64,000 nucleotides of DNA from Serratia surfactantfaciens (GTDB lineage: Bacteria; Pseudomonadota; Gammaproteobacteria; Enterobacterales; Enterobacteriaceae): positions 2,294,001-2,358,000 of the forward strand of contig NZ_CP016948.1 in NCBI RefSeq assembly GCF_001642805.2, given 5' to 3'. The notes under the pieces are model-generated. The model saw only the letters and a program-made list of their open reading frames with translations, was not told the origin of the DNA and ran no database searches. The position numbers were made by a program, and so were the translations under genes. Of this stretch, positions 1-64,000 are shown one piece after another. Position 1 is the stretch's first letter, and each line of letters starts with the position of its first letter.

Positions 1-227
1 TGGCGCAGAAGCAATACTGGAAAATGTATTTCGCCATGAAGCTGCGCCGCCTGCGCGTACCTGCACCGCTGGTGGTGCTGGGCGGTTCGCTGCTCGGGTT
101 CTTCATGTTGACCCTGCTGATGCTCAGCGTGGTGGCCATCGACGTGATCAGCACTCTGCTGCTGTTGTGTCGGAAACTGCTGGGGCGGGATCGCAGTGAG
201 GGGCGCGCCTTTATGCCGCGCGGCTGA
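1..227 (+). CDS. 3' end of an unidentified membrane protein
   Basis: The reading frame is open from the window edge (codons begin at base 3) to a TGA at 225-227, so this is the C-terminal part of a gene starting outside the window. About 30 hydrophobic residues around PLVVLGGSLLGFFMLTLLML and the following VVAIDVISTLLLL form one or two membrane segments, followed by a short basic tail. An ATG at 24 could give a 67-residue protein, but there is no convincing ribosome binding site before it and the frame is open upstream. I do not recognise the family. It converges on pheP. Confidence 0.5.
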   Translation, partial: AQKQYWKMYFAMKLRRLRVPAPLVVLGGSLLGFFMLTLLMLSVVAIDVISTLLLLCRKLLGRDRSEGRAFMPRG

Positions 228-237
228 CGAAAAGAGA

Positions 238-261
238 GCGGAGGCGCCAATACGCCTCCGC
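238..261. terminator. Hairpin between convergent genes
   Basis: A 9-bp perfect stem (GCGGAGGCG / CGCCTCCGC) with a 6-base loop. Read on the minus strand it is followed by a T/C-rich run (TCTCTTTTC), so it probably terminates pheP. It may also stop the gene entering from the left. Confidence 0.6.
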
Positions 262-268
262 ACGCAGA

Positions 269-1630
269 TTAACGCTTGGCGCCTTTGCGGCGCGTCAGCA
301 TAAACCCGCCCCACAGCACCGCAACCCACACCGGCATCAGCAACACCGAAATGCGGATCCCTTCGCTGAAATACATTATCACCAGAATCAGGCCGAGGAA
401 CGCCAGGCACAGGTAGTTGCCGAACGGATACCACAGCGCTTTAAAGCTCGGAATAACGCCCTGCCGGTTCTTCGCCGCGCGGAATTTCAGGTGTGCCAGG
501 CAGATCATGACCCAGTTGATCACCAGCGTGGACACCACCAACGCCATCAGCAGCTCAAACGCCTTGCCGGGCATCAGGTAGTTGATCAGCACGCCGACCG
601 AGGTAATCAGCGCCGACAGCGCGATGGACAGCACCGGCACCCCACGTTTGTTGACGCGCGTCAGCGCCTTCGGCGCATTGCCCTGGCTAGCCAGCCCGAA
701 CAGCATGCGGCTGTTGGCATAAACGCCGCTGTTGTAGACCGACAGCGCGGCGGTCAGCACCACCACGTTGAGCACGGTCGCCACCAGATTGCTGTTCAGC
801 GCATGGAAGATCAGCACGAACGGGCTGCCGCCCTCCACCACTTGTCCCCACGGATAGAGCGAAAGCAGCACGGTCAGCGAGCCGATATAGAAGATCAAAA
901 TGCGGTACACCACCTGATTGGTGGCTTTGGGAATGCTGCGACGCGGGTCCGCGGCTTCCGCTGCGGTAATGCCGACCATTTCCAACCCGCCGAACGAGAA
1001 CATGATCACCGCCATCGCCATCACCAGCCCGGAGAAGCCGTGCGGCATAAAGCCGCCCTGCTGCCACAGGTTGGTGATGCTGGCCTGCGGTCCGCCGTTG
1101 CCGCTGACCAGCAGCCAGGCACCGAACACGATCATGCCGACAATCGCCACCACTTTGATGATCGCAAACCAAAACTCGGTTTCGCCGTACAGGCGCACGT
1201 TCACCAGGTTGATCAGGTTGATCAGCACGAAGAACAGCGCGGCCGAGGCCCAGGTGGGGATCTCCGGCCACCAGTACTGAATGTAGATGCCGACGGCGGT
1301 CAACTCCGCCATGCCGACCAGAATGAACATCGCCCAATAGTTCCAGCCGGAAAGGAAGCCGGCGAAATCGCCCCAATATTTATAGGCAAAGTGGCTGAAA
1401 GATCCGGCGACCGGCTCCTCCACCACCATTTCGCCCAGTTGGCGCATGATCAAAAACGCGATAAAACCGCCGATGGCGTAGCCCAACAGCACGGCGGGGC
1501 CGGCCATTTTAATGGTTTGCGCAATGCCGAGAAATAAACCGGTTCCGATGGCGCCCCCGAGGGCAATAAGCTGTATATGTCTGTTTTTTAAGCCGCGTTT
1601 TAGCGGGGTATCCTGATGCTGACCGCCCAT
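269..1630 (-). CDS. pheP: Phenylalanine-specific permease PheP
   Basis: Inner-membrane proton symporter of the amino acid-polyamine-organocation (APC) superfamily. It has 453 residues and about 12 hydrophobic segments. The family signature GGAIGTGLFLG lies at residues 25-35. Several stretches favour PheP over the paralogue AroP: GPAVLLGY in helix 2, VNVRLYGETEFWFA, YNSGVYANSRMLFGL and CLAHLKFRAA. AroP has different residues there (for example YNSCVYCNSRM). The expected role is phenylalanine uptake. The start has a good GAGGATAAG ribosome binding site. I saw no clear TyrR box in the 175 bases upstream. A general aromatic permease is the main alternative. Confidence 0.85.
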   Translation of the reverse strand: MGGQHQDTPLKRGLKNRHIQLIALGGAIGTGLFLGIAQTIKMAGPAVLLGYAIGGFIAFLIMRQLGEMVVEEPVAGSFSHFAYKYWGDFAGFLSGWNYWAMFILVGMAELTAVGIYIQYWWPEIPTWASAALFFVLINLINLVNVRLYGETEFWFAIIKVVAIVGMIVFGAWLLVSGNGGPQASITNLWQQGGFMPHGFSGLVMAMAVIMFSFGGLEMVGITAAEAADPRRSIPKATNQVVYRILIFYIGSLTVLLSLYPWGQVVEGGSPFVLIFHALNSNLVATVLNVVVLTAALSVYNSGVYANSRMLFGLASQGNAPKALTRVNKRGVPVLSIALSALITSVGVLINYLMPGKAFELLMALVVSTLVINWVMICLAHLKFRAAKNRQGVIPSFKALWYPFGNYLCLAFLGLILVIMYFSEGIRISVLLMPVWVAVLWGGFMLTRRKGAKR

Positions 1631-1805
1631 CTTATCCTCATATGGCGTACACCCTTGCCGTTATCGGCCAAGATTTCACCAATCAATAAATGTATCTGCG
1701 GGCGGCTTTTTAACACTTAACCCCGTGAGCATCAAGGAGTAGCGCCCCGAGACGGTAGGCCGGAGCGCGATTTTTTAACCGAGGGAGAGCGAGTAATGAC
1801 GGCGT

Positions 1806-2042
1806 TCAGCCAGGCATACCGCACAGTTTGGTCAGGTTGCGCGCGCCGATCATCAGCGTCGCGACATAAGATTGACTACGCGTAACCACTTCCACCGCCA
1901 CGCGATCGTTTTGATATTTTATCAGGTAGGTCGAAGGCCACCCCTGACGACGCTGGCCGAAGCTTTCGGCATGACGATCGATCGCCGCGTGGGCAATCAC
2001 CAGATGAGACAAGTTTTTATCACCTTTGATAATGCGCTTCAT
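1806..2042 (-). CDS. Small protein, DUF4060-like
   Basis: A 78-residue soluble basic protein preceded by a strong GGAGG site. Features are the basic N-terminus MKRIIKGDK, a central region resembling a short beta hairpin (TYLIKYQNDRVAVEVV) and the ending SYVATLMIGARNL. This resembles the DUF4060 family of small proteins found in phages and enterobacterial genomes. The assignment is from memory of the family pattern and is moderate. Function is unknown. The neighbouring DUF2591-like gene on the same strand also has a phage-type product. Confidence 0.6.
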   Translation of the reverse strand: MKRIIKGDKNLSHLVIAHAAIDRHAESFGQRRQGWPSTYLIKYQNDRVAVEVVTRSQSYVATLMIGARNLTKLCGMPG

Positions 2043-2118
2043 AAACAGCCTCCGCCAACGACAGCTCTGTTATTAGAAAAAGGAGAAACTCTTACCAATC
2101 ACCGGTATTTTTATCGAA

Positions 2119-2421
2119 TCAGTTAGCCTGTTGGCTCATCAGGAAACAGATCATCGCCGCGCGCAGCGGGCTGGCGCAGTCCGCCTGCCATTCACCGCCC
2201 TGGGTGCTCATGCGCGCTTGCCACTGCGGGCTGTCGTTTTGCTGGTCGGGGTTCAGACTGATTTTGTTGGCGCAAATGATCGGCCAGGCATCGGAGGGAT
2301 TCTTGCAGTAATCTTTACCTTTCACACCACCGTAAGGATACCACTTGTCCGGGTTCTCTCCGGTCAGCAGCGCGATGCTGCGGTTCACTTCGGCATCGCT
2401 TTCTTCGTACCATTTAATCAT
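2119..2421 (-). CDS. DUF2591 / NinX-like phage-type protein
   Basis: A 100-residue protein. Its N-terminal DAEVNRSIA, internal DYCKNPSDAWPII and C-terminal ASPLRAAMICFLMSQQ follow the pattern of the lambdoid phage DUF2591 family, sometimes called NinX. That family typically ends in NPLRAAMIVFLM-type sequence. Function is unknown. No other phage structural or integration gene is nearby, so this looks like a chromosomal orphan or prophage remnant rather than part of a live prophage. Confidence 0.7.
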   Translation of the reverse strand: MIKWYEESDAEVNRSIALLTGENPDKWYPYGGVKGKDYCKNPSDAWPIICANKISLNPDQQNDSPQWQARMSTQGGEWQADCASPLRAAMICFLMSQQAN

Positions 2422-2590
2422 CGGCTTTATCCATCTTTTGTAAGGTTCGCGCTACATTACGATGTCTATACGACAGTTTTATGACAGCGTCGCCGGTTTT
2501 CACATTATCTATACTAATGTTTTATCCCCTTTATCTTTCCTCATCGCCTGCGTACACTTTTTGCCTGTTTACCGCCCAGGAAACGCCTAC

Positions 2591-2998
2591 ATGTTGACCG
2601 GCCTCAACCATCTGACGCTCGCCGTCCACGATCTCGATCGCAGCGTCGATTTTTATCATCATCTGTTGGGATTTATCCCGCACGCCCGTTGGCAAGGCGG
2701 CGCCTATCTTTCGTTGGGGGCCTTGTGGCTGTGCCTGTCGGTGGATGAATCGCGCACGCCACAAAACGCGCGCGATTATACCCACTACGCCTTCAGCGTA
2801 GCGCCGGAGCACATGGAGCAGGTCAGCGAGCGATTGCGCCAGAGCGGCGTAGAAGAGTGGAAAAGCAATCGCAGCGAAGGCGAATCGCTCTATTTTCTCG
2901 ATCCCGATGGGCATCAGTTGGAGATTCATGCCGGCGATCTGGCCAGCCGCCTGGCGGCGTGCCGGGAAATCCCCTATCAAGGTATGGTGTTTTACTGA
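2591..2998 (+). CDS. fosA: Fosfomycin glutathione transferase FosA
   Basis: A 135-residue vicinal-oxygen-chelate metalloenzyme that adds glutathione to the epoxide of fosfomycin in the cytoplasm. The three metal ligands of the FosA family are visible at His7 (LNHLTLAV), His65 (YTHYAFSV) and Glu111 (HQLEIHAGD). The SEGES stretch at 95-99 matches the potassium loop region. The frame extends upstream to 2462, but the family length and the N-terminal MLTGLNHL alignment place the start at 2591. It stands alone without mobile-element neighbours, as expected for an intrinsic chromosomal fosA. Confidence 0.92.
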
Positions 2999-3036
2999 GG
3001 CGCTCCGGCGGCGCGGCCGCCAGCCGGAGCACATGT

Positions 3037-3312
3037 TCAGCGTTCGGGGATAAAACCTTTGAAGTTCAGCGCGGGGCTGAGTTCGTCGTCATCCGCGTCA
3101 GCATCGGCGCCGCGGGCGCTGTGCGCCAGACGCTTCAACAGCGCCGTTTGCTGGCGTTGCTGCTCGGCAATTTCCTGCAGCAGGCGAACCTGCTCGTTGG
3201 CGCGCACGCTGGCGCGGTTCACCAGGAACCAGACCCACAGCCCCACCAGCAACGCCACGGCGGCGAGGGCCAGCGACAGCAGGCCGTTCTGGCCAAAACC
3301 TAAATCGTACAT
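3037..3312 (-). CDS. yebO: YebO-family small membrane protein
   Basis: A 91-residue protein with one N-terminal membrane helix (LALAAVALLVGLWVWFLVN). A charged cytoplasmic or coiled region follows, with NRASVRANEQVRLLQEI and QQRQQTALLKRL. This matches E. coli YebO (NRASSRTNEQ, QQKRQNALLRRL). The start is taken at the ATG at 3312, which has AGGG 8 bases upstream. A TTG six bases earlier is possible. Its position next to mgrB and yobH is conserved in enterobacteria. Function is unknown. Confidence 0.85.
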   Translation of the reverse strand: MYDLGFGQNGLLSLALAAVALLVGLWVWFLVNRASVRANEQVRLLQEIAEQQRQQTALLKRLAHSARGADADADDDELSPALNFKGFIPER

Positions 3313-3392
3313 GGACAACCCTATCTACTGCGACATTCAGGCCGCCATCTTAACACTCGCAGCGGTCGTGCGAACATCCCCGCCAAAAAAGC

Positions 3393-3551
3393 TTACCAGG
3401 GCACGAAGCGCGTCACCGAACAGATGCCCAGCGCGAAATTTCCGCCATCGTCGCAATAACTGTCCAGCGCCAACAGGTAGAAAAACAGGCAGGCAGCGAC
3501 GGCCGTCATTATCACGAGGATTTTTTTTCGCAACAAATTTAGCAGCCTCAT
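3393..3551 (-). CDS. mgrB: MgrB, PhoQ feedback inhibitor
   Basis: A 52-codon gene found by reading the minus strand between yebO and yobH. The product begins MRLLNLLRKK and has one membrane helix (about residues 11-29). It ends with a periplasmic tail containing SYCDDGGNFALGICS and RFVPW. Cys33 and Cys44 correspond to the conserved periplasmic cysteines of MgrB, and the GIC...F-PW ending matches E. coli MgrB (GICAINQFIPW). MgrB binds the sensor kinase PhoQ and dampens the PhoPQ response. The gene is intact here. An overlapping 82-codon frame is a shadow. Confidence 0.9.
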   Translation of the reverse strand: MRLLNLLRKKILVIMTAVAACLFFYLLALDSYCDDGGNFALGICSVTRFVPW

Positions 3552-3591
3552 TGTTATCTGGGTAATCTATTGCGCATGTTATCACAGCGAA

Positions 3592-3608
3592 GTTAAACGA
3601 AGTTTAAC
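3592..3608. promoter_or_regulatory. Inverted repeat in the mgrB-yobH divergent promoter region
   Basis: GTTAAAC-GAA-GTTTAAC is a perfect 7-bp inverted repeat about 40 bases upstream of mgrB and 105 bases upstream of yobH. GTTTA-type half-sites also occur at 3602 and 3614. PhoP boxes are direct repeats of a TGTTTA-like hexamer, and mgrB is a PhoP target in relatives. The spacing here is 12 rather than 11 bases, so PhoP binding is only a possibility. Confidence 0.35.
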
Positions 3609-3712
3609 TTGTCGTTTAGATTTCTGGCTACCGCCCATTTTTCAGACTGTTACCCTTGCCCTCACGCCGCCGCCGTGGCTAGATGCACACTCAGGGATAA
3701 CGAGGAAGCGCA

Positions 3713-3946
3713 ATGAGCAAATTGATTAAGTGGGTTCTGGTGTTGGCGGTCATTTACGGCGGTTTTTTGATCTCGGGCTACGGCGTGCTGATCGGCAGCA
3801 ACAAGAACGTCGGCGGGTTGGGTTTGCAGTGCAAATATCTGACGGCGCGCAACGTGGCGATCGCCCAGTATGTCAATGGCGACAACGGTTTCATCGGCGT
3901 AGCCGATTGCCCGCTGTTCAAGAAAATCGAAACGGTGGTGGATTAA
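3713..3946 (+). CDS. yobH: YobH family protein
   Basis: A 77-residue protein with an N-terminal hydrophobic segment (WVLVLAVIYGGFLISGYGV). The LSGYGVLIGS...GLGLQC-YLTAR motif and the DCPLF-K ending characterise YobH. A signal anchor or cleaved signal peptide is likely, which would place the Cys-containing domain in the periplasm. It is divergent from mgrB, which is the conserved order. Function is unknown. The start has a GAGGAAG site. Confidence 0.85.
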   Translation: MSKLIKWVLVLAVIYGGFLISGYGVLIGSNKNVGGLGLQCKYLTARNVAIAQYVNGDNGFIGVADCPLFKKIETVVD

Positions 3947-3986
3947 CCGCCACCGCCAGATGCCGCCGCGCTGCGGCGGCCCCGCC

Positions 3987-4226
3987 TCAGTTGCGGGTAA
4001 ACTTCATTTCGATCAGCGCAATCGCCTTGTCAATCGCTCGGCGAGTCACCGGATCGGCGCCGGCAGGGTGGGTGGAGAAATCGATGCTTTTGAGCTGGCC
4101 CGCCATCTTGTCGCGCACTTCGGTCGGCGCAATCACGTCGATAACGTCCAGAATCTGTTTGATGACCAGTTGGCAAGCGACCAGATCGGAAGCCAGTTCC
4201 TGCTCGTTGCTCAGCATGTCAGACAT
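3987..4226 (-). CDS. Small helical hypothetical protein
   Basis: A 79-residue acidic, mostly helical soluble protein starting [15 protein letters not shown], with an AGAGGAAAA ribosome binding site. The longer in-frame extension upstream has no such site and is unlikely to be translated. It weakly resembles the DUF2594/YecF type (LAxxxxxxxxxIKxxLxxID pattern and a helical C-terminus), but I cannot assign it with confidence. It lies divergent to yccJ. Confidence 0.7.
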
Positions 4227-4410
4227 AATAATTTTTCCTCTTGATTCAAACGCCGCACAGAATAACACGCCGCCCGCGGCATTGCCTGCTCTCCCCGCCT
4301 TTTTCCCCATTCTGCGCACCACCGAGCAAAAGCCCGCGGCGGATTGGCCTATACTTGCAGCATGACGGTGGCAAAAACCACCCCTAAGCCACAACCAACA
4401 GGAGAAAGTT

Positions 4411-4623
4411 ATGGCGAATCACAATGTGAAATCCTGGGCGACAGTGCGTGAAACTTCGGTGGAAATCGCCGAAGCCATTTTTGAACTGGCAGGGAACGAC
4501 GAAGTGTTGGCGCAGAAGATCTGGGAAGAAGGCAGCGACGAAGCGTTGGAGAAGGCGTTCGCTAAAACCACCGCCGACCAGCTGTATTGGGGAGAGGAAA
4601 CCGTCGAGCGGAAAAACGTTTAA
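4411..4623 (+). CDS. yccJ: YccJ family protein
   Basis: A 70-residue protein. [32 protein letters not shown] and [11 protein letters not shown] match E. coli YccJ almost block for block. It is small, acidic and cytoplasmic, and its function is not established. The ribosome binding site is AGGAGA. A hairpin terminator follows directly. Confidence 0.9.
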
Positions 4624-4638
4624 GCCATCACGCAACAA

Positions 4639-4665
4639 AAAGCCCGGGTTTCTGACCCAGGCTTT
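4639..4665 (+). terminator. Terminator after yccJ
   Basis: AAGCC-C-GGGT, a TTCTG loop, and ACCC-A-GGCTT form a stem-loop starting 16 bases after the yccJ stop codon. A short T run follows. Confidence 0.65.
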
Positions 4666-4712
4666 CCCGATTGGCGATCGCCCTGCTCAGCGGCGGGCAA
4701 ATTCTCTTGATC

Positions 4713-4826
4713 TCACGGCTCTTCACCTCCCACACCTTCCGCATTTTTCATGCTCATCACCGGCATCGCCATAAAAGCGCCGACGCCCACGATTACAACC
4801 AGAGTAATAATCACTGTCATTAACAT
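4713..4826 (-). CDS. Unannotated 37-residue membrane peptide
   Basis: An open frame of 37 codons starting ATG TTA ATG, with a GGGGTGATC ribosome binding region 5-10 bases upstream. The N-terminal half (VIITLVVIVGVGAFMAM) is a single membrane helix. The C-terminus is short and acidic, ending in GGEEP. Size, hydropathy and the ribosome binding site are typical of genuine enterobacterial small membrane proteins, but I do not recognise the family. Confidence 0.5.
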   Translation of the reverse strand: MLMTVIITLVVIVGVGAFMAMPVMSMKNAEGVGGEEP

Positions 4827-5070
4827 GCGATCACCCCATCAACGTTGAGTTGTTACGGCTGACTCTGTTTTGGCGGTTATTTGCTGTGGCCTGCTCTGCG
4901 TCACCCACCGCGGCGGCGACAGTCTCAGATTAGCCGTTTTTCCTTTCGACTGACAAGCGGCGGTTGAACGGTTTTTCCGAATAATTGCCCTCTGCCATCG
5001 GCGGCGTTTTTGTCCGCGGCGGCAAGTTGTGTATACTTCACCGCTATGTAGATCTCACACTGACGCACTG

Positions 5071-5457
5071 ATGATACAAGAACACCATCTCTCATTGGTC
5101 TGCGCCCTCAGCAAATGGGTCGAAACTCACCTCGGGCGAGTGATCCATCTCGAAGAGCTGGCCGAGTACTCCGGCTACTCGCTGTGGCACATGCAGAAGC
5201 TGTTCAAAGAAGCGACAGGGATTTCGCTGGGCAAATACATTCGCGAACGCCGTCTGGCCGGCGCGGTCTATCAACTGCGCAGCAGCGAAGCGTCGATCTT
5301 CGATATCGCCCTGGACTTTGGTTTCGGCTCGCAGTCCCATTTCACCTACATGTTCAGAAAGCGTTTTAATATCACGCCTTATGATTTCCGCCAGGATTTG
5401 AGCGTCGATCTGCACATCGATCCGCCGTTGCACGTCATTCACCAAAAATCCGCCTGA
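5071..5457 (+). CDS. MarA/SoxS-type AraC-family regulator
   Basis: A 128-residue protein that is almost entirely the AraC-type double helix-turn-helix domain. The first helix-turn-helix is around residues 27-50 (IHLEELAEYSGYSLWHMQKLFKEATG). The second is around 76-98 (SIFDIALDFGFGSQSHFTYMFRKRF). GYSxWHxQxxFK and IGxYIRxRRL-like (SLGKYIRERRL) patterns match MarA, SoxS and Rob. It lacks the N-terminal ligand domain of larger AraC proteins, so its activity is probably set by its level. A GTG at 5029 could extend it by 14 codons. A TATACT -10-like hexamer at 5031-5036 makes that start unlikely. The target genes are unknown. Confidence 0.8.
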   Translation: MIQEHHLSLVCALSKWVETHLGRVIHLEELAEYSGYSLWHMQKLFKEATGISLGKYIRERRLAGAVYQLRSSEASIFDIALDFGFGSQSHFTYMFRKRFNITPYDFRQDLSVDLHIDPPLHVIHQKSA

Positions 5458-5462
5458 CCTTC

Positions 5463-5481
5463 CCCGCCGTAAACCGGCGGG
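5463..5481. terminator. Shared hairpin between convergent genes
   Basis: CCCGCCG / CGGCGGG stem with a 5-base loop in the 24 bases between the convergent AraC-type and DUF1304 genes. Confidence 0.5.
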
Positions 5482-5835
5482 TTAGCGTGCGCCCCATACC
5501 GCCAGCAGCGCGATCAGGGCCGGCAACGCCTGCACCCACAGGATCTTGCGATTGGCGGTCAGTCCGCCGAACACGCCGGCAGCCAGCACGCAGCCGAGAA
5601 AGAACAGCTGCAGAGCGATATCCTCGCGCCAGTAACCCCATGCCAGTCCCAACGCCAGAAAGCCGTTGTACAACCCCTGATTGGCGGCCAATACCCACGT
5701 GGCCGCGGCAAACTCCGCCGTCGTGCCGAATGCCCGTCTGCCGAGCGGCGCACGCCACAGGAACATTTCCAGCACCAGGATATAAAGATGGAGAGCGGCA
5801 ATTAGCAGCAGCAAAATGTCGGCGAATAGCTTCAT
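5482..5835 (-). CDS. DUF1304 membrane protein
   Basis: A 117-residue protein with four predicted membrane helices, an N-terminal HLYILVLEMFLWRAPLGRRAFG, a central LAANQGLYNGFLALGLAWG and LFFLGCVLAAGVFGG. This is the typical DUF1304 pattern (small integral membrane proteins sometimes mislabelled epimerases). Function is unknown. The start has an AAGGATAAT site. Confidence 0.85.
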   Translation of the reverse strand: MKLFADILLLLIAALHLYILVLEMFLWRAPLGRRAFGTTAEFAAATWVLAANQGLYNGFLALGLAWGYWREDIALQLFFLGCVLAAGVFGGLTANRKILWVQALPALIALLAVWGAR

Positions 5836-5911
5836 GATTATCCTTAACGCTTATTTGAAGATGCCATTAAGTATAAGCGTACTGCCAATATCACCAGATG
5901 TTGGCGAAAAA

Positions 5912-5931
5912 AAACCCGCCGAAGCGGGTTT
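5912..5931 (-). terminator. Terminator after the 33-residue membrane peptide gene
   Basis: Read on the minus strand: AAACCCGC, a TTCG loop, GCGGGTTT and a run of T. This is a textbook intrinsic terminator 23 bases after the stop codon of the small gene at 5954-6055. Confidence 0.8.
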
Positions 5932-5953
5932 ATGCAGGAGTCATTTTTTGAGG

Positions 5954-6055
5954 TTAATTTAACACGGCGACCAATAATGCCGCGACAGAGACCCAAAACA
6001 GCGCCGTAGCGATCACGACATGGGACAGTCTTGCACGATAGAGTACCTGGCTCAT
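5954..6055 (-). CDS. Unannotated 33-residue membrane peptide
   Basis: MSQVLYRARLS followed by one hydrophobic helix (HVVIATALFWVSVAALLVAVLN) and a TAA. GAGG lies 6 bases upstream of the ATG, and a strong intrinsic terminator follows the stop. The combination of ribosome binding site, one membrane helix and terminator supports a real transcription unit. No family is recognised. Confidence 0.6.
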   Translation of the reverse strand: MSQVLYRARLSHVVIATALFWVSVAALLVAVLN

Positions 6056-6262
6056 AATGACCTCACTGACATCTGACTAACGGGAGACAGCCTGACTTCC
6101 TGAGGATTATCCTAAACTTCTTTTCATTGTCGTTATATGAACCCGATCACTGTTTCGCCGAGAAAGCTTATATTGTCGTAAAGCTGGTGCCGCGATCACA
6201 TTAATTGCGCCTTATTAGAGCAAAATAAACCGAATAATCGCGGCGATTATAGCTTAATGCTA

Positions 6263-7204
6263 TCAAACATCGCTCCAGGGCAGGCGCGGCGCGGTCATTC
6301 GCTCGCCGGAATAGCCGCTAACGGCAGGGAAACGCGGTGTTCCTTGCTCCCAATCATGCTGGGCCTGAATAATGTCTGCCTTACTATGGCCAACAAAATT
6401 CCACCAGATAAGGATCTCTTCGTTTAACGGCGTTCCGCCGATTAATAATCCCCGGCTGCCTTTTTGAGCATTTAACTCGATAGAGTTATTTTTTATGCCC
6501 AAATAGGCAAACTCGTCAGGTGAAAAGATGTCGCCATTAAGTTCAAAGGTGCCAATCAGCGGCAGAAAACCGATTTCATAATCCTCGCGCAGCGGCAATG
6601 TTATCGTCGCCGTTTCCTGCCATTCCATATCAATGGCGATGAGCGGCGAAAGGGTAAACACTGGCGAACGATAAGCGCCAAACTCGCCGACCAACAAACG
6701 GTGATTCACGCCATTATTTTGCCAGTGCGGTAAATCAGGGTAATGATCAAAACGCGGCGCCATATCGGCATGCTCGGCCGGCAACGCAATCCACAGTTGC
6801 GCGGCGTGTAATCGGCGCGCTTCGCCCACCGACTGTTCCGTATGCGCGATGCCGTGTCCCGCAGTCATCAGATTGACCTGGCCCGGGCGGATCAGCTGTT
6901 CGCTGCCGAGGCTATCGCGGTGCAACACCTCCCCCTCGATCATCCAGGTAAAAGTTTGCAGACCGGTGTGCGGATGCGGCCCCACATCCATGCCAGGCGA
7001 CGTGCCGTTAAATACCGTCGGCCCGGCGTGATCGAGAAAACACCAGGCACCGACGGTGCGTCGCTCACGAGTGGGCAACGCGCGGTTGATCGGAATGCCC
7101 CCCACTTCGGCGTTACGCACGGCAATACGCTGGATCTGGCGCACGCCGTCAACGACGGGGCGCTCGCGTGAAGGTAAAGAACGCGTAGGACGGGACTGAC
7201 TCAT
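6263..7204 (-). CDS. Pirin family protein
   Basis: A 313-residue bicupin. The N-terminal cupin carries the pirin metal-site signature with HPHTGLQTFTWMIEGEVLHRDS and HGIAHTE. The C-terminal cupin has GTFELNGD and a variable tail. Pirins are cytoplasmic Fe-binding proteins, some with quercetinase activity. In S. marcescens a pirin has been reported to bind the pyruvate dehydrogenase E1 subunit and modulate pyruvate metabolism. The start is placed at 7204, which has GGAGG 7 bases upstream. An upstream in-frame ATG lacks this. Substrate and partner cannot be told from sequence. Confidence 0.85.
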   Translation of the reverse strand: MSQSRPTRSLPSRERPVVDGVRQIQRIAVRNAEVGGIPINRALPTRERRTVGAWCFLDHAGPTVFNGTSPGMDVGPHPHTGLQTFTWMIEGEVLHRDSLGSEQLIRPGQVNLMTAGHGIAHTEQSVGEARRLHAAQLWIALPAEHADMAPRFDHYPDLPHWQNNGVNHRLLVGEFGAYRSPVFTLSPLIAIDMEWQETATITLPLREDYEIGFLPLIGTFELNGDIFSPDEFAYLGIKNNSIELNAQKGSRGLLIGGTPLNEEILIWWNFVGHSKADIIQAQHDWEQGTPRFPAVSGYSGERMTAPRLPWSDV

Positions 7205-7310
7205 CGCAAAGACCTCCTGAATGACGCCGATTCGCCAAAGGCAACCGCCCCAGCTTAGCACAGGACAGCCTCCCCCGGAGAACGACCACGCTCAGGCGCA
7301 TTCGCGCGGA

Positions 7311-7475
7311 TTAAGGCGCTTTGATATAGCAGCTTTTGATGTCGATATCGTCTTGCGCGTGCCTGAGATCGGAAAAATAGGTCACGCCAAAAAGAATGGA
7401 TACGACCAGCAGCACGGAAACCAACAGGCCGATAATCGCCAGCAGTTTGGTTTCATCATGGAGATTAGGCTCCAT
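7311..7475 (-). CDS. 54-residue single-span membrane protein
   Basis: Starts MEPNLHDETK with a GGGGAG site 5 bases upstream. One long hydrophobic helix (LLAIIGLLVSVLLVVSILF) is followed by a short polar tail containing one Cys (KSCYIK). A longer frame starts at 7511 but its start has no better site. The family is not recognised. It may be co-transcribed with the 51-codon frame just upstream (7499-7654). Confidence 0.6.
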   Translation of the reverse strand: MEPNLHDETKLLAIIGLLVSVLLVVSILFGVTYFSDLRHAQDDIDIKSCYIKAP

Positions 7476-7498
7476 TTTATCTCCCCTAGTTAATCGCG

Positions 7499-7654
7499 TC
7501 AGGTCACCCACAACGTGACCGCCAGCGTAAAAATAATCAGCGAGCAGGACGCAATCGCCAGCACGACGATCGCAAATTGCGCATCACCCAAGGTTTCTCG
7601 ATAGTTTTTATCCGTTGAGGCATTGCGCTGTTGTTTCACTAAATCGGTTTTCAC
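7499..7654 (-). CDS. Possible 51-residue single-span membrane protein
   Basis: An open frame from GTG at 7654 (or GTG at 7639) to TGA at 7499. It has a polar N-terminal half (QQRNASTDKNYRETLGDAQF) and one hydrophobic helix (AIVVLAIASCSLIIFTLAV). It lies 23 bases upstream of the 54-residue membrane protein gene and has the same type of architecture. There is no clear ribosome binding site, so this call is tentative. Confidence 0.35.
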   Translation of the reverse strand: MKTDLVKQQRNASTDKNYRETLGDAQFAIVVLAIASCSLIIFTLAVTLWVT

Positions 7655-7879
7655 TCGTTCAACTACTGCATTGCTGCTTGATGGGGCAAGACGCCCCCTC
7701 AGAATGGGATTGAAGCCGCCATCATGGTCTTTCAGGCCTCAACCGGGGCATGACGCTATCAATTTTCACCATCAGGGTCAACACTCCCCCATCAGGCAAA
7801 CGACAGGAAGCGCCAGATATAGGTAACTTTTATTGGGTTCGAAGGGAAATAAAAGATGCTTATGACAGGACGCCAAAAA

Positions 7880-7900
7880 AGCCCGGCATGCAACCGGGCT
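7880..7900 (-). terminator. Terminator after kbp
   Basis: AGCCCGG / CCGGGCT stem with a 7-base loop, followed on the minus strand by TTTTTT. It starts 17 bases after the kbp stop. Confidence 0.8.
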
Positions 7901-7916
7901 ATGGCGGAACGTCGGG

Positions 7917-8363
7917 TTATTGCGGGATGCGCAAGACTTGCCCCGGATAGATTTTGTCCGGGCTCGACAGCATCGGTTTGTTGGCGTCGAAAATCTTGTT
8001 GTACAAATTGGCGTTGCCGTACATCTCTTTGGAAATCGCGCTCAGCGTATCGCCTTTCTTCACGGTATAGAAACGGCTCTCGGCATCGGATTGCGCGACC
8101 GCCACCTTGTCTTCCACGCCGCTGATACCCGCCACGTTGCCGATCGCGACCAGAATCTTCTCTTTCAATTCCTGGCTGACGGCGTCGCCGGTTACGACGG
8201 CTTTCCCATCGACGACCTGCACATCGACCTTGTCGGTACCCGGCAAGCCGCTCTTATCGAGATGCTCCTTGAGTTTGGCGCTTTGATCTTCGGCGGAGGC
8301 ATTGCCGGTGACTGTGTCCCACAGTTTTTCGCCCGCTTCTTTGACGAAGTTAAACAAGCCCAT
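7917..8363 (-). CDS. kbp: Potassium-binding protein Kbp (BON and LysM domains)
   Basis: A 148-residue cytoplasmic protein, also called YgaU or LysM. It has a short N-terminal helix ([18 protein letters not shown]), a BON domain at about 25-90 ([25 protein letters not shown]) and a C-terminal LysM domain at about 97-146 ([28 protein letters not shown]). In E. coli this protein binds K+ and is needed for growth in high external K+. There is no signal peptide. The start at 8363 has AAGGAGTG. The in-frame extension to 8441 is not supported. Confidence 0.9.
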
Positions 8364-8591
8364 ATTCACTCCTTTTGATGGTTGCACTAATGCGTTGAAG
8401 TAAGGCCTGTTAAGCTTAGCACCGTCAAAAGGATATGCCATCCGCTCGCGACGCCAGAAAGGGTTAGAGAATTCCGAAAGTGCCGCAAGCCGCGCTTCGG
8501 TGGCGATATATCAGGCAATGATGCTGAAAAATCGCGCTTTTTTGCCTACACTGTTGCAGACAGGGCGGCTCGACGAAGGAGGCGTGCAACG

Positions 8592-8783
8592 ATGTACGCA
8601 TTGGTGATGTTTGTCTGTTATCTGGATGGCGGCTGCAGTGAGATGGTAGTCGACATATTGCGCGACGAACCGCAATGCCTGGTGGCGATGAAGGAACAGA
8701 ACCTGCGCCACGCCGGCTGTTATCCCATGGAAGAGTTTATCGACGGCTTTTGGTTGCCGGCCAGCGAATACTCGGATTTTTAA
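8592..8783 (+). CDS. yebW: YebW family protein
   Basis: A 63-residue protein. It matches E. coli YebW in the first half (ALVMFVCYLDGGC, VVDI), the CL-AM block and the ending PMEEFIDGFWLPASEYSDF. It has four cysteines and a GAAGGAGG ribosome binding site. Function is unknown. Confidence 0.88.
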   Translation: MYALVMFVCYLDGGCSEMVVDILRDEPQCLVAMKEQNLRHAGCYPMEEFIDGFWLPASEYSDF

Positions 8784-8905
8784 TCCTTTCCCACGCTGAT
8801 GGCTGAGGAATTTCTGATTTCATCGGAAACTTCGTCTTCCTCCGAGGCATGAGGCCGCTGTTTTGCTAAATTGCGGCTCCCGAAGAAGAGAGACAGAGAA
8901 AGGTC

Positions 8906-9130
8906 ATGTCAGCATCGGCTCATTCTAACGAGCATTATGAAACTCTGCTGCGCGACGTCAGCCTGGCGTTAGGCGACGCGGTGTTGCAGTTAATCAAAAA
9001 CCACAAAAAGGTATCCGGCGGCAATATTCTTTCACAGCTGGTGACCGAAATAGAGCATGAGCAGGATCAGCAGCGTTTCGCCGCGCTGCGTTCCGCCATT
9101 GAGCTGGTGGGGCTGGCGCCAAAAGGCTGA
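8906..9130 (+). CDS. YmgB/AriR-like biofilm and acid-response regulator family
   Basis: A 74-residue helical protein. ALGDAVLQLIKNHKKVSGGNILSQLV and the C-terminal FAALRSAIELVGL follow the pattern of the YmgB/AriR/YcgZ connector family (E. coli AriR: LGQAVTNLM...NIILSLI). Those proteins are small dimeric regulators that feed into the Rcs and biofilm pathways. Assignment is from the helical pattern only. The site AAAGG precedes the ATG. Confidence 0.6.
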   Translation: MSASAHSNEHYETLLRDVSLALGDAVLQLIKNHKKVSGGNILSQLVTEIEHEQDQQRFAALRSAIELVGLAPKG

Positions 9131-9147
9131 GTTCCCAATAAAACGAA

Positions 9148-9167
9148 GGCAGGGCTTGCGCCCTGCC
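9148..9167. terminator. Hairpin between the YmgB-like and porin genes
   Basis: GGCAGGG / CCCTGCC stem with a 6-base loop. On the minus strand it is followed by TTCGTTTT, so it most likely terminates the porin transcript and may serve both convergent genes. Confidence 0.65.
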
Positions 9168-9209
9168 TGATTACCGATCCCGACACAGGATGAAGGTAAT
9201 GAGAGAAAC

Positions 9210-10292
9210 TTAGAAGCGATAGGTCAGGTTGACGGCAACGATGTCGTCAGTGCTCAGCTTCAGTTTGTTATCGTCGTTCAACTGGTTGATCTTGTAGTCG
9301 ACGTAGGTGTACATGTTTTTGTTGAAGTAGTAAGTCGCGCCCACTTCCACGTATTTCACCAGATCGACGTCGCCAATCCCTTCAATATCCTTGCCTTTAG
9401 ACTGCACGTAGGCCACGGACGGGCGCAGACCGTTCTCGAACTGGTACTGGGCCACAACTTCGAAGTTTTGCGTTTTGTTGGCGAAGCCGGAAACGCCGTT
9501 GCCACTGATCGGCGTCATGTTGCGCGTATCGGCATACATGGCCGCCAGGTAGACCTGGTTGGCATCATATTTGACCGCGGTGGTCCAGGCGGTGGCCTTG
9601 TCGCCTTTACCGTACTTCAGCGCCTTCTGATCGCTGGTGCGGTTGGAGTCGGAGAACGCCGCCGCTACGCCGATGCCGGTGCCGCCGATGTCCTGATAGT
9701 CCAGAGACATGCCGTAACCGTCGCCATTTTGCTTGGTCACGCTGCGGCCGTCACCGTCGTTTTTACCCTGGTATTGCAACGCCAGGTTCAGACCTTCTAC
9801 CAAGCCGAAGAAGTCTCGGTTGCGGTAGGTCGCCAGGCCGTTGGAACGCGCGGTCATGTAGTTGTCGGTGTAGCTGTAGGAGTCGCCACCGAATTCCGGC
9901 AGCATATCGGTGTAGGCTTCGGCGTCATACACCACGCCGTAGTTGCGGCCGTAGTCGAATGAGCCGTAGTTGGCAAACTTCAGGCCGGCGAAGCCCAAAC
10001 GCGTTTTGGTGCCGGTGGTGCCCTGCGCTTCGTCGTGGTTGGAAGCAACCTGGTATTCCCACTGGCCGTAACCGGTCAGCTGATCGTTGATTTGGGTTTC
10101 GCCTTTAAAACCCAGACGAACATAAGTTTTGTCCCCGTCTTCACCTTTGTCTTTGCTGAAAACGTGCTTGGCAGCAACGCGGCCGTACAGGTCGAGTTTA
10201 TTGCCATCCTTATTATAGATTTCAGCCGCGTTGGCGAAGGAGGTGACCGCCCCGAGGGCGACAGCTAAGGCTAATACACTGCGTTTCATCAT
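9210..10292 (-). CDS. OmpF/OmpC-family general porin, OmpF-like
   Basis: A 360-residue outer membrane trimeric beta-barrel porin. It has a 22-residue signal peptide ending ANA and a mature start [16 protein letters not shown]. The L3 constriction loop carries LPEFGGDS, and the C-terminal phenylalanine (NLTYRF) serves BAM recognition. The MMKR start, [23 protein letters not shown] and SGFANKTQ stretches are closer to OmpF than OmpC. The gene is not next to asnS as E. coli ompF is, so I leave the symbol open. The 567-base upstream region contains a tandem NtrC-like palindrome, unusual for a porin. Confidence 0.9.
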
Positions 10293-10544
10293 TTATTTTC
10301 CTAGATATTATAATTAGAACCCTGCCCGTCACGCCCAATTTATAATTTGGGCTGTGATTTTATCTTTTGGTATTTTATGAGCGCCCCTAATGTGGGGGTG
10401 ATGTGACATTAGCATCATGAATCAAAACTTAAAATCAAAAAGTTCATGAAACAACGAGGAGAAAGCATGTTTATTTGTAACCAAATATTACCACAAAATA
10501 ACCAGCCAACCCATTGAATATAAGAATATTTTATCACATAAGTT

Positions 10545-10579
10545 ATAACCAAAATGGTGCACTGCACTAAAATAGTGCA
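10545..10579. promoter_or_regulatory. Tandem NtrC-like enhancer sites
   Basis: Site 2 (10563-10579) is a perfect 17-bp palindrome, TGCACTAAAATAGTGCA, fitting the NtrC consensus TGCACy-N5-rGTGCA. Site 1 (10545-10561) is ATAACCAAAATGGTGCA, whose right half is consensus, one base away. Two adjacent sites are the usual NtrC enhancer layout. They lie about 250-290 bases upstream of the porin start. I found no -24/-12 sigma54 promoter between them and the porin, so the regulated promoter is unproven. Confidence 0.5.
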
Positions 10580-10826
10580 TTTTGGTTTCGTTTTGCGTGC
10601 TTTCTGCGCGATTCAAAAATAGCAACAAGATTAGCATGGTTATTAAAAACGTTACTTATTTCACATTTTTATCTTAACAAAGACATCAGGCAATTAAGGC
10701 TTTTCTATAACGGCCTAATAGGATCTTTATTGATGCGCGGAAATGCAGGCATCTGCGGCGAATAAAATTCGCTTTGAGGCAATTAAAATAGCGGGAAATA
10801 GCAGATTAAAGTAATTAAAGGAATAA

Positions 10827-10852
10827 CGGCGGCGCGCTGACGGCGCCACCGT
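10827..10852 (-). terminator. Terminator after astE
   Basis: An imperfect GC-rich stem (CGGTGGCGCC / GGCGCGCCGCC region). On the minus strand it is followed by TTATTCCTTT, directly after the astE stop. It probably ends the ast operon. Confidence 0.5.
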
Positions 10853-10859
10853 GGATAAT

Positions 10860-11843
10860 TCAATACAACGTAGAGCGGGAAACTTCGTTCAGCAACATCC
10901 CGGCACGCAGCCCCAGCGCCACATTGGGATTAGGGAACAGGATCCATGCGCCCTCTTGGCCGACGCGGTATTCCTCCTGCGGCTGCTCGCACAGCAACAT
11001 GCCCGCTTTCAGCTCGGTGAAGTTGGCCGTATCATCGTCCAGGTGCAGTTTGAAATCCTCGCTGTGTTTGATTAACGAGTGCATCACACGGAATACCCGG
11101 ATCGCATCGCCCACGCGCACCGGCAACGCCCCTTCGCTGACCGCCGCCCGCAGAGCGCGATCGATGGCGGCGAACTGCTGCAGATCGTTGCTGCCGAACG
11201 GCCGCGCCTTGCCCAGCTCGAGCGTACAGCTCGCGGCATTGAGTTGCTCGCTGGAATAGTGGCTGAAAGTACCGCCCGGCGCGCTGTGCACCACCAGCGC
11301 ATCCAGGTCGGCGGCGTCCAGCAGCGTTAACATAGCATCGCTGTACGGCCGTTTCTGAAATGGCAGAATACCGAAGCGCGGCAAGTGCGACTCGCGAATG
11401 GCGGTGTGCAGATCGTAGTGGAAACGCGCCGCCTGCTCGCCATCAAAAAAGGCGGCAAGCGTGCGCTCCAGCTGCTGGGCACGCGCCGTTTCCCCGCTGG
11501 CGGCAAAGTTGCGATAGCGGCCGCCGAACATACGATTCATGTCGCTGTGCAGGTAACGCTTGCCCGCACGCATCGCAGCCGGATTACCCAGCACCACCAA
11601 CAGCCGCACCGTCAGCGGCAAGCGGCCGGCCAGCAGATCGCCGACCAGCTGATTGAGCAGTTCAATCGGCGCAGTTTCGTTGCCATGCACGCCCGCAGAC
11701 ACCACCATCGCCTGGCGATAAGGCTGCCGCGGCGTGAGCTCCAATACCCCTTCCCCTTGCCAACGCCAGCGCAGCTGCGGCGTTTCACCTTGCCATTCGG
11801 CGGGTTCATTCCCTTCCAGCGTCAGGGGCAGTAGATCGATCAT
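10860..11843 (-). CDS. astE: Succinylglutamate desuccinylase AstE
   Basis: A 327-residue cytoplasmic zinc carboxypeptidase-like enzyme. It hydrolyses N2-succinylglutamate to glutamate and succinate, the last step of the arginine succinyltransferase (AST) pathway. Metal-binding motifs are visible: HGNETAPIELL at about residue 53 supplies the first His and Glu, and DLHTAIR (about residue 143) supplies the next ligand His. A Glu-containing C-terminal region (CTLELGKA) follows. It is the last gene of astCADBE, 10 bases after astB, with a GGGAGG site. Confidence 0.92.
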   Translation of the reverse strand: MIDLLPLTLEGNEPAEWQGETPQLRWRWQGEGVLELTPRQPYRQAMVVSAGVHGNETAPIELLNQLVGDLLAGRLPLTVRLLVVLGNPAAMRAGKRYLHSDMNRMFGGRYRNFAASGETARAQQLERTLAAFFDGEQAARFHYDLHTAIRESHLPRFGILPFQKRPYSDAMLTLLDAADLDALVVHSAPGGTFSHYSSEQLNAASCTLELGKARPFGSNDLQQFAAIDRALRAAVSEGALPVRVGDAIRVFRVMHSLIKHSEDFKLHLDDDTANFTELKAGMLLCEQPQEEYRVGQEGAWILFPNPNVALGLRAGMLLNEVSRSTLY

Positions 11844-11853
11844 ACAGCCTCCC

Positions 11854-13194
11854 TTAGCGTTGGAACGGATAGATAGAGCCGAGACCGAGGATCGACGTCA
11901 ACGAATCCAACGCCTCACGCCCTTCGCGCAGCAGCGCCGGATCGGCCAGGTCATCCTGCGTCAGACGATCGCGGTAATGGCGATCCACCCATTCGTTCAG
12001 CGTCGTAAACAGCCGATCGTTCATCATCACGCGCGAATTCACCGCCCGCAGCTCTTGCTCATTGAGCGCCACCCGCAGGCGCAGACAGGCCGGGCCGCCG
12101 CCGTTACGCATGCTTTCGCGCAGATCAAACACGCGGATCTCATCGATCGGGCCGCCGCCGCCAACCATGTCGTTCAGATAACGCCAGACGCCGGCATGCT
12201 GGCGCGACTCCTCCGGCACCACGATCATCATCTTGCCGTTCGGCTTGGTGAGAATTTGGCTGTTGAACAGATAGGTCGCCACCGCGTCCGCTACCGACAC
12301 GCGCTCCGTCGGCACTTCGATCGCCACCAGTTCGCTGTCCAGCGTCGCCATCTTGCGGCGCACTTCATCCAGCGCCTGTTGCTGGCGATAAAACGCCTGC
12401 TGGTGGTGGAACAGCACGTTCTGGTTGCTGACCGCAATCACGTCGTTATGGAACACGCCCTGATCGATCACCGCCGGGTTTTGCTGCACGAAGACCGTAT
12501 GCCGCTCGTCCAACTGGTGCAAACGCGCGATCGCCTCACCGGCTTCGCGCGTCTGGCGCGCAGGGTAACGCGCCGGCGCCGTTTCGCCGCCAAACTCCTG
12601 ACGACCGTAAACGAACACCTGCACGCTGCGCTTGGCGTAGTCGCCGCCCAGACGGTTATGGTTAGCCGCCCCTTCGTCGCCGAACAACGCCACCTGCGGC
12701 AGCGCCTCGTGGTGGGCGAAATGCCGATCGTCGTTGAACATCGCCCGCAATACGTCGGTGGTGGTTTCCGCTTCGATGGCGCGGTGGAATTTGTTGTTCA
12801 GGTTGGCGGCGGTGAAATGCACCTTACCGTCGGCGCTGTCCGCCGAAGGCGACACCGTGGCCGCATTGGCGGTCCACATGCACGACGCCGAGCTGAGCGC
12901 CGACAGCAGGCGCGGCGATTGACGCATCGCCTGCGCCAGCACCGCCTCATCGCTGCCGCTGAACCCCAGACGCCGCAGCATCGGCAAATGCGGCCGCTCC
13001 TGCGGCGGCAATACCCCTTGCTGGAAACCGAGATCGGCCAGCGCCTTCATTTTCAGCAACCCTTGTTTCGCCGCCAGCTTCGGGTTCGATACGCTGTTTT
13101 GATGCTGCGTCGAGGCCTCGTTGCCGAACGACAGCCCGGCATAGTGGTGCGTCGGCCCCACCAAACCGTCGAAATTGACTTCATATCCTGACAT
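11854..13194 (-). CDS. astB: N-succinylarginine dihydrolase AstB
   Basis: A 446-residue enzyme of the amidinotransferase superfamily. It converts N2-succinylarginine to N2-succinylornithine, 2 NH3 and CO2. It starts [22 protein letters not shown], the family N-terminus, and ends in [13 protein letters not shown]. The catalytic Cys is expected in the C-terminal [14 protein letters not shown] block. Family length is about 447. The long in-frame upstream extension overlaps astD and is not used; the ATG at 13194 has GGGGAT. Confidence 0.93.
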
Positions 13195-13214
13195 GGCTAT
13201 CCCCTGGGGATGGC

Positions 13215-13242
13215 CTGCGGCGGCGCCACAGCACCGCCGCAG
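13215..13242 (-). other. Intercistronic hairpin astD-astB
   Basis: CTGCGGCGG / CCGCCGCAG, a 9-bp perfect stem with a 10-base loop, in the 52 bases between astD and astB. There is no T run, so mRNA stabilisation or processing is more likely than termination. Confidence 0.55.
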
Positions 13243-13246
13243 ACGA

Positions 13247-15753
<2,507 letters not shown>

Positions 15754-15775
15754 AATGCGAACCTCTTCTGAATCA

Positions 15776-15799
15776 GGCTGCGCCGGTGAAGGCGCAGCC
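15776..15799 (-). other. Intercistronic hairpin astC-astA
   Basis: GGCTGCGCC / GGCGCAGCC, a 9-bp perfect stem with a 6-base loop, between the astC stop and the astA start. There is no T run. It may stabilise the astC 3' end or modulate expression downstream. Confidence 0.55.
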
Positions 15800-15805
15800 C
15801 GCTGA

Positions 15806-17035
<1,230 letters not shown>

Positions 17036-17279
17036 TCAGCAAAGGCTGAATTTTGACTGTAAGGGCCGCTCAAGCCCGGCTAGGCCGCCACAATGCAAAA
17101 AAAACGCTGTTCAAAACCGACTTTCCCCGCGGAGAAAATGCTGCCTTTCATCGCTGTTTTAGAAACAAATCTGTTACATAAAATCGGTTTTTCACTATTT
17201 ATGGCGTATATCCGGTCCCTGAGCGGGGAGTAAATGTTAACGAGCAGTTAAAATACATGTCGTTTGATAAAGAGTGTAG

Positions 17280-17295
17280 AGCAGCTATCGTGCCA
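17280..17295 (-). promoter_or_regulatory. Sigma54 promoter of astCADBE
   Basis: On the minus strand TGGCACGATAGCTGCT matches the sigma54 consensus TGGCAC-N5-TTGCA/T at all but one or two positions, with the -24 GG and -12 GC exactly 10 bases apart. The implied start of transcription is near 17270, giving a leader of about 250 bases before astC. E. coli astC also uses sigma54 with NtrC. Confidence 0.75.
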
Positions 17296-17348
17296 AAACG
17301 GGATTTTTGCCGGATTTTGCTATTTTTTACGTTAAAACAACGGCTTAT

Positions 17349-17387
17349 AATGCATACCTATTCATTTTTTATGCATTGGTAATGCAT
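17349..17387. promoter_or_regulatory. Probable ArgR operator pair upstream of astC
   Basis: Two 18-base ARG-box-like sequences separated by 3 bases, the standard ArgR layout. Box 1 (17349-17366) is AATGCATACCTATTCATT, close to the TGAAT-N4-ATTCA core. Box 2 (17370-17387) contains the perfect palindrome TGCATTGGTAATGCA. They lie 80-120 bases upstream of the predicted start of transcription, where ArgR assists activation of ast in relatives. Confidence 0.45.
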
Positions 17388-17533
17388 AAATTAAAAAATA
17401 AGGCCTAAAATCATCATTGCCCGCGAAATCCTATTCAATTACGAAAAACTTCAGGATTTCTGATCGGGCTCGCAAAAATAATTTCATCCGATTTGCTCGT
17501 CATCACACTTTTTGCCCCAATCCGGTGCAGCGG

Positions 17534-17550
17534 TGCGCCAGGATCGTGCA
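17534..17550. promoter_or_regulatory. Possible NtrC site upstream of astC
   Basis: TGCGCCAGGATCGTGCA fits TGCACC-N5-GGTGCA at 10 of 12 consensus positions (either strand). It is about 270 bases upstream of the predicted sigma54 start. The rest of 17021-17661 is AT-rich around 17160-17480 and holds no gene. Confidence 0.4.
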
Positions 17551-17661
17551 ATGCGGCGGCGAAGCGCCTATGCCCGACTGCCGCGGCTCTCGCTTTATGC
17601 GCCAACGACTACACTGTGATTCTGATCGCACCTTTTCTTCTTCCGCGCACAAGGAGTCACC

Positions 17662-18636
17662 ATGTCCAAGAAAACCGTCGACCTCGGTCGGCCGCTCCCC
17701 CTGCATGACATCCGTACCTTTCTCGACGCGCTGAATGCCGCCGGCGGCAAACCCATGGAACACATGAAGCCCAAAGAGGCACGCAGGGTTTTGGAAGACG
17801 CGCAGCGCAGCGCCGAGGTGCCGCTGCGTGAGGTCGAGATCAGCGAGAAAAGCATTCATGTAGAGGGGCAGGATATTTTGCTGCAGCTGGTGCGGCCGGC
17901 CAGGGTCAAGGAAAAGCTGCCGGTCTTCATGTTCTTTCACGGCGGTGGTTGGGTGCTGGGCGATTTCCCCACCCACGAACGCCTGGTACGCGATCTGGTG
18001 CACAGCTCCGGGGCGGCGGCAGTGTTCGTCAACTACCCCCGTTCGCCCGAAGCGCGATACCCTGAGGCGATCAACTTGGCTTACGCCGCCACGGAATGGG
18101 TGGCCGAGTACGGTGAAAAGATCAACGTCGACGGCTCACGGCTGGCGGTGGTCGGCAACAGCGTCGGCGGCAACATGGCGGCGGTGGTCAGTCTGATGGC
18201 CAAAGAGAAAGGCATACCGGCGCTGCGTTGCCAGATCCTGCTGTGGCCCGTCACGCACGCCCAGTTTGATACCGACTCCTATCATCAGTTCGCCGAAGGC
18301 CATTTCCTGACCCGCAACATGATGAAGTGGTTTTGGGACAGCTATGCGCCCGATAAGGCGCAGCGCAAGGAAATCTACGCCTCGCCGCTCAACGCCACGG
18401 TGGAACAGCTGCAGGGGTTGCCGCCGGCGCTGGTGCAGACCGCCGAGCTGGACGTGTTGCGCGATGAAGGCGAGGCCTACGCGCGCCTGCTCGACGCCGC
18501 CGGGGTCGAGGTCACTTCCACCCGCTACAACGGATTGATCCACGACTACGGTCTGTTGAACCCGCTCGCCCATGTCCCGGCGGTGCATTCGGCGATCCAC
18601 CAGGCCGGGCGCGCGCTGAAGCATTACCTGTCCTGA
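17662..18636 (+). CDS. Alpha/beta hydrolase, acetyl-esterase (HSL) family
   Basis: A 324-residue cytoplasmic esterase of the hormone-sensitive-lipase type. The oxyanion motif HGGGW is at 93-97. The nucleophile is Ser167 in GNSVGG, where the usual motif is GDSAGG. The remaining catalytic residues are Asp264 (AELDVLRDEG) and His294 (LIHDYGLLN). It acts on short-chain esters in general; the physiological substrate cannot be inferred. It is monocistronic with an AAGGAG site, and its stop lies 2 bases from the convergent ABC ATPase gene. Confidence 0.85.
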   Translation: MSKKTVDLGRPLPLHDIRTFLDALNAAGGKPMEHMKPKEARRVLEDAQRSAEVPLREVEISEKSIHVEGQDILLQLVRPARVKEKLPVFMFFHGGGWVLGDFPTHERLVRDLVHSSGAAAVFVNYPRSPEARYPEAINLAYAATEWVAEYGEKINVDGSRLAVVGNSVGGNMAAVVSLMAKEKGIPALRCQILLWPVTHAQFDTDSYHQFAEGHFLTRNMMKWFWDSYAPDKAQRKEIYASPLNATVEQLQGLPPALVQTAELDVLRDEGEAYARLLDAAGVEVTSTRYNGLIHDYGLLNPLAHVPAVHSAIHQAGRALKHYLS

Positions 18637-18638
18637 CG

Positions 18639-19607
18639 CTAACCGACCAGGTGACAGGCCACCTGATGGCCGGGCGCAACGCTGCGCAGGCGCGGCGCCT
18701 GTTCACGGCACTGCGCCGTAGCCTGCGGGCAGCGAGGGTGGAAACGGCAGCCGCGCGGCGGGTTGGCGGGATTGGGCGGTTCACCGCTTGCCACCTGCGT
18801 CGGTAAGCGTTGCGTATCCAGCGTCGGCACCGCCGCCAACAGGGCCTGCGTATAGGGATGCAGCGGTTGGCGAAACAGCGCATCGCGGTCGGCGCTCTCG
18901 ACAATCTGCCCCAGATACATCACCGCCACGTCCTGGCACAGATGCTCCACCACACCGAGATCGTGCGAAATAAACAGCAGCGTCACCCCCTGCCGTTCCT
19001 GCAAATCGGAAAACAGATTGATGATCTGCGCCTGAATCGACACGTCGAGCGCCGATATCGGTTCATCGGCGACGATAAACTCCGGCTGCAGGATCAGCGC
19101 GCGCGCGATGCCGATGCGCTGCCGCTGGCCGCCGGAAAACTCATGCGGAAACCGCACGTAATGCTGTGGAGACAGCCCGCAGATCGCCAGAGTGTCGAGC
19201 ACCCGCTCGCGCAGTTCCGCCTTACTCGCCAGACCGTGCTGCAACAGCGCTTCGCCGATGGCGTCGCCCACGCGCAGGCGCGGATTTAGCGAACTGTACG
19301 GATCCTGAAACACCAGCTGCATTTTCGGCCGCAGCGCGCGCAGCGCCTCTTTGCTCAGGCTATCCAGCGCCTGCCCGTTAAACCGCACCTCGCCGGCGGT
19401 TTTGTCGTGCAGGCCGAGCAACGTACGGCCGACGGTGGTTTTACCGCTGCCGGACTCGCCCACCAACCCGAAAATGCGGCCCTTGCGAATGCTGAAGCTG
19501 ACGTCGTCCACCGCCTTCAACTGGCCGGTGGTACGCCCGAACAGCCCGTCGCGCAGCGGGAAATATTTCTTCAATCCCTTCACTTCCACCAAAGGTTCAG
19601 TCGACAT
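18639..19607 (-). CDS. Dipeptide/oligopeptide ABC transporter ATPase, DppF/OppF type
   Basis: A 322-residue cytoplasmic ATPase. It has Walker A GESGSGKTT, the Q-loop in MQLVFQDPYSSLNPRLRVGD, the signature SGGQRQRIGIARAL and Walker B EFIVADEPISALD. The C-terminal oligopeptide extension has a Cys-containing GCRFHPRCPQA motif, which in this family can bind an Fe-S cluster. It is the second ATPase of the importer and the last gene of the operon. The start at 19607 overlaps the preceding ATPase gene. The in-frame extension upstream is not used. Confidence 0.88.
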   Translation of the reverse strand: MSTEPLVEVKGLKKYFPLRDGLFGRTTGQLKAVDDVSFSIRKGRIFGLVGESGSGKTTVGRTLLGLHDKTAGEVRFNGQALDSLSKEALRALRPKMQLVFQDPYSSLNPRLRVGDAIGEALLQHGLASKAELRERVLDTLAICGLSPQHYVRFPHEFSGGQRQRIGIARALILQPEFIVADEPISALDVSIQAQIINLFSDLQERQGVTLLFISHDLGVVEHLCQDVAVMYLGQIVESADRDALFRQPLHPYTQALLAAVPTLDTQRLPTQVASGEPPNPANPPRGCRFHPRCPQATAQCREQAPRLRSVAPGHQVACHLVG

Positions 19608-20583
19608 GCGGGCGCCCTCCGGCGTTGAGAAAACAGGCGGACTGGCGCTGCCGGGAGCCGTACAGCGGCGGAATGCCATCGCGGCAGCGCGCGGTGGCCT
19701 GTGCACAGCGTTCGGCGAATGCGCAATGCTCAGGCAGCCGCGCCAGATCCGGTACCTGGCCGGGAATGGAATATAAGCGATGGCGCCGCTGCCCCGGCGA
19801 CGGCCGCGAGGCGATCAGCCCCTGCGTGTAGGGATGCTGCGGTTCGGCCAACACTTCCCGCGTCGTTCCCTGTTCGACAACGCGCCCGGCGTACATCACC
19901 GCCAGCCGATCCGCCATTTGGGCGATCACCCCAAGATCGTGGGTGATCAAGATCATCGCCATATTGTGTCGCCGGCTCTGTTCGCGCAGCAGCGCCAGGA
20001 TCTGCGCCTGTACCGTAACGTCGAGCGCCGTGGTCGGCTCATCGGCGATCAACAGCGCCGGGCGGCACCCGATCGCCATGGCGATCATCACGCGCTGCAG
20101 CATGCCGCCGGACAGTTGATGCGGATAGCAGCCCATCAGCGCCTCCGCACGCGCCAGCCCCACTTCCGCCAGCAACTGAATCGCCTGCCGCCAGGCCGTT
20201 TTCGGCGACAGCAGCCGGTGACGTATCAGCGGCTCCACCAGCTGTTCGCCGAGCGTCAGCACCGGATTGAGCGCGCTCATCGGTTCCTGAAAGATCATCG
20301 CCAGCCGGTTGCCGCGCAGATCCGCCATGTTTGACGCCCGCAGCGACAGCAGGTTTTGCCCTTCGAAGCGGATTTCACCGCCGTCTACCTGCGCCAGCGG
20401 CTGCGGCAACAGCCCCATCAACGCCATGGCGGTCACGCTTTTGCCGCAGCCCGATTCGCCGACGATCCCCAGCGTTTGCCCGGCATGCAGTTCAAGGCTA
20501 ACCTGCTGCACCGCCCGCACCGGCCCTTGCTCCCCCTGAAACGACACCGACAATCGATCGAACGCCAGCAGCGGTTGACTCAT
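19597..20583 (-). CDS. Dipeptide/oligopeptide ABC transporter ATPase, DppD/OppD type
   Basis: A 328-residue ATPase. It has Walker A GESGCGKSV, the Q-loop LAMIFQEPMSALNPVLT, the signature LSGGMLQRVMIAMAI and Walker B ALLIADEPTTALDVT, with a C-terminal CAFAERCAQATARC cluster. It pairs with the downstream ATPase. Its ATG overlaps the permease stop (ATGA at 20580-20583). The in-frame extension upstream is inside the permease gene and is rejected. Confidence 0.88.
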   Translation of the reverse strand: MSQPLLAFDRLSVSFQGEQGPVRAVQQVSLELHAGQTLGIVGESGCGKSVTAMALMGLLPQPLAQVDGGEIRFEGQNLLSLRASNMADLRGNRLAMIFQEPMSALNPVLTLGEQLVEPLIRHRLLSPKTAWRQAIQLLAEVGLARAEALMGCYPHQLSGGMLQRVMIAMAIGCRPALLIADEPTTALDVTVQAQILALLREQSRRHNMAMILITHDLGVIAQMADRLAVMYAGRVVEQGTTREVLAEPQHPYTQGLIASRPSPGQRRHRLYSIPGQVPDLARLPEHCAFAERCAQATARCRDGIPPLYGSRQRQSACFLNAGGRPHVD

Positions 20584-21530
20584 CGTTTTACCCCGTTCAT
20601 TTTCGGATCGAGCGCGTCCCGCAGGCCATCGCCCAAAATATTGATCGCCACCACGGTGACGAAGATCGCCAGCCCCGGCGGCATCCACAGCCAGGGGCGG
20701 CGCTGAAAATCAATCAGGCTATTGGCAGCGTCCATCATGTTGCCCCACGACGGCGTCGGCGGCACCACACCCAGCCCGAGGTAGCTCAGCGCCGATTCGC
20801 TGAGGATGGCGTTGGCCACCGCCATGGTGGCCACCACCACCAGAATCGGCACGGTGTTGGGCAGCAGATGACCAAACAGCCGCCGCCGGGTGGAGAGCCC
20901 CAGCACTTCGGTGGCCAGCATGAAATCCCGTTCGCGCAGCGACAGGATCTGGCCGCGCACCAGCCGCGCCAATGACGGCCAACCCAGCAGGCTCAGCATG
21001 ATCATCACCATGTAGATGCGGTAGTCAGGCGAGACGTCGAGCTCGGTCAGCATCGCCCCCATGATGATCAGCAGCGGCAGGCCGGGGATGGTCATCAGCA
21101 GATCGGCGAAACGCATGATCAGCCGATCCGCCACGCCCCCCAGATAACCGGCGAGCGCTCCCAGCACATAGCCCAGCGTCACCGACAACAGCATCGACAC
21201 CAGGCCGATAGTCAGCGATATTCGCCCCGCCAGCAGCAGCCGGGTGCAGATATCGCGGCCGAGAAAGTCGGTGCCCAACCAGTGCGCACCGCTCGGTGCC
21301 TGGTTGATATTCAGCATATCGCCGGCGTCGTCGCGCCACGGCGACAGCGGCGGCCCAATCAGGCACAGCAACGCCAGCAGCACCAGCAACGCCAGCGAAA
21401 TCATCGCCGGCCGGTGGCGGCGCAGACGTCGCCAGGCCTGCGCGGCGGGCGGCGGCGACAGCTGAGCCAGCACCGGCAGCTGCGCCTGTCGCCAGCGGCG
21501 ACGGCGGCCGAAAAACAGCGTAACCAACAT
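20580..21530 (-). CDS. Dipeptide/oligopeptide ABC transporter permease, DppC type
   Basis: A 316-residue inner-membrane permease with an N-terminal first helix (MISLALLVLLALLCLIG) and five C-terminal helices. GTDFLGRDICTRLL is the family motif after the first helix. The EAA-loop is around ATEVLGLSTRRRLFGHLLPN. It forms the channel with the DppB-type subunit. Spacing to the preceding gene is 4 bases, with a GAGG site. Confidence 0.87.
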   Translation of the reverse strand: MLVTLFFGRRRRWRQAQLPVLAQLSPPPAAQAWRRLRRHRPAMISLALLVLLALLCLIGPPLSPWRDDAGDMLNINQAPSGAHWLGTDFLGRDICTRLLLAGRISLTIGLVSMLLSVTLGYVLGALAGYLGGVADRLIMRFADLLMTIPGLPLLIIMGAMLTELDVSPDYRIYMVMIMLSLLGWPSLARLVRGQILSLRERDFMLATEVLGLSTRRRLFGHLLPNTVPILVVVATMAVANAILSESALSYLGLGVVPPTPSWGNMMDAANSLIDFQRRPWLWMPPGLAIFVTVVAINILGDGLRDALDPKMNGVKR

Positions 21531-21534
21531 CGTA

Positions 21535-22491
21535 TTACCTCAAGCGAATGCGCGGATCGGCGTAGGCGTACAGAATGTCCGCCAGCAGGTTGCCGAGAAT
21601 GGTCAAGGCGGCCAGAAACAGCGTAAACCCCATCAATACCGGGTAGTCGCGCGCCGCCAGCGAATCGATATGAATATGCCCGGCCCCCGGCCAGTTGAAG
21701 ATTTTTTCGGTGATCAGCGCGCCGGAGAACAATCCCGGCAGCTCGAACCCCAGCAGGGTGATGATCGGCAACAGCGCATTGCGCAGCGCGTGTTTGAGGA
21801 TCACCGTTTTCTCCCTGAGCCCCTTGGCGCGCGCGGTGCGGATATAGTCCATGCGGATCACCTCCAGCATGCTGGCGCGGAAATAGCGCGTCAGGCTGCC
21901 GGCCTGCAGCATCACCAGCGCCAGCACCGGCAACAGCAGATGCGCCGCCACCTCCAGTGACCAGGCCAGCCCGCTCGCCTCACTGCCGGTGCGCAACATA
22001 CCGCCCGCCGGCAGCCAGTGCAGATCGACGGCGAACCATTTGATCAGCAACAGGCAAAGAAAAAAGGTCGGAAACGACATGGCGGCGAACACCGCTACGG
22101 TGATCAGATGATCGAACAGCGAATAGGGTTTCATCGCCGAGACCACCCCCACCGCCAGCGCGATGCCCCAATACAGCACCATCGCCACCGCCGCCAACAG
22201 GAACGAATTCCAGATGTATTGATTCAGCAGCGTACTGACCGGGATCTGGTACTGCAGCGAAAAGCCGAGGTCGCCCTGCAGTAATCGGCCAAGCCAGTGC
22301 AGGTAACGGCTGAACAGCGGCTGATCCAACCCGTACAGTGCCCGCAGCTCGGCGGCGCGTTGCGCGGTCAGGTTGATATTGCCATCGATAAAGTCGCCGG
22401 GCGCCAGGGCGAAGATGCAAAAAATCAGCAATGAAGCCAACAGCAGCATCGGGATCGTCTGCAACAGACGGCGCAGGATAAAGTTTCTCAT
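21535..22491 (-). CDS. Dipeptide/oligopeptide ABC transporter permease, DppB type
   Basis: A 318-residue permease with six membrane helices. The family N-terminus MRNFILRRLLQTIPMLLL fits the ATG at 22491, which has GGA 8 bases upstream. An ATG at 22503 would add four residues. LYGLDQPLFSRYLHWL and the EAA-loop YIRTARAKGLREKTVILKHA are typical. It is the first permease gene after the binding protein. Confidence 0.87.
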   Translation of the reverse strand: MRNFILRRLLQTIPMLLLASLLIFCIFALAPGDFIDGNINLTAQRAAELRALYGLDQPLFSRYLHWLGRLLQGDLGFSLQYQIPVSTLLNQYIWNSFLLAAVAMVLYWGIALAVGVVSAMKPYSLFDHLITVAVFAAMSFPTFFLCLLLIKWFAVDLHWLPAGGMLRTGSEASGLAWSLEVAAHLLLPVLALVMLQAGSLTRYFRASMLEVIRMDYIRTARAKGLREKTVILKHALRNALLPIITLLGFELPGLFSGALITEKIFNWPGAGHIHIDSLAARDYPVLMGFTLFLAALTILGNLLADILYAYADPRIRLR

Positions 22492-22539
22492 TGCGGTTTC
22501 CATCGCCGCCGCCCGAACTGGCGCAGCGGCTTCAGGGCG

Positions 22540-24228
22540 TTACGGCGCCGGTTTGACGTTCGGCAGGCTGCCGACCAAGCCGTTGTAGATATCCGGTTTA
22601 AAGCCGGTGACGCGCGCGCTGCTGGCGCTCAAGATTTCGCGATTGCCCAGCAAGATCACCGGCGGATCGTCCGCCAACACCTGATACAGCTGATGGTACA
22701 GCGGTTTGCGCTGCGCGATGTCCAGCGTGGCGTTGGCCCTGGCGATCAGTGCATCCACCTGCGGGTTGTGATACCCGGTCTGGCTCTCGCGGCTGATGAA
22801 ATCGCGCACGCCGTCGTGCGGATCGTTCAACGTACTGGTGCTGAGGGACGCCAGGTCATAATTGCCCGCCTTGCGCTGCGCCAGCAGCGCGTTGAAATCC
22901 AATACCTGCGGTTTCAGCACCACGCCGAGCCGGCGGTAGTTGTCCTTGGCGATCGGCACCAACGCATCGTTGATCAGTTTTTTGGTCACCAACAGCGTCA
23001 GCTCCAGCTTTTTACCGTCTTTTTGCCGAATGCCATCCGCCCCCACTCGCCAACCGGCCTCGTCCAACAGCTTACCGGCCTTATCGAGATCGTAAGCGTA
23101 GGGATTGATGCCGTTCGCGTCATAGGCCCAGGAGATCGGCGAGATTGGCTGGTTGGCGACCTTGCCGTACCCCTGGTATACCACGGCGATCAGCCTCTGC
23201 CGATCCAGACCGTAGATCAGCGCCTGGCGCACCCGTTTGTCCTGCAGCGCCGGGCGCCGGAGGTTGAAGTCGACGCGGCTGTAATCGCTCGAACTGTAGA
23301 GGTTGATATTGGCGAAGCCGAGCAGCTTCAGCTGTTCGATATCGTCAGGCTTGGCGGTAAAGGCGTCGTAGTCGGTCTCGCCGGTCTGGAACAGCTGGAA
23401 GTTGGTAGCCGGGTTGGTCACGCGATAGATAAAGCGCGCCATCGGCGGCGGGCCAAGGTAGAAGTTCGGGTTGGCGTGGAAGCGAATCTCTTGCCCCGGC
23501 ACATACCTGTCGTAAATGTAGGGGCCGTTGCCGAGCGGCTTGCCGTTGAAGGCGCGCACGCCGTCGAGCTTGCCGCGCTGATAGTCTTTGCCGTAGTAAG
23601 CACGAGACAGCACCGGCCCGCCGATCAATTGTAAGGTGGTCGCGCCCGGTTGCGTGGTGACGATCTGAATGGTGCGATCGTCGATCACCTTCAGCCCGCT
23701 AATGCTGGCCGCGGTGCCGTTTTTATAGTCGGCACCGCCCTGAATGTGAGCCGGCGTGATATCGGTATCGCCGTCATAGGCCGGGTCGTGCAGCAGCGTC
23801 AGGGTAAAGGCGATATCGTCGGCCTTCAACGGCGAACCGTCGCTGTAGACCAGGTTCGGCCGCAGCTTGATGGTGTAGGTCAAATTATCGGGGCTGACCT
23901 GCCAGGACTCAGCCAGGCGTCCTTCCGGCTTGCCCTGGCTGTCCAGGCCGATCAGGCGGCTGAAGATCACGTCGGTCACGTTTTCGTCCCAGCCGTTGGT
24001 GAACAGATACGGGTTGAAAATCCCCTGCGGCTCCGAGATGCCCGCCACAACGGTGTCTTTGCGCAGTTTGGCGGCGGCCGGCACCCGAGCGGCGTCGCTG
24101 GCCGGCGTGATGCCTTCGGCCAGCGTTTCCGCCTGAACGCCGGCGCTCAGCCCCAGCGCGCAGACCAACGCCAGCGGCGTCAGCCGATAACGCAACAGTT
24201 TGTTTAGTTTATTTTTTATTCCACTCAC
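22540..24228 (-). CDS. Peptide-type ABC transporter substrate-binding protein (SBP family 5)
   Basis: About 562 residues, exported to the periplasm. The GTG at 24228 has GAGGGG 6 bases upstream and gives a compact signal peptide (SGIKNKLNKLLRYR, then LTPLALVCALGLSAG, cleavage after VQA). A 13-residue longer form from ATG 24267 lacks a site. LRPNLVYSDGSPLKADDIAFTL and RQALIYGLDRQRLIA are SBP-family-5 hallmarks. The cargo (peptide, opine, nickel complex or glutathione-like) cannot be told. It heads a five-gene importer operon. Confidence 0.85.
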   Translation of the reverse strand: MSGIKNKLNKLLRYRLTPLALVCALGLSAGVQAETLAEGITPASDAARVPAAAKLRKDTVVAGISEPQGIFNPYLFTNGWDENVTDVIFSRLIGLDSQGKPEGRLAESWQVSPDNLTYTIKLRPNLVYSDGSPLKADDIAFTLTLLHDPAYDGDTDITPAHIQGGADYKNGTAASISGLKVIDDRTIQIVTTQPGATTLQLIGGPVLSRAYYGKDYQRGKLDGVRAFNGKPLGNGPYIYDRYVPGQEIRFHANPNFYLGPPPMARFIYRVTNPATNFQLFQTGETDYDAFTAKPDDIEQLKLLGFANINLYSSSDYSRVDFNLRRPALQDKRVRQALIYGLDRQRLIAVVYQGYGKVANQPISPISWAYDANGINPYAYDLDKAGKLLDEAGWRVGADGIRQKDGKKLELTLLVTKKLINDALVPIAKDNYRRLGVVLKPQVLDFNALLAQRKAGNYDLASLSTSTLNDPHDGVRDFISRESQTGYHNPQVDALIARANATLDIAQRKPLYHQLYQVLADDPPVILLGNREILSASSARVTGFKPDIYNGLVGSLPNVKPAP

Positions 24229-24382
24229 CCACTGCCCCTCGTCTTCCCGTTGATAAAAATGTGACAAAATTTATCGCAGAGTAATGGGCGGCTGGAGGGC
24301 TGTCTAACAACGAAACCGGCATTCCATTGCCGAAAAAAGCATTATGAATTTTTCTGGGGCGAACCGTCGTGCCAAACGCGGT

Positions 24383-25801
24383 TCAACCGGTCGCCGCCAG
24401 CCCCCGGATAAGTTTGGCTAAGGTTTTTATCGCCTCTTCAAACCGGTCGTTCCATTCAAACGAGGCGTTGAGACGGAAGCAGTGATTGAAATGGTCTCCG
24501 GTGGTGAACATGCGCCCCGGCGCGATGCTGATACCCCGAGAAAGAGCGCGCCGGTACAGTTCCATCGACGACAGCGCCGGATCCAGCTCCAGCCACAGAA
24601 AATAACCGCCGTCAGGCTGGCTGACTTTCACCGTCGGCGGAAAATGGTGGGCGATCGCCTGACGCATGGCGCTTTGGCGCTGAGCCAGCAGGCGACGCAA
24701 CCGCCGCAGGTGGGTATCGTAGCCGCCGTGCAACAGATAATCCGCCAGCGCCATCTGGGTCGGCACGCTAGTGGAAACGGTGCTCATCAGTTGCAAACGC
24801 TGGATCTGTTGCGCGTAACGCCCCGCCGCCACCCAGCCAACGCGAAAGCCTGGCGCCAAACATTTGGAAAACGACGAACAGTGCAGAATCTGGCCACCGC
24901 TGTCGAGCGCCTTGGCCGGCAGCGGCCGTTCGGCGCTGAAATAGAGTTCCCCGTAGACATCGTCTTCGATCAGCGAGATCTGCCGCTCGCGCAGCAGCGC
25001 CACCAGACGCTGTTTGTTGGCCTCCGGCAAGGTGGCGCCCTGCGGGTTTTGGAAATGGGTCATCAGCCAGCAGGCCTTGATCGGATACTGTTCCACCGCC
25101 TGCTGCAACGCATCCAGATCGATGCCGTCCTGCGGATGGGTAGCGATCGCCACCGCCTTCAGTCGCAACCGCTCCAGCGCCTGCAGCGCGCCGTAAAACG
25201 CCGGCGACTCGATCGCCACATAGTCACCCGGCTGGGTCACCGCCTGCAGACTGAGACTGAGCGACTCCATCGCCCCGGCGGTGATGACGATCTCGTCCGG
25301 TGCCACCTGCATGCCGCTCAGCGCATAACGCTGGGCGATATGCCGCCGCAGCGCGTCGTTGCCCGGCGGCAGGTTGGCCAGCGAGCTGTGCGGCGTGAAC
25401 TTGCGCGCCACGCTGCTCAGCGCCCGCGCCAGCTTCGGCTGCGCGAACAGCGTGGCGTCGGGAAACGCCGAACCGAAAGGCACGATGTCCGGGTCCTTGC
25501 AGGCCTGCAGCACGTCGAAGATAAAGGCGTTGATGTCCACCTGCTCGCTCAGCACCAGCTTCTCGCCGCGCGAAGGCTGCGGCAACGGCTGCGGGCGCGC
25601 CGCCACATAATAGCCCGACTGCGGCCGGGCGACGATCCATCCCTGGCTCTCCAACAGCTGGTAAGACTGCACCACCGTCATCAGGCTCAGCCCGGCGCGT
25701 TTGCCGCTTTCGCGCAGCGAAGGCAGCTTGTCGCCCGCCCGCCACACCCGGTTCTGGATCTGTTCTCTAATCTGCTGCGCAAGCTGTTCGTATCGGGTCA
25801 T
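24383..25801 (-). CDS. MocR-type GntR/aminotransferase regulator
   Basis: A 472-residue transcription factor. The N-terminal GntR winged helix (about 1-70) includes GDKLPSLRESGKRAGLSLMTVVQSYQLLESQGWIVARPQSGYYV. The C-terminal fold-type-I aminotransferase domain has FQNPQGATLP, LIEDDVYGEL and the PLP lysine in CSSFSKCLAPGFRVGW. Members bind PLP or PLP-amino acid adducts and control neighbouring or vitamin B6 and amino acid genes. It is divergent from cioA (144 bases apart) and upstream of the ABC importer on the same strand, so either could be a target. Confidence 0.88.
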   Translation of the reverse strand: MTRYEQLAQQIREQIQNRVWRAGDKLPSLRESGKRAGLSLMTVVQSYQLLESQGWIVARPQSGYYVAARPQPLPQPSRGEKLVLSEQVDINAFIFDVLQACKDPDIVPFGSAFPDATLFAQPKLARALSSVARKFTPHSSLANLPPGNDALRRHIAQRYALSGMQVAPDEIVITAGAMESLSLSLQAVTQPGDYVAIESPAFYGALQALERLRLKAVAIATHPQDGIDLDALQQAVEQYPIKACWLMTHFQNPQGATLPEANKQRLVALLRERQISLIEDDVYGELYFSAERPLPAKALDSGGQILHCSSFSKCLAPGFRVGWVAAGRYAQQIQRLQLMSTVSTSVPTQMALADYLLHGGYDTHLRRLRRLLAQRQSAMRQAIAHHFPPTVKVSQPDGGYFLWLELDPALSSMELYRRALSRGISIAPGRMFTTGDHFNHCFRLNASFEWNDRFEEAIKTLAKLIRGLAATG

Positions 25802-25808
25802 AGCTCTT

Positions 25809-25856
25809 AACTGTTATATGAAAAAGTAAAATAACTGTCACTATTATAGTCACTGT
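25809..25856. promoter_or_regulatory. Direct repeats in the MocR-cioA intergenic region
   Basis: AACTGT occurs at 25809 and 25833 and CACTGT at 25851, all in the same orientation, within the 144 bases between the MocR gene and cioA. MocR regulators typically bind direct repeats next to their own gene. Binding is a guess. Confidence 0.3.
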
Positions 25857-25945
25857 ACTTCGTGATTAACTTCACGCCAAGCTTTTCACATAAAAATGAC
25901 AGCTATACTCAAGAGGTTAATTTATGTTCAACCCTAGGAGGCGCC

Positions 25946-27346
25946 ATGCTGGGTCTTGATGCACTGGAACTCGCCAGAATACAGTTCGCCTTCACCGTGT
26001 CTTTCCATATCATCTTCCCCGCCATCACCATCGGTTTAGCCAGCTATCTGGCGGTGCTGGAGGGATTATGGTTGAAAACGCACAATGAAGCCTATCGTGA
26101 GCTTTACCATTTCTGGTCAAAGATTTTCGCCGTTAACTTCGGCATGGGCGTGGTTTCCGGGTTGGTGATGGCCTACCAGTTCGGCACCAACTGGAGCTTC
26201 TTCTCCGAGTTCGCCGGCAGCATTACCGGGCCGCTGCTGACCTACGAAGTACTGACCGCCTTCTTCCTCGAAGCCGGTTTCCTCGGTGTGATGCTGTTCG
26301 GCTGGAACCGCGTCGGCCCAGGGCTGCACTTCTTCGCTACCTGTATGGTGGCACTCGGCACGCTGATCTCCACCTTCTGGATCCTGGCCTCTAACAGCTG
26401 GATGCAAACCCCGCAGGGACACGAAATTATCAACGGCCAGGTGGTGCCGGTCGACTGGCTGAAGGTGATCTTCAACCCGTCCTTCCCGTATCGCCTGCTG
26501 CACATGTCCACCGCCGCCTTCCTCTCCTCGGCGTTCTTCGTCGGCGCTTCCGCCGCCTGGCACCTGCTGCGCGGCCGCGATACGCCGGCGATGCGCAAGA
26601 TGCTGTCGATGGCGATGTGGATGGCGCTGATCGTCGCGCCGGTGCAGGCGCTGATCGGCGATGCGCACGGCCTGAATACGCTGAAACACCAGCCGGCGAA
26701 GATCGCCGCCATCGAAGGCCACTGGGAAAACCCGCCGGGCGAAGCTACGCCGCTGATCCTGGTCGGTTGGCCGGACATGCAGCGTGAAGAGACTCGCTTC
26801 AAGCTGGAGGTGCCTTATCTCGGCAGCCTGATCCTGACGCACAGCCTGACCGAGCAAGTGCCGGCGCTCAAATCCTTCCCGCCGGAAGATCGCCCCAACT
26901 CCACCGTGGTGTTCTGGTCGTTCCGCATCATGGTCGGGCTGGGCATGCTGATGATTCTGGCCGGGGTGTGGAGCCTGTGGCTGCGCTGGCGCGGCGGGCT
27001 GTATCAGTCGCGTCCGTTCCTGTACTTCATTCTGTGGATGGGCCCGTCCGGGCTGCTGGCGCTGCTCGCGGGTTGGTTCACCACCGAGATCGGCCGCCAG
27101 CCCTGGGTGGTATATGGCCTGCTGCGCACCAAGGATGCGGTCTCCGCGCACGGCGATCTGCACATGAGCATCAGCCTGCTGGCGTTCATCATCGTCTATT
27201 GCTCGGTGTTCGGCGTGGGTTATTCCTACATGATGCGCCTGATCCGCAAAGGGCCACAGCCGCATGAGCACCAAGAAGACAATACCGAGGGCCGCCCGGC
27301 GCGTCCGCTGTCCGCGGTCAACGACACTCTGGATGACAGGAGCTGA
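25946..27346 (+). CDS. cioA: Cytochrome bd-type ubiquinol oxidase subunit I (CioA-like)
   Basis: A 466-residue integral membrane quinol oxidase subunit that takes electrons from ubiquinol to O2. LARIQFAFTVSFHIIFP carries the N-terminal heme ligand His21. TGEIGRQPW-type sequence (TTEIGRQPWVVYGLLRT) marks the quinol-binding Q-loop end, and NWSFFSEFAGSITGPLLTYEV the conserved core. It is shorter than E. coli CydA (522), as for the short-Q-loop cyanide-insensitive CIO subgroup. The start at 25946 has a perfect AGGAGG; an earlier in-frame ATG does not. Confidence 0.88.
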   Translation: MLGLDALELARIQFAFTVSFHIIFPAITIGLASYLAVLEGLWLKTHNEAYRELYHFWSKIFAVNFGMGVVSGLVMAYQFGTNWSFFSEFAGSITGPLLTYEVLTAFFLEAGFLGVMLFGWNRVGPGLHFFATCMVALGTLISTFWILASNSWMQTPQGHEIINGQVVPVDWLKVIFNPSFPYRLLHMSTAAFLSSAFFVGASAAWHLLRGRDTPAMRKMLSMAMWMALIVAPVQALIGDAHGLNTLKHQPAKIAAIEGHWENPPGEATPLILVGWPDMQREETRFKLEVPYLGSLILTHSLTEQVPALKSFPPEDRPNSTVVFWSFRIMVGLGMLMILAGVWSLWLRWRGGLYQSRPFLYFILWMGPSGLLALLAGWFTTEIGRQPWVVYGLLRTKDAVSAHGDLHMSISLLAFIIVYCSVFGVGYSYMMRLIRKGPQPHEHQEDNTEGRPARPLSAVNDTLDDRS

Positions 27347-27348
27347 AC

Positions 27349-28356
27349 ATGGGCATCGATCTTCCGCTGATTTGGTTTGTGATCATCGTGTTCAGCACCA
27401 TGATGTACGTGGTGATGGACGGTTTCGATTTGGGCATCGGCATCCTGTTTCCGTGGGTGAAAGCGAGCGACGACCGCGATCTGATGATGAACACCGTCGC
27501 CCCGGTGTGGGACGGCAATGAGACCTGGCTGGTGCTGGGCGGCGCGGCGCTGTTCGGCGCCTTCCCGCTGGCCTACTCGGTGATCCTCGATGCGCTGGCG
27601 ATCCCGCTGACGCTGATGCTGATCGGGCTGATTTTCCGCGGCGTGGCCTTCGAGTTTCGCTTCAAGGCAACACCGGAAAAGCGCCATATCTGGGACAAGG
27701 CGTTCATCTGGGGCTCACTGTTCGCCACCTTCAGCCAGGGGGTGGTGGTGGGCGCCGTGATCAACGGCTTCCCGGTCGAGGGCCGCACCTATGCCGGCGG
27801 CGCGCTGGACTGGCTGACGCCGTTCGCACTGTTCTGCGGGCTGGGGCTGGTGGTGACCTACGCCCTGCTCGGTTGCACCTGGCTGGTGATGAAAACCGCC
27901 GGTGATCTGCAGGCGCGCATGTATCACCTGGCGACGCCGCTGTTGGCGATCCTGTTGCTGGTGCTGGCTGCGGTCAGTATCTGGACGCCGATCGCCCATC
28001 CGGAAATCGCCGCCCGCTGGTTTACCTTGCCGAACCTGTTCTGGCTGCTGCCGGTGCCGGTGCTGGTGCTGCTCAGCGCCTGGGGAATTCAACGCGGGGT
28101 GAAACGCGGCGCGCACTACTCGCCGTTCATGCTGACGCTGCTGCTGGTGTTCCTCGGCCTGAGCGGGCTCGGCATCAGCATCTGGCCGCACCTGATCCCG
28201 CCGGCCATCAGCCTGTGGGACGCCGCCGCACCGCCGCAGAGCCTTGGGTTTATGCTGGTAGGCGCGCTGTTTATCATCCCGATCATTCTGGTCTACACCT
28301 TCTGGAGCTACTACGTGTTCCGCGGCAAGATCAGCCATGAACACGGCTATCACTGA
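27349..28356 (+). CDS. cioB: Cytochrome bd-type ubiquinol oxidase subunit II (CioB-like)
   Basis: A 335-residue subunit with eight or nine hydrophobic helices. MYVVMDGFDLGIGILFPW near the N-terminus, VWDGNETWLVLGGAALFGAFP and FRGVAFEFRFK are CydB-family hallmarks. It starts 2 bases after cioA with an AGGAGCTG site. It supports heme binding and assembly of subunit I. Confidence 0.9.
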   Translation: MGIDLPLIWFVIIVFSTMMYVVMDGFDLGIGILFPWVKASDDRDLMMNTVAPVWDGNETWLVLGGAALFGAFPLAYSVILDALAIPLTLMLIGLIFRGVAFEFRFKATPEKRHIWDKAFIWGSLFATFSQGVVVGAVINGFPVEGRTYAGGALDWLTPFALFCGLGLVVTYALLGCTWLVMKTAGDLQARMYHLATPLLAILLLVLAAVSIWTPIAHPEIAARWFTLPNLFWLLPVPVLVLLSAWGIQRGVKRGAHYSPFMLTLLLVFLGLSGLGISIWPHLIPPAISLWDAAAPPQSLGFMLVGALFIIPIILVYTFWSYYVFRGKISHEHGYH

Positions 28357-28370
28357 GGAGGGAGGACGCT

Positions 28371-28523
28371 ATGCAAGATAAAACGGCCGCAGCCGCCCCG
28401 GCGCCCTGGTGGAAACGCATCGGTTGGCTGGTGATCATCTGGAGCGCCAGCGTGCTGGGGCTGTTCGTGGTCGCCTCACTGTTCCGCTTGCTGATGACCG
28501 CGGCGGGCATGAAGTCGCATTAA
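28371..28523 (+). CDS. DUF2474 small subunit linked to cytochrome bd oxidase
   Basis: A 50-codon gene 14 bases after cioB with a GGAGGGAGGA site. The product has a short Ala/Pro-rich N-terminus, APWWKRIGWLVIIW and one membrane helix, ending in AAGMKSH. This matches DUF2474, a family found after CIO-type cydAB genes. It is probably a CydX/CbdX-like accessory subunit. Confidence 0.8.
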   Translation: MQDKTAAAAPAPWWKRIGWLVIIWSASVLGLFVVASLFRLLMTAAGMKSH

Positions 28524-28532
28524 CGCGGCGCC

Positions 28533-28799
28533 TTATCTGGCCGCGCTGTTGGGAAAGTAGAAAGAGACCACCAGCGTGACCAGCGGCAAGGCGCCAATCT
28601 TCACCAGCTCGAACACCTGATTCAGCGCTTCATTTTTGTCCCAATACGCGTGGGCGGCGAATACGCCCACGCTGACCGCAAATATCCCACACAGCACCTG
28701 ACGCGCCAGGCGCAGCCGCTCCATTTCGTCGAAGACCAGCGAAGGATCCAAATACAACCTTTCAGCATCGAGCTGCGGGCGCTCATTTTGCGGCTTCAT
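28533..28799 (-). CDS. Hypothetical two-span membrane protein
   Basis: An 88-residue protein with a polar N-terminus (KPQNERPQLDAERLYLD) and two hydrophobic segments (about 34-52 and 65-83). The family is not recognised. Its ATG overlaps the stop of the ribbon-helix-helix gene upstream (ATGA), so the two are translationally coupled. Confidence 0.7.
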   Translation of the reverse strand: MKPQNERPQLDAERLYLDPSLVFDEMERLRLARQVLCGIFAVSVGVFAAHAYWDKNEALNQVFELVKIGALPLVTLVVSFYFPNSAAR

Positions 28800-29020
28800 G
28801 GAAAAATCCCCACCACCACGGCGACGGCCTCCAGCCCCTCGTCGCTTTCACGCACGATACCGAGGCGGGAACCATCCTGTTTCATCCACTCACGGTCGGC
28901 AATCGTCATTAAAGCAAACGCCAGCCGTATGACGTCAGTTTTGGCCATCCCGTGACGCCGGGCGATATCGTTCAAACTGTCGTCGATTTCATTGGATAAC
29001 CGAATAGGTAAACTCCGCAT
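28796..29020 (-). CDS. Ribbon-helix-helix-like small protein
   Basis: A 74-residue protein. RSLPIRLSNEIDDSLNDIARRHGMAKTDVIRLAFALM is a ribbon-helix-helix (Arc/CopG-type) pattern: a short strand, then two helices with an Ile/Leu core. The C-terminus (LEAVAVVVGIFP) is hydrophobic. AGGAGG precedes the ATG. It is probably DNA-binding and may autoregulate the pair with the coupled membrane protein gene. Confidence 0.7.
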   Translation of the reverse strand: MRSLPIRLSNEIDDSLNDIARRHGMAKTDVIRLAFALMTIADREWMKQDGSRLGIVRESDEGLEAVAVVVGIFP

Positions 29021-29126
29021 ACCCCACCTCCTGTGGCCGTTGATTCACAGGGAGAAAGTCTACTGGAAGGGCAAATATCGTTCAATTAGTGAACTGCGTA
29101 ACGTCTCGCATAACCCGCATGCAACG

Positions 29127-30212
29127 CTAGTGCGGCTTGCGTCCCATCGCGCTGAGGAAGCGTTGCTGCAGACGCAACAGTTCCTCCAACTCAAGCAGCC
29201 GGTAGTCGATGCCGAAACGCGGCGCCACCTCGCCGATAATGCGGCTCAGCGCCGGGTAATGGCGGTGGCTCCAATGCGGGAACAGATGATGCGTCAAATG
29301 CAGGTTCGCCCCGCCGAACCAGTAGCCCAGCCAGCGCGGCCGGGTCAACCAGTCGAAGGTAGTGGCGAACACATGATGATACCAGCCGTGCGGCATCGCG
29401 CCCTGCGCCGGCGCCTGGTAAAAGTTGGCCTTGGCCCAGTGGGTGCCGATGATCAACATCACGAACAGCAATGAAGAAAGCATCTGGCTCAGCAAATAGA
29501 CCAGCAGGATTTGCCCGATGCCGATGGCCGGCGGCAGCAGCCAGCACGGGATCGCCAGCGCCAGCAGCAGGTGCGCCGCCTTCCCCGCCAGAAAAGCGCT
29601 CCAGCCACGCACGCCCTGCTGCGCCATGCGGGCCGCCACGCGAGTGCGGCCCGCCCGGTCCAGCCAGTCGAACAGCCAGATGTAGTACGGGAACGTCAGC
29701 GCCGCCACCAGCGGCCAATAGTAACGCTGTGCGCGCATAAAGGGCCGCCAACGCTGGAACGGCGTTTGCCGCAGCACGCCGTTGGCGTCGATGTCGGGGT
29801 CGTAATGTTCGATATTGTTATGGGCATGGTGGAACAACACATGCCGCACGCGCCAGCAGTCAGGATCCAGCCCCAGCGGCACGCTCACCAGGGCGTTCAG
29901 CCAGCGGTTGGCCCAGGGCCGACGGAAAAACGCGTTGTGTGAGGCGTCGTGCACCACATTGACCGTCAGGAACATGCCGATAAAGATAAAACCGAAGTAA
30001 CAGGCGAAAAACGCCCAGCCGTTCTGCTGCTGCAGGCTCAGCCCGTAACACAGAGCGCACAGCGCCAGCAGCAGCGCCACCTTCGCCAGCATGCCGCCGT
30101 CGGCGAAGCGGTGGTCGCCGTTGGTCGCCAGATAATGCTGAGCGGCCTGCATCAGCGCGCGATGCAACCCGCTGTCGTCGCGCCGATAGGCTAACGGTCG
30201 CAGCGCTTTCAT
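29127..30212 (-). CDS. Fatty acid desaturase, paralogue 2
   Basis: A 361-residue membrane di-iron desaturase. The three histidine boxes are HDASH (in VNVVHDASHNAF), HVLFHH and HLTHH (in GGANLHLTHHLFPHWSHRHYP). The last box is typical of acyl-lipid front-end desaturases, though no cytochrome b5 domain is fused. It introduces a double bond into an acyl chain and needs an external electron donor, not encoded here. It is last in the eight-gene operon; the start is fixed by the ATGA overlap with its paralogue. The two are clearly related along their full length. Confidence 0.87.
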   Translation of the reverse strand: MKALRPLAYRRDDSGLHRALMQAAQHYLATNGDHRFADGGMLAKVALLLALCALCYGLSLQQQNGWAFFACYFGFIFIGMFLTVNVVHDASHNAFFRRPWANRWLNALVSVPLGLDPDCWRVRHVLFHHAHNNIEHYDPDIDANGVLRQTPFQRWRPFMRAQRYYWPLVAALTFPYYIWLFDWLDRAGRTRVAARMAQQGVRGWSAFLAGKAAHLLLALAIPCWLLPPAIGIGQILLVYLLSQMLSSLLFVMLIIGTHWAKANFYQAPAQGAMPHGWYHHVFATTFDWLTRPRWLGYWFGGANLHLTHHLFPHWSHRHYPALSRIIGEVAPRFGIDYRLLELEELLRLQQRFLSAMGRKPH

Positions 30213-31291
30213 GGCTGCCCCATGCGGCGCAGGAAACGCTGTTGCTGCGCCAGCAGTTCGCGATAGCCGATGCAGCGGTACGCCATGTCGTGCCGCTGCG
30301 CCACCTCCGCCACCGCAGCGGCCAGCGCCGGGTAATGGCGGTGATTCCAGCCGGGGAACAGGTGATGCGTCAGGTGATAGTTCAAGCCGCCGGTCAGGTG
30401 CTCCAGCCAGCGCGGCTCGGGCTGCCAGTCGCAGGCGGTGGCAAAATTGTGCCGGTACCAGCCGTGCGGCATGGTCTCGCCCGTCGGCGCCGGGTAAAAC
30501 TCGGCCTGCGCCCAGTGGGTGCCCAACAGCAGGAACACCACCAGCAGCGAGGCGCACATCTGGCTGAGCGCGTAGGCCAGCAACACCCATCCCCAACCGA
30601 TGCCGTGCAAATGACACAGGATCAGCGGCACAATCAGCACCAGCGCCAGATGGGCCAGCTTGCACAGCACGAACAGCGCCCAACCGCCGCGCCCGGCCAG
30701 CACGCGTTTTTCCCGCAGCGGCGTTTTATCGAGCCGATCGGACCAATCGAAAATCCAGGCGATGTAAGGCAACGAGAGCGCGGCGATCAGCGGCCAGTAA
30801 AGATGCTGATAGCGCATATGGGGCCGCCAGCGCTGGAACGGCGTCTGGCGGAAAAAGCCGTTCTCTTCGGTGTCCAGATCGTAGTGTTCGACGTTGGCGT
30901 AAACATGGTGGTAATCCACGTGCCGCGTGCGCCAATAGTCCGGATCGACGCCCAGCGGCAACGTCACCAACCGACCCACCAGGCGATTGGCCCAGGGCGC
31001 GCGCAGGAAAGCGTTGTGTGAAGCATCGTGATTGACGTTGACGTTGAGCAGCATGCCCATGGTCACGAACAGGAAATAACAGAGGAAAAACGCCCAGGGC
31101 TGATGCTGCAGCAGGCTCAGCGCGTAAAAGCCGATACACGACCCCATCAGCAGCGCGGCCTTGGCCAATCGCGCGGCATCGGCATAGCGATGATCGCCCG
31201 CCAGGCAGGCATGCGCCGCACGTTTGAGATCGCGGTGGAATGCCTGTTCGCCATCGGCGGGAAAACTCAGCGGCGGCAGTGATTCAACCAT
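30209..31291 (-). CDS. Fatty acid desaturase, paralogue 1
   Basis: A 360-residue membrane desaturase. The histidine boxes are HDASH (88-92), HVDYHH (124-129) and NYHLTHHLFPGWNHRHYP. The same layout and many of the same residues as the next gene show an ancient tandem duplication. Four hydrophobic helices flank the boxes. The start MVESLPPL overlaps the hydroxylase gene by 8 bases. The longer in-frame extension lies within that gene and is rejected. Regioselectivity cannot be inferred. Confidence 0.87.
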   Translation of the reverse strand: MVESLPPLSFPADGEQAFHRDLKRAAHACLAGDHRYADAARLAKAALLMGSCIGFYALSLLQHQPWAFFLCYFLFVTMGMLLNVNVNHDASHNAFLRAPWANRLVGRLVTLPLGVDPDYWRTRHVDYHHVYANVEHYDLDTEENGFFRQTPFQRWRPHMRYQHLYWPLIAALSLPYIAWIFDWSDRLDKTPLREKRVLAGRGGWALFVLCKLAHLALVLIVPLILCHLHGIGWGWVLLAYALSQMCASLLVVFLLLGTHWAQAEFYPAPTGETMPHGWYRHNFATACDWQPEPRWLEHLTGGLNYHLTHHLFPGWNHRHYPALAAAVAEVAQRHDMAYRCIGYRELLAQQQRFLRRMGQP

Positions 31292-32417
31292 GCGGCTCCT
31301 CCACGGCGACCGACGCGGCCATGCGCCCCCAGCCCAGCGCGACACACAGGGCATGCAGCGCCACGGCGGCCATGGCGATATGCCAATAGCGCTGTGGCCA
31401 GCCGAGATAGCCGATAAACAGCAGCGGCATACCTACTGCGATCCACAACCAAAGCGCGCTCGCCCACGGCCGCCCTTCCGTCATGCCGCCCAATGCCACC
31501 GATCCCAACGCCAGCAACGCCAGCAGCGCCATTTGCGGCCAGCTGACGTCAGCGTAGCCATAGCCGTATTGGTAGACGTAACCGACCACCAATGAGAACA
31601 ACAGCATGGCGCCGCTGAATACGCTAAACGCCGAACGGCGGTCGCGCGGCCGCCCGGGCGTCGGGCGCCAATCCAGCCGTAAATAACGCAGGAACGGCAG
31701 ATTGCTCGCCCAGAACGGGTTGGCGGATGGTCTGTCGCCGCTGACGCCATAGCTGAACGGCGTGGTCGGCAATGCCGGGCAGAAGGTGCCGAACAGCTTG
31801 TCCCAGAAGATAAAGCTGCCGCCGAAATTCTTATTGGAATACGCCATGTCCTTGACGTGGTGCACCCGGTGGTGCGCGGGCGTGACCAGAATGTTTTCCA
31901 GCACGCCGAGCTTCGGCGTCAGCGCGTTGTGATTAAACAGCTGGATGCTGTAATGAAAAATCGACACCGTGACGAATACCGACAGCGGCACGCCCGCCAG
32001 CGCCAGCAGCAAAAAGAACGGGATCGACGTCAACGACGAATACCAGGAGTTGCGCACCCCCAACGACAGATTGAAATGCTCGCCCTGATGGTGCACCACG
32101 TGCACCGCCCACAGCAGCCGGAAACGGTGGTGCAGACGGTGCAGCCAGTAGAAACCGAAGTCCCACGCCAGCAAAGCGAACAGCCACATCAACAGCGGCG
32201 GCCAGGCGTCTACCAGCCCCAGACTGAAATGTGCGGCTACGTAGCCGTAGCAGGTAATTTCCAGGCCGCGGAACAGCCACAGCATGATATGGCCGGAGTT
32301 CAGGTTGAACACCAGATCGTGCCAGTTAACCGGTTCACGGCGCCCCCACTGCAACGCCACCGCCTCGGCCACCACGATGAACAGCATGAACACTATCGGC
32401 AACGCCAGATCGCTCAT
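31284..32417 (-). CDS. Sterol desaturase / fatty acid hydroxylase family protein
   Basis: A 377-residue integral membrane di-iron enzyme. The histidine-rich motifs HRLHHRFRLLWAVHVVHHQGEHFN and THAHHRVHH-like PAHHRVHHVKD are present, followed by NFGGSFIFWDKLFGTF, close to alkylglycerol monooxygenase and bacterial sterol-desaturase homologues. A C-terminal region of about 110 residues adds four more membrane helices. It would hydroxylate or cleave a lipid alkyl chain. The start overlaps the PAP2 gene by 4 bases. Confidence 0.85.
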   Translation of the reverse strand: MSDLALPIVFMLFIVVAEAVALQWGRREPVNWHDLVFNLNSGHIMLWLFRGLEITCYGYVAAHFSLGLVDAWPPLLMWLFALLAWDFGFYWLHRLHHRFRLLWAVHVVHHQGEHFNLSLGVRNSWYSSLTSIPFFLLLALAGVPLSVFVTVSIFHYSIQLFNHNALTPKLGVLENILVTPAHHRVHHVKDMAYSNKNFGGSFIFWDKLFGTFCPALPTTPFSYGVSGDRPSANPFWASNLPFLRYLRLDWRPTPGRPRDRRSAFSVFSGAMLLFSLVVGYVYQYGYGYADVSWPQMALLALLALGSVALGGMTEGRPWASALWLWIAVGMPLLFIGYLGWPQRYWHIAMAAVALHALCVALGWGRMAASVAVEEPHG

Positions 32418-33031
32418 CCCATTTCTCCTTTAACCACGCGCCCACGCAGGGTCTGCATGCGCAGAGCCAACCAGCCGGCGAACAGCGCCAACAGCGCGCC
32501 GCCGGCCAGATCGACAAACAAATGGCGGCGCAGTTGCAGAATGGAGAACGCGATCGCCACGCCCCACAGCATCCACAGCGCCGTGCGCATTTTGCGCTCG
32601 CCGTCGCTCAGCGCCCACACCGCCAATACCGTCAACGCCATGTGCAACGAAGGCAAACAGTTTTGCGGCGAATCCACCTGGGTTAACGCCGCCAGCAGCT
32701 GCGCGCTGATCCCAACGCCATCGTTCTGCGGATAGGCCATGGTGGTCGGCCACAACAGATAAACCGCACCGGCGCCCAACGCGGTGAGCTGCATCGCCAG
32801 CGTCAGCCATTTTATCCGCTGCAGTGGCGCCAACAGATAGCCTGCCGGGACGATGAGGAAGAACGACAGATAAAGCCAGATGGCCGAGGGGCTGAACGGG
32901 ATCGCCCGGTCAAGCGCCGACGGCGGCAACAGCGTTCCCGCCCCCTGCAAGCGATCGGTCAGGTTATACACGATGCCAACCGTCCCCCAGCCCAGCAGCA
33001 TCTGCCACAGCCTGAACAGTGCGTTTTTCAT
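32414..33031 (-). CDS. PAP2-family membrane phosphatase
   Basis: A 205-residue protein with six hydrophobic helices. The PAP2 motifs C2 (NCLPSLHMALT) and C3 (QLRRHLFVDLAGG, with the His-x3-Asp) are seen. The KX6RP motif C1 is not obvious, and YPQNDG stands in its usual place. It may dephosphorylate a lipid phosphate or act as an inositol-phosphorylceramide-synthase-like transferase. The start overlaps the adenylating enzyme gene by 4 bases. Confidence 0.8.
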   Translation of the reverse strand: MKNALFRLWQMLLGWGTVGIVYNLTDRLQGAGTLLPPSALDRAIPFSPSAIWLYLSFFLIVPAGYLLAPLQRIKWLTLAMQLTALGAGAVYLLWPTTMAYPQNDGVGISAQLLAALTQVDSPQNCLPSLHMALTVLAVWALSDGERKMRTALWMLWGVAIAFSILQLRRHLFVDLAGGALLALFAGWLALRMQTLRGRVVKGEMG

Positions 33032-34314
33032 GTCTCCTCCGCCCGGCGCACAATGCGCCGCCGTTTGCGGTCGAACTGCGGCAGCACCGCCTGCGCCGTC
33101 AACCGCCATTCCAGCCATTCGGTGGCGATGCCCTGGCGAGCGAACAGCGCGTTCAACTGCGCCTGGCAGTGCACCAATTCAGCCTGGCTGCAATCGGCGA
33201 TCAGCTCCAGTCGCCGTTCGCCATGCTGGATCAGCCGGTAATCGCTGGTTAACGGCAGCGCATTGGCGATCGTCCGGCTGCAAGCATCGGCGAACACCGC
33301 CTGCGGTTGCCGCTGCGTATCGGGCAGCATCAGCTGATCGTCACGCCGCCCCTCGATGCGGGCGATCGCCCGCGTCGGTTGCCCGCACGGACAGGGCTCC
33401 TTGCGCAGCACCAGCACATCGTCCAGCCGATAGCGCACGATAGGCTGGGTACGGCGGGTAAAGTCGGTGATCAGCGGCGTGAAACGCAATTCGTCGATCC
33501 ACTGCGGTTCAATATGCAAGAACTCTTCGTTCAGATGCAACGTACCGTGCGCGCAGGTGGCGGCGAGGAAACCTTCGGTAGCCTGATACACTTCGCCGAC
33601 CGCCGGAAATACCTGCAACAGCAGGCGGCGATCCTGCTCTTCCAACACCTCGGCGACCGAGATCGCTTTTTTGACCGGCAGCTTCACCTGCCCGGCCAGC
33701 ACCGCCAACGCCAACGCGCGCAGCACCTGCGCCGGCGCCACAATGATGCTGGGTGCCTGCCGTTCCAATGCGGGCAGATGCCCGCTGAACGGCGCCAGCA
33801 GATCGTAAAACGCCAGGCTCAGCCAACGGTTGTTCACGCTGTGATAAAGATTATTGTCCGCCCGCAGAAACAGCGCGACGCGCTCGCCGGCCAACAGCCC
33901 GTCCGGCAGCATCTTCGCCAGCATGCCGCCGGCCCACACCTGTTGTTCGCGCGGGCTGACGACAAACACGCCGCGCTGCCCGGAGGTGCCGGACGACAAT
34001 CCGACGCTGTAGCGCCCGATCTTCGGCGTGAAATCGCGATCCGCCTCGCTGCGCTGCGCGCAGGCCAGCACCGCATCGCGTTGCAGCCCGGCGGTGTTCA
34101 TCCGATCGAATAGCTCCATCATCAACGCCTTGTCCATCTGCGGCCATTCGGCGAACGGCCGGCGGCTGAAGCCTTGAAAATAGGGGCTCTTGCTCAGCAC
34201 CCGACGGGCAAAGCCCGCGAGCTGGCGGGCCTGATGCGCCTCCAGCGCCGCACGATCGCCAAAGCGCAGGCGCCGGGCGCGAAAATAGTGCCAAAGAGTC
34301 ATGAAGGGGATCAC
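33028..34314 (-). CDS. PaaK/F390-synthetase-like adenylate-forming enzyme
   Basis: About 428 residues. The ATP-binding P-loop-like SSGTSGQRGVFVVS is at roughly residue 120, the YQATEGFLA block follows, and RYRLDDVLVL, CPCGQP and IEGRRDD near the C-terminus follow the coenzyme F390 synthetase/PaaK pattern. It would activate a carboxylic acid as an acyl-adenylate. The GTG at 34314 is chosen because GAGGGGG lies 6 bases upstream and it gives the 4-base overlap seen at the other junctions. The ATG at 34302 has no site. Confidence 0.82.
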   Translation of the reverse strand: MIPFMTLWHYFRARRLRFGDRAALEAHQARQLAGFARRVLSKSPYFQGFSRRPFAEWPQMDKALMMELFDRMNTAGLQRDAVLACAQRSEADRDFTPKIGRYSVGLSSGTSGQRGVFVVSPREQQVWAGGMLAKMLPDGLLAGERVALFLRADNNLYHSVNNRWLSLAFYDLLAPFSGHLPALERQAPSIIVAPAQVLRALALAVLAGQVKLPVKKAISVAEVLEEQDRRLLLQVFPAVGEVYQATEGFLAATCAHGTLHLNEEFLHIEPQWIDELRFTPLITDFTRRTQPIVRYRLDDVLVLRKEPCPCGQPTRAIARIEGRRDDQLMLPDTQRQPQAVFADACSRTIANALPLTSDYRLIQHGERRLELIADCSQAELVHCQAQLNALFARQGIATEWLEWRLTAQAVLPQFDRKRRRIVRRAEET

Positions 34315-35117
34315 AGGTCCCCCTCGTGGCACAGCAAAATGTTGACCTGGCCGCCCGCCCACAGCTGGTTGAGCCGCTCCAGCGTGCGGGTATACGCCGC
34401 CGCGTCGTCCATCACCAGATTGGCCAGGCGCGAAGGCCCGCGCAGCGTCTGGTAACTCTGCGGCGACCAGGCGGCGTCGCTGGCCAGCAGCGTCCAACCG
34501 GCGTCGGTGAGAATAAAGGCGCCGATATGGCCGGCCGCATGCCCCGGCAACGGCACCAGCACGATCTGCCCTTCGCTGCCCGGCAGCGCATAGCCGCGCT
34601 CGAACGGTGCCAGCAGCGCGGGCAACGCCACCGAGGGAAAAGCTTCCATCAACTGCAGGTTGCTCTCGAAATCCGGCGGGATCAGGCCGGGAATAAAGGC
34701 GCGCTTCAGCGCCGCGAAACCGCGCAGATCACGGGTTTGCCGCCAGCCCTCGCCAGAACAAATAAAGTCGAGTTGACCGAAATCATGCAGCCCGGCGATG
34801 TGATCAGCGTGAAAATGCGAGACGATCAGCGTCTGAATATCCCCCTCGGCGTAACCGGCGGCGCGCAGCTGATGCGCCAACGACTCGGCGGGATCGAAAT
34901 AGACCGGCGTCATTCGGCGGTAAAGGCTGAACAGCCCCGACTGCGTGTGCTGCTGAAAATAACGCGCATAGCCGGTATCCCACAGCCAGCGCCGCTCTCC
35001 CACCTCCAGCAGATAGGCGCGCGCCGGGAATTTGCACACCCGGAACCCGGCGCCGCGCAGCGCCATGCAGCCGATATGCGTGCAGTAACCCACTTCAAAA
35101 ACGGTGACCTTAGCCAT
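34311..35117 (-). CDS. MBL-fold metallo-hydrolase
   Basis: A 268-residue cytoplasmic enzyme. The zinc motif HFHADH is at 101-106. Further ligands are in PLPGHAAGHIG and ASDAAWS, with a C-terminal LLCHEGD. The overall form resembles N-acyl-homoserine lactonase-type and other lactonase or thioesterase MBL enzymes. In this operon it may release the product from a thioester or open a lactone, but that is inference. The site GGAGG precedes the ATG, and it overlaps the reductase gene by 8 bases. Confidence 0.83.
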   Translation of the reverse strand: MAKVTVFEVGYCTHIGCMALRGAGFRVCKFPARAYLLEVGERRWLWDTGYARYFQQHTQSGLFSLYRRMTPVYFDPAESLAHQLRAAGYAEGDIQTLIVSHFHADHIAGLHDFGQLDFICSGEGWRQTRDLRGFAALKRAFIPGLIPPDFESNLQLMEAFPSVALPALLAPFERGYALPGSEGQIVLVPLPGHAAGHIGAFILTDAGWTLLASDAAWSPQSYQTLRGPSRLANLVMDDAAAYTRTLERLNQLWAGGQVNILLCHEGDL

Positions 35118-36126
35118 GCTGTATGCCTCCTTGCTGCCGCAGCCACTCGCCGGTCAGGCGAATGCCCTCCTCCATAGAGTAACGCGGCCGATAGCCCAGC
35201 TCTTCGATCGCGCGGGTCTGGCTCAGCGTCATGTCAAAATGCACCGCCGCCACGCTGTAGCGCGTCAGCAGCGGTTCCTTGCCGCTCAGCGTCGCCCACA
35301 GCTCCATGCCGCCGGCCAGCGCGTGCAGCAGCGGATAAGGCACCGCCTGCAGCCGGTAGCTCAGCCCCAGCTCCTGACGCAGCAACGCATCCAGCATCTC
35401 CGCCAACCGCTGCGGCTGGTGGTTGGTAATGTTGTAAACGGCGCCGGACGGCAACCCGCGCTGCCGGCTGGCCAGTTCCATCGCGTGCACAACGTTGGGG
35501 GCGAAGGTCAGATCCAGCAGCGCTTGCCCGCCGCCGGGCAGCCGCAGCACGCCGCGATCGCGGTCGAGCTGCTGTAACAGCCGCGGCACGATCACCCGAT
35601 CGTGCGGGCCAAACAGGCCGCGCGGCCGCAGAATAATGTAGGTGGTTTGCGGATAGATTTTCGCCTGCGCCAACAGCCGCTGCTCGGCGACGTGCTTGCT
35701 GGCGGCATAGTGATTGGCGAAGCGCCGGGCACGGAAACCTTCGTCCAGATCGTAATGCGGCCGAAAATCGAAGTAGATCGCCGGCGTGGAGATATGCACG
35801 AAGCGCCGCACGCCGCAGCGCCCCGCCGCCTCCGCCAGTTTCTCCGTTGCGGCGGCGTTGATGCGGTGAAACTCCGCTTTGCCGCCCCAGGGCGAGGACT
35901 TGGCCGCGCAGTGCCACACCCACTCGCAGCCGGTCACCAACTGCCGGCACTGCTGCGGCGTGGCCTGCGCCAGATCGAGCGAGAAAAACTCGGCGCCCAG
36001 TTGACGCAACGCTTCGCCGGCCCGCTCGTCGCGGCCGGTGGCGCGCACCTGATGTCCCGCCTCCAGCAGCCACTGCGCCGCGTTGCGCCCCAGCCCGCTG
36101 GTCGCCCCGGTGACCAGCACCCTCAT
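35110..36126 (-). CDS. NAD(P)-dependent reductase, OleD / 3-beta-HSD type
   Basis: A 338-residue extended short-chain dehydrogenase. The Rossmann motif VTGATSGLG is at 5-13. The active-site Tyr and Lys lie in HYAASKHVAE, and an ILRPRGLFGPHD block follows. Overall form and neighbour (a KSIII/OleA-like enzyme) suggest reduction of a 2-alkyl-3-ketoacid or beta-ketone to the alcohol, as OleD does. Nucleotide-sugar epimerase is the alternative but does not fit the context. Overlaps: 4 bases with the ketosynthase gene and 8 with the MBL gene. Confidence 0.82.
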   Translation of the reverse strand: MRVLVTGATSGLGRNAAQWLLEAGHQVRATGRDERAGEALRQLGAEFFSLDLAQATPQQCRQLVTGCEWVWHCAAKSSPWGGKAEFHRINAAATEKLAEAAGRCGVRRFVHISTPAIYFDFRPHYDLDEGFRARRFANHYAASKHVAEQRLLAQAKIYPQTTYIILRPRGLFGPHDRVIVPRLLQQLDRDRGVLRLPGGGQALLDLTFAPNVVHAMELASRQRGLPSGAVYNITNHQPQRLAEMLDALLRQELGLSYRLQAVPYPLLHALAGGMELWATLSGKEPLLTRYSVAAVHFDMTLSQTRAIEELGYRPRYSMEEGIRLTGEWLRQQGGIQHG

Positions 36127-37130
36127 GGCAGCAACACCATGCCGGCCAGCGCCAGCCCGGCGGCGGTGCCGATCAGCATCACCGGCCGACCGGGATTGAA
36201 GCGCCCGGTGGTCACGGCGGCATGCAGCGCCGTCGGAATCGACGCCGCCACCTGATTGCCATGATGGCGGTAGATATCCACCAGCGCCTCGCTGGAGACG
36301 TGCAGCCGCTTGCGCATATGTTCGAGCGACAGATGACTGGCCTGATGCGGCACCACGGTGGCGATCTGCGCCAGGGTCAAACCGCTGGCGCTCAGCAGCC
36401 GGTCGAGGTAATCCTCAATTAGCGCCGACGCCTGGCGGAACAGCGGCTTGCCCTGCATATGAAACAGGAAGTCTTGCTCGCACATGCCGGCGCGCGGGTT
36501 GCGCCGCGTGCCGCCGGCGCGGATTTCGCACAGCTCGCTGCCGGCGGGATAGGTTTCCACCAGGCTGGCGAGGATGCCGCTGGCGCCGTCGCCGCGTTCC
36601 ACGATGGCGCAGGCGGCGCCGTCGCCGAAGATCAGCGACGACTCTTCGTGCTGCCAGTCGATGCCGCGTGAAGCGAGATCGGCCGAGACGATGGCGATGC
36701 GTCGATACGTTCCGGCGTTCAACAGCCCCGCCGCCACCTGCAGCGCAGAGATAAAGCTGACGCAGCTGCTGTTGATGTCGAAGCCCGGCGTGCCCGGCGC
36801 CAGCCCCGCCACCTTGAGAATGTGCGCGGCGGTGCACGGCAGCGCCTGCACCGAAATCGCCGAGGCGGAGATCAGCAGGTCGATAGAGGCTGCCGGGAGG
36901 GCGCTGCGAACCAGCGCGTCTTGCAGCGCGGCGGCGGCGAGATCGGCCTGGCTGGCGTCGTCGGCGGCATGATAGCGGTAAACGATGCCCGAGCGTTTCT
37001 CAACGTAGCCGGCCGGTTTCCCCAGGCGGGCATCGAGCGTAGAAGAAGCCACGCGGTTGGGCGGCAACGCAGCCCCGGTGGCGATGATTTTCAGAGGCAG
37101 CGGCTCGGGTGAGCAAAATTGTGTGGTCAT
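36123..37130 (-). CDS. KSIII-like ketosynthase, OleA-like condensing enzyme
   Basis: A 335-residue thiolase-superfamily enzyme with the complete KSIII triad Cys123 (INSSCVSF), His262 (VPHQASH) and Asn292 (HHGNQVAASIP). It would condense an acyl thioester with malonyl-ACP (FabH type) or with a second acyl-CoA (OleA type). The adjacent OleD-like reductase favours the second. It is the first gene of the eight-gene operon, 273 bases after narI. The start has a weak ribosome binding site. It is not the housekeeping fabH, which lies in the fab cluster. Confidence 0.85.
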   Translation of the reverse strand: MTTQFCSPEPLPLKIIATGAALPPNRVASSTLDARLGKPAGYVEKRSGIVYRYHAADDASQADLAAAALQDALVRSALPAASIDLLISASAISVQALPCTAAHILKVAGLAPGTPGFDINSSCVSFISALQVAAGLLNAGTYRRIAIVSADLASRGIDWQHEESSLIFGDGAACAIVERGDGASGILASLVETYPAGSELCEIRAGGTRRNPRAGMCEQDFLFHMQGKPLFRQASALIEDYLDRLLSASGLTLAQIATVVPHQASHLSLEHMRKRLHVSSEALVDIYRHHGNQVAASIPTALHAAVTTGRFNPGRPVMLIGTAAGLALAGMVLLP

Positions 37131-37403
37131 TATTGTTATTGATTAACCTGACTATCCATAAAGCGATTCTCCCGCACGACGCGAAGGCCACGCGGATCAT
37201 CCCCGGTTTTTATATCCCAAAATGCCTTTCATCAAGGCGGTATCTCTTGTTATCGGCTACCACGGGCCGACGTCCGTCGGCGTAAGCATAAGCGTAACAT
37301 GACTGAGATATTCAGTTTACGACATGGCGGGGAGAATGGGCAGACGGCGGGCGAATTATCGGAATAGCGCCGCCGCTGGCGATCAGCGGCGGCGAGGTCA
37401 GGC
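37131..37403 (-). other. narI - lipid operon intergenic region with hairpin
   Basis: The stem CGCCGCCGCTG / CAGCGGCGGCG (37368-37394, 11 bp, 5-base loop) follows narI and is a likely transcription barrier, although no T run follows. The remaining bases must hold the promoter of the lipid operon. I saw no recognisable regulator site. Confidence 0.5.
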
Positions 37404-38081
37404 TCAACGGCGGTTGCGCACCAGCTGGTAACGGCGGGTCAGGTATTCCACCGGCGCACTCCAGATATGCACCAGGCGGCAGAATGGGAACAGTACAAAC
37501 AGCGTCATGCCCAGCACCATGTGCAGCTTGAAGATCAGCGCCACCCCTTCGAGATGTGCAGAGGCACCGGCGTGGAAGGTCACCACCGCCTGGGCCCAGG
37601 CCACCAGCTTCATCATTTCGCTGCCGTCCATATGCTGGGCGGAGAACGGAATGGTCAGCAGGCCGAGGCACACCTGCACCACCAGCAACGTCAGGATCAT
37701 GATGTCGGCGAAGCTGCTGGTAGCACGCACCCGCGGGTTGGTTAACCGGCGTTTGAGCAACAGTGCGCCGCCGATCAGCGTCATCAGGCCGCAGGCGCCG
37801 CCGGCGATCATCGCCAGCTTCTGCTTCACGTCGATCGGCAGGAAGGCCTCATACATCCAGTGCGGCGTCAGCATGCCGAGGAAGTGGCCGGCGAAGATGC
37901 CGATAATGCCGATATGAAACAGGTTGGACGCCAGGCGCATGCCCTTTTTATCCAGCATCTGGCTGGAACCGGCGCGCCAGCTGTACTGCCCGTAGTCGTA
38001 GCGCAGCCAGCTGCCGATCAGGAACACCGCACCGGCCAGATAAGGGTAGATGTCGAAGAAGAACTGATTCAAAAATTGCAT
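37404..38081 (-). CDS. narI: Respiratory nitrate reductase gamma subunit NarI
   Basis: A 225-residue cytochrome b with five membrane helices. It oxidises quinol at the periplasmic side and passes electrons via two b hemes to Nar[17 protein letters not shown] and [21 protein letters not shown] supply the heme-ligand histidines. Length equals E. coli NarI. It starts 2 bases after narJ, with an AAGGAC site. Confidence 0.95.
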
Positions 38082-38083
38082 GA

Positions 38084-38806
38084 TTAGCGTCCTTTGGTTC
38101 CGGTTAACGCATCCGTCAGGTCCAGATACTGTGGCGCCACCGCGCCGGCAAAGCGCCGCTGGTGCGCCGTCTGCTGGGCGGAAGCGCAGCCCTGTTCACC
38201 GAGAAACTTGACCTGCTCCTCTTCCCACACCGCATCCAGCGCCTGCGGCGTATCGTCGCGCGCCTCTTGCGCCACCTGCATCTCCAGCGCCTGCGCCTGC
38301 ACCTCGCTGCCGGACAACGCCAGCAGCAAATCGAACAGCACCGCATACGGGCTTTCACGCTGCTGCAAACGCGCCCCCAGCAGCGCCAGGATCGGCGCGA
38401 TGTCCTGCAGCCCTTCGCGCGCTTGCGCCGCGTTGCGGCTGGCCAGATACTCCAGGTACAGCGGCAGGAAGTCCGGCAGCTCACGGCTGTCGATCTCCAG
38501 CCCGGCGGCGCGGTACTGGGCCATCAGATCGACCATCGCCTGGCCGCGATCGCGCGATTCGCCGTGCACGTGTTCAAACAGCAACAGCGAGGTGGCGCGG
38601 CCACGATCGAACAGTTCGCAATAGTCGGCCTGCGCGTCCAGCAACGGGCGCGCGCACAGGCGGCGGATAAACAGAATCAGCTGCGCGCTGTGGTGCAGAT
38701 CCAGCTCGCTGGCCGGCTCCAATGCTTCGATCAGCGTCTGCTGATGGTCAAACAGCGCCTGCTCCGGGTAATCCAGCAGGCGGGCGATCACTTTCAGGCT
38801 GATCAT
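38084..38806 (-). CDS. narJ: Nitrate reductase assembly chaperone NarJ
   Basis: A 240-residue cytoplasmic chaperone of the TorD/NarJ family. It inserts the molybdenum cofactor into NarG and holds the enzyme until membrane attachment. [48 protein letters not shown] and [13 protein letters not shown] are typical. The ATG overlaps the narH stop by 4 bases. The longer in-frame upstream frame lies in narH and is rejected. Confidence 0.94.
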
Positions 38807-40347
38807 GAGGCGTCCTCCGGCCGCGCAGTTTTCGCGGTCACGTCGATGGCATCGATACGGCGGCTGTTGAACAGGTTGAACTTGCCGTCGCTGCCGTGGC
38901 AACCGTCGCCGAAGCTGAAGCCGCAGCCTTTGCTTTCCGGGAAGGCTTCGCGCGCCAGTTCGCGGTGGCTCGACGGCACCACAAAGCGATCTTCATAGTT
39001 GGCGATCGCCAGGTAGCGGTACATCTCCTGCGCCTGCGCTTCACTCAGACCGACCTGCTCCAGCGCGCTGGTATCCACTACGCCGTCGACGGTTTCCGCC
39101 CGTTTGTAGTGGCGCATCGCCAGCATGCGCTTCAGCGCCAACAATACCGGTTCGGTATCGCCGGCGGTCAGCAGGTTTGCCAGATACTGCACCGGAATGC
39201 GCAGGCTCTCGACGTCCGGCAATACGCCGCTGTGCGCCAGCTCGCCGGCGTCGGCGGCAGACTGAATCGGCGACAATGGCGGCACGTACCAGACCATCGG
39301 CAGCGTGCGGTATTCCGGGTGCAGCGGCAGCGCCAGTTTCCAGTCCATCGCCATTTTGTACACCGGCGACTGCTGGGCGGCTTCAATGACGCCCTGCGGC
39401 ACGCCGTCCGCCAACGCCTGAGCGATCACCGCCGGGTCATGCGGATCGAGGAAGATATCGAGCTGGCTCTGATACAAGTCCTTGTCGTTCTCCACCGCCG
39501 CCGCCTGCTCGATGCGATCGGCGTCGTACAGCAGCACACCGAGGTAACGAATGCGGCCGACGCAGGTCTCCGAACACACCGTCGGCTGCCCGGCTTCGAT
39601 GCGCGGGTAGCAGAAGATGCACTTCTCGGACTTGCCGCTCTTCCAGTTGAAGTAGATTTTCTTGTACGGGCAGCCGGTCAGGCACATGCGCCAGCCGCGG
39701 CACTTGTCCTGGTCGATCAGCACGATGCCGTCTTCGCCGCGTTTGTAAATCGCCCCGCTCGGGCAGGTGGCGACGCAGGCCGGATTAAGGCAGTGCTCGC
39801 ACAGACGCGGCAAATACATCATGAAGGTGTTTTCGAACTGGCCGTACATCGCCTTCTGCAGGTTGTCGAAGTTCTTGTCCTGCGAGCGCTTTTCAAATTC
39901 CCCGCCAAGGATCTCTTCCCAGTTCGGGCCGCTTTCGATCTTGTTCATGCGCTGGCCGGTGATCAGCGAGCGCGGGCGCGCCACCGGCTGGTGTTTGCCC
40001 TGTTTGGCGGTGTGCAGATGCTGGTAGTCGTAATCGAACGGCTCGTAGTAGTCGTCCAGCGCCGGCACGTCCGGGTTGGCGAAGATTTTCGCCAGCACGC
40101 CGACGCGGTTGCCCATGCGCGGCTCCAACTTGCCGTTGATTTTACGGATCCAGCCGCCCTTCCATTTTTCCTGATCTTCCCAGGCGTGCGGATAGCCGAC
40201 GCCGGGTTTGCTTTCCACGTTGTTGAACCAGGCGTATTCCATGCCTTCTCGGCTGGTCCAGACGTTCTTGCAGGTAACCGAACAGGTGTGGCAACCGATG
40301 CACTTGTCCAGATTCAGCACCATGCCGACTTGCGAACGAATTTTCAT
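38803..40347 (-). CDS. narH: Respiratory nitrate reductase beta subunit NarH
   Basis: A 514-residue cytoplasmic iron-sulfur subunit. Four cysteine groups are visible: CIGCHTCSVTCK near residue 16, CEHCLNPACVATCP, CRGWRMCLTGCP (Trp in place of one Cys, giving the 3Fe-4S cluster) and CIFCYPRIE...CSETC. It transfers electrons from NarI to NarG. The ATG at 40347 overlaps the narG stop by 4 bases and has AGGAG upstream. Confidence 0.95.
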   Translation of the reverse strand: MKIRSQVGMVLNLDKCIGCHTCSVTCKNVWTSREGMEYAWFNNVESKPGVGYPHAWEDQEKWKGGWIRKINGKLEPRMGNRVGVLAKIFANPDVPALDDYYEPFDYDYQHLHTAKQGKHQPVARPRSLITGQRMNKIESGPNWEEILGGEFEKRSQDKNFDNLQKAMYGQFENTFMMYLPRLCEHCLNPACVATCPSGAIYKRGEDGIVLIDQDKCRGWRMCLTGCPYKKIYFNWKSGKSEKCIFCYPRIEAGQPTVCSETCVGRIRYLGVLLYDADRIEQAAAVENDKDLYQSQLDIFLDPHDPAVIAQALADGVPQGVIEAAQQSPVYKMAMDWKLALPLHPEYRTLPMVWYVPPLSPIQSAADAGELAHSGVLPDVESLRIPVQYLANLLTAGDTEPVLLALKRMLAMRHYKRAETVDGVVDTSALEQVGLSEAQAQEMYRYLAIANYEDRFVVPSSHRELAREAFPESKGCGFSFGDGCHGSDGKFNLFNSRRIDAIDVTAKTARPEDAS

Positions 40348-43300
40348 TTGCTGTTCTCCTGCTGACTGCCCTGCGCGTAGTCGTTGCCTTCGTCGTCCAA
40401 CCAATCAATGCGGTTCATCTTGCGCACCACCACGAACTCGTCTCGGTTGGAGCCGACGGTGCCGTAGTAGTTGAAGCCGTAGGCCAGCTGCGCATAGCCG
40501 CCGATCATGTGGGTCGGCTTCGGACAGGCGCGGGTCACCGAGTTGTGGATGCCGCCGCGTTGGCTGGTGATCTCCGAGCCAGGCAGATTCACGATGCGCT
40601 CCTGCGCGTGATACATCATGGTCATGCCTGCCGGAATACGCTGGCTGACCACCGCGCGCGCCGTCAGCGCGCCGTTGGCGTTGAAGGCCTCGATCCAGTC
40701 GTTGTCCGCGATGCCCAGATCTTTGGCGTCGTCTTCGCTCAGCCAGACGATCGGCCCGCCGCGCGACAGCGTCAGCATCAGCAGGTTGTCGCTGTAGGTG
40801 GAGTGGATACCCCACTTCTGGTGCGGCGTCAGGAAGTTCAGCGCCTTCTCCTTATTGCCGTTCGGCTTGCTGTTGAGCAGCGGCTGGGCGGCGCGGGTGT
40901 CGATCGGCGGCCGGTACACCAGCAGGCTTTCGCCGAAGGCGCGCATCCACTCGTGATCCTGATACAGCTGCTGGCGGCCGCTGAGCGTGCGCCACGGGAT
41001 CAGCTCGTGCACGTTGGTGTAGCAGGCGTTATAGGAAACGTGTTCATCCTCCAGGCCAGACCAGGTCGGGCTGGAGATGATTTTGCGCGGCTGCGCCTGA
41101 ATGTCGCGGAAGCGAATTTTTTCGTCTTCCTTGTTCAGCGCCAGATGCCGGTGATCGCGGCCGGTGACGTTGCTCAAGGCCTCCCAGGCTTTTACCGCCA
41201 CCTGGCCGTTGGTTTCCGGCGCCAGCGACAGGATCACTTCCGCCGCGTCTATCGCGCTTTCGATCTTCGGCCGCCCCGCCGCCGGGCCGTCGGCCTTGAC
41301 GTAGTTCAGCTGCTTGAGGAAATCGACCTCGGTTTGGGTATTCCAGCTGATGCCCTTGCCGCCGTTGCCCAGTTTGTCCAGCAGCGGCCCCAGCGAGGTG
41401 AAGCGCTCGTAGGTGGCCGGGTAATCGCGCTCCACCGCGATGATGTGCGGCGCGGTTTTACCGGGGATCAGGTCGCATTCGCCTTTCTTCCAGTCCTGCA
41501 CGCCGTAAGGCTGCGCCAGTTCGGCAGCGGAATCGTGCTGGATAGGCAGCGTCACCACGTCGGTTTCCTGGCCCAGATGGCCGACGCACACCTCGGAGAA
41601 GGCCTTGGCGATGCCTTTGTAGATCTCCCAGTCGCTCTTCGAGTCCCAGGCCGGATCGACCGCCGCCGACAGCGGATGAATGAACGGGTGCATGTCGGAG
41701 GTGTTCATGTCGTCTTTTTCGTACCAGGTGGCGGTCGGCAGCACCACGTCGGAGTACAGGCAGGTGCTCGACATGCGGAAATCGAGCGTCACCACCAGAT
41801 CCAGCTTGCCTTCGCCGCCCTGCTCGCGCCATTCCACTTCCTGCGGCTTCACGCCACCCTGCTGGCCGAGATCTTTGCCCTGAATGCCGTTTTCGGTGCC
41901 CAACAGGTATTTGAGCATGTACTCATGGCCCTTGCCGGAAGAGCCCAGCAGGTTGGAGCGCCAGACGAACAGGTTGCGCGGGAAGTTCTGCGGATTGTCC
42001 GGCTGCTCGGCGGCAAAGCCCAGCGAGCCGTTCTTCAGGCTGTCGACGGTAAATTCGACCGGCGATTGGCCGGCCGCGCGGGCCTGCTCCGCCAGGTGCA
42101 GCGGGTTGGTGCCCAGCTGCGGCGCCGACGGCAGCCAGCCCATGCGCTCGGCGCGCACGTTGAAGTCGATCAGGCTGCCGCCGAAGCGCGACTTGTCCGC
42201 CAGCGGCGACAGCAGCTCGTCGGTGCCGACGGTTTCATAGCGCCATTGGCTGGAATGGTTGTAGAAGAACGAGGTGCTGTTCATGTGGCGCGGCGGGCGC
42301 TGCCAGTCGAGGCCGAACGCCAGCGGCAGCCAGCCGGTTTGCGGCCGCAGTTTTTCCTGGCCGACGTAGTGCGCCCAGCCGCCGCCGCTCTGGCCGACGC
42401 AACCGCAGAAGATCAGCATGTTGATCAGGCCGCGGTAGGTCATGTCCATGTGATACCAGTGGTTGACGCCGGCGCCGACGATGATCATCGAACGGCCGTG
42501 GGTCTTCTCGGCGTTTTCCGCGAACTCGCGGGCAATGCGAATGATGTTGTGGCGCGACACGCCGGTGATCTGTTCGGCCCAGGCCGGGCTGTAGGCCTTG
42601 ACCTCGTCATAGTCGGCGGCGCAGTTGGCATCGGCCAGCCCGCGCTCGAGGCCGTAGTTGGCCAGCGTCAGATCGTACACGCTGGTCACCAGCGCTTCGC
42701 TGCCGTCAGCCAGCTGCAGGCGTTTCACCGGCAGCTTGTGCAGCAGGATCTCGTCCAGTGCCACGCTGTTGAAATGCTCGCTGTCGGCGCCGCCGAAGTA
42801 TGGGAAGCCCACCTCGGCAACCTCGTCATGCACGCCCAACAGGCTGAGCTGCAGCTCGACTTCCTGCTGCGCCTTGCCTTCGCGCTGTTCCAGGTTCCAC
42901 TTGCCCTTTTCGCCCCAGCGGAAACCGATGGAGCCCTGCGGCGCCACCAGATCGCCGCTGCGGCCGTCGATAGCGACGGTTTTCCACTCGGGATTGTTTT
43001 CCTGGCCCAGCCCGTCCACCAGATCGGCGGCGCGCAGCAGGCGACCGGCGGCGTAATGGCCGCCTTCACGCGGCTCCAGCAGCACCAGCATCGGCATGTC
43101 GGTATAGCGACGCACATAGTCGCGGAAGTAGCCGACTTCGCGATCCAGGTGGAACTCTTTCAGCATCACGTGGCCCATCGCCAGCGCCATCGCGCTGTCG
43201 GTGCCCTGCTTCGGATTCAGCCAGTGGTCGCACAGCTTGGCGACTTCGGCATAGTCCGGCGTCACCGCTACGGTTTTGGTGCCCTTGTAACGCACTTCGG

Positions 43301-44105
43301 TAAAGAAGTGGGCGTCCGGGGTGCGCGTCTGCGGCACGTTGGAGCCCCAGGCGATAATGTAGGAGGAGTTATACCAGTCGGCGGATTCCGGCACGTCGGT
43401 CTGTTCGCCCCAGGTCATCGGCGAGGCCGGCGGCAGATCGCAATACCAGTCGTAGAAGCTCAGGCAGGCGCCGCCGATCAGCGACAGGTAGCGGGCGCCG
43501 GCGGCGTAGGACACCATCGACATCGCCGGGATCGGCGAGAAGCCGATAATGCGATCCGGGCCGAAGGTTTTGGCGGTGTAGACGTTGGCGGCGGCGATCA
43601 GTTCATTGACCTCCTGCCAGCTGGAGCGGACGAAACCGCCGCGGCCGCGCGCGACCTTGTAACTTTTGGCTTTTTCCGCATCGCCGACGATAGAGCCCCA
43701 GGCCGCGACCGGATCGCTGTGCTGCGCTTTCGCCTCGCGCCACAGCTTGAGCAGGCGCTTGCGCATCAGCGGGTATTTCAGCCGGTTGGCGCTGTACAGG
43801 TACCAGGAGTAGCTGGCGCCGCGCGGGCAGCCGCGCGGTTCATGGTTGGGCAGATCGGGACGGGTGCGCGGATAGTCGGTTTGCTGGGTTTCCCAGGTCA
43901 CCAGACCATTCTTCACGTAGATCTTCCAACTGCAGGAACCGGTGCAGTTCACGCCGTGGGTGGAACGCACCACTTTGTCGTGCTGCCAGCGGCTGCGGTA
44001 GCCGTCTTCCCAGTCGCGGTTGGTGTTCAAGGTCTGGCCGTGCTCGCCAGAAAAAGGCTCCGCCAACTGCTTGAAATAGCGGAAACGGTCTAAAAATTTG
44101 CTCAT
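40344..44105 (-). CDS. narG: Respiratory nitrate reductase alpha subunit NarG
   Basis: A 1253-residue molybdo-bis-MGD catalytic subunit that reduces nitrate to nitrite at the cytoplasmic face. The N-terminal FS0 cluster ligands are His50, Cys54 and Cys58 in HGVNCTGSCSW, plus the Cys of RGCPRGASYSWY. GRGGFVRSSWQE, the Mo-ligand Asp region YNSSYIIAWGSN and VVLPTATWYEKDDMNTSD are family hallmarks. Length is close to the E. coli subunit (1247). Start MSKFLDRFRYFK matches. It leads narGHJI. Confidence 0.96.
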   Translation of the reverse strand: MSKFLDRFRYFKQLAEPFSGEHGQTLNTNRDWEDGYRSRWQHDKVVRSTHGVNCTGSCSWKIYVKNGLVTWETQQTDYPRTRPDLPNHEPRGCPRGASYSWYLYSANRLKYPLMRKRLLKLWREAKAQHSDPVAAWGSIVGDAEKAKSYKVARGRGGFVRSSWQEVNELIAAANVYTAKTFGPDRIIGFSPIPAMSMVSYAAGARYLSLIGGACLSFYDWYCDLPPASPMTWGEQTDVPESADWYNSSYIIAWGSNVPQTRTPDAHFFTEVRYKGTKTVAVTPDYAEVAKLCDHWLNPKQGTDSAMALAMGHVMLKEFHLDREVGYFRDYVRRYTDMPMLVLLEPREGGHYAAGRLLRAADLVDGLGQENNPEWKTVAIDGRSGDLVAPQGSIGFRWGEKGKWNLEQREGKAQQEVELQLSLLGVHDEVAEVGFPYFGGADSEHFNSVALDEILLHKLPVKRLQLADGSEALVTSVYDLTLANYGLERGLADANCAADYDEVKAYSPAWAEQITGVSRHNIIRIAREFAENAEKTHGRSMIIVGAGVNHWYHMDMTYRGLINMLIFCGCVGQSGGGWAHYVGQEKLRPQTGWLPLAFGLDWQRPPRHMNSTSFFYNHSSQWRYETVGTDELLSPLADKSRFGGSLIDFNVRAERMGWLPSAPQLGTNPLHLAEQARAAGQSPVEFTVDSLKNGSLGFAAEQPDNPQNFPRNLFVWRSNLLGSSGKGHEYMLKYLLGTENGIQGKDLGQQGGVKPQEVEWREQGGEGKLDLVVTLDFRMSSTCLYSDVVLPTATWYEKDDMNTSDMHPFIHPLSAAVDPAWDSKSDWEIYKGIAKAFSEVCVGHLGQETDVVTLPIQHDSAAELAQPYGVQDWKKGECDLIPGKTAPHIIAVERDYPATYERFTSLGPLLDKLGNGGKGISWNTQTEVDFLKQLNYVKADGPAAGRPKIESAIDAAEVILSLAPETNGQVAVKAWEALSNVTGRDHRHLALNKEDEKIRFRDIQAQPRKIISSPTWSGLEDEHVSYNACYTNVHELIPWRTLSGRQQLYQDHEWMRAFGESLLVYRPPIDTRAAQPLLNSKPNGNKEKALNFLTPHQKWGIHSTYSDNLLMLTLSRGGPIVWLSEDDAKDLGIADNDWIEAFNANGALTARAVVSQRIPAGMTMMYHAQERIVNLPGSEITSQRGGIHNSVTRACPKPTHMIGGYAQLAYGFNYYGTVGSNRDEFVVVRKMNRIDWLDDEGNDYAQGSQQENSK

Positions 44106-44189
44106 CCGGAATGCTCCTGAAGGCTCTTGTCGTTATAAGAAGACATGCTCAATCTGCCGCCAGCCTACTGACGGCCAAGCGGCGGCAAA

Positions 44190-44203
44190 TTGATTGCGAT
44201 CAA
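44190..44203. promoter_or_regulatory. FNR box upstream of narG
   Basis: TTGATTGCGATCAA is a perfect TTGAT-N4-ATCAA site centred 91 bases upstream of the narG ATG. If FNR acts from -41.5, transcription would start about 50 bases before narG, as in E. coli. Confidence 0.8.
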
Positions 44204-44357
44204 GAGAAAGCGGGCGGCGACGCGTGCGTCGGGAGAGGAATACCACCAAAGTATAGGGGTGAAAAATGAGGTTAATTGATTGAATTACAATAAATAAAAT
44301 GGAGCATTAGGGTAAAGGCGAACGGGCGGGAGGCAAGACGAGGTATTTGGGGGTAGG

Positions 44358-44379
44358 ACGCGGGAGAAACCTCCCGCGT
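44358..44379. terminator. Stem-loop after the exopolysaccharide operon
   Basis: ACGCGGGAG / CTCCCGCGT, a perfect 9-bp stem with a 4-base loop, 19 bases beyond the last exopolysaccharide gene and upstream of narG. There is no T run, so termination may be Rho-assisted. The rest of 44106-44397 is the narG promoter region. Confidence 0.55.
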
Positions 44380-44397
44380 GACGTTCACTCGATGCTT

Positions 44398-46266
44398 TCA
44401 GCGTTGAAGCCACAGCGTCGCGGTGCCCACGGCGGGCAACGCCAGCATGAGCTCCGCCCCCCCTCCCTGCTGCCGCCAGCCCGCCGGAAGGCGCAATCGG
44501 GTGCTTCCCTCTCGATAATAGGGGTTGGCTACCAGCAGCAAGGCGCGATCGCCCAGAATAAACATCCGCGCCGGCATTTGAGGGTCGCTTCCCGCCAGCG
44601 GCGTCGATTTTCCTGTCAGCAGATAAGGGGTGAAGGCGGCGATTTGCTGCGACACGGCAGCCACACCACGCCAGGTAGCGTCAAACTCCCGTTGGTCGAA
44701 GCGGCCGGTTTTGCGCTTGTAAAACAGATCGGTATAAGAATAAAACAACAGTCCCTTGGCACCGCCGATCAGCGCCTGCCAGGCCTGATTGCGAATTTCC
44801 GCCTCTGACGGTGGATGTGGCCTACGGCGAGCGTCATAAGCGGCGTGATCCATGATTTGCATCACCACCCAGGCCCCGCGAGCCTGACGGGCGGCCTGTA
44901 CCGTCAGGGCGGTATAACGCGTGGTGCGCGTCAGATCGCTATCGTTCCCCACCGGGTAAGGATCGGTCGCCAAAATGTCGCTGCTGTTAAAGTAGGCGTC
45001 CAACTCCCCGGTTTTGTTCAACACCTGGAAGGTAGGATGATCGCCGTCAAGCCGCTTTATTTGCAGGTTTTTTTCCTCGATCTTATCGAGATACTCCGGC
45101 CCCAGTTCATCGTTGATGTACCAGGCGAGCAGGTTGGGCTGAGAGCGCAAACGCTGCACGTGCCAGGCCGTCATCGCCGCGTAGTCGCCACCGCGTACGG
45201 CCGGAGCGAAACGGCTGCCGCTGTACTGATCTTTGACGGAGTAAATGACCAGCAGCCCGCGGTTGCGTGCGTTGCGGAAAAAGGTGTAAGGATCTTTCTT
45301 TTCCCCATAATCATAGTTCAGCACCGTGTTGAATCCCGCCGATGCGATGCGCGCCAAATGCTCATCGGTAGCCACGTTGGCATAAATGCCCAACGGGAAA
45401 AGTCGTTGACCATCGCGCAGGGTAAAGCCTTCGCTGTCGATCGCCACTTTGGCCGCAGGCTGCCCGACGCGAAAAGACAGCTCGCTACCCTGTACCGGCT
45501 GGGATTGCTGCCCGGTGACCTGCTGACGCAGGCGATATTCCCCCTGGGCCAGGCCAGTCGGCAGTTGATATTCGATACGGCGCTGCCCTTCAACCTGATA
45601 ACGGTCGCGGCTACTGTGAACAACCTGCCCTGCGGCATTGAGCAATTCGCTGTCGACCTGCAAATGCTGCGGCTGCGGAGTAACCAGCAGCGTGTCGACT
45701 TTCCCCTGTGTCGACGCGCCGAGCTGATATAACGCCGGCGTAGGCGCTCGAGCACACGCATAGGCGTCATCAAACCAGGCGGTACCGGTGCTCCCCTTGC
45801 GCAGATAGACGCCAAAAGTGACTCGCGCCGCCTGCGGCGGCACGGTATAGCTGGCGCTCACCTGCCGCCAGCCGCTGTCACCGGTCACCCCTGCCGGGTA
45901 GCTGCCTTCCAGAAAGCGCCCTTGCGCATCGAAGCTCTGCAGATAAACCCCAGCACCACCGTCGCGGCTTTGCCCGCGTACGCCATGGGTCTTGAGCCAG
46001 ACGCCGAAATCGATCGTCTGCCCGGGCACAACCCGCAGCATCTGGCTGAAGGTGCGGTACTGCGCGGCATCTGCATTGTCATAACGCAGACTTCCACGGC
46101 CGCTGTGCGTATCGCCGTCGGCCTGCGCGCCTTGCGCACGCCAGCCGCTGAGACCCTGTTCAAAGCCGGGGTTGGCCAACAGATTGGGTTGGCAGCTCTG
46201 CGCCAGAGCAAAAGCACTCCACCAGGCACAACAGACCAGAGCCACCCTCTGATACATCCCCTTCAT
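44398..46266 (-). CDS. Secreted carbohydrate-binding, glycoside-hydrolase-like protein
   Basis: 622 residues. A signal peptide (MKGMYQRVALVCCAWWSAFA, cleavage after ALAQ) is followed by a jelly-roll carbohydrate-binding-type domain at about 25-165 (NLLANPGFEQGLSGWRAQG, GTAWFDDAYAC). A beta-sandwich linker comes next, then a TIM-barrel region from about 270 (LFPLGIYANVATDEHLARIASAGFNTVLNYD). The acid residue candidate is in NLLAWYINDELGPEYL. I cannot assign a CAZy family. As last gene of the exopolysaccharide operon it probably trims or degrades the polymer in the periplasm. The ATG at 46266 has AGGA 7 bases upstream. Confidence 0.72.
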   Translation of the reverse strand: MKGMYQRVALVCCAWWSAFALAQSCQPNLLANPGFEQGLSGWRAQGAQADGDTHSGRGSLRYDNADAAQYRTFSQMLRVVPGQTIDFGVWLKTHGVRGQSRDGGAGVYLQSFDAQGRFLEGSYPAGVTGDSGWRQVSASYTVPPQAARVTFGVYLRKGSTGTAWFDDAYACARAPTPALYQLGASTQGKVDTLLVTPQPQHLQVDSELLNAAGQVVHSSRDRYQVEGQRRIEYQLPTGLAQGEYRLRQQVTGQQSQPVQGSELSFRVGQPAAKVAIDSEGFTLRDGQRLFPLGIYANVATDEHLARIASAGFNTVLNYDYGEKKDPYTFFRNARNRGLLVIYSVKDQYSGSRFAPAVRGGDYAAMTAWHVQRLRSQPNLLAWYINDELGPEYLDKIEEKNLQIKRLDGDHPTFQVLNKTGELDAYFNSSDILATDPYPVGNDSDLTRTTRYTALTVQAARQARGAWVVMQIMDHAAYDARRRPHPPSEAEIRNQAWQALIGGAKGLLFYSYTDLFYKRKTGRFDQREFDATWRGVAAVSQQIAAFTPYLLTGKSTPLAGSDPQMPARMFILGDRALLLVANPYYREGSTRLRLPAGWRQQGGGAELMLALPAVGTATLWLQR

Positions 46267-46268
46267 GG

Positions 46269-47012
46269 TCATTTCCTTTTCACCACGGCATTGAACAGGT
46301 AGGTGGCGAACAGATAACAGGATTTCTGGTAAGACAGCCCCAAATGCTGACGGTAAATCCGCCATTGCCAGTCTGCGGCGCGGATTTTGTTGCCCGACAG
46401 CGAATGGGTAGACAATCGGTAGCAGGCCAGCGGTTCAGGAATGCAGTAAGCCAGGCCGTTGCGCGCCTTCTGCAGCACCGCCAGCCACATCAAATAGTCC
46501 TCATGGCCTACTTTTTGCTGATACACCTTACCGATGCGCTTCTGGTTATAGATCCCGGTGAGATTGCCGATCCAGTTGCTTTTCAACATGTCCTGATAGC
46601 CAATAAGCTCATCCGCGCCACGGGTGTTTTTGACCAATTTCAGGTCGTCTTCAAAGGTGTAATAATGGGAACACACCACGTCATAGCGGCGGGTTTGCAA
46701 AATGCTCGCCTGGCGCGACAGCTTGTTGGGCAGCCATACGTCATCACTGTCACAGAAGGCGATATAGTCGCCCTTCGCCGCCTCAATGCCGATGTTGCGC
46801 GTTTCCGCCACGCCCTGGTTATGCTCATTACGTATATAGGTGAGGCGATCGTGGATAAACGGCCGCACAACCTCGGCAGTATCGTCGGTAGACGCATCAT
46901 CGATCACATACAGGTGATAATCGGTAAATCGCTGGTTCAGCACGCCTAAAATCGACTCTTTAATAGAGTTCGCAGCATTGTAGGCCGGCATTATCACGGA
47001 TATCTTTTCCAT
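46269..47012 (-). CDS. Family 2 glycosyltransferase
   Basis: A 247-residue GT-A enzyme. It has the N-terminal nucleotide-sugar motif ISVIMPAYNAANSI, DDASTDDTAEV and the metal-binding DxD-like IAFCDSDDVWLPNKL, followed by an acceptor region. There is no membrane helix. It adds one sugar to the undecaprenyl-linked repeat unit on the cytoplasmic face. Donor and linkage are unknown. It is 7 bases from the preceding gene. Confidence 0.86.
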   Translation of the reverse strand: MEKISVIMPAYNAANSIKESILGVLNQRFTDYHLYVIDDASTDDTAEVVRPFIHDRLTYIRNEHNQGVAETRNIGIEAAKGDYIAFCDSDDVWLPNKLSRQASILQTRRYDVVCSHYYTFEDDLKLVKNTRGADELIGYQDMLKSNWIGNLTGIYNQKRIGKVYQQKVGHEDYLMWLAVLQKARNGLAYCIPEPLACYRLSTHSLSGNKIRAADWQWRIYRQHLGLSYQKSCYLFATYLFNAVVKRK

Positions 47013-47019
47013 ACTGTCC

Positions 47020-48075
47020 TCACTCGGTGAGCTGTTGCCACTGGGGATAAATACGTTCGGGGGTAAAACGACGAGACTTCTCTAACGCGGCAATAGAAAA
47101 GTGCTCGCGCAAACCCGGATCGAGCATCAATTTGATCACCCCTTCGCTGAAGGCGGCGGCGTCGTCATCGGGCACCAGATAGCCGTTGACGCCGTCGTCT
47201 ATCAACTCGGCCGGGCCGGTCTTGCAGTCGTAGGCCACCAGCGGCAGGCCGAAACTCATGGCTTCGATCAGCACCATCGGCAACCCCTCATAGCGAGAAG
47301 TCATCAGATACAGACTGGCTTGGCGATAATAGGCCGCCACGTCGGCGGTGGCCGGCAGTAGGCTCACCTGCTGCTCCAACCCGGCGTCTTCAATCTGCCG
47401 CCGCAATGCGTCGCGCTCTGGACCGTCGCCAATAATCAACAGCCGCCAATCCGGCACCTGCGCCGCCACTCCTCGCCACAACGCGATTAGACGATCGAAG
47501 CCTTTCTGATTGCTCAATCGCCCCACCGCCAGCGCCACCTTGTTCTGCAGCGCCGGCGTCGGCGCCTGCGTGCCGAACGGTGAAACGTTCTCGATCACCC
47601 GACATTTCCCGGCCCCCACCCAGCGAGCGATGGCGTCGCTATCTTGCCGCGTCAGGAAAATCACGCGGTCGCCCAGACGGTAAACCAGCAACTTCAACCA
47701 CTTAAATACGCGTGGATACTGGTGAAAGCTGACGTGTTCACTCAACAGCAGCCGGCTGCGGGCACAGAACAAACGCAGAAAAGGCGTCATCACCACCGAT
47801 AGTTTCCCCATGGAAACGGTAATGATCACGTCCGCGCGTTCACGCCGCAGGGCCATCGCCAGCCGCCATGGCCAGAACAGCGAATCGCCGCCGCCGCAGC
47901 GCAGCCGGACGTCGCTCGCCAACGGAAAGAAGCTCCGCTCGCCAAACAGCGAAAACACCGCCACCTCGTAACCCGGCAGACGTGCCAGCGCATTGGCCAA
48001 GCCGCTGGCGACCCGTTCAGTACCGCCCTTGCCCGCTATATTTTCGATAACGATGATTACCTTGCGTGGTTGCAT
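47020..48075 (-). CDS. Family 4 (GT-B) glycosyltransferase
   Basis: A 351-residue retaining glycosyltransferase. The N-terminal IENIAGKGGTERVASGLANAL is the typical acceptor-domain start. VALAVGRLSNQKGFDRLI opens the donor domain, and EGLPMVLIEAMSFGLPLVAYD carries the E-x7-E motif. The start MQPRKVIIV at 48075 lies 2 bases after the preceding gene. The longer in-frame upstream frame overlaps that gene and is rejected. Confidence 0.86.
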   Translation of the reverse strand: MQPRKVIIVIENIAGKGGTERVASGLANALARLPGYEVAVFSLFGERSFFPLASDVRLRCGGGDSLFWPWRLAMALRRERADVIITVSMGKLSVVMTPFLRLFCARSRLLLSEHVSFHQYPRVFKWLKLLVYRLGDRVIFLTRQDSDAIARWVGAGKCRVIENVSPFGTQAPTPALQNKVALAVGRLSNQKGFDRLIALWRGVAAQVPDWRLLIIGDGPERDALRRQIEDAGLEQQVSLLPATADVAAYYRQASLYLMTSRYEGLPMVLIEAMSFGLPLVAYDCKTGPAELIDDGVNGYLVPDDDAAAFSEGVIKLMLDPGLREHFSIAALEKSRRFTPERIYPQWQQLTE

Positions 48076-48076
48076 A

Positions 48077-48982
48077 TCATCTCCTGAATCCCTGGCGCAC
48101 ATTGCGCAGTAGCCGGCCGCCAACCGAGAACAACCCCAACCGCGCCAGACAATCGCCATACCATTTGATCATCTTGAACTTGCCGCTCAGACTGTGCCGC
48201 ACGATGCGCGACGAGTAATAATTGAACGCCTGGGCGTTCTCCGAATACAGCGAGGCCAGCAGGTGCTTGCAGGCGAATCCGCTGATATGGCGATCGCTGG
48301 GGCTGAGAAAGGTATTGATAAAGCGATCGCTGGCCTCCAAATTTAGCTTCGCCGTCATGCGCCCGTAGCGTCCTACGTCGAGAAACACCCCTCCGCCGGC
48401 GTCGTGTGCCACATGCGCGCCCAAATTGGTGGCATTGACTAAAAAGCCCCAATCCTGATGCTTATTGAGGAATTCGGGAAATAAAAAGCGGCGATCGCTT
48501 TTTTTACGTATGCTGATGGTGGATGAACGGATATCACCCATTTCCAGAAAAAGGAAATCTTCGCCGGAAGAACCGGATTTGTAGTTGAAGTTGAAGTCAC
48601 GTACCGAATCGCCGCTCACCTCCGCATAGTTACCGAAGATAATATCAATCTGGCGATCTTCATGTTTATTCATGCGGCGAATAATATAGTTGGTCGTGAA
48701 GTAATCATCAGAGTCGAGAAAAAACACGATCTCCGATTGCGCCAACCTGATACCTAAGTTACGCGATACCGCCGCATTGCTCTTCTTTTTTTTCTCATGC
48801 AACATCACGTTGCTATTGGTCGCTGCTATCTGGCGAATATATTTGATATCATCCTCGTCAGAGCAATCATCAACCAAAATCACCTGATAGTCGAACCCTT
48901 GGCAAGCGTTGAAAACCCGCTTCAGAGTTTTAGGCAGATAACGTGCACTATTATAAATAGGGATCACGATCGAGAAATCCAT
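48077..48982 (-). CDS. Family 2 glycosyltransferase
   Basis: A 301-residue GT-A enzyme. It has FSIVIPIYNSARYLPKTLKRV, VDDCSDEDD and VFFLDSDDYFTTNYI as the nucleotide and metal motifs. The C-terminal half (YYSSRIVRHSLSGKFKMIKWYGDCLARLG) is basic and may contact the membrane. It is 3 bases after the polymerase gene. Together with the two other transferases and the initiator, it suggests a repeat unit of about four sugars. Confidence 0.85.
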   Translation of the reverse strand: MDFSIVIPIYNSARYLPKTLKRVFNACQGFDYQVILVDDCSDEDDIKYIRQIAATNSNVMLHEKKKKSNAAVSRNLGIRLAQSEIVFFLDSDDYFTTNYIIRRMNKHEDRQIDIIFGNYAEVSGDSVRDFNFNYKSGSSGEDFLFLEMGDIRSSTISIRKKSDRRFLFPEFLNKHQDWGFLVNATNLGAHVAHDAGGGVFLDVGRYGRMTAKLNLEASDRFINTFLSPSDRHISGFACKHLLASLYSENAQAFNYYSSRIVRHSLSGKFKMIKWYGDCLARLGLFSVGGRLLRNVRQGFRR

Positions 48983-48985
48983 TTC

Positions 48986-50140
48986 TTAGCCCTCTAATTT
49001 AGAATTTATCATTTCTTTTCCACGGCAAAGCAACAATAACGACACGTTAAATACCGGGACCAAAAAATAGGTTTCCGTCAACGTAGTTAACAGGAAAACC
49101 ACCACCACCCAGCGCATGAATCGACTCAGCTTGCGCATGTTACCCAACAGGTGAAAATAACAGAAAAGCATGACAACAGAGGCGATGCCACCGGCCGAAT
49201 AAAACATGGCAATGAAGAAGAAATCGACGGGTTTATAAGGTTCTATATTCATACCGAACAGAGGATTGGGTAGTCCCACCGCCTGAAACATCTGCCAGGA
49301 GAACCAGACTCGCCCGGTCAACGCCTGGTTCAAGAGGACGTCCAATGCCGGATTGCTACCCCAGAGCATAACGCTGGCGAATTGAAAGCCGATAATGATC
49401 AACGTCAGCACGATGCAGACTTTTCTATTGGGGGCGACACGCAGCAGCGGCGCCAGCCAAAACAGCAATAACATCAACAACGCCAGCATAAAACAGGTGC
49501 GCGAATAGGAATACATCAGCACCGGGAGAATTAACGTCGACGCCGCCAACGACGCGATATTTTTCATTCCACGCGTTAATTTCGCATGGTCGATCAGGCA
49601 CAGCAGGGTGGCGAACAAGGCAAAAGAATAATACGCCAGGGTATTCGGGTTATCGAAACCCAGCGTTAATCTGTTGCCGTAACGCTCATCAAGATAAACA
49701 AATCCATTGGTGTAAAAGGTATAGGGAATGACCATCAGCAACCCTGCCACCACAAAGGCAATGGCAAACATTTCAGCGCCACGTCCCATGTCTATGCGGC
49801 GAAATAAAATTATCACCGCCGTACTGAATACCGCGCCAAAAAGATAATCGCCATGCCCGGTGGCAATATTAATCAGAAACAACAGAGCCAAAAAACCCGC
49901 AACCGCTTTTTCCGCCAGCGTAGCGATAAAAAATGCATAACCGACATAGAGCAACATCAGGCCATTAAGCCCCATCACGGTTTTATTAATCAGCTCGCTG
50001 TTGAACGATCCCGAGGTCAGGAAAGTTTTCACGAAAAACATCAGCAGAAAGGTCAATACGATGGATTGATTGACTAAATCCCGCGACTGATTATAACCGG
50101 CATTGGTATGCATTTGAAAATTGGAGGCGACTCTTTGCAT
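48986..50140 (-). CDS. wzy: Wzy-type polysaccharide polymerase
   Basis: A 384-residue protein with about ten hydrophobic helices and two larger loops, as expected for the inner-membrane polymerase joining repeat units at the periplasmic face. As usual for Wzy there is little sequence signature. Support comes from topology, the periplasmic loop around MLWGSNPALDVLLNQALTGRVWFSWQMFQAVG, and position among wzx and glycosyltransferase genes. Base composition is visibly more AT-rich than the flanking nar genes. Confidence 0.8.
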   Translation of the reverse strand: MQRVASNFQMHTNAGYNQSRDLVNQSIVLTFLLMFFVKTFLTSGSFNSELINKTVMGLNGLMLLYVGYAFFIATLAEKAVAGFLALLFLINIATGHGDYLFGAVFSTAVIILFRRIDMGRGAEMFAIAFVVAGLLMVIPYTFYTNGFVYLDERYGNRLTLGFDNPNTLAYYSFALFATLLCLIDHAKLTRGMKNIASLAASTLILPVLMYSYSRTCFMLALLMLLLFWLAPLLRVAPNRKVCIVLTLIIIGFQFASVMLWGSNPALDVLLNQALTGRVWFSWQMFQAVGLPNPLFGMNIEPYKPVDFFFIAMFYSAGGIASVVMLFCYFHLLGNMRKLSRFMRWVVVVFLLTTLTETYFLVPVFNVSLLLLCRGKEMINSKLEG

Positions 50141-50146
50141 AAGTGT

Positions 50147-50995
50147 TTACTCAGTAAAATAACTGCCCCATTCCTGCTCAATGTTTTTCGGCATGAGCTT
50201 GCTTAGCCCCGCGCCAGGCGTAAACGTCAACTCACCGAAATACACCTTCTCGCCGATCTGGTAGAAATCCACACGGACATAAGAGAACTGCTGCGCTGCC
50301 TGGCGAGCCAAACGCGTCATTTCGTCCAACCGCGTAGGGCGCGGCATCGGTTCGTCGGCATTCGGCAAGCTGATACGGATTTCGGTGCGGTTCCAGTCGA
50401 TATCAAAAATATCGCGCCGATGAGTGCCAAAACGCTGATAATCCACCTGGATGAACATGCGAATTTCATGATTGTCGTTGAAACAATGAAACTTGATATC
50501 GTTCGGCACCTGCTCGCCATCCAGCAACAGGCGCTCCACCATGATGCAGGGTTCGATATCCAGATAATGCTTTTCGCGACTCTGCTCGTAGAAGTTGCTG
50601 CGCATCCACGCGTTGCTGAGATCGTACAACTCCGCGTAGCTAACCTGCTGTTTGTCGAACACCAACCGGTTATAACCGCTGCCGTGGTTGGCTTTCAGTA
50701 CAAAGGCGTTGGGCAATTGCCTGAACATGTCGTAGCTGAGCTCGGTGCCATGCGCATACAGCTCTACCAGATACTCCTCGCCCCACAGACCGGCGATAAA
50801 TTCACGTACCTTGAACTTGTCCGACAAGGTGGTGTAGATGCTGCGCGGGTAAATTTTGCGTCGCATGATCTTTTCGCTGAAGCCGGTCGGTTTTGACAGG
50901 TGCGGCAGCTTCTTGAAATAGAGCGCGTATTTAACCTGATGGTGCCAGGCATCGGGCAGGCGCTTGGAAATGTTTTTAACCAGGATGTTTAACAT
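50147..50995 (-). CDS. TupA-like ATP-grasp protein
   Basis: A 282-residue protein. KPTGFSEKIMRRK, LSDKFKVREFI, NAFVLKANHGSGYNRL and YVRVDFYQIGEKVYFGELTFTPGAGL match the TupA-like ATP-grasp family common in polysaccharide clusters. Members form amide or ester links, such as attaching amino acids or polyglutamate to glycopolymers. It could therefore decorate the exopolysaccharide. The start overlaps the end of wzx by 20 bases. Confidence 0.83.
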   Translation of the reverse strand: MLNILVKNISKRLPDAWHHQVKYALYFKKLPHLSKPTGFSEKIMRRKIYPRSIYTTLSDKFKVREFIAGLWGEEYLVELYAHGTELSYDMFRQLPNAFVLKANHGSGYNRLVFDKQQVSYAELYDLSNAWMRSNFYEQSREKHYLDIEPCIMVERLLLDGEQVPNDIKFHCFNDNHEIRMFIQVDYQRFGTHRRDIFDIDWNRTEIRISLPNADEPMPRPTRLDEMTRLARQAAQQFSYVRVDFYQIGEKVYFGELTFTPGAGLSKLMPKNIEQEWGSYFTE

Positions 50996-52274
50996 GTTCT
51001 CTCCTTAATTTGCTGACAAGACGCGGCAAGCAGTAAAAACAGGTCAGCTGCAGTCGGGTAATTTTTCCGCCACGGAATAAACTGTTCAGCACGAAGAACG
51101 AAATGAATTCCGCCAGCAGCGTAGACACCGCCGCGCCGATCAGGCCGTAGCGCGGGATCAGCAGCAGATTCATCACCACGTTCGCCACTGCCACCAACGG
51201 CATCTTGATGGCGATAAAGCGATAGCCGGCGAACAGCACGATGCTGCGATAAGAAACTGTCCCCATTACCGAGAACAACGAGGTCAGCGTACAAATAGCC
51301 AGGATGCTGGCGGCCGGTTGGAAAGCGGCACCGTACAGCAGCGCAATGGCCGGGTGGGCGAACCACCACAGGCCCAGCAACACCGGCAACGATAGGCCCA
51401 AGACCACCAAATACAGCACCCGTATACGGTATTCTTGCTCCAACGGATCGCGACAGCTGGCAATGCCCGGCATCAACGAGGTGATCAGCGCCATCGGCAC
51501 GAAAACCCAGCCTTGGCTGAGGGTGGTGGCGGCACTGAACCAGCCTACCGCCTGCTCGCCGACCAGATTGCCCAGCATGATTTGATCGATGCGGGTATAG
51601 ATCACTATCGACAGGCTGGAGATGGCCAACGGCAGGCCCACCTTTAGCAAATAACGGCCATAGCGCCCGGCCTGGCGCGGCGTAACCTGCGGCGAGGCCG
51701 CCGCTTCCCCACGGAATAACCAGAGGCGCGCCAGGTAAGGTACGGCGCTGCTGAGGATGTAGGGTACCGCGAACCACACCAGCGGCAGCGCGGCGCTCAC
51801 CAGCGCCAGCCGCAGCCCGATCGACAGCAGCAGCGCCAGGTTGTTGATCAGCGTATTGCGTTTCGACTGCAGGCGGGCATCGTAATAAATCTTGTACACG
51901 TCCTGAATCGAGAAATAGGCACTGACAAGCAGCAACAGCGTCATCAGTTGGCTGGCGGGCGATTGGCTGAAATAGCTCCATGTCAGTATCGGCAGCGCTA
52001 CCACCAGGAACAGCCAACGGCGCAGGCGTATTGACGCCAGCATCAGGCGAATGCCGCTCGGCTGTCGGCGGGCGACGCGGTTGAAAATGATGCTGTCGGC
52101 GCCCAACTGCACCAGTGGCACCACGATGGCAATCGTCGCCAACAGATAGTTGAGAGCGCCAAACTGTGCGGGCCCCAGATAGCGCGCAACGTAAATGGAG
52201 ACGAAGATGCCGGACAGGCTGAGCGAAACGCGTTCGAGCATCAGCCACAGGGCATTGGTGATAATGGCCTTCAC
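50976..52274 (-). CDS. wzx: Wzx-type flippase
   Basis: A 432-residue MATE/PST-family membrane protein with about 12-14 hydrophobic helices. LMLERVSLSLSGIFVSIYVARYLGPAQFGALNYL at the N-terminus is the classic Wzx/RfbX start. It flips undecaprenyl-linked repeat units to the periplasm. The start codon is GTG at 52274 with GGGGAAT upstream, 4 bases after wzc. Confidence 0.87.
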   Translation of the reverse strand: MKAIITNALWLMLERVSLSLSGIFVSIYVARYLGPAQFGALNYLLATIAIVVPLVQLGADSIIFNRVARRQPSGIRLMLASIRLRRWLFLVVALPILTWSYFSQSPASQLMTLLLLVSAYFSIQDVYKIYYDARLQSKRNTLINNLALLLSIGLRLALVSAALPLVWFAVPYILSSAVPYLARLWLFRGEAAASPQVTPRQAGRYGRYLLKVGLPLAISSLSIVIYTRIDQIMLGNLVGEQAVGWFSAATTLSQGWVFVPMALITSLMPGIASCRDPLEQEYRIRVLYLVVLGLSLPVLLGLWWFAHPAIALLYGAAFQPAASILAICTLTSLFSVMGTVSYRSIVLFAGYRFIAIKMPLVAVANVVMNLLLIPRYGLIGAAVSTLLAEFISFFVLNSLFRGGKITRLQLTCFYCLPRLVSKLRREHVKHPG

Positions 52275-52278
52275 CCGC

Positions 52279-54462
52279 TTATTCCCCTGCCTGCGGGCGA
52301 TCTTCCCGATGGCTTGGGTAGGCGAAGTTGTAGTAGCTCATGTCGGTTGCCGCCTTCTTCACCATGCCGTTGAGGATCACGCCCTTGATCCCCACCCCAT
52401 TCTGTTCGAAACGACGCATGCTGGTTTCGATCTGCTTGACGGTATTCACCTCAAAACGCACCACCAGCAGCGAGGTGCCGGCGTGGTTGCCGACGATCGC
52501 CGCATCCGTCACCGCCAGAATCGGCGGCGTATCGATCAACACCAGATCGTAGTTTTGCCCGGCCCAGCGCAGAAAATCGGCGAAACGGCGGTGCATCAGC
52601 AGTTCGGACGGGTTCGGCGGTACCTGGCCGCGCGGCACGAAGTCCAGATTGGCGATGGCGGTTTTCCGCACCGCCTGTTCCGCCATCACGTTGCCCACCA
52701 GCAGGTCAGACAGGCCCTGATGCCCATCATCCGCCAGCCAGCGGTGCAGGAAGCCTTTGCGCATATCGGCGTCGATCAACAGCACCCGCTGCCCGGCCTG
52801 CGCCACCACCACCGCCAGGTTGGTGCTGGTAAAGCTCTTACCGCTTTCCGGGCTGGCACCGGAGACCATCAGAATGTTGTTCTTGGCCTCCATCATGGCG
52901 AAATGCAGGCTGGTGCGCAGGCTGCGGATCGCTTCCACCGAGAGATCCGTCGGCTCGGCCACCGCCAGGATTGGCAAACGTCGGCCGCCGGATTTAGGCA
53001 ACAGTTGGCGCTGCTCGCGGTTGCGCTTCACCTGCCACGGCGACAGCGGCACGGTGGCGTAGACGTTGATGCCCCGCCTCTCAAGGGTATCGATATCATT
53101 GATGCCGCGATGGAAGGCCGCGCGCAACAGCACGACCGAGACGGTGCCCGCCGCGCCCAGCAACAGCGCCAACAGCACGATCAACACCTTTTGCGGCTTA
53201 ATCGGCCGGATAGCGGTTTCCGCTTCGTCGATAATGCGGACGTTGCCGACCGTGCCGGCCTTGCTGATGCTCAGCTCCTGCTGCTTGTTCATCAACTGCA
53301 TGTAAACCTGCTGATCCACCTGCACGTCGCGGGTAAGGCGCAGGATCTCTTGTTGCATTTTCGGCAGCGTCTGCACCTGCTTACCCAGCCGCGCCTTTTC
53401 CGCCTCCAGCGTGGCACGCTTTTCCAACAGCGCCCGGTAAGCCGGGTGCACACGGGTATAGAGTTTGGAGATCTCCGCTTCCTTGAAGGTCAGCTCGTTG
53501 AGTTGGGCCTCGAGCTGCACCTGAGTATCCAGCACCGATTTGGCTTCCAGCGACAGATCCACCGAGTCGTTTTGCTGGCGGAATTGATTGAGCTGGGTTT
53601 CGGCGTTGTTCAACGAAGTTTGCGTTTGCGGCAGCTGCTGTTGCAGGAACGCCAGCATCCGCTGCGTTTCTTCCGTTTTGCGATCCACGTTCTGCTGCAG
53701 ATAGTTGTCGGTGATGTTCTTCAACATCGCCTCGGCGCTCTGCGGATCTTCGCTCGGCAGCGTAAAGGTCATGATGCCGCTGTCCTTGCCACCCGGCACC
53801 ACGTCCAGGTATTTGCGCAGCTCATCCACCGCTTTTTGACGCGCGACTTTCACCACGGTGAAACTGGCGCCCGGCGCTGCATCGAGCGCCGAAACGGTCA
53901 TGTTCCATCCGCCCTGTGCGACCGCCTGCCCGACCACGCCGCTGAACAGTTTGTCGCCGTCATGGCTCAATTCATAATGCTGCCCGTCGCGCACCGTCAG
54001 CGTCAGCGCTTCGTCCAGCATGTCCTCCGGCGTCGTCAGCGTGGCAATCTCCAGGACCGGCGGTTTTTCGCCGCTCAGCCGGGCAAAGCCTTTGCCGAAT
54101 ACCGGGAAATAGTCCGGGCTGACGCGCACCGTCAGGCCGAGGGCGTCCACCGTTTTGCCAAGCACGTAGCGCGACTTGACCAGCGTCACCTCATCCTCCG
54201 TCGCCGAACTTTGCCCCATCATCGAGCTGTCCAGCGTTTCGCGCAGCAGCGAATCGCCGGACAGCTGCTTCTCCACCTGCACCACCGCCGTGGCCTGGTA
54301 CACCGGGGTGGCCAACAGGGCGTAGACCACGCCCAGCACACCGGCCAAACCGGTCACGGCGGCGATCCGCCAACGGTTATCCCACAGCGGCCCGATTAGG
54401 CGCTCCCACTCCAGCTTTTCATCTTGTTCGGCCACCATAACGGACAGCGCATTGTTTTTCAT
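52279..54462 (-). CDS. wzc: Wzc-type polysaccharide copolymerase and tyrosine autokinase
   Basis: About 727 residues. The N-terminal Wzz domain (first helix IAAVTGLAGVLGVVYALLA, periplasmic coiled coil to about 430, second helix VLIVLLALLLGAAGTVSVVLL) is fused to a cytoplasmic BY-kinase. The kinase has Walker A SGASPESGKSF, Walker A' VLLIDADMRKG and Walker B YDLVLIDTPPIL. The C-terminus carries a short tyrosine cluster (SYYNFAYP). It controls chain length and export through Wza. The ATG at 54462 has AAGGA 7 bases upstream; an ATG at 54480 would add six residues. No wzb phosphatase gene accompanies it. Confidence 0.9.
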   Translation of the reverse strand: MKNNALSVMVAEQDEKLEWERLIGPLWDNRWRIAAVTGLAGVLGVVYALLATPVYQATAVVQVEKQLSGDSLLRETLDSSMMGQSSATEDEVTLVKSRYVLGKTVDALGLTVRVSPDYFPVFGKGFARLSGEKPPVLEIATLTTPEDMLDEALTLTVRDGQHYELSHDGDKLFSGVVGQAVAQGGWNMTVSALDAAPGASFTVVKVARQKAVDELRKYLDVVPGGKDSGIMTFTLPSEDPQSAEAMLKNITDNYLQQNVDRKTEETQRMLAFLQQQLPQTQTSLNNAETQLNQFRQQNDSVDLSLEAKSVLDTQVQLEAQLNELTFKEAEISKLYTRVHPAYRALLEKRATLEAEKARLGKQVQTLPKMQQEILRLTRDVQVDQQVYMQLMNKQQELSISKAGTVGNVRIIDEAETAIRPIKPQKVLIVLLALLLGAAGTVSVVLLRAAFHRGINDIDTLERRGINVYATVPLSPWQVKRNREQRQLLPKSGGRRLPILAVAEPTDLSVEAIRSLRTSLHFAMMEAKNNILMVSGASPESGKSFTSTNLAVVVAQAGQRVLLIDADMRKGFLHRWLADDGHQGLSDLLVGNVMAEQAVRKTAIANLDFVPRGQVPPNPSELLMHRRFADFLRWAGQNYDLVLIDTPPILAVTDAAIVGNHAGTSLLVVRFEVNTVKQIETSMRRFEQNGVGIKGVILNGMVKKAATDMSYYNFAYPSHREDRPQAGE

Positions 54463-54489
54463 TTTCTGTTCCTTATTCATCCTGCGGAC

Positions 54490-55623
54490 TCACCAGTTGC
54501 GCACGCGCAAGGTAGCCTCGCTGAGATCGTTAAAGCTGCTGATGGTCGGCACCAGCTGGCTGATCAAACGGTTCCAGCGCGCGACCGGCGCCGCAGTGAC
54601 GTACACGACGTCGTAAGGTTGCAGCTGAAATTCAGCGCCCATCGCCAGCGCGCTGGCGTCTGAAAGATCGAACTGGTACAGCGTCGCCAACCGCTGCGGC
54701 TGTTTGCCGCCGCTCGGTCGGATCACAAATACCCCGGTCGCATCCGCCACCGTCTGGCTGATCCCTTCGGAAGAACCGAGGGCTTCGGTCAGGGTCATGC
54801 CGCTGCGGTCCATCTTCAGCGTCGTTTGTTTGCCCACCTCGCCCATCACGAACACTTTCAACTCGTCATTGCGCGGGACGTAAAGGATATCGCCCGGTTG
54901 CAGCAGCGCGTTTTGGCTGATGTCGCCGCGCTGCATCAGCGCCTGCAGCGAGATGGCCCGCTCCTTGCCCTGATGGGTCAGCACGACGTTGCGCCAGTCG
55001 GCGTTGTCCGTCAGGCCGCCGGCGGCGTTGATCGCATCCAGAATGGTCAGCGGCACGTTGGTGATTGCCTGCTGGCCGGAGGTTTTCACTTCGCCGGTGA
55101 CATAAGCCTTCTGCGAGCGGAACGCGGCGATACTGACATCCACCTGCGGGCTTTCCACATACTGTGCCAGACGGCCGGCGATCAGACTGCGCACTTCGGT
55201 GACGGTCTTGCCCACCACCGCCACGCGCCCGATATAGGGATAAAAGATCGTGCCATCCGCATGCACCCAGTTGCCGGTGTCGCTGGCGCTGCGGTACTGC
55301 CCGGCCGGTGTGGTCAACTCGGGATGATCCCAGACGGTGACGTTCAACACGTCGCCGACGCCGATGCGGTATTGATAACTCTGCAACCGCCGATCCAGCG
55401 CCGGGTTCGGCCGGGCGACCGGTTCTATGCGCCGCATTTTCTGCAGCAGCATCGGCGACATGCGATAGACCTGTACCTGGTTGTTCAAATCGAAATCGTC
55501 GTCTTGCTGCACGACGATGGCTTTTCCACTGGTCGGTAAATGCGAGCCGGGGACCACCGTACAACCGCTCAACAGCGCGGAGGTACAGACCAACGGCATC
55601 AAAAGAGGCAAATGAAAATTCAT
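54490..55623 (-). CDS. wza: Wza-type outer membrane polysaccharide export lipoprotein
   Basis: 377 residues. A lipoprotein signal peptide ends in the lipobox LLSGC (about residue 21). The poly-export domain [27 protein letters not shown] is followed by SLBB domains ([46 protein letters not shown]) and a C-terminal amphipathic helix region with conserved Trp ([14 protein letters not shown]). It forms the octameric outer membrane channel. It overlaps no gene and lies 45 bases after the initiator gene. Confidence 0.93.
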
Positions 55624-55668
55624 GGGGTTACCGTGATAGACGGGCTGCTGTCGCAGCCCGTGAGAGGA

Positions 55669-56718
55669 TTAGCGACCAACGGTCGGGTTGTCGCTAAGCA
55701 CCGTTGCCTGCCGCGGTTCGCGCAGCATGGCGAAATAGCCGCAAAAACAGAACAGGAACGCCACCAGCATCAGGCTCTCCTGGAGCTTCAACACTTCGCT
55801 GCAAATGCCGATGCAGGCCAGCGTCACCGCCAGCATGGTGCTCATGGCCAGCGCCTGGCGCGCATTGAGCCCGCGGCGCATCAGAATATGGTGCAGATGG
55901 TCACGGCCCGCTTTGAATGGGCTTTGGCGACGCAACAGGCGGCGCACCATCACGGTCACCATGTCCATCAGAGGAATGGCGATCAGCCACAGCGCGGTGA
56001 CCGGGCGCATCACCGCCTGTGGCCCCTGCGTCGCCAACAGCACCAGCCACAGCACGCTAAAGCCAATCACCATGCTGCCGGCATCGCCCATAAAGATTTT
56101 GTTACGCGCGCCGAACAGGCTCAGGTTGAACAGCAGATAAGCTGCCAGCGCGACGAGCAGACCCAGGCACCACAGCGCCAGGTCTTCCCGCCCGCCCAGT
56201 CCAAACACAACGGCCAACGCGACGAAGGTAACGCAGGACAAGGCGCCCAGTTGCCCGTCGATGCCATCCACCATGTTGTAGGCGTTGATCGCCCCCCAGA
56301 CCGCCAGCGGCGTGAGCAGCAGCGCGCCATAGCCGAGCATCACTTCCTGATGCCCCCAGACATAGCCCAGAGAGGAGAGTTGCATCCCTGCCGCCAGCAT
56401 CATCGCCAGCGCGATCCCTCCCTGCACCATGACGCGCGGCGCCACGGGCAGATCAAAGCGGTCATCCAGCACGCCCAACACCACCAGCGCCGTGACGCAC
56501 AGCAGGTAGATCGTGCTGTCGGGCAGCCAGGCGGGTTGCCACAGCGTCATCAGCGTCAACGTCAGGTATACGGCGATGCCGCCGACCAGCGGAATATGCC
56601 CCAGATGTTGCTTGCGCGCATTGGGCTTATCCACTAACCCCACCGCCAAAGCGGCCCGACGGGCAATAAGCACCCAGGCGACCGCCAGCACAAATATCAC
56701 GCTCAGTTGATATAACAT
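55669..56718 (-). CDS. WecA-like undecaprenyl-phosphate sugar-1-phosphate transferase
   Basis: A 349-residue polyprenyl-phosphate N-acetylhexosaminyl-1-phosphate transferase with about 11 helices. DDRFDLP, NAYNMVDGIDG, NKIFMGDAGS and the HIH-type AGRDHLHHILMRRG motif are diagnostic of the WecA family. It starts the repeat unit by moving HexNAc-1-P from UDP to undecaprenyl phosphate. It is first in the exopolysaccharide operon, with GGAGG before the ATG and the ops element 19 bases upstream. The symbol is left open because housekeeping wecA is expected in the ECA locus. Confidence 0.88.
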   Translation of the reverse strand: MLYQLSVIFVLAVAWVLIARRAALAVGLVDKPNARKQHLGHIPLVGGIAVYLTLTLMTLWQPAWLPDSTIYLLCVTALVVLGVLDDRFDLPVAPRVMVQGGIALAMMLAAGMQLSSLGYVWGHQEVMLGYGALLLTPLAVWGAINAYNMVDGIDGQLGALSCVTFVALAVVFGLGGREDLALWCLGLLVALAAYLLFNLSLFGARNKIFMGDAGSMVIGFSVLWLVLLATQGPQAVMRPVTALWLIAIPLMDMVTVMVRRLLRRQSPFKAGRDHLHHILMRRGLNARQALAMSTMLAVTLACIGICSEVLKLQESLMLVAFLFCFCGYFAMLREPRQATVLSDNPTVGR

Positions 56719-56736
56719 CGTTCCTCCAGCGATTAA

Positions 56737-56770
56737 GCACGCTACCGCCCTTGAGTTACAGCTCCCAATG
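56737..56770 (-). promoter_or_regulatory. JUMPstart element with ops site for RfaH
   Basis: On the minus strand GGGCGGTAGCGTGC at the downstream end contains the full ops core GGCGGTAGCGTGC (56737-56749). It is preceded by CATTGGGAGCTGTAACTCAA, which aligns with the rest of the JUMPstart sequence. RfaH loads here and suppresses polarity in long polysaccharide operons. It lies between the epimerase gene and the WecA-like gene, so the RfaH-dependent unit is 56718 down to 44398. Confidence 0.88.
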
Positions 56771-56891
56771 CGCTATTAGCAAAAACAAAATTGATCCTGC
56801 CAGGATATAAGTCAGCATGAGTTAATCCTGAAAATGCAGATTTATCCGCTTGTCGGCGGAAATACATAAATAACGCCAGCGTGCGGTTAAG

Positions 56892-57854
56892 TTATCGGTC
56901 AGAAAACTCATGTTTAATGGTTCTTTCGATGGCCGAATCAAGTTCCACCGGCGCTACGAAATCATTCTTCACATTGGTTTTAAATTGCGTTCTGGCGCAG
57001 AATTTCTGCACTCTGACGCGGCTGATTGGGAATTTTTTTCGACTTATTTTACTCACAACATCTAATGCGGTCGCCCCGCAGATTCCCACTGCATAGGGAA
57101 TGCGAATCGTCTTATTTTCACGACCAAGAGAAGAGGAAATAACCTCAACCAGTTGATTCATCGTGAAGTCTGGTTTATCAACGTAGTTGCTGACCTGATA
57201 GCTGGATTGCTGATCCAGCGCGTGTTCCAATCGTGCGGCAATATTTTCAACATACGCCATCGACTTCATATTATTGCCGCTGCCGATCATCACGAATCGG
57301 CCGCTGGCGATCTGACGGAACAGGTTATACACGTTGCCGCGATTCCCTTCGCCGAATACCACCGTCGGGCGAATGATGGTCAGCTTGTTTTCACTATCGG
57401 CTTTGCGCCACGCTTCATAAACGTATTCCGCTTCGAGCTTGGATTTGCCGTAGTGATTGAAGGGTTCGAAACGCCCCTCTTCGCCAGTCTCTTGTTTGAC
57501 GAAACCATAAACGGCGACCGATGAGGTGAAAATGATTTGGCGGATATTCAACGCGGAAGCGGTCATGCAGACATGGCGTGCACCTTCGACGTTGACCTGG
57601 TAGTAGAGCGAAATGGGGTCGACATTGTCCTGATGCTCCGCAGCCAGATTAATGATGGCGTCACAGCCCGTCAGCGGTTGCTGCAAGGTCTCGGGCTGAG
57701 TCACATCACCGTACTGGTAGAGCGCCGGAAAGTGCTCGCTGGGCCGTTTATCCACGATGATCAGCGTCAGATCATCGCGTGCACTGAGACGTTTCGCCAG
57801 GCGCGTTCCGATAAAACCGGCCCCCCCGATAATAGCTACTTTACGCTTATCCAT
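56892..57854 (-). CDS. NAD-dependent epimerase/dehydratase
   Basis: A 320-residue extended short-chain dehydrogenase. GGAGFIGTRLAKRL gives the Rossmann glycine motif. INLAAEHQDNVD, FTSSVAVYG and the active-site Tyr-x3-Lys in HYGKSKLEAEYVY are typical of nucleotide-sugar epimerases and dehydratases. A sugar-nucleotide precursor role for the exopolysaccharide is likely, though the gene is upstream of the ops element and separated from the operon by 173 bases. The C-terminus is basic and less conserved. Confidence 0.83.
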   Translation of the reverse strand: MDKRKVAIIGGAGFIGTRLAKRLSARDDLTLIIVDKRPSEHFPALYQYGDVTQPETLQQPLTGCDAIINLAAEHQDNVDPISLYYQVNVEGARHVCMTASALNIRQIIFTSSVAVYGFVKQETGEEGRFEPFNHYGKSKLEAEYVYEAWRKADSENKLTIIRPTVVFGEGNRGNVYNLFRQIASGRFVMIGSGNNMKSMAYVENIAARLEHALDQQSSYQVSNYVDKPDFTMNQLVEVISSSLGRENKTIRIPYAVGICGATALDVVSKISRKKFPISRVRVQKFCARTQFKTNVKNDFVAPVELDSAIERTIKHEFSDR

Positions 57855-58033
57855 AATTTGTCACTCAGCAGGTTCTCATTATTCCCGTCACAACATTGAG
57901 ACAGGACGCTAATACGCGTTAGGTAATGAGATTCAGACTGGACAAATCGAATCAGGCTTTCAAATAACAAATAATGAAATAAAAGATTTCATTAAATGTG
58001 AAATTATCGCTAAAGATAAAACCTCATTCAGTG

Positions 58034-58936
58034 CTAATTTTTAACATCGTAAGCAACTTGATATTGCAAGGTTTTATTGGGCAGTATGAGATTAATCCGA
58101 CCTTTACCAGGCATAGAAAAGGCCTCATATTTTACCGGCAGCTTAATCTGGCCTTGCTTAGGATCGACACATTCAATGGTCGCCTGCTCCATGCTCTCTC
58201 CCTGGTAAAGGCAGAACAGGGTTTGCGGGCTATTGGTATGAGGGTTGTTCAGCGTCAACGTCAACACGACGCGCGTGTTATTCTGAATATCATTGATCAC
58301 CGGCGGGCGGGTTTGGTTGCCCAACACATATGAAAAATGTGAAATGACCAGTAAAGAAGCGAATACCGTCAGGTATTTCACTACGCGGCTAGCGGGCATG
58401 CTGAAAAAACGCCGCCCCGATGTTGGCTTCTTTTCAGACGCCGGTGTTTCCTGGGATGGCGTCTCTGCCGCGAGAGGCGCAGAAACCAGTGTCGATTTAC
58501 GTTGCTTAACTATTTTCTCATCGTTTGTTTCAGGCGCTCCATTTACATTTTCAGAAAGTTCCGCTTGAATATCAACATTAATATCATCATCGCCGTTTAA
58601 TATATCATTACCGACGTAGTCTTCATCTTCAGATATAAAGTGAAAAACCGCCTGATTTTCCACCTTGTAACCCAAGCGAGGAATGGTTCTGATAAGCGTA
58701 TGTTCGGTGTCGCTAATTTTCTGACGAATGGATTTAATTGTTTGATTTATCGTTGAATCTGAACAATAAGTCCCTTTCCAGATATTTTCTATAATTTCCG
58801 TTCGGGTAACCAGTTCGGGGGATCTGGCGACAAGCAGCGAAAGGATTTGATACTCTTTCCAACGCAGACGAAATTTCTCCCCGGCAGGAGTCAGAACATC
58901 GAGATTCCTAATCTTTATTCTTTTATCAAGATTCAC
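58034..58936 (-). CDS. CadC/ToxR-like membrane-bound transcriptional regulator
   Basis: About 300 residues. The N-terminal OmpR-type winged helix (about 1-95: RLRWKEYQILSLLVARSPELVTRTEIIENIW, INQTIKSIRQKI, IPRLGYKV) is followed by an acidic and Pro/Thr-rich linker. One membrane helix (VVKYLTVFASLLVISHFSYVL) and a periplasmic domain of about 110 residues with two Cys follow. GTG at 58936 is chosen for its AAGGA site; a start at 58987 adds 17 residues without one. It probably senses an external signal and regulates the adjacent epimerase or polysaccharide genes. Confidence 0.82.
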   Translation of the reverse strand: MNLDKRIKIRNLDVLTPAGEKFRLRWKEYQILSLLVARSPELVTRTEIIENIWKGTYCSDSTINQTIKSIRQKISDTEHTLIRTIPRLGYKVENQAVFHFISEDEDYVGNDILNGDDDINVDIQAELSENVNGAPETNDEKIVKQRKSTLVSAPLAAETPSQETPASEKKPTSGRRFFSMPASRVVKYLTVFASLLVISHFSYVLGNQTRPPVINDIQNNTRVVLTLTLNNPHTNSPQTLFCLYQGESMEQATIECVDPKQGQIKLPVKYEAFSMPGKGRINLILPNKTLQYQVAYDVKN

Positions 58937-59709
58937 TTTTAATTTCCTTAGCGTGCCTGTCCTGCACACTTTGTATAGAAATATCAAAAAATGTTCAAGA
59001 AATTAAATGTAAACTCAACAGGTTGCATTCATCGGATATTGGCTTTTATAAAAATTTTCTGATTTCATTTTTTACATTAAGCCTGATTAAGGATGTTCTG
59101 TTTATCCAGACGACTCTTTTTCCCTGTTGGCAACATGGATTTCTCTCATGACCGCCGTAAAATCCAACCTGGCACCTCATTGATTTAAAAAAGAAAAACT
59201 AACAATGTCGTTTAATTGTTAATCGAGTAAAATTGTGAAATTTCATTCCGTGATGTGAATTCATCCTATTTTCCCACTTAATCTGGTTGGCAGATAGACT
59301 ACAAAAAGCCGAAAAAAACAGAATGAGAGTTATCTGATTTAACTCCAACACTCATTCATTCCAGCAAGTTTAGCATCTAAGACAAATCCCTATTGATGAT
59401 TTTATAACAATCGCACTAATTATGCCTTCCCCACCCAGAAATTTCATTTAACCTGCGGCGATGGCATTAATATTTTAATGTAAGAATACTCTCAACAAAA
59501 AGAAAAAACCGTGCAAATAATATAATCCGTTTGTGAGAAGACATTCCTACATTGAGAGATATGGCTATAAAAAAAGAAAAAAACGGCAAGCGGAGATGAG
59601 AATTTTACCTAAAAGCAGAAAATTTCACTGAGAAGGCGAGGAGAGATGATTCGGTATGAGCGAAATATCCCTCCCCTGTCGGGGAGGAATTGAGACAATC
59701 GTTTGGTGC
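58937..59709. other. Long AT-rich gene-free region
   Basis: About 770 bases with no supportable gene, markedly AT-rich with many A and T runs, between the membrane-bound regulator and narK. It is likely to hold the regulator promoter and to be a silencing (H-NS-type) target. A 13-codon frame, MAIKKEKNGKRR, occurs at 59561-59599 but is too short to call. Confidence 0.5.
59670..59687 (-). terminator. Hairpin after narK
   Basis: CCTCCCC / GGGGAGG stem with a 4-base loop, 22 bases after the narK stop. On the minus strand it is followed by GATATTT. Confidence 0.5.
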
Positions 59710-61104
59710 TCAGGCCTTTTTCTTACGGCCATACACTGCCCAGGTAATGACCACACACAAGATATAGAATACCAGGAACACTTTCATCGCCCCCGCCGGC
59801 GAACCGGTCAGCGCCAACGAGGTGCCGAATGCCTGCGGAATGAAAAAGCCGCCGGCCGCACCGATCGCCGAGATAAAGCCCAATGCGGCGGCGGAGTCGG
59901 TCACCGCTTCACGCTGCGCGCTCTCGTCGCTGCCGCCGGCCGCTTTGACGCGATCGACCGTGATTTTACGGAAGATGACGGCGATCATTTGGAAAGTCGA
60001 ACCGCTGCCCAGCCCCGCAGTGAGGAACAGCACCATGAAGATGCCGTAGAAGGCGATGAATGAACCGCCCTGCCCTGCGTCCGGCAAGGTCAGGAACAAC
60101 AGCGCGGCAAAAACGGCCATCACCACAAAGTTGATCAACGTGACCCGCACCCCGCCGAAACGGTCAGACAACGCACCGCCAACCGGCCGCGCCAGCGCCC
60201 CGAGGAACGGCCCGAAGAACGCGTAGTGCAGGATCACCACATCCGGGAACTGTGTTTTCGACAGCATGGCGAAACCGGCGGAGAAACCGATGAAGGAACC
60301 GAAGGTCGCGAGGTACAGCAGGCTCAGCATCCACAGATGCCCGCGTTTGAGCACCGGCAGTTGCTGGCGCAGCGACGCTTTGGCCGCCGCCAGATCGTTC
60401 ATGCCGAACCAGGCTGCCAGCGTGGCGATCAACAGGAACGGCACCCAGATCCAGGCGGCATTTTCCAGCCACAGCGGACTTCCGTCCGCCTGATTTTGCG
60501 CCGCGCCACCAAACAGGCCGAACAGGCTGCAAGAGATCGCCAGCGGCGCAACCAGTTGCATCACGCTGACGCCCAGATTGCCCAACCCGCCATTGAGCCC
60601 CAACGCGCCGCCCTGGCGTGCTTTCGGGAAGAAGAAGCTGATGTTGGCCATGCTGGAAGCAAAGTTGGCACCGGCGAAACCGCACAGCAGGGAAATGACG
60701 ACAAACACGCTGTACGGTGTGCTGCTGTCCTGTACCGCGAACCCCAGCCACAGGCAAGGCACCAGCAGGAAGCAAGTGCTGATAGCGGTCCAGCGACGGC
60801 CGCCGAACAGCGGGATCACGAACGAATACGGCACGCGCAAAATAGCGCCAGAGACCGACGGCAACGCCGTTAACAGAAACAGCTGGTCGGTGGTGAAGTT
60901 GAAGCCGACCTTGTTCAGGTTGACCGCGACGGCGCTGAACAGCATCCAGACACAGAAGGCCAGCAGCAGACAGGGAATGGAAATCCACAGATTGCGGGTG
61001 GCGATGCGCTGGCCGCGTTGCTGCCAAAAAGCACTGTCTTCAGGGCGCCAGTCCTGAATCAGCGCGCCGGTTTTCTTTGATGAAGGCGTTGCAAGTTGCG
61101 ACAT
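59710..61104 (-). CDS. narK: Nitrate/nitrite antiporter NarK
   Basis: A 464-residue major facilitator protein with 12 helices that exchanges nitrate for nitrite. The nitrate-binding arginine regions are GAILRVPYSFVIPLFGGRRW and GALARPVGGALSDRFGG. The nitrate signature GxxxGxxGNxG is seen as GALGLNGGLGNLGVS. The ATG at 61104 (GAGG 6 bases upstream) gives the E. coli-like length; a GTG 15 bases earlier is less likely. In E. coli narK lies next to narG; here a polysaccharide locus separates them. Confidence 0.94.
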   Translation of the reverse strand: MSQLATPSSKKTGALIQDWRPEDSAFWQQRGQRIATRNLWISIPCLLLAFCVWMLFSAVAVNLNKVGFNFTTDQLFLLTALPSVSGAILRVPYSFVIPLFGGRRWTAISTCFLLVPCLWLGFAVQDSSTPYSVFVVISLLCGFAGANFASSMANISFFFPKARQGGALGLNGGLGNLGVSVMQLVAPLAISCSLFGLFGGAAQNQADGSPLWLENAAWIWVPFLLIATLAAWFGMNDLAAAKASLRQQLPVLKRGHLWMLSLLYLATFGSFIGFSAGFAMLSKTQFPDVVILHYAFFGPFLGALARPVGGALSDRFGGVRVTLINFVVMAVFAALLFLTLPDAGQGGSFIAFYGIFMVLFLTAGLGSGSTFQMIAVIFRKITVDRVKAAGGSDESAQREAVTDSAAALGFISAIGAAGGFFIPQAFGTSLALTGSPAGAMKVFLVFYILCVVITWAVYGRKKKA

Positions 61105-61164
61105 AAAAACCTCAGACACGGGGGATTATTCCGCACACCCTAGGGGGCGGCCCCGGCGGCAAAG

Positions 61165-61178
61165 TTGATGTACATCAA
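61165..61178. promoter_or_regulatory. FNR box upstream of narK
   Basis: TTGATGTACATCAA, a perfect FNR site centred 67 bases before the narK ATG. An AGGGGTA at 61225-61231 and an ATGGGTA at 61323-61329 (TACCCCT and TACCCAT on the other strand) fit the NarL heptamer TACyymT. Confidence 0.8.
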
Positions 61179-61269
61179 CCCGAATGCAAGTAGTTGGCGG
61201 CGTAAACGGCGCCTTCATCCCCTTAGGGGTACGGGCAAACAAAAAATTAAATAACTTAAAATCAATAAC

Positions 61270-61283
61270 TTGATCAACATCAC
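61270..61283. promoter_or_regulatory. Second FNR-like box, probably for narX
   Basis: TTGATCAACATCAC matches the FNR consensus at 9 of 10 positions. It is about 180 bases upstream of narX and 165 bases from narK. The position suits the narXL promoter better. The 352-base narK-narX region contains no gene. Confidence 0.55.
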
Positions 61284-61456
61284 TTCCTTGTTTTTACCGG
61301 CTCGCCACTTCACTGGAAACTAATGGGTACTTCATTCGAGGTATGGGGTTATGCTCAGGGATAATCAAAAATATGGCTGAATCGTTACTTTTTTTATCCC
61401 CGTCGCCGCCTACGCCCCTGAGCTTCAGCGGCGCTAAACGCCAGGAATCCGGACTT

Positions 61457-63241
61457 ATGAAACGCCTGTTGGCCCCGCTTTCGATCGTGAATCAGGTCGC
61501 CCTGCTGATGTTACTGTCGGGCATTCTGGGCGTGGCCGGCATGGGCATTTCCGCCTGGATGTCGCAAAGCATTCAGGGCAACGCGCATGCCATCAACAAG
61601 GCCGGTTCGCTGCGTATGCAAAGCTATCGCCTGCTGGCGCAGGTGCCGCTGGACGCTCGGCACGAAATTCTGATTCAGGAACTTGAACGCGACGAAAACA
61701 GCCCAGACCTGCAGCGCTCGGTGGAACAAGAGGGGCTGACACAGCCTTTCGTCGCCTTGCGCGACTACTGGCAGCAGACTCTGCAGCCTCGCCTGCGCAG
61801 CGCGCAGCGCCCGGCCGATGCCGCACCGCAGGTGGCGCACTTCGTGCAGCTGCTGGACAAGCTGGTATCGGACATCGATCGGCAAACCGAGCGCCGCCTG
61901 CTGATGGTGACGCTGGTGCAGGCCGGCTTCATCGCACTGACGCTGTTGCTGTTGTTCGGCACCACCTGCTACCTGCGCCGCCGGTTGCTGCATCCCTGGC
62001 GGCAACTGGTAGAGATGGCGTTAGCGGTGGGCCGCGGCGATTTCAGCCGCCGCTTTCCCCAGCGTGGACACCAGGATGAAATGGCCTCGCTCGGCGGCGC
62101 GTTGAATACCATGTCCGATGAGCTGTCTGCCACCTACAGCGGGCTGGAGCAACGCGTAGCCGAAAAGACCGCCGACCTGCAGCAGAAAAATCAAGTGCTG
62201 AGCTTCCTCTATCGCGCCAGCCGCCAGCTGCACGCCAACGAACCGCTATGCAGCCGCCTGACGCCGCTGCTCAACCAACTGCAAACCCTGACGCCGCTGC
62301 GCGCCATCCAGGTGCGGCTGTATGAAAACGACAGCCGGGAACCGCTGCTGCAGCTGAGCGGCAACCAGCCGTTGCGGCCGGAGCACTGCCACAACCCGGT
62401 GTGCAGCGCCTGCCTGAACGACAGCGATCGCCAGCATCCCGATAACCCGTCGCTGAGCTGGAGCCTGAGCGACAAACTCGGCGACTACGGCGTGATCGTG
62501 GCTCAGCATGCGCCGCAACAGCCGCTGAACGATGAGCACCGCCAACTGATCAACACTCTGGTAGAGCAACTGACCAGCGTGCTGGCCATCGAACGCCAGG
62601 TCGACCACCAGCAACAGCTGATGCTGATGGAGGAACGGGCGGCGATCGCTCGCGAACTGCACGACTCCATCGCTCAATCGCTCTCTTGCCTGAAAATGCA
62701 GATCGCCTGCCTGCAGATGCAGGGCGAAACGCTCTCTTCCGCCAGCCAGGCGCTGGTGCAACAGATGCGCGAAGAGTTGAACGGCGCCTACCGCCAGCTG
62801 CGCGAGCTGTTGACCACCTTCCGCCTGCAGCTGACCGAACCGGGCCTGCTGGCGGCGCTGCAATCGACGGTGGCGGAGTTCAATCCCAAACTGGGCCTGA
62901 CCATCAACCTCGATTACCAGCTCGGGCCGCGCACGGTGCCCGCCTATCAGGCCATTCATCTGCTGCAGATCGCCCGCGAGGCGCTCAGCAACATCCTTAA
63001 GCACGCCGCCGCCAGCCAGGTGAGCATTCAGGTCATCAATAAACGGGGCGAAGTGACCCTGAGCGTTTGCGACAACGGACGCGGCCTGCCGGCCGAGACG
63101 TCCCGCCCCGACCATTACGGCCTGATCATCATGCGCGATCGCGCCAAGAGCCTGCATGGCCGCTGCGACATTTTACCGCGCAGCGGCGGCGGCACCGAAG
63201 TGCGAGTCAGCTTCACGCCGGATAACCACGCCATCGACTAA
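61457..63241 (+). CDS. narX: Nitrate/nitrite sensor histidine kinase NarX
   Basis: A 594-residue inner-membrane kinase. Two helices flank a periplasmic four-helix nitrate sensor with the P-box [20 protein letters not shown] domain ([26 protein letters not shown]) and a Cys-containing central region ([13 protein letters not shown]) follow. The HisKA_3 phosphoacceptor His402 is in [13 protein letters not shown], and the ATPase has NxxKHA (NILKHAA) and GRGLP. The ATG at 61457 ([17 protein letters not shown]) aligns with E. coli NarX. The 38-codon extension upstream is unlikely. Confidence 0.94.
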
Positions 63242-63251
63242 CGGAGACACC

Positions 63252-63902
63252 ATGACGACAGAAACCGCCGCCACAATTTTACTGATCGACGACCATCCCA
63301 TGCTGCGCAACGGCGTAAAACAGCTGATTGGCATGGACGCTCGCCTGCAGGTTATCGCCGAAGCCGGCAGCGGTGAGCAAGGCGTGGAACTGGCGCAACA
63401 GCACGATCCGGATCTGATCCTGCTCGACCTGAACATGCCCGGCATCAACGGGCTGGAAACGCTGGATCGCCTGCGCCAGACCGACCTGTCAGGGCGCGTC
63501 GTGGTGTTCAGCGTATCCAACCATGAAGACGATGTCGTCAGCGCGCTCAAGCGCGGCGCCGACGGCTATCTGTTGAAAGACATGGAGCCGGAGGAACTGC
63601 TGAAAGCGCTGCATCAGGCGGCGGCCGGGCAGATGGTGCTCAGCGAAACGCTGACGCCGATCCTCGCCGCCAGCCTGCGTGAAAACCGCCCCAGCGCCGA
63701 GCGCGATATTCAGCAGCTGACGCCGCGCGAACGGGATATTCTCAAGCTGATCGCCCAGGGGCTGCCGAACAAGCTGATCGCGCGCCGCCTGACCATCACG
63801 GAAAGCACCGTCAAGGTGCACGTCAAACACCTGCTGAAAAAGATGAAGCTGAAATCCCGCGTCGAGGCCGCCGTGTGGGTGCTGCAGGGTAAAAACGGTT
63901 AA
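63252..63902 (+). CDS. narL: Nitrate response regulator NarL
   Basis: A 216-residue regulator. The receiver domain has Asp13/Asp14 ([13 protein letters not shown]), the phosphoacceptor Asp59 ([15 protein letters not shown]) and Lys at [12 protein letters not shown]. The C-terminal LuxR-type helix-turn-helix is [25 protein letters not shown], with [18 protein letters not shown]. Length equals E. coli NarL. It starts 10 bases after narX and has a GGAG site. Confidence 0.95.
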
Positions 63903-64000
63903 TCTTCCCCGTACAACGGCCCGGTTTGCGCCGGAATGGGCGGCGGCGTCAGGGTTTGGATCGCCGGCAGGTCCTCGCCATCGCCGGCGCTCGCCGTCAG
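63899..64000 (-). CDS. 3' end of an unidentified gene convergent with narL
   Basis: A minus-strand frame open from the window edge to TAA at 63899-63901, encoding a Pro-rich C-terminus ([20 protein letters not shown]). It overlaps the narL stop by 3 bases. Only 33 codons are visible, so the call is tentative and the family unknown. Confidence 0.4.

Follow-up and report, generated by a model that had tools for sequence, protein, structure and literature searches.

OleABCD, an olefin/beta-lactone pathway and one of the closest described systems, comprises a ketosynthase, a short-chain reductase (SDR), a hydrolase and an adenylating enzyme, and in OleA a catalytic glutamate precedes the active cysteine (E117/C143 in X. 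campestris). PQS biosynthesis combines an adenylating enzyme, a FabH-type ketosynthase and a metallo-beta-lactamase (MBL) hydrolase, and PqsA, PqsD and PqsE follow an order of activation, extension and thioesterase release. The ketosynthases CorB and MxnB serve polyketide synthase lines, and a Cys-His-Asn triad is the mark of a decarboxylating ketosynthase III. Ceramide-modifying enzymes include AUR1, SMSr, GT21, FAH-type hydroxylases and membrane desaturases; AUR1/sphingomyelin-synthase-type transferases carry a His-His-Asp triad, and canonical PAP2 lipid phosphatases carry the motifs KX6RP and SRX5HX3D.

We analyzed an eight-gene operon in a 64,000-nucleotide stretch of the Serratia surfactantfaciens genome (the window, to which all coordinates refer). 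The operon shares the four enzyme classes of OleABCD, and its SDR resembles OleD; however, its ketosynthase lacks the OleA glutamate, its hydrolase and adenylating enzyme belong to other families, and it carries a lipid tailoring module. As the first-pass annotation had stated, OleB and OleC are absent among the eight genes by profile scans of the operon. The resemblance to PQS biosynthesis is one of enzyme class only, and the operon differs in having a reductase and membrane lipid enzymes and no anthranilate genes. CorB and 4v2p (presumably MxnB) are the best solved relatives of the operon ketosynthase, but there is no polyketide synthase among the eight genes. The ceramide-modifying classes recur in both tailoring modules described below, and the PAP2 model resembles AUR1-type and SMSr chains in fold, with LpxE tied, whereas the eight genes include no ceramide synthase and, by profile scans of the operon, no serine palmitoyltransferase. 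Two NCBIfam models name individual members, TIGR02304 the adenylating enzyme of the window and PRK07204 the core ketosynthases of Paenibacillus (424.9 bits) and Pontibacillus (444.9 bits); neither gives a function, and as listed both describe single proteins, not a cluster. The window ketosynthase (336.6 bits) and a further homologue, L138 (325.1 bits), fall under the PRK07204 cut-off of 402.

Operon layout and genomic setting

The operon occupies positions 29127–37130 of the minus strand, with consecutive overlaps of 4, 8, 4, 4, 4, 8 and 4 bases. In order of transcription, the genes encode a ketosynthase III (KS, 36123–37130, 335 aa), an extended short-chain reductase of OleD/HpnA/NSDHL-like type (SDR, 35110–36126, 338 aa), a metallo-beta-lactamase-fold hydrolase and putative thioesterase (MBL, 34311–35117, 268 aa), a PaaK/F390-type adenylate-forming enzyme with a GTG start (ADE, 33028–34314, 428 aa), a PAP2_3-family membrane protein (PAP2, 32414–33031, 205 aa), a membrane hydroxylase of the sterol-desaturase/OlsE family (FAH, 31284–32417, 377 aa), and two paralogous membrane fatty-acid desaturases (DES1, 30209–31291, 360 aa; DES2, 29127–30212, 361 aa). 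All eight frames were read, and each has a single stop, at its end; the earlier description of eight single-strand genes overlapping by 4 or 8 bases at every junction is thus confirmed. A 4-base KS/SDR overlap is readable in 78 of 80 related loci, as is a 4-base MBL/ADE overlap, where the count takes whichever start gives an overlap closest to 4 bases; the overlapping layout is therefore more than chance. Values of dN/dS for the eight genes ranged from 0.04 to 0.22 in five pairwise comparisons, and the checked catalytic residues of KS, SDR and MBL are invariant save for alignment gaps.

Upstream of KS, a 273-base gap (37131–37403, minus strand) separates the operon from narI (37404–38081, minus strand; TIGR00351, 387 bits), which is the upstream neighbor in 23 of the 80 loci and lies outside the pathway. 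A promoter is expected in this gap and none is established; there are two promoter-like matches on the minus strand, at 37382–37355 and 37158–37129, the second reaching into the KS start codon, and no terminator-like match on that strand inside the gap. The last ~110 bases before KS contain blocks conserved among 11 Serratia upstream regions. A mobile-element reading was rejected, the GC content of the operon (0.62–0.69 per kb) being similar to or slightly above that of its surroundings between 22 and 46 kb (0.58–0.66). At megablast sensitivity, the E. coli form of the operon is held by only two E. coli records among plasmid records (12 matches, of which six were opened). On a quick tree of the core, built with long-branch warnings, Pseudomonas stands beside one Serratia group, a placement that suggests transfer. 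An anti-phage defense function was rejected on the basis of PADLOC models, which gave no match at E <= 0.001 to any of the eight proteins.

A four-gene core with exchangeable modules

The order KS-SDR-MBL-ADE is kept in all 80 named genome loci and in 11 more distant loci examined, two of which, from Bacillota, carry one inserted gene. Behind this core, a module of hydroxylase, PAP2 and mostly desaturases is found in 58 of the 80 loci, a glycosyltransferase module in 16, and both together in 6; 12 loci have the core without FAH or GT21. The glycosyl module contains an OleD-like reductase (SDR2), a GT21 glycosyltransferase, a protein termed F15 and a GT28-like glycosyltransferase. F15 has no firm Pfam family; we describe it as having faint alpha/beta-hydrolase features because one of ten members gave a faint match to that fold and its GSCG, D and H positions are invariant. 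Another add-on module combines ATP-grasp, GNAT and Rieske proteins, and the Rieske enzymes of the distant loci match VanA_C. The exact eight-gene set of the window occurs in 35 of the 80 loci, and three more have all eight genes plus the glycosyl module. The conserved unit is thus the four-gene core and not the full eight genes.

The genes nevertheless belong together, as the first-pass annotation had held. Pairwise distances of the core genes correlate with r of 0.951–0.963 (91 of 93 rows), and those of PAP2, FAH, DES1 and DES2 correlate with the core at r of 0.855–0.945, with none of 499 permutations as high. Unrelated phylogenetic distributions, named beforehand as the observation that would speak against a common pathway, were not seen. 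Of 5,426 complete E. coli genomes, 672 (~one in eight) contain the operon; the same site is empty in E. coli K-12 compared to NRG 857C. The carriers include one record of strain EcN, which we take to be the laboratory and probiotic strain Nissle 1917 and which aligns with the seven-gene form along its full length. That bacteria as far apart as Paenibacillus and E. coli, common human-gut strains included, keep the same four enzymes together while the tailoring modules interchange suggests bacterial lipids or lipid signals of a class not yet described.

Assignment of the enzymes

Profile scans placed KS in ACP_syn_III, SDR in Epimerase/3Beta_HSD, MBL in Lactamase_B, PAP2 in PAP2_3, FAH in FA_hydroxylase (PF04116, 96.9 bits) and both desaturases, which have histidine boxes, in FA_desaturase (PF00487); these scans used preliminary ends for all genes except KS, SDR and FAH, so that MBL was represented by 208 of 268 residues, and ADE was preceded by 61 foreign residues and lacked its last 28. 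The earlier family names for the MBL hydrolase, the PaaK/F390-like enzyme, the sterol-desaturase-family hydroxylase and the two desaturases stand, whereas an OleA-like ketosynthase, an OleD-like reductase and a PAP2 phosphatase had to be revised. By sequence, KS is of the FabH/CorB type: its triad C123-H262-N292, that of a decarboxylating ketosynthase III, aligns in 93 of 93 core KS proteins, and its best solved relatives are 4v2p (169 bits) and CorB (162 bits), with 3h76, titled 'PQS biosynthetic enzyme' and presumably PqsD, also among them. In three PRK09258-type ketosynthases, which we take to represent the OleA family (L146, above the PRK09258 cut-off, and L147 and L148, both under it), a glutamate lies 26, 25 and 25 residues, respectively, before the cysteine. 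The corresponding position is Leu in 88 and Ile in 5 of the 93 core KS proteins, and an OleA reading of KS was rejected on this basis. The Glu just before the LGLG of CorB aligns with Val in the window KS.

OleD (NF042422) is the best NCBIfam model for SDR, but the score of 154.4 bits is far from the cut-off of 580; the catalytic residues S113-Y140-K144 are present in 92 of 92 proteins. In MBL, HxHxDH, H193 and D214 occur in 93 of 93 and H264 in 89, with four gaps. ADE passes the cut-off of TIGR02304 ('F390 synthetase-related', 251.9) with 552.7 bits using preliminary ends and 575.1 in the genome search; a Pfam scan with preliminary ends gave no match. The solved relatives of ADE are phenylacetate-CoA ligases, AjiA1 and PaaK-like ligases, all weak (best E 2.8e-6), and models for FlxY and BagE/FevW also score weakly; all of these act on aryl acids. 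FAH scored 78.5 bits against OlsE, under the cut-off of 475, and neither the FAH nor the DES profiles gave useful matches among solved structures.

The PAP2_3 family assignment holds, but the resemblance is closer to a head-group transferase than to a phosphatase. Each of the two canonical phosphatase motifs was found in 0 of 66 family members, whereas PSLH and RHxxxD, supplying a His-His-Asp triad, are present in all 66. AUR1 was the sole profile match, and AUR1-type and SMSr chains took the first three places for the structure model in both Foldseek and VIA; the model is closest to ceramide head-group transferases, with LpxE tied. An ordinary lipid-phosphate phosphatase, with the remainder of the pathway below unchanged, is rather unlikely in view of the missing motifs and these matches.

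Proposed pathway and alternatives

One dedicated lipid-type pathway, as first suggested, remains supported with the corrections given above, and we infer its reactions, step order, substrates and product as follows. We give an even chance to an operon in which a conserved core of four enzymes and a swappable tailoring module make a modified acyl lipid by the following steps. In the order of the core genes, KS would extend an acyl thioester with a malonyl unit by decarboxylative Claisen condensation, SDR would turn the 3-keto group into a 3-hydroxyl, MBL would hydrolyze the thioester, and ADE would re-activate the acid as an adenylate and couple it to an acceptor. DES1, DES2 and FAH would then modify the chain, and PAP2, acting as a transferase, may exchange the polar head group. 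In other bacteria, the head would be made by the glycosyl module, alone or after the first module. A more specific version is speculative and improbable: a ceramide-like lipid formed without serine palmitoyltransferase in enterobacteria, including many gut and clinical E. coli, in which the core would build a 3-hydroxyacyl backbone, desaturation and hydroxylation would be sphingoid-like, and the cap would come, swappably, from an AUR1/sphingomyelin-synthase-like transferase or a GT21 enzyme of ceramide-glucosyltransferase type.

The core could instead act in a PQS-type order, with ADE first activating an aryl or acyl starter acid, KS extending it with malonyl, SDR reducing, and MBL releasing the product as a thioesterase. 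The aryl-acid relatives of ADE, the VanA_C matches of the distant Rieske enzymes and the presence of 3h76 among the KS relatives favor this order, but the tail consists of membrane lipid enzymes, the operon has no gene for making an aryl acid, and the likeness of ADE to solved chains is weak; we regard it as unlikely. An Ole-type route, in which KS joins two acyl chains head-to-head without decarboxylation, SDR acts as OleD, ADE forms a beta-lactone in the manner of OleC, and MBL stands in for OleB to yield a beta-lactone or olefin, would account for the four shared enzyme classes and the best model of SDR. Given Leu or Ile at the OleA glutamate position, an SDR score far below the OleD cut-off, and an MBL that is not an alpha/beta hydrolase, this route is very improbable. 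That core and tail are two pathways sharing merely a transcript fits the 12 loci with a core lacking FAH and GT21, but we consider it highly improbable, as the tail genes track the history of the core and every gene of the eight overlaps its neighbor in the window.

The view that the set matches no pathway or product known by name is unchanged: among the matches listed in a literature search, conducted mostly without subscription journals, none described the cluster or its product. Genes that bear the F390-synthetase name appear in the available portions of reports on a fatty-acid gene cluster of D. psychrophila (PMC2649909), a COG1541 gene (PMC5467263) and phenol-responsive genes (PMC5501837); the available portion of PMC5425062 contains nothing relevant to the cluster. 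In P. syringae pv. actinidiae, a Tn5 mutant of IYO_RS29540, named "Coenzyme F390 synthetase", had reduced virulence (score 2) according to the accessible part of PMC9823363. We found no link between IYO_RS29540 and the ADE family described here and give it no weight; IYO_RS29530, a tag close by, denotes a component of anthranilate synthase.

Gene order and exchange of modules

The operon span proposed in the first-pass annotation, 29127–37130 on the minus strand, proved exact, with overlaps of 4, 8, 4, 4, 4, 8, and 4 bases at the seven junctions of its eight genes. Scanning one genome per species yielded 383 matching stretches, of which 360 were related to the PaaK/F390-type adenylate-forming enzyme (ADE); we retained the best 80, to which the following counts refer. 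The eight-gene order held across genomes in its first half: the core of ketosynthase III (KS), short-chain reductase (SDR), metallo-β-lactamase-fold hydrolase (MBL), and ADE lay in this order on a single strand at 80/80 loci, whereas the complete tail of PAP2_3-family membrane protein (PAP2), membrane hydroxylase (FAH), and two desaturases (DES1 and DES2) followed ADE at 35. Shorter tails were PAP2-FAH-DES2 (10 loci), PAP2-FAH-DES1 (5), and PAP2-FAH without a desaturase (2, both at or near a contig end). Ten loci carried as sole module a glycosyl module, comprising an OleD-like SDR (SDR2), the glycosyltransferases GT21 and GT28, and a protein with faint α/β-hydrolase features (F15), with parts not found in two; six had both modules in series, and seven had no recognized gene behind ADE. 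In the remaining five, all Xenorhabdus, a lone PAP2 lay upstream of the core, several hundred bases from KS; neither FAH nor DES was found in these loci. In total, FAH occurred at 58 loci, GT21 at 16, and neither at 12. SDR, MBL, and ADE also occurred together in 25/25 additional short loci, which include the window's own and perhaps some species already among the 80. Within Snodgrassella, the core stands without a module in S. alvi WF3-3, and all eight genes are present in S. communis.

Enzyme assignments and a proposed pathway

The core of this probable biosynthetic gene cluster appears to be undescribed. NCBIfam has names, without function, for ADE and for KS of two Bacillota, and no paper on the cluster was listed in searches of an open-access library, which takes in few subscription journals. 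The nearest solved relatives of KS were 4v2p (169 bits) and CorB (162 bits), placing it by similarity in the FabH/CorB type, and its Cys-His-Asn triad was present in 93/93 sequences. In the column that holds Glu in three PRK09258-type ketosynthases, which we take to represent the OleA family, 88 of these sequences had Leu and the other 5 had Ile; this favors ordinary decarboxylative condensation over OleA head-to-head joining, so that the earlier label "KSIII/OleA-like" stands in its first part and not in its second. SDR was closest to the OleD (154.4 bits, cut-off 580) and HpnA (117.6 bits, cut-off 367.65) models and, among solved chains, to sterol-4-α-carboxylate 3-dehydrogenase, with S-Y-K in 92/92. 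The solved structures nearest to MBL were acyl-homoserine lactonases and 2r2d, a Zn-dependent hydrolase; six of its metal-site residues were present in 93/93 and H264 in 89 (gaps in 4), and we infer that it is a thioesterase. ADE belongs to TIGR02304, and the Lys of its C-terminal "FDRKRRRI" stretch, presumably catalytic, was present in 78/91 (13 gaps). FAH and DES belong to membrane families, and their histidine boxes were seen in the window.

Gene order and enzyme classes fit a scheme in which KS would condense, SDR reduce, MBL release, and ADE activate and couple the product, after which DES and FAH would modify the chain and a head group would be added by PAP2 or, for the glycosyl module, by GT21. 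Ceramide metabolism has two head-group routes, and the alternation of the transferase-like PAP2 module with the GT21 module parallels them, which is the ground for reading the product as a ceramide-like lipid; no sphingolipid starter enzyme was found among the operon's eight genes. We regard the ceramide-like reading as improbable.

Genomic setting, inheritance, and selection

The window's genome is a single contig of 5.12 Mb. The genes narGHJI lie upstream of the operon (narI 387, narJ 151, narH 1004, and narG 2442 bits), with a 273-base gap (37131–37403) between narI and KS. Downstream, the operon is adjoined by genes for a cydAB-like quinol oxidase (25862–28356), which are encoded on the other strand. 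narI was directly upstream at 23/80 loci (best 80 of 383 stretches). Membrane desaturases and hydroxylases of the DES and FAH families use oxygen; the operon nonetheless stands behind a nitrate-respiration operon. An exopolysaccharide locus on the operon's strand (44398–56718) encodes a polysaccharide export protein scoring above its own cut-off, a TuaG-like glycosyltransferase under cut-off, and a Wzc-like kinase at 961 bits versus a cut-off of 1068.

An Escherichia copy had matches in 672/5,426 complete E. coli genomes, 671 at ≥80% of its length; carriers include NRG 857C, ABU 83972, E2348/69, an O25b:H4-ST131 record, and an EcN record. The NRG 857C copy has seven genes, without DES1, and lies between narI and the tRNA-Tyr genes; K-12 lacks the operon. 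The edges of the site are sharp: similarity between the two strains runs up to the final base of narI, breaks off there, and returns inside the rtT/tRNA-Tyr repeats, at or just past the end of DES2.

Pairwise distances among the four core proteins correlated at r 0.951–0.963 (91/93 rows, two excluded on coverage; matched by 0/999 permutations), and those of tail proteins with KS and ADE at 0.855–0.945 (PAP2 66, FAH 60, DES1 45, and DES2 53 rows; 0/499 permutations); shared organism history contributes to both. A quick tree was built from 63 of 91 concatenated cores, with near-copies omitted; on it, at least eight changes were needed for the PAP2/FAH module and at least two for the glycosyl module. 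Pseudomonas fell beside one Serratia group and two other Serratia elsewhere, a placement that suggests transfer on a tree flagged by the tool for long branches. The dN/dS values of the eight genes in comparisons with five Serratia-type loci were 0.04–0.22, and 39/40 exceeded both the narI and narG values of the same comparison; thus, the operon is under selection, weaker than that on the neighboring nar genes.

Distant members

TIGR02304 scored above cut-off in 24/60 nearest genomes (all in the window's genus), 40/295 genomes of the family, and 7/398 of the phylum, the window's own counted each time. The window ADE protein, taken with preliminary ends, was 96% identical to a cluster named Serratia marcescens, the alignment covering 87% of that query; family searches of window proteins used such ends for five genes, ADE being among the proteins affected. 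The four core genes were in order in 5/5 of the best-scoring extra-family loci, followed by ATP-grasp and Rieske genes in L136–L138 and by GNAT and Rieske genes, with ATP-grasp on the opposite strand, in L134 and L135. Twelve plasmid records had a KS relative, and the core was present in 6/6 examined: Paraburkholderia, Shinella, Paracoccus (without a module), Burkholderia stagnalis (with PAP2-FAH-DES1), and the Bacillota Paenibacillus and Pontibacillus, where an inserted ATP-grasp gene separates KS from SDR in an otherwise kept order. The 120 sequences most closely related to the Paenibacillus ADE were, where named, mostly from Paenibacillus and Cohnella. Two genes each read in two pieces, the Paraburkholderia Rieske gene (L139:15454–16423) and an SDR gene (L137:7684–8669).
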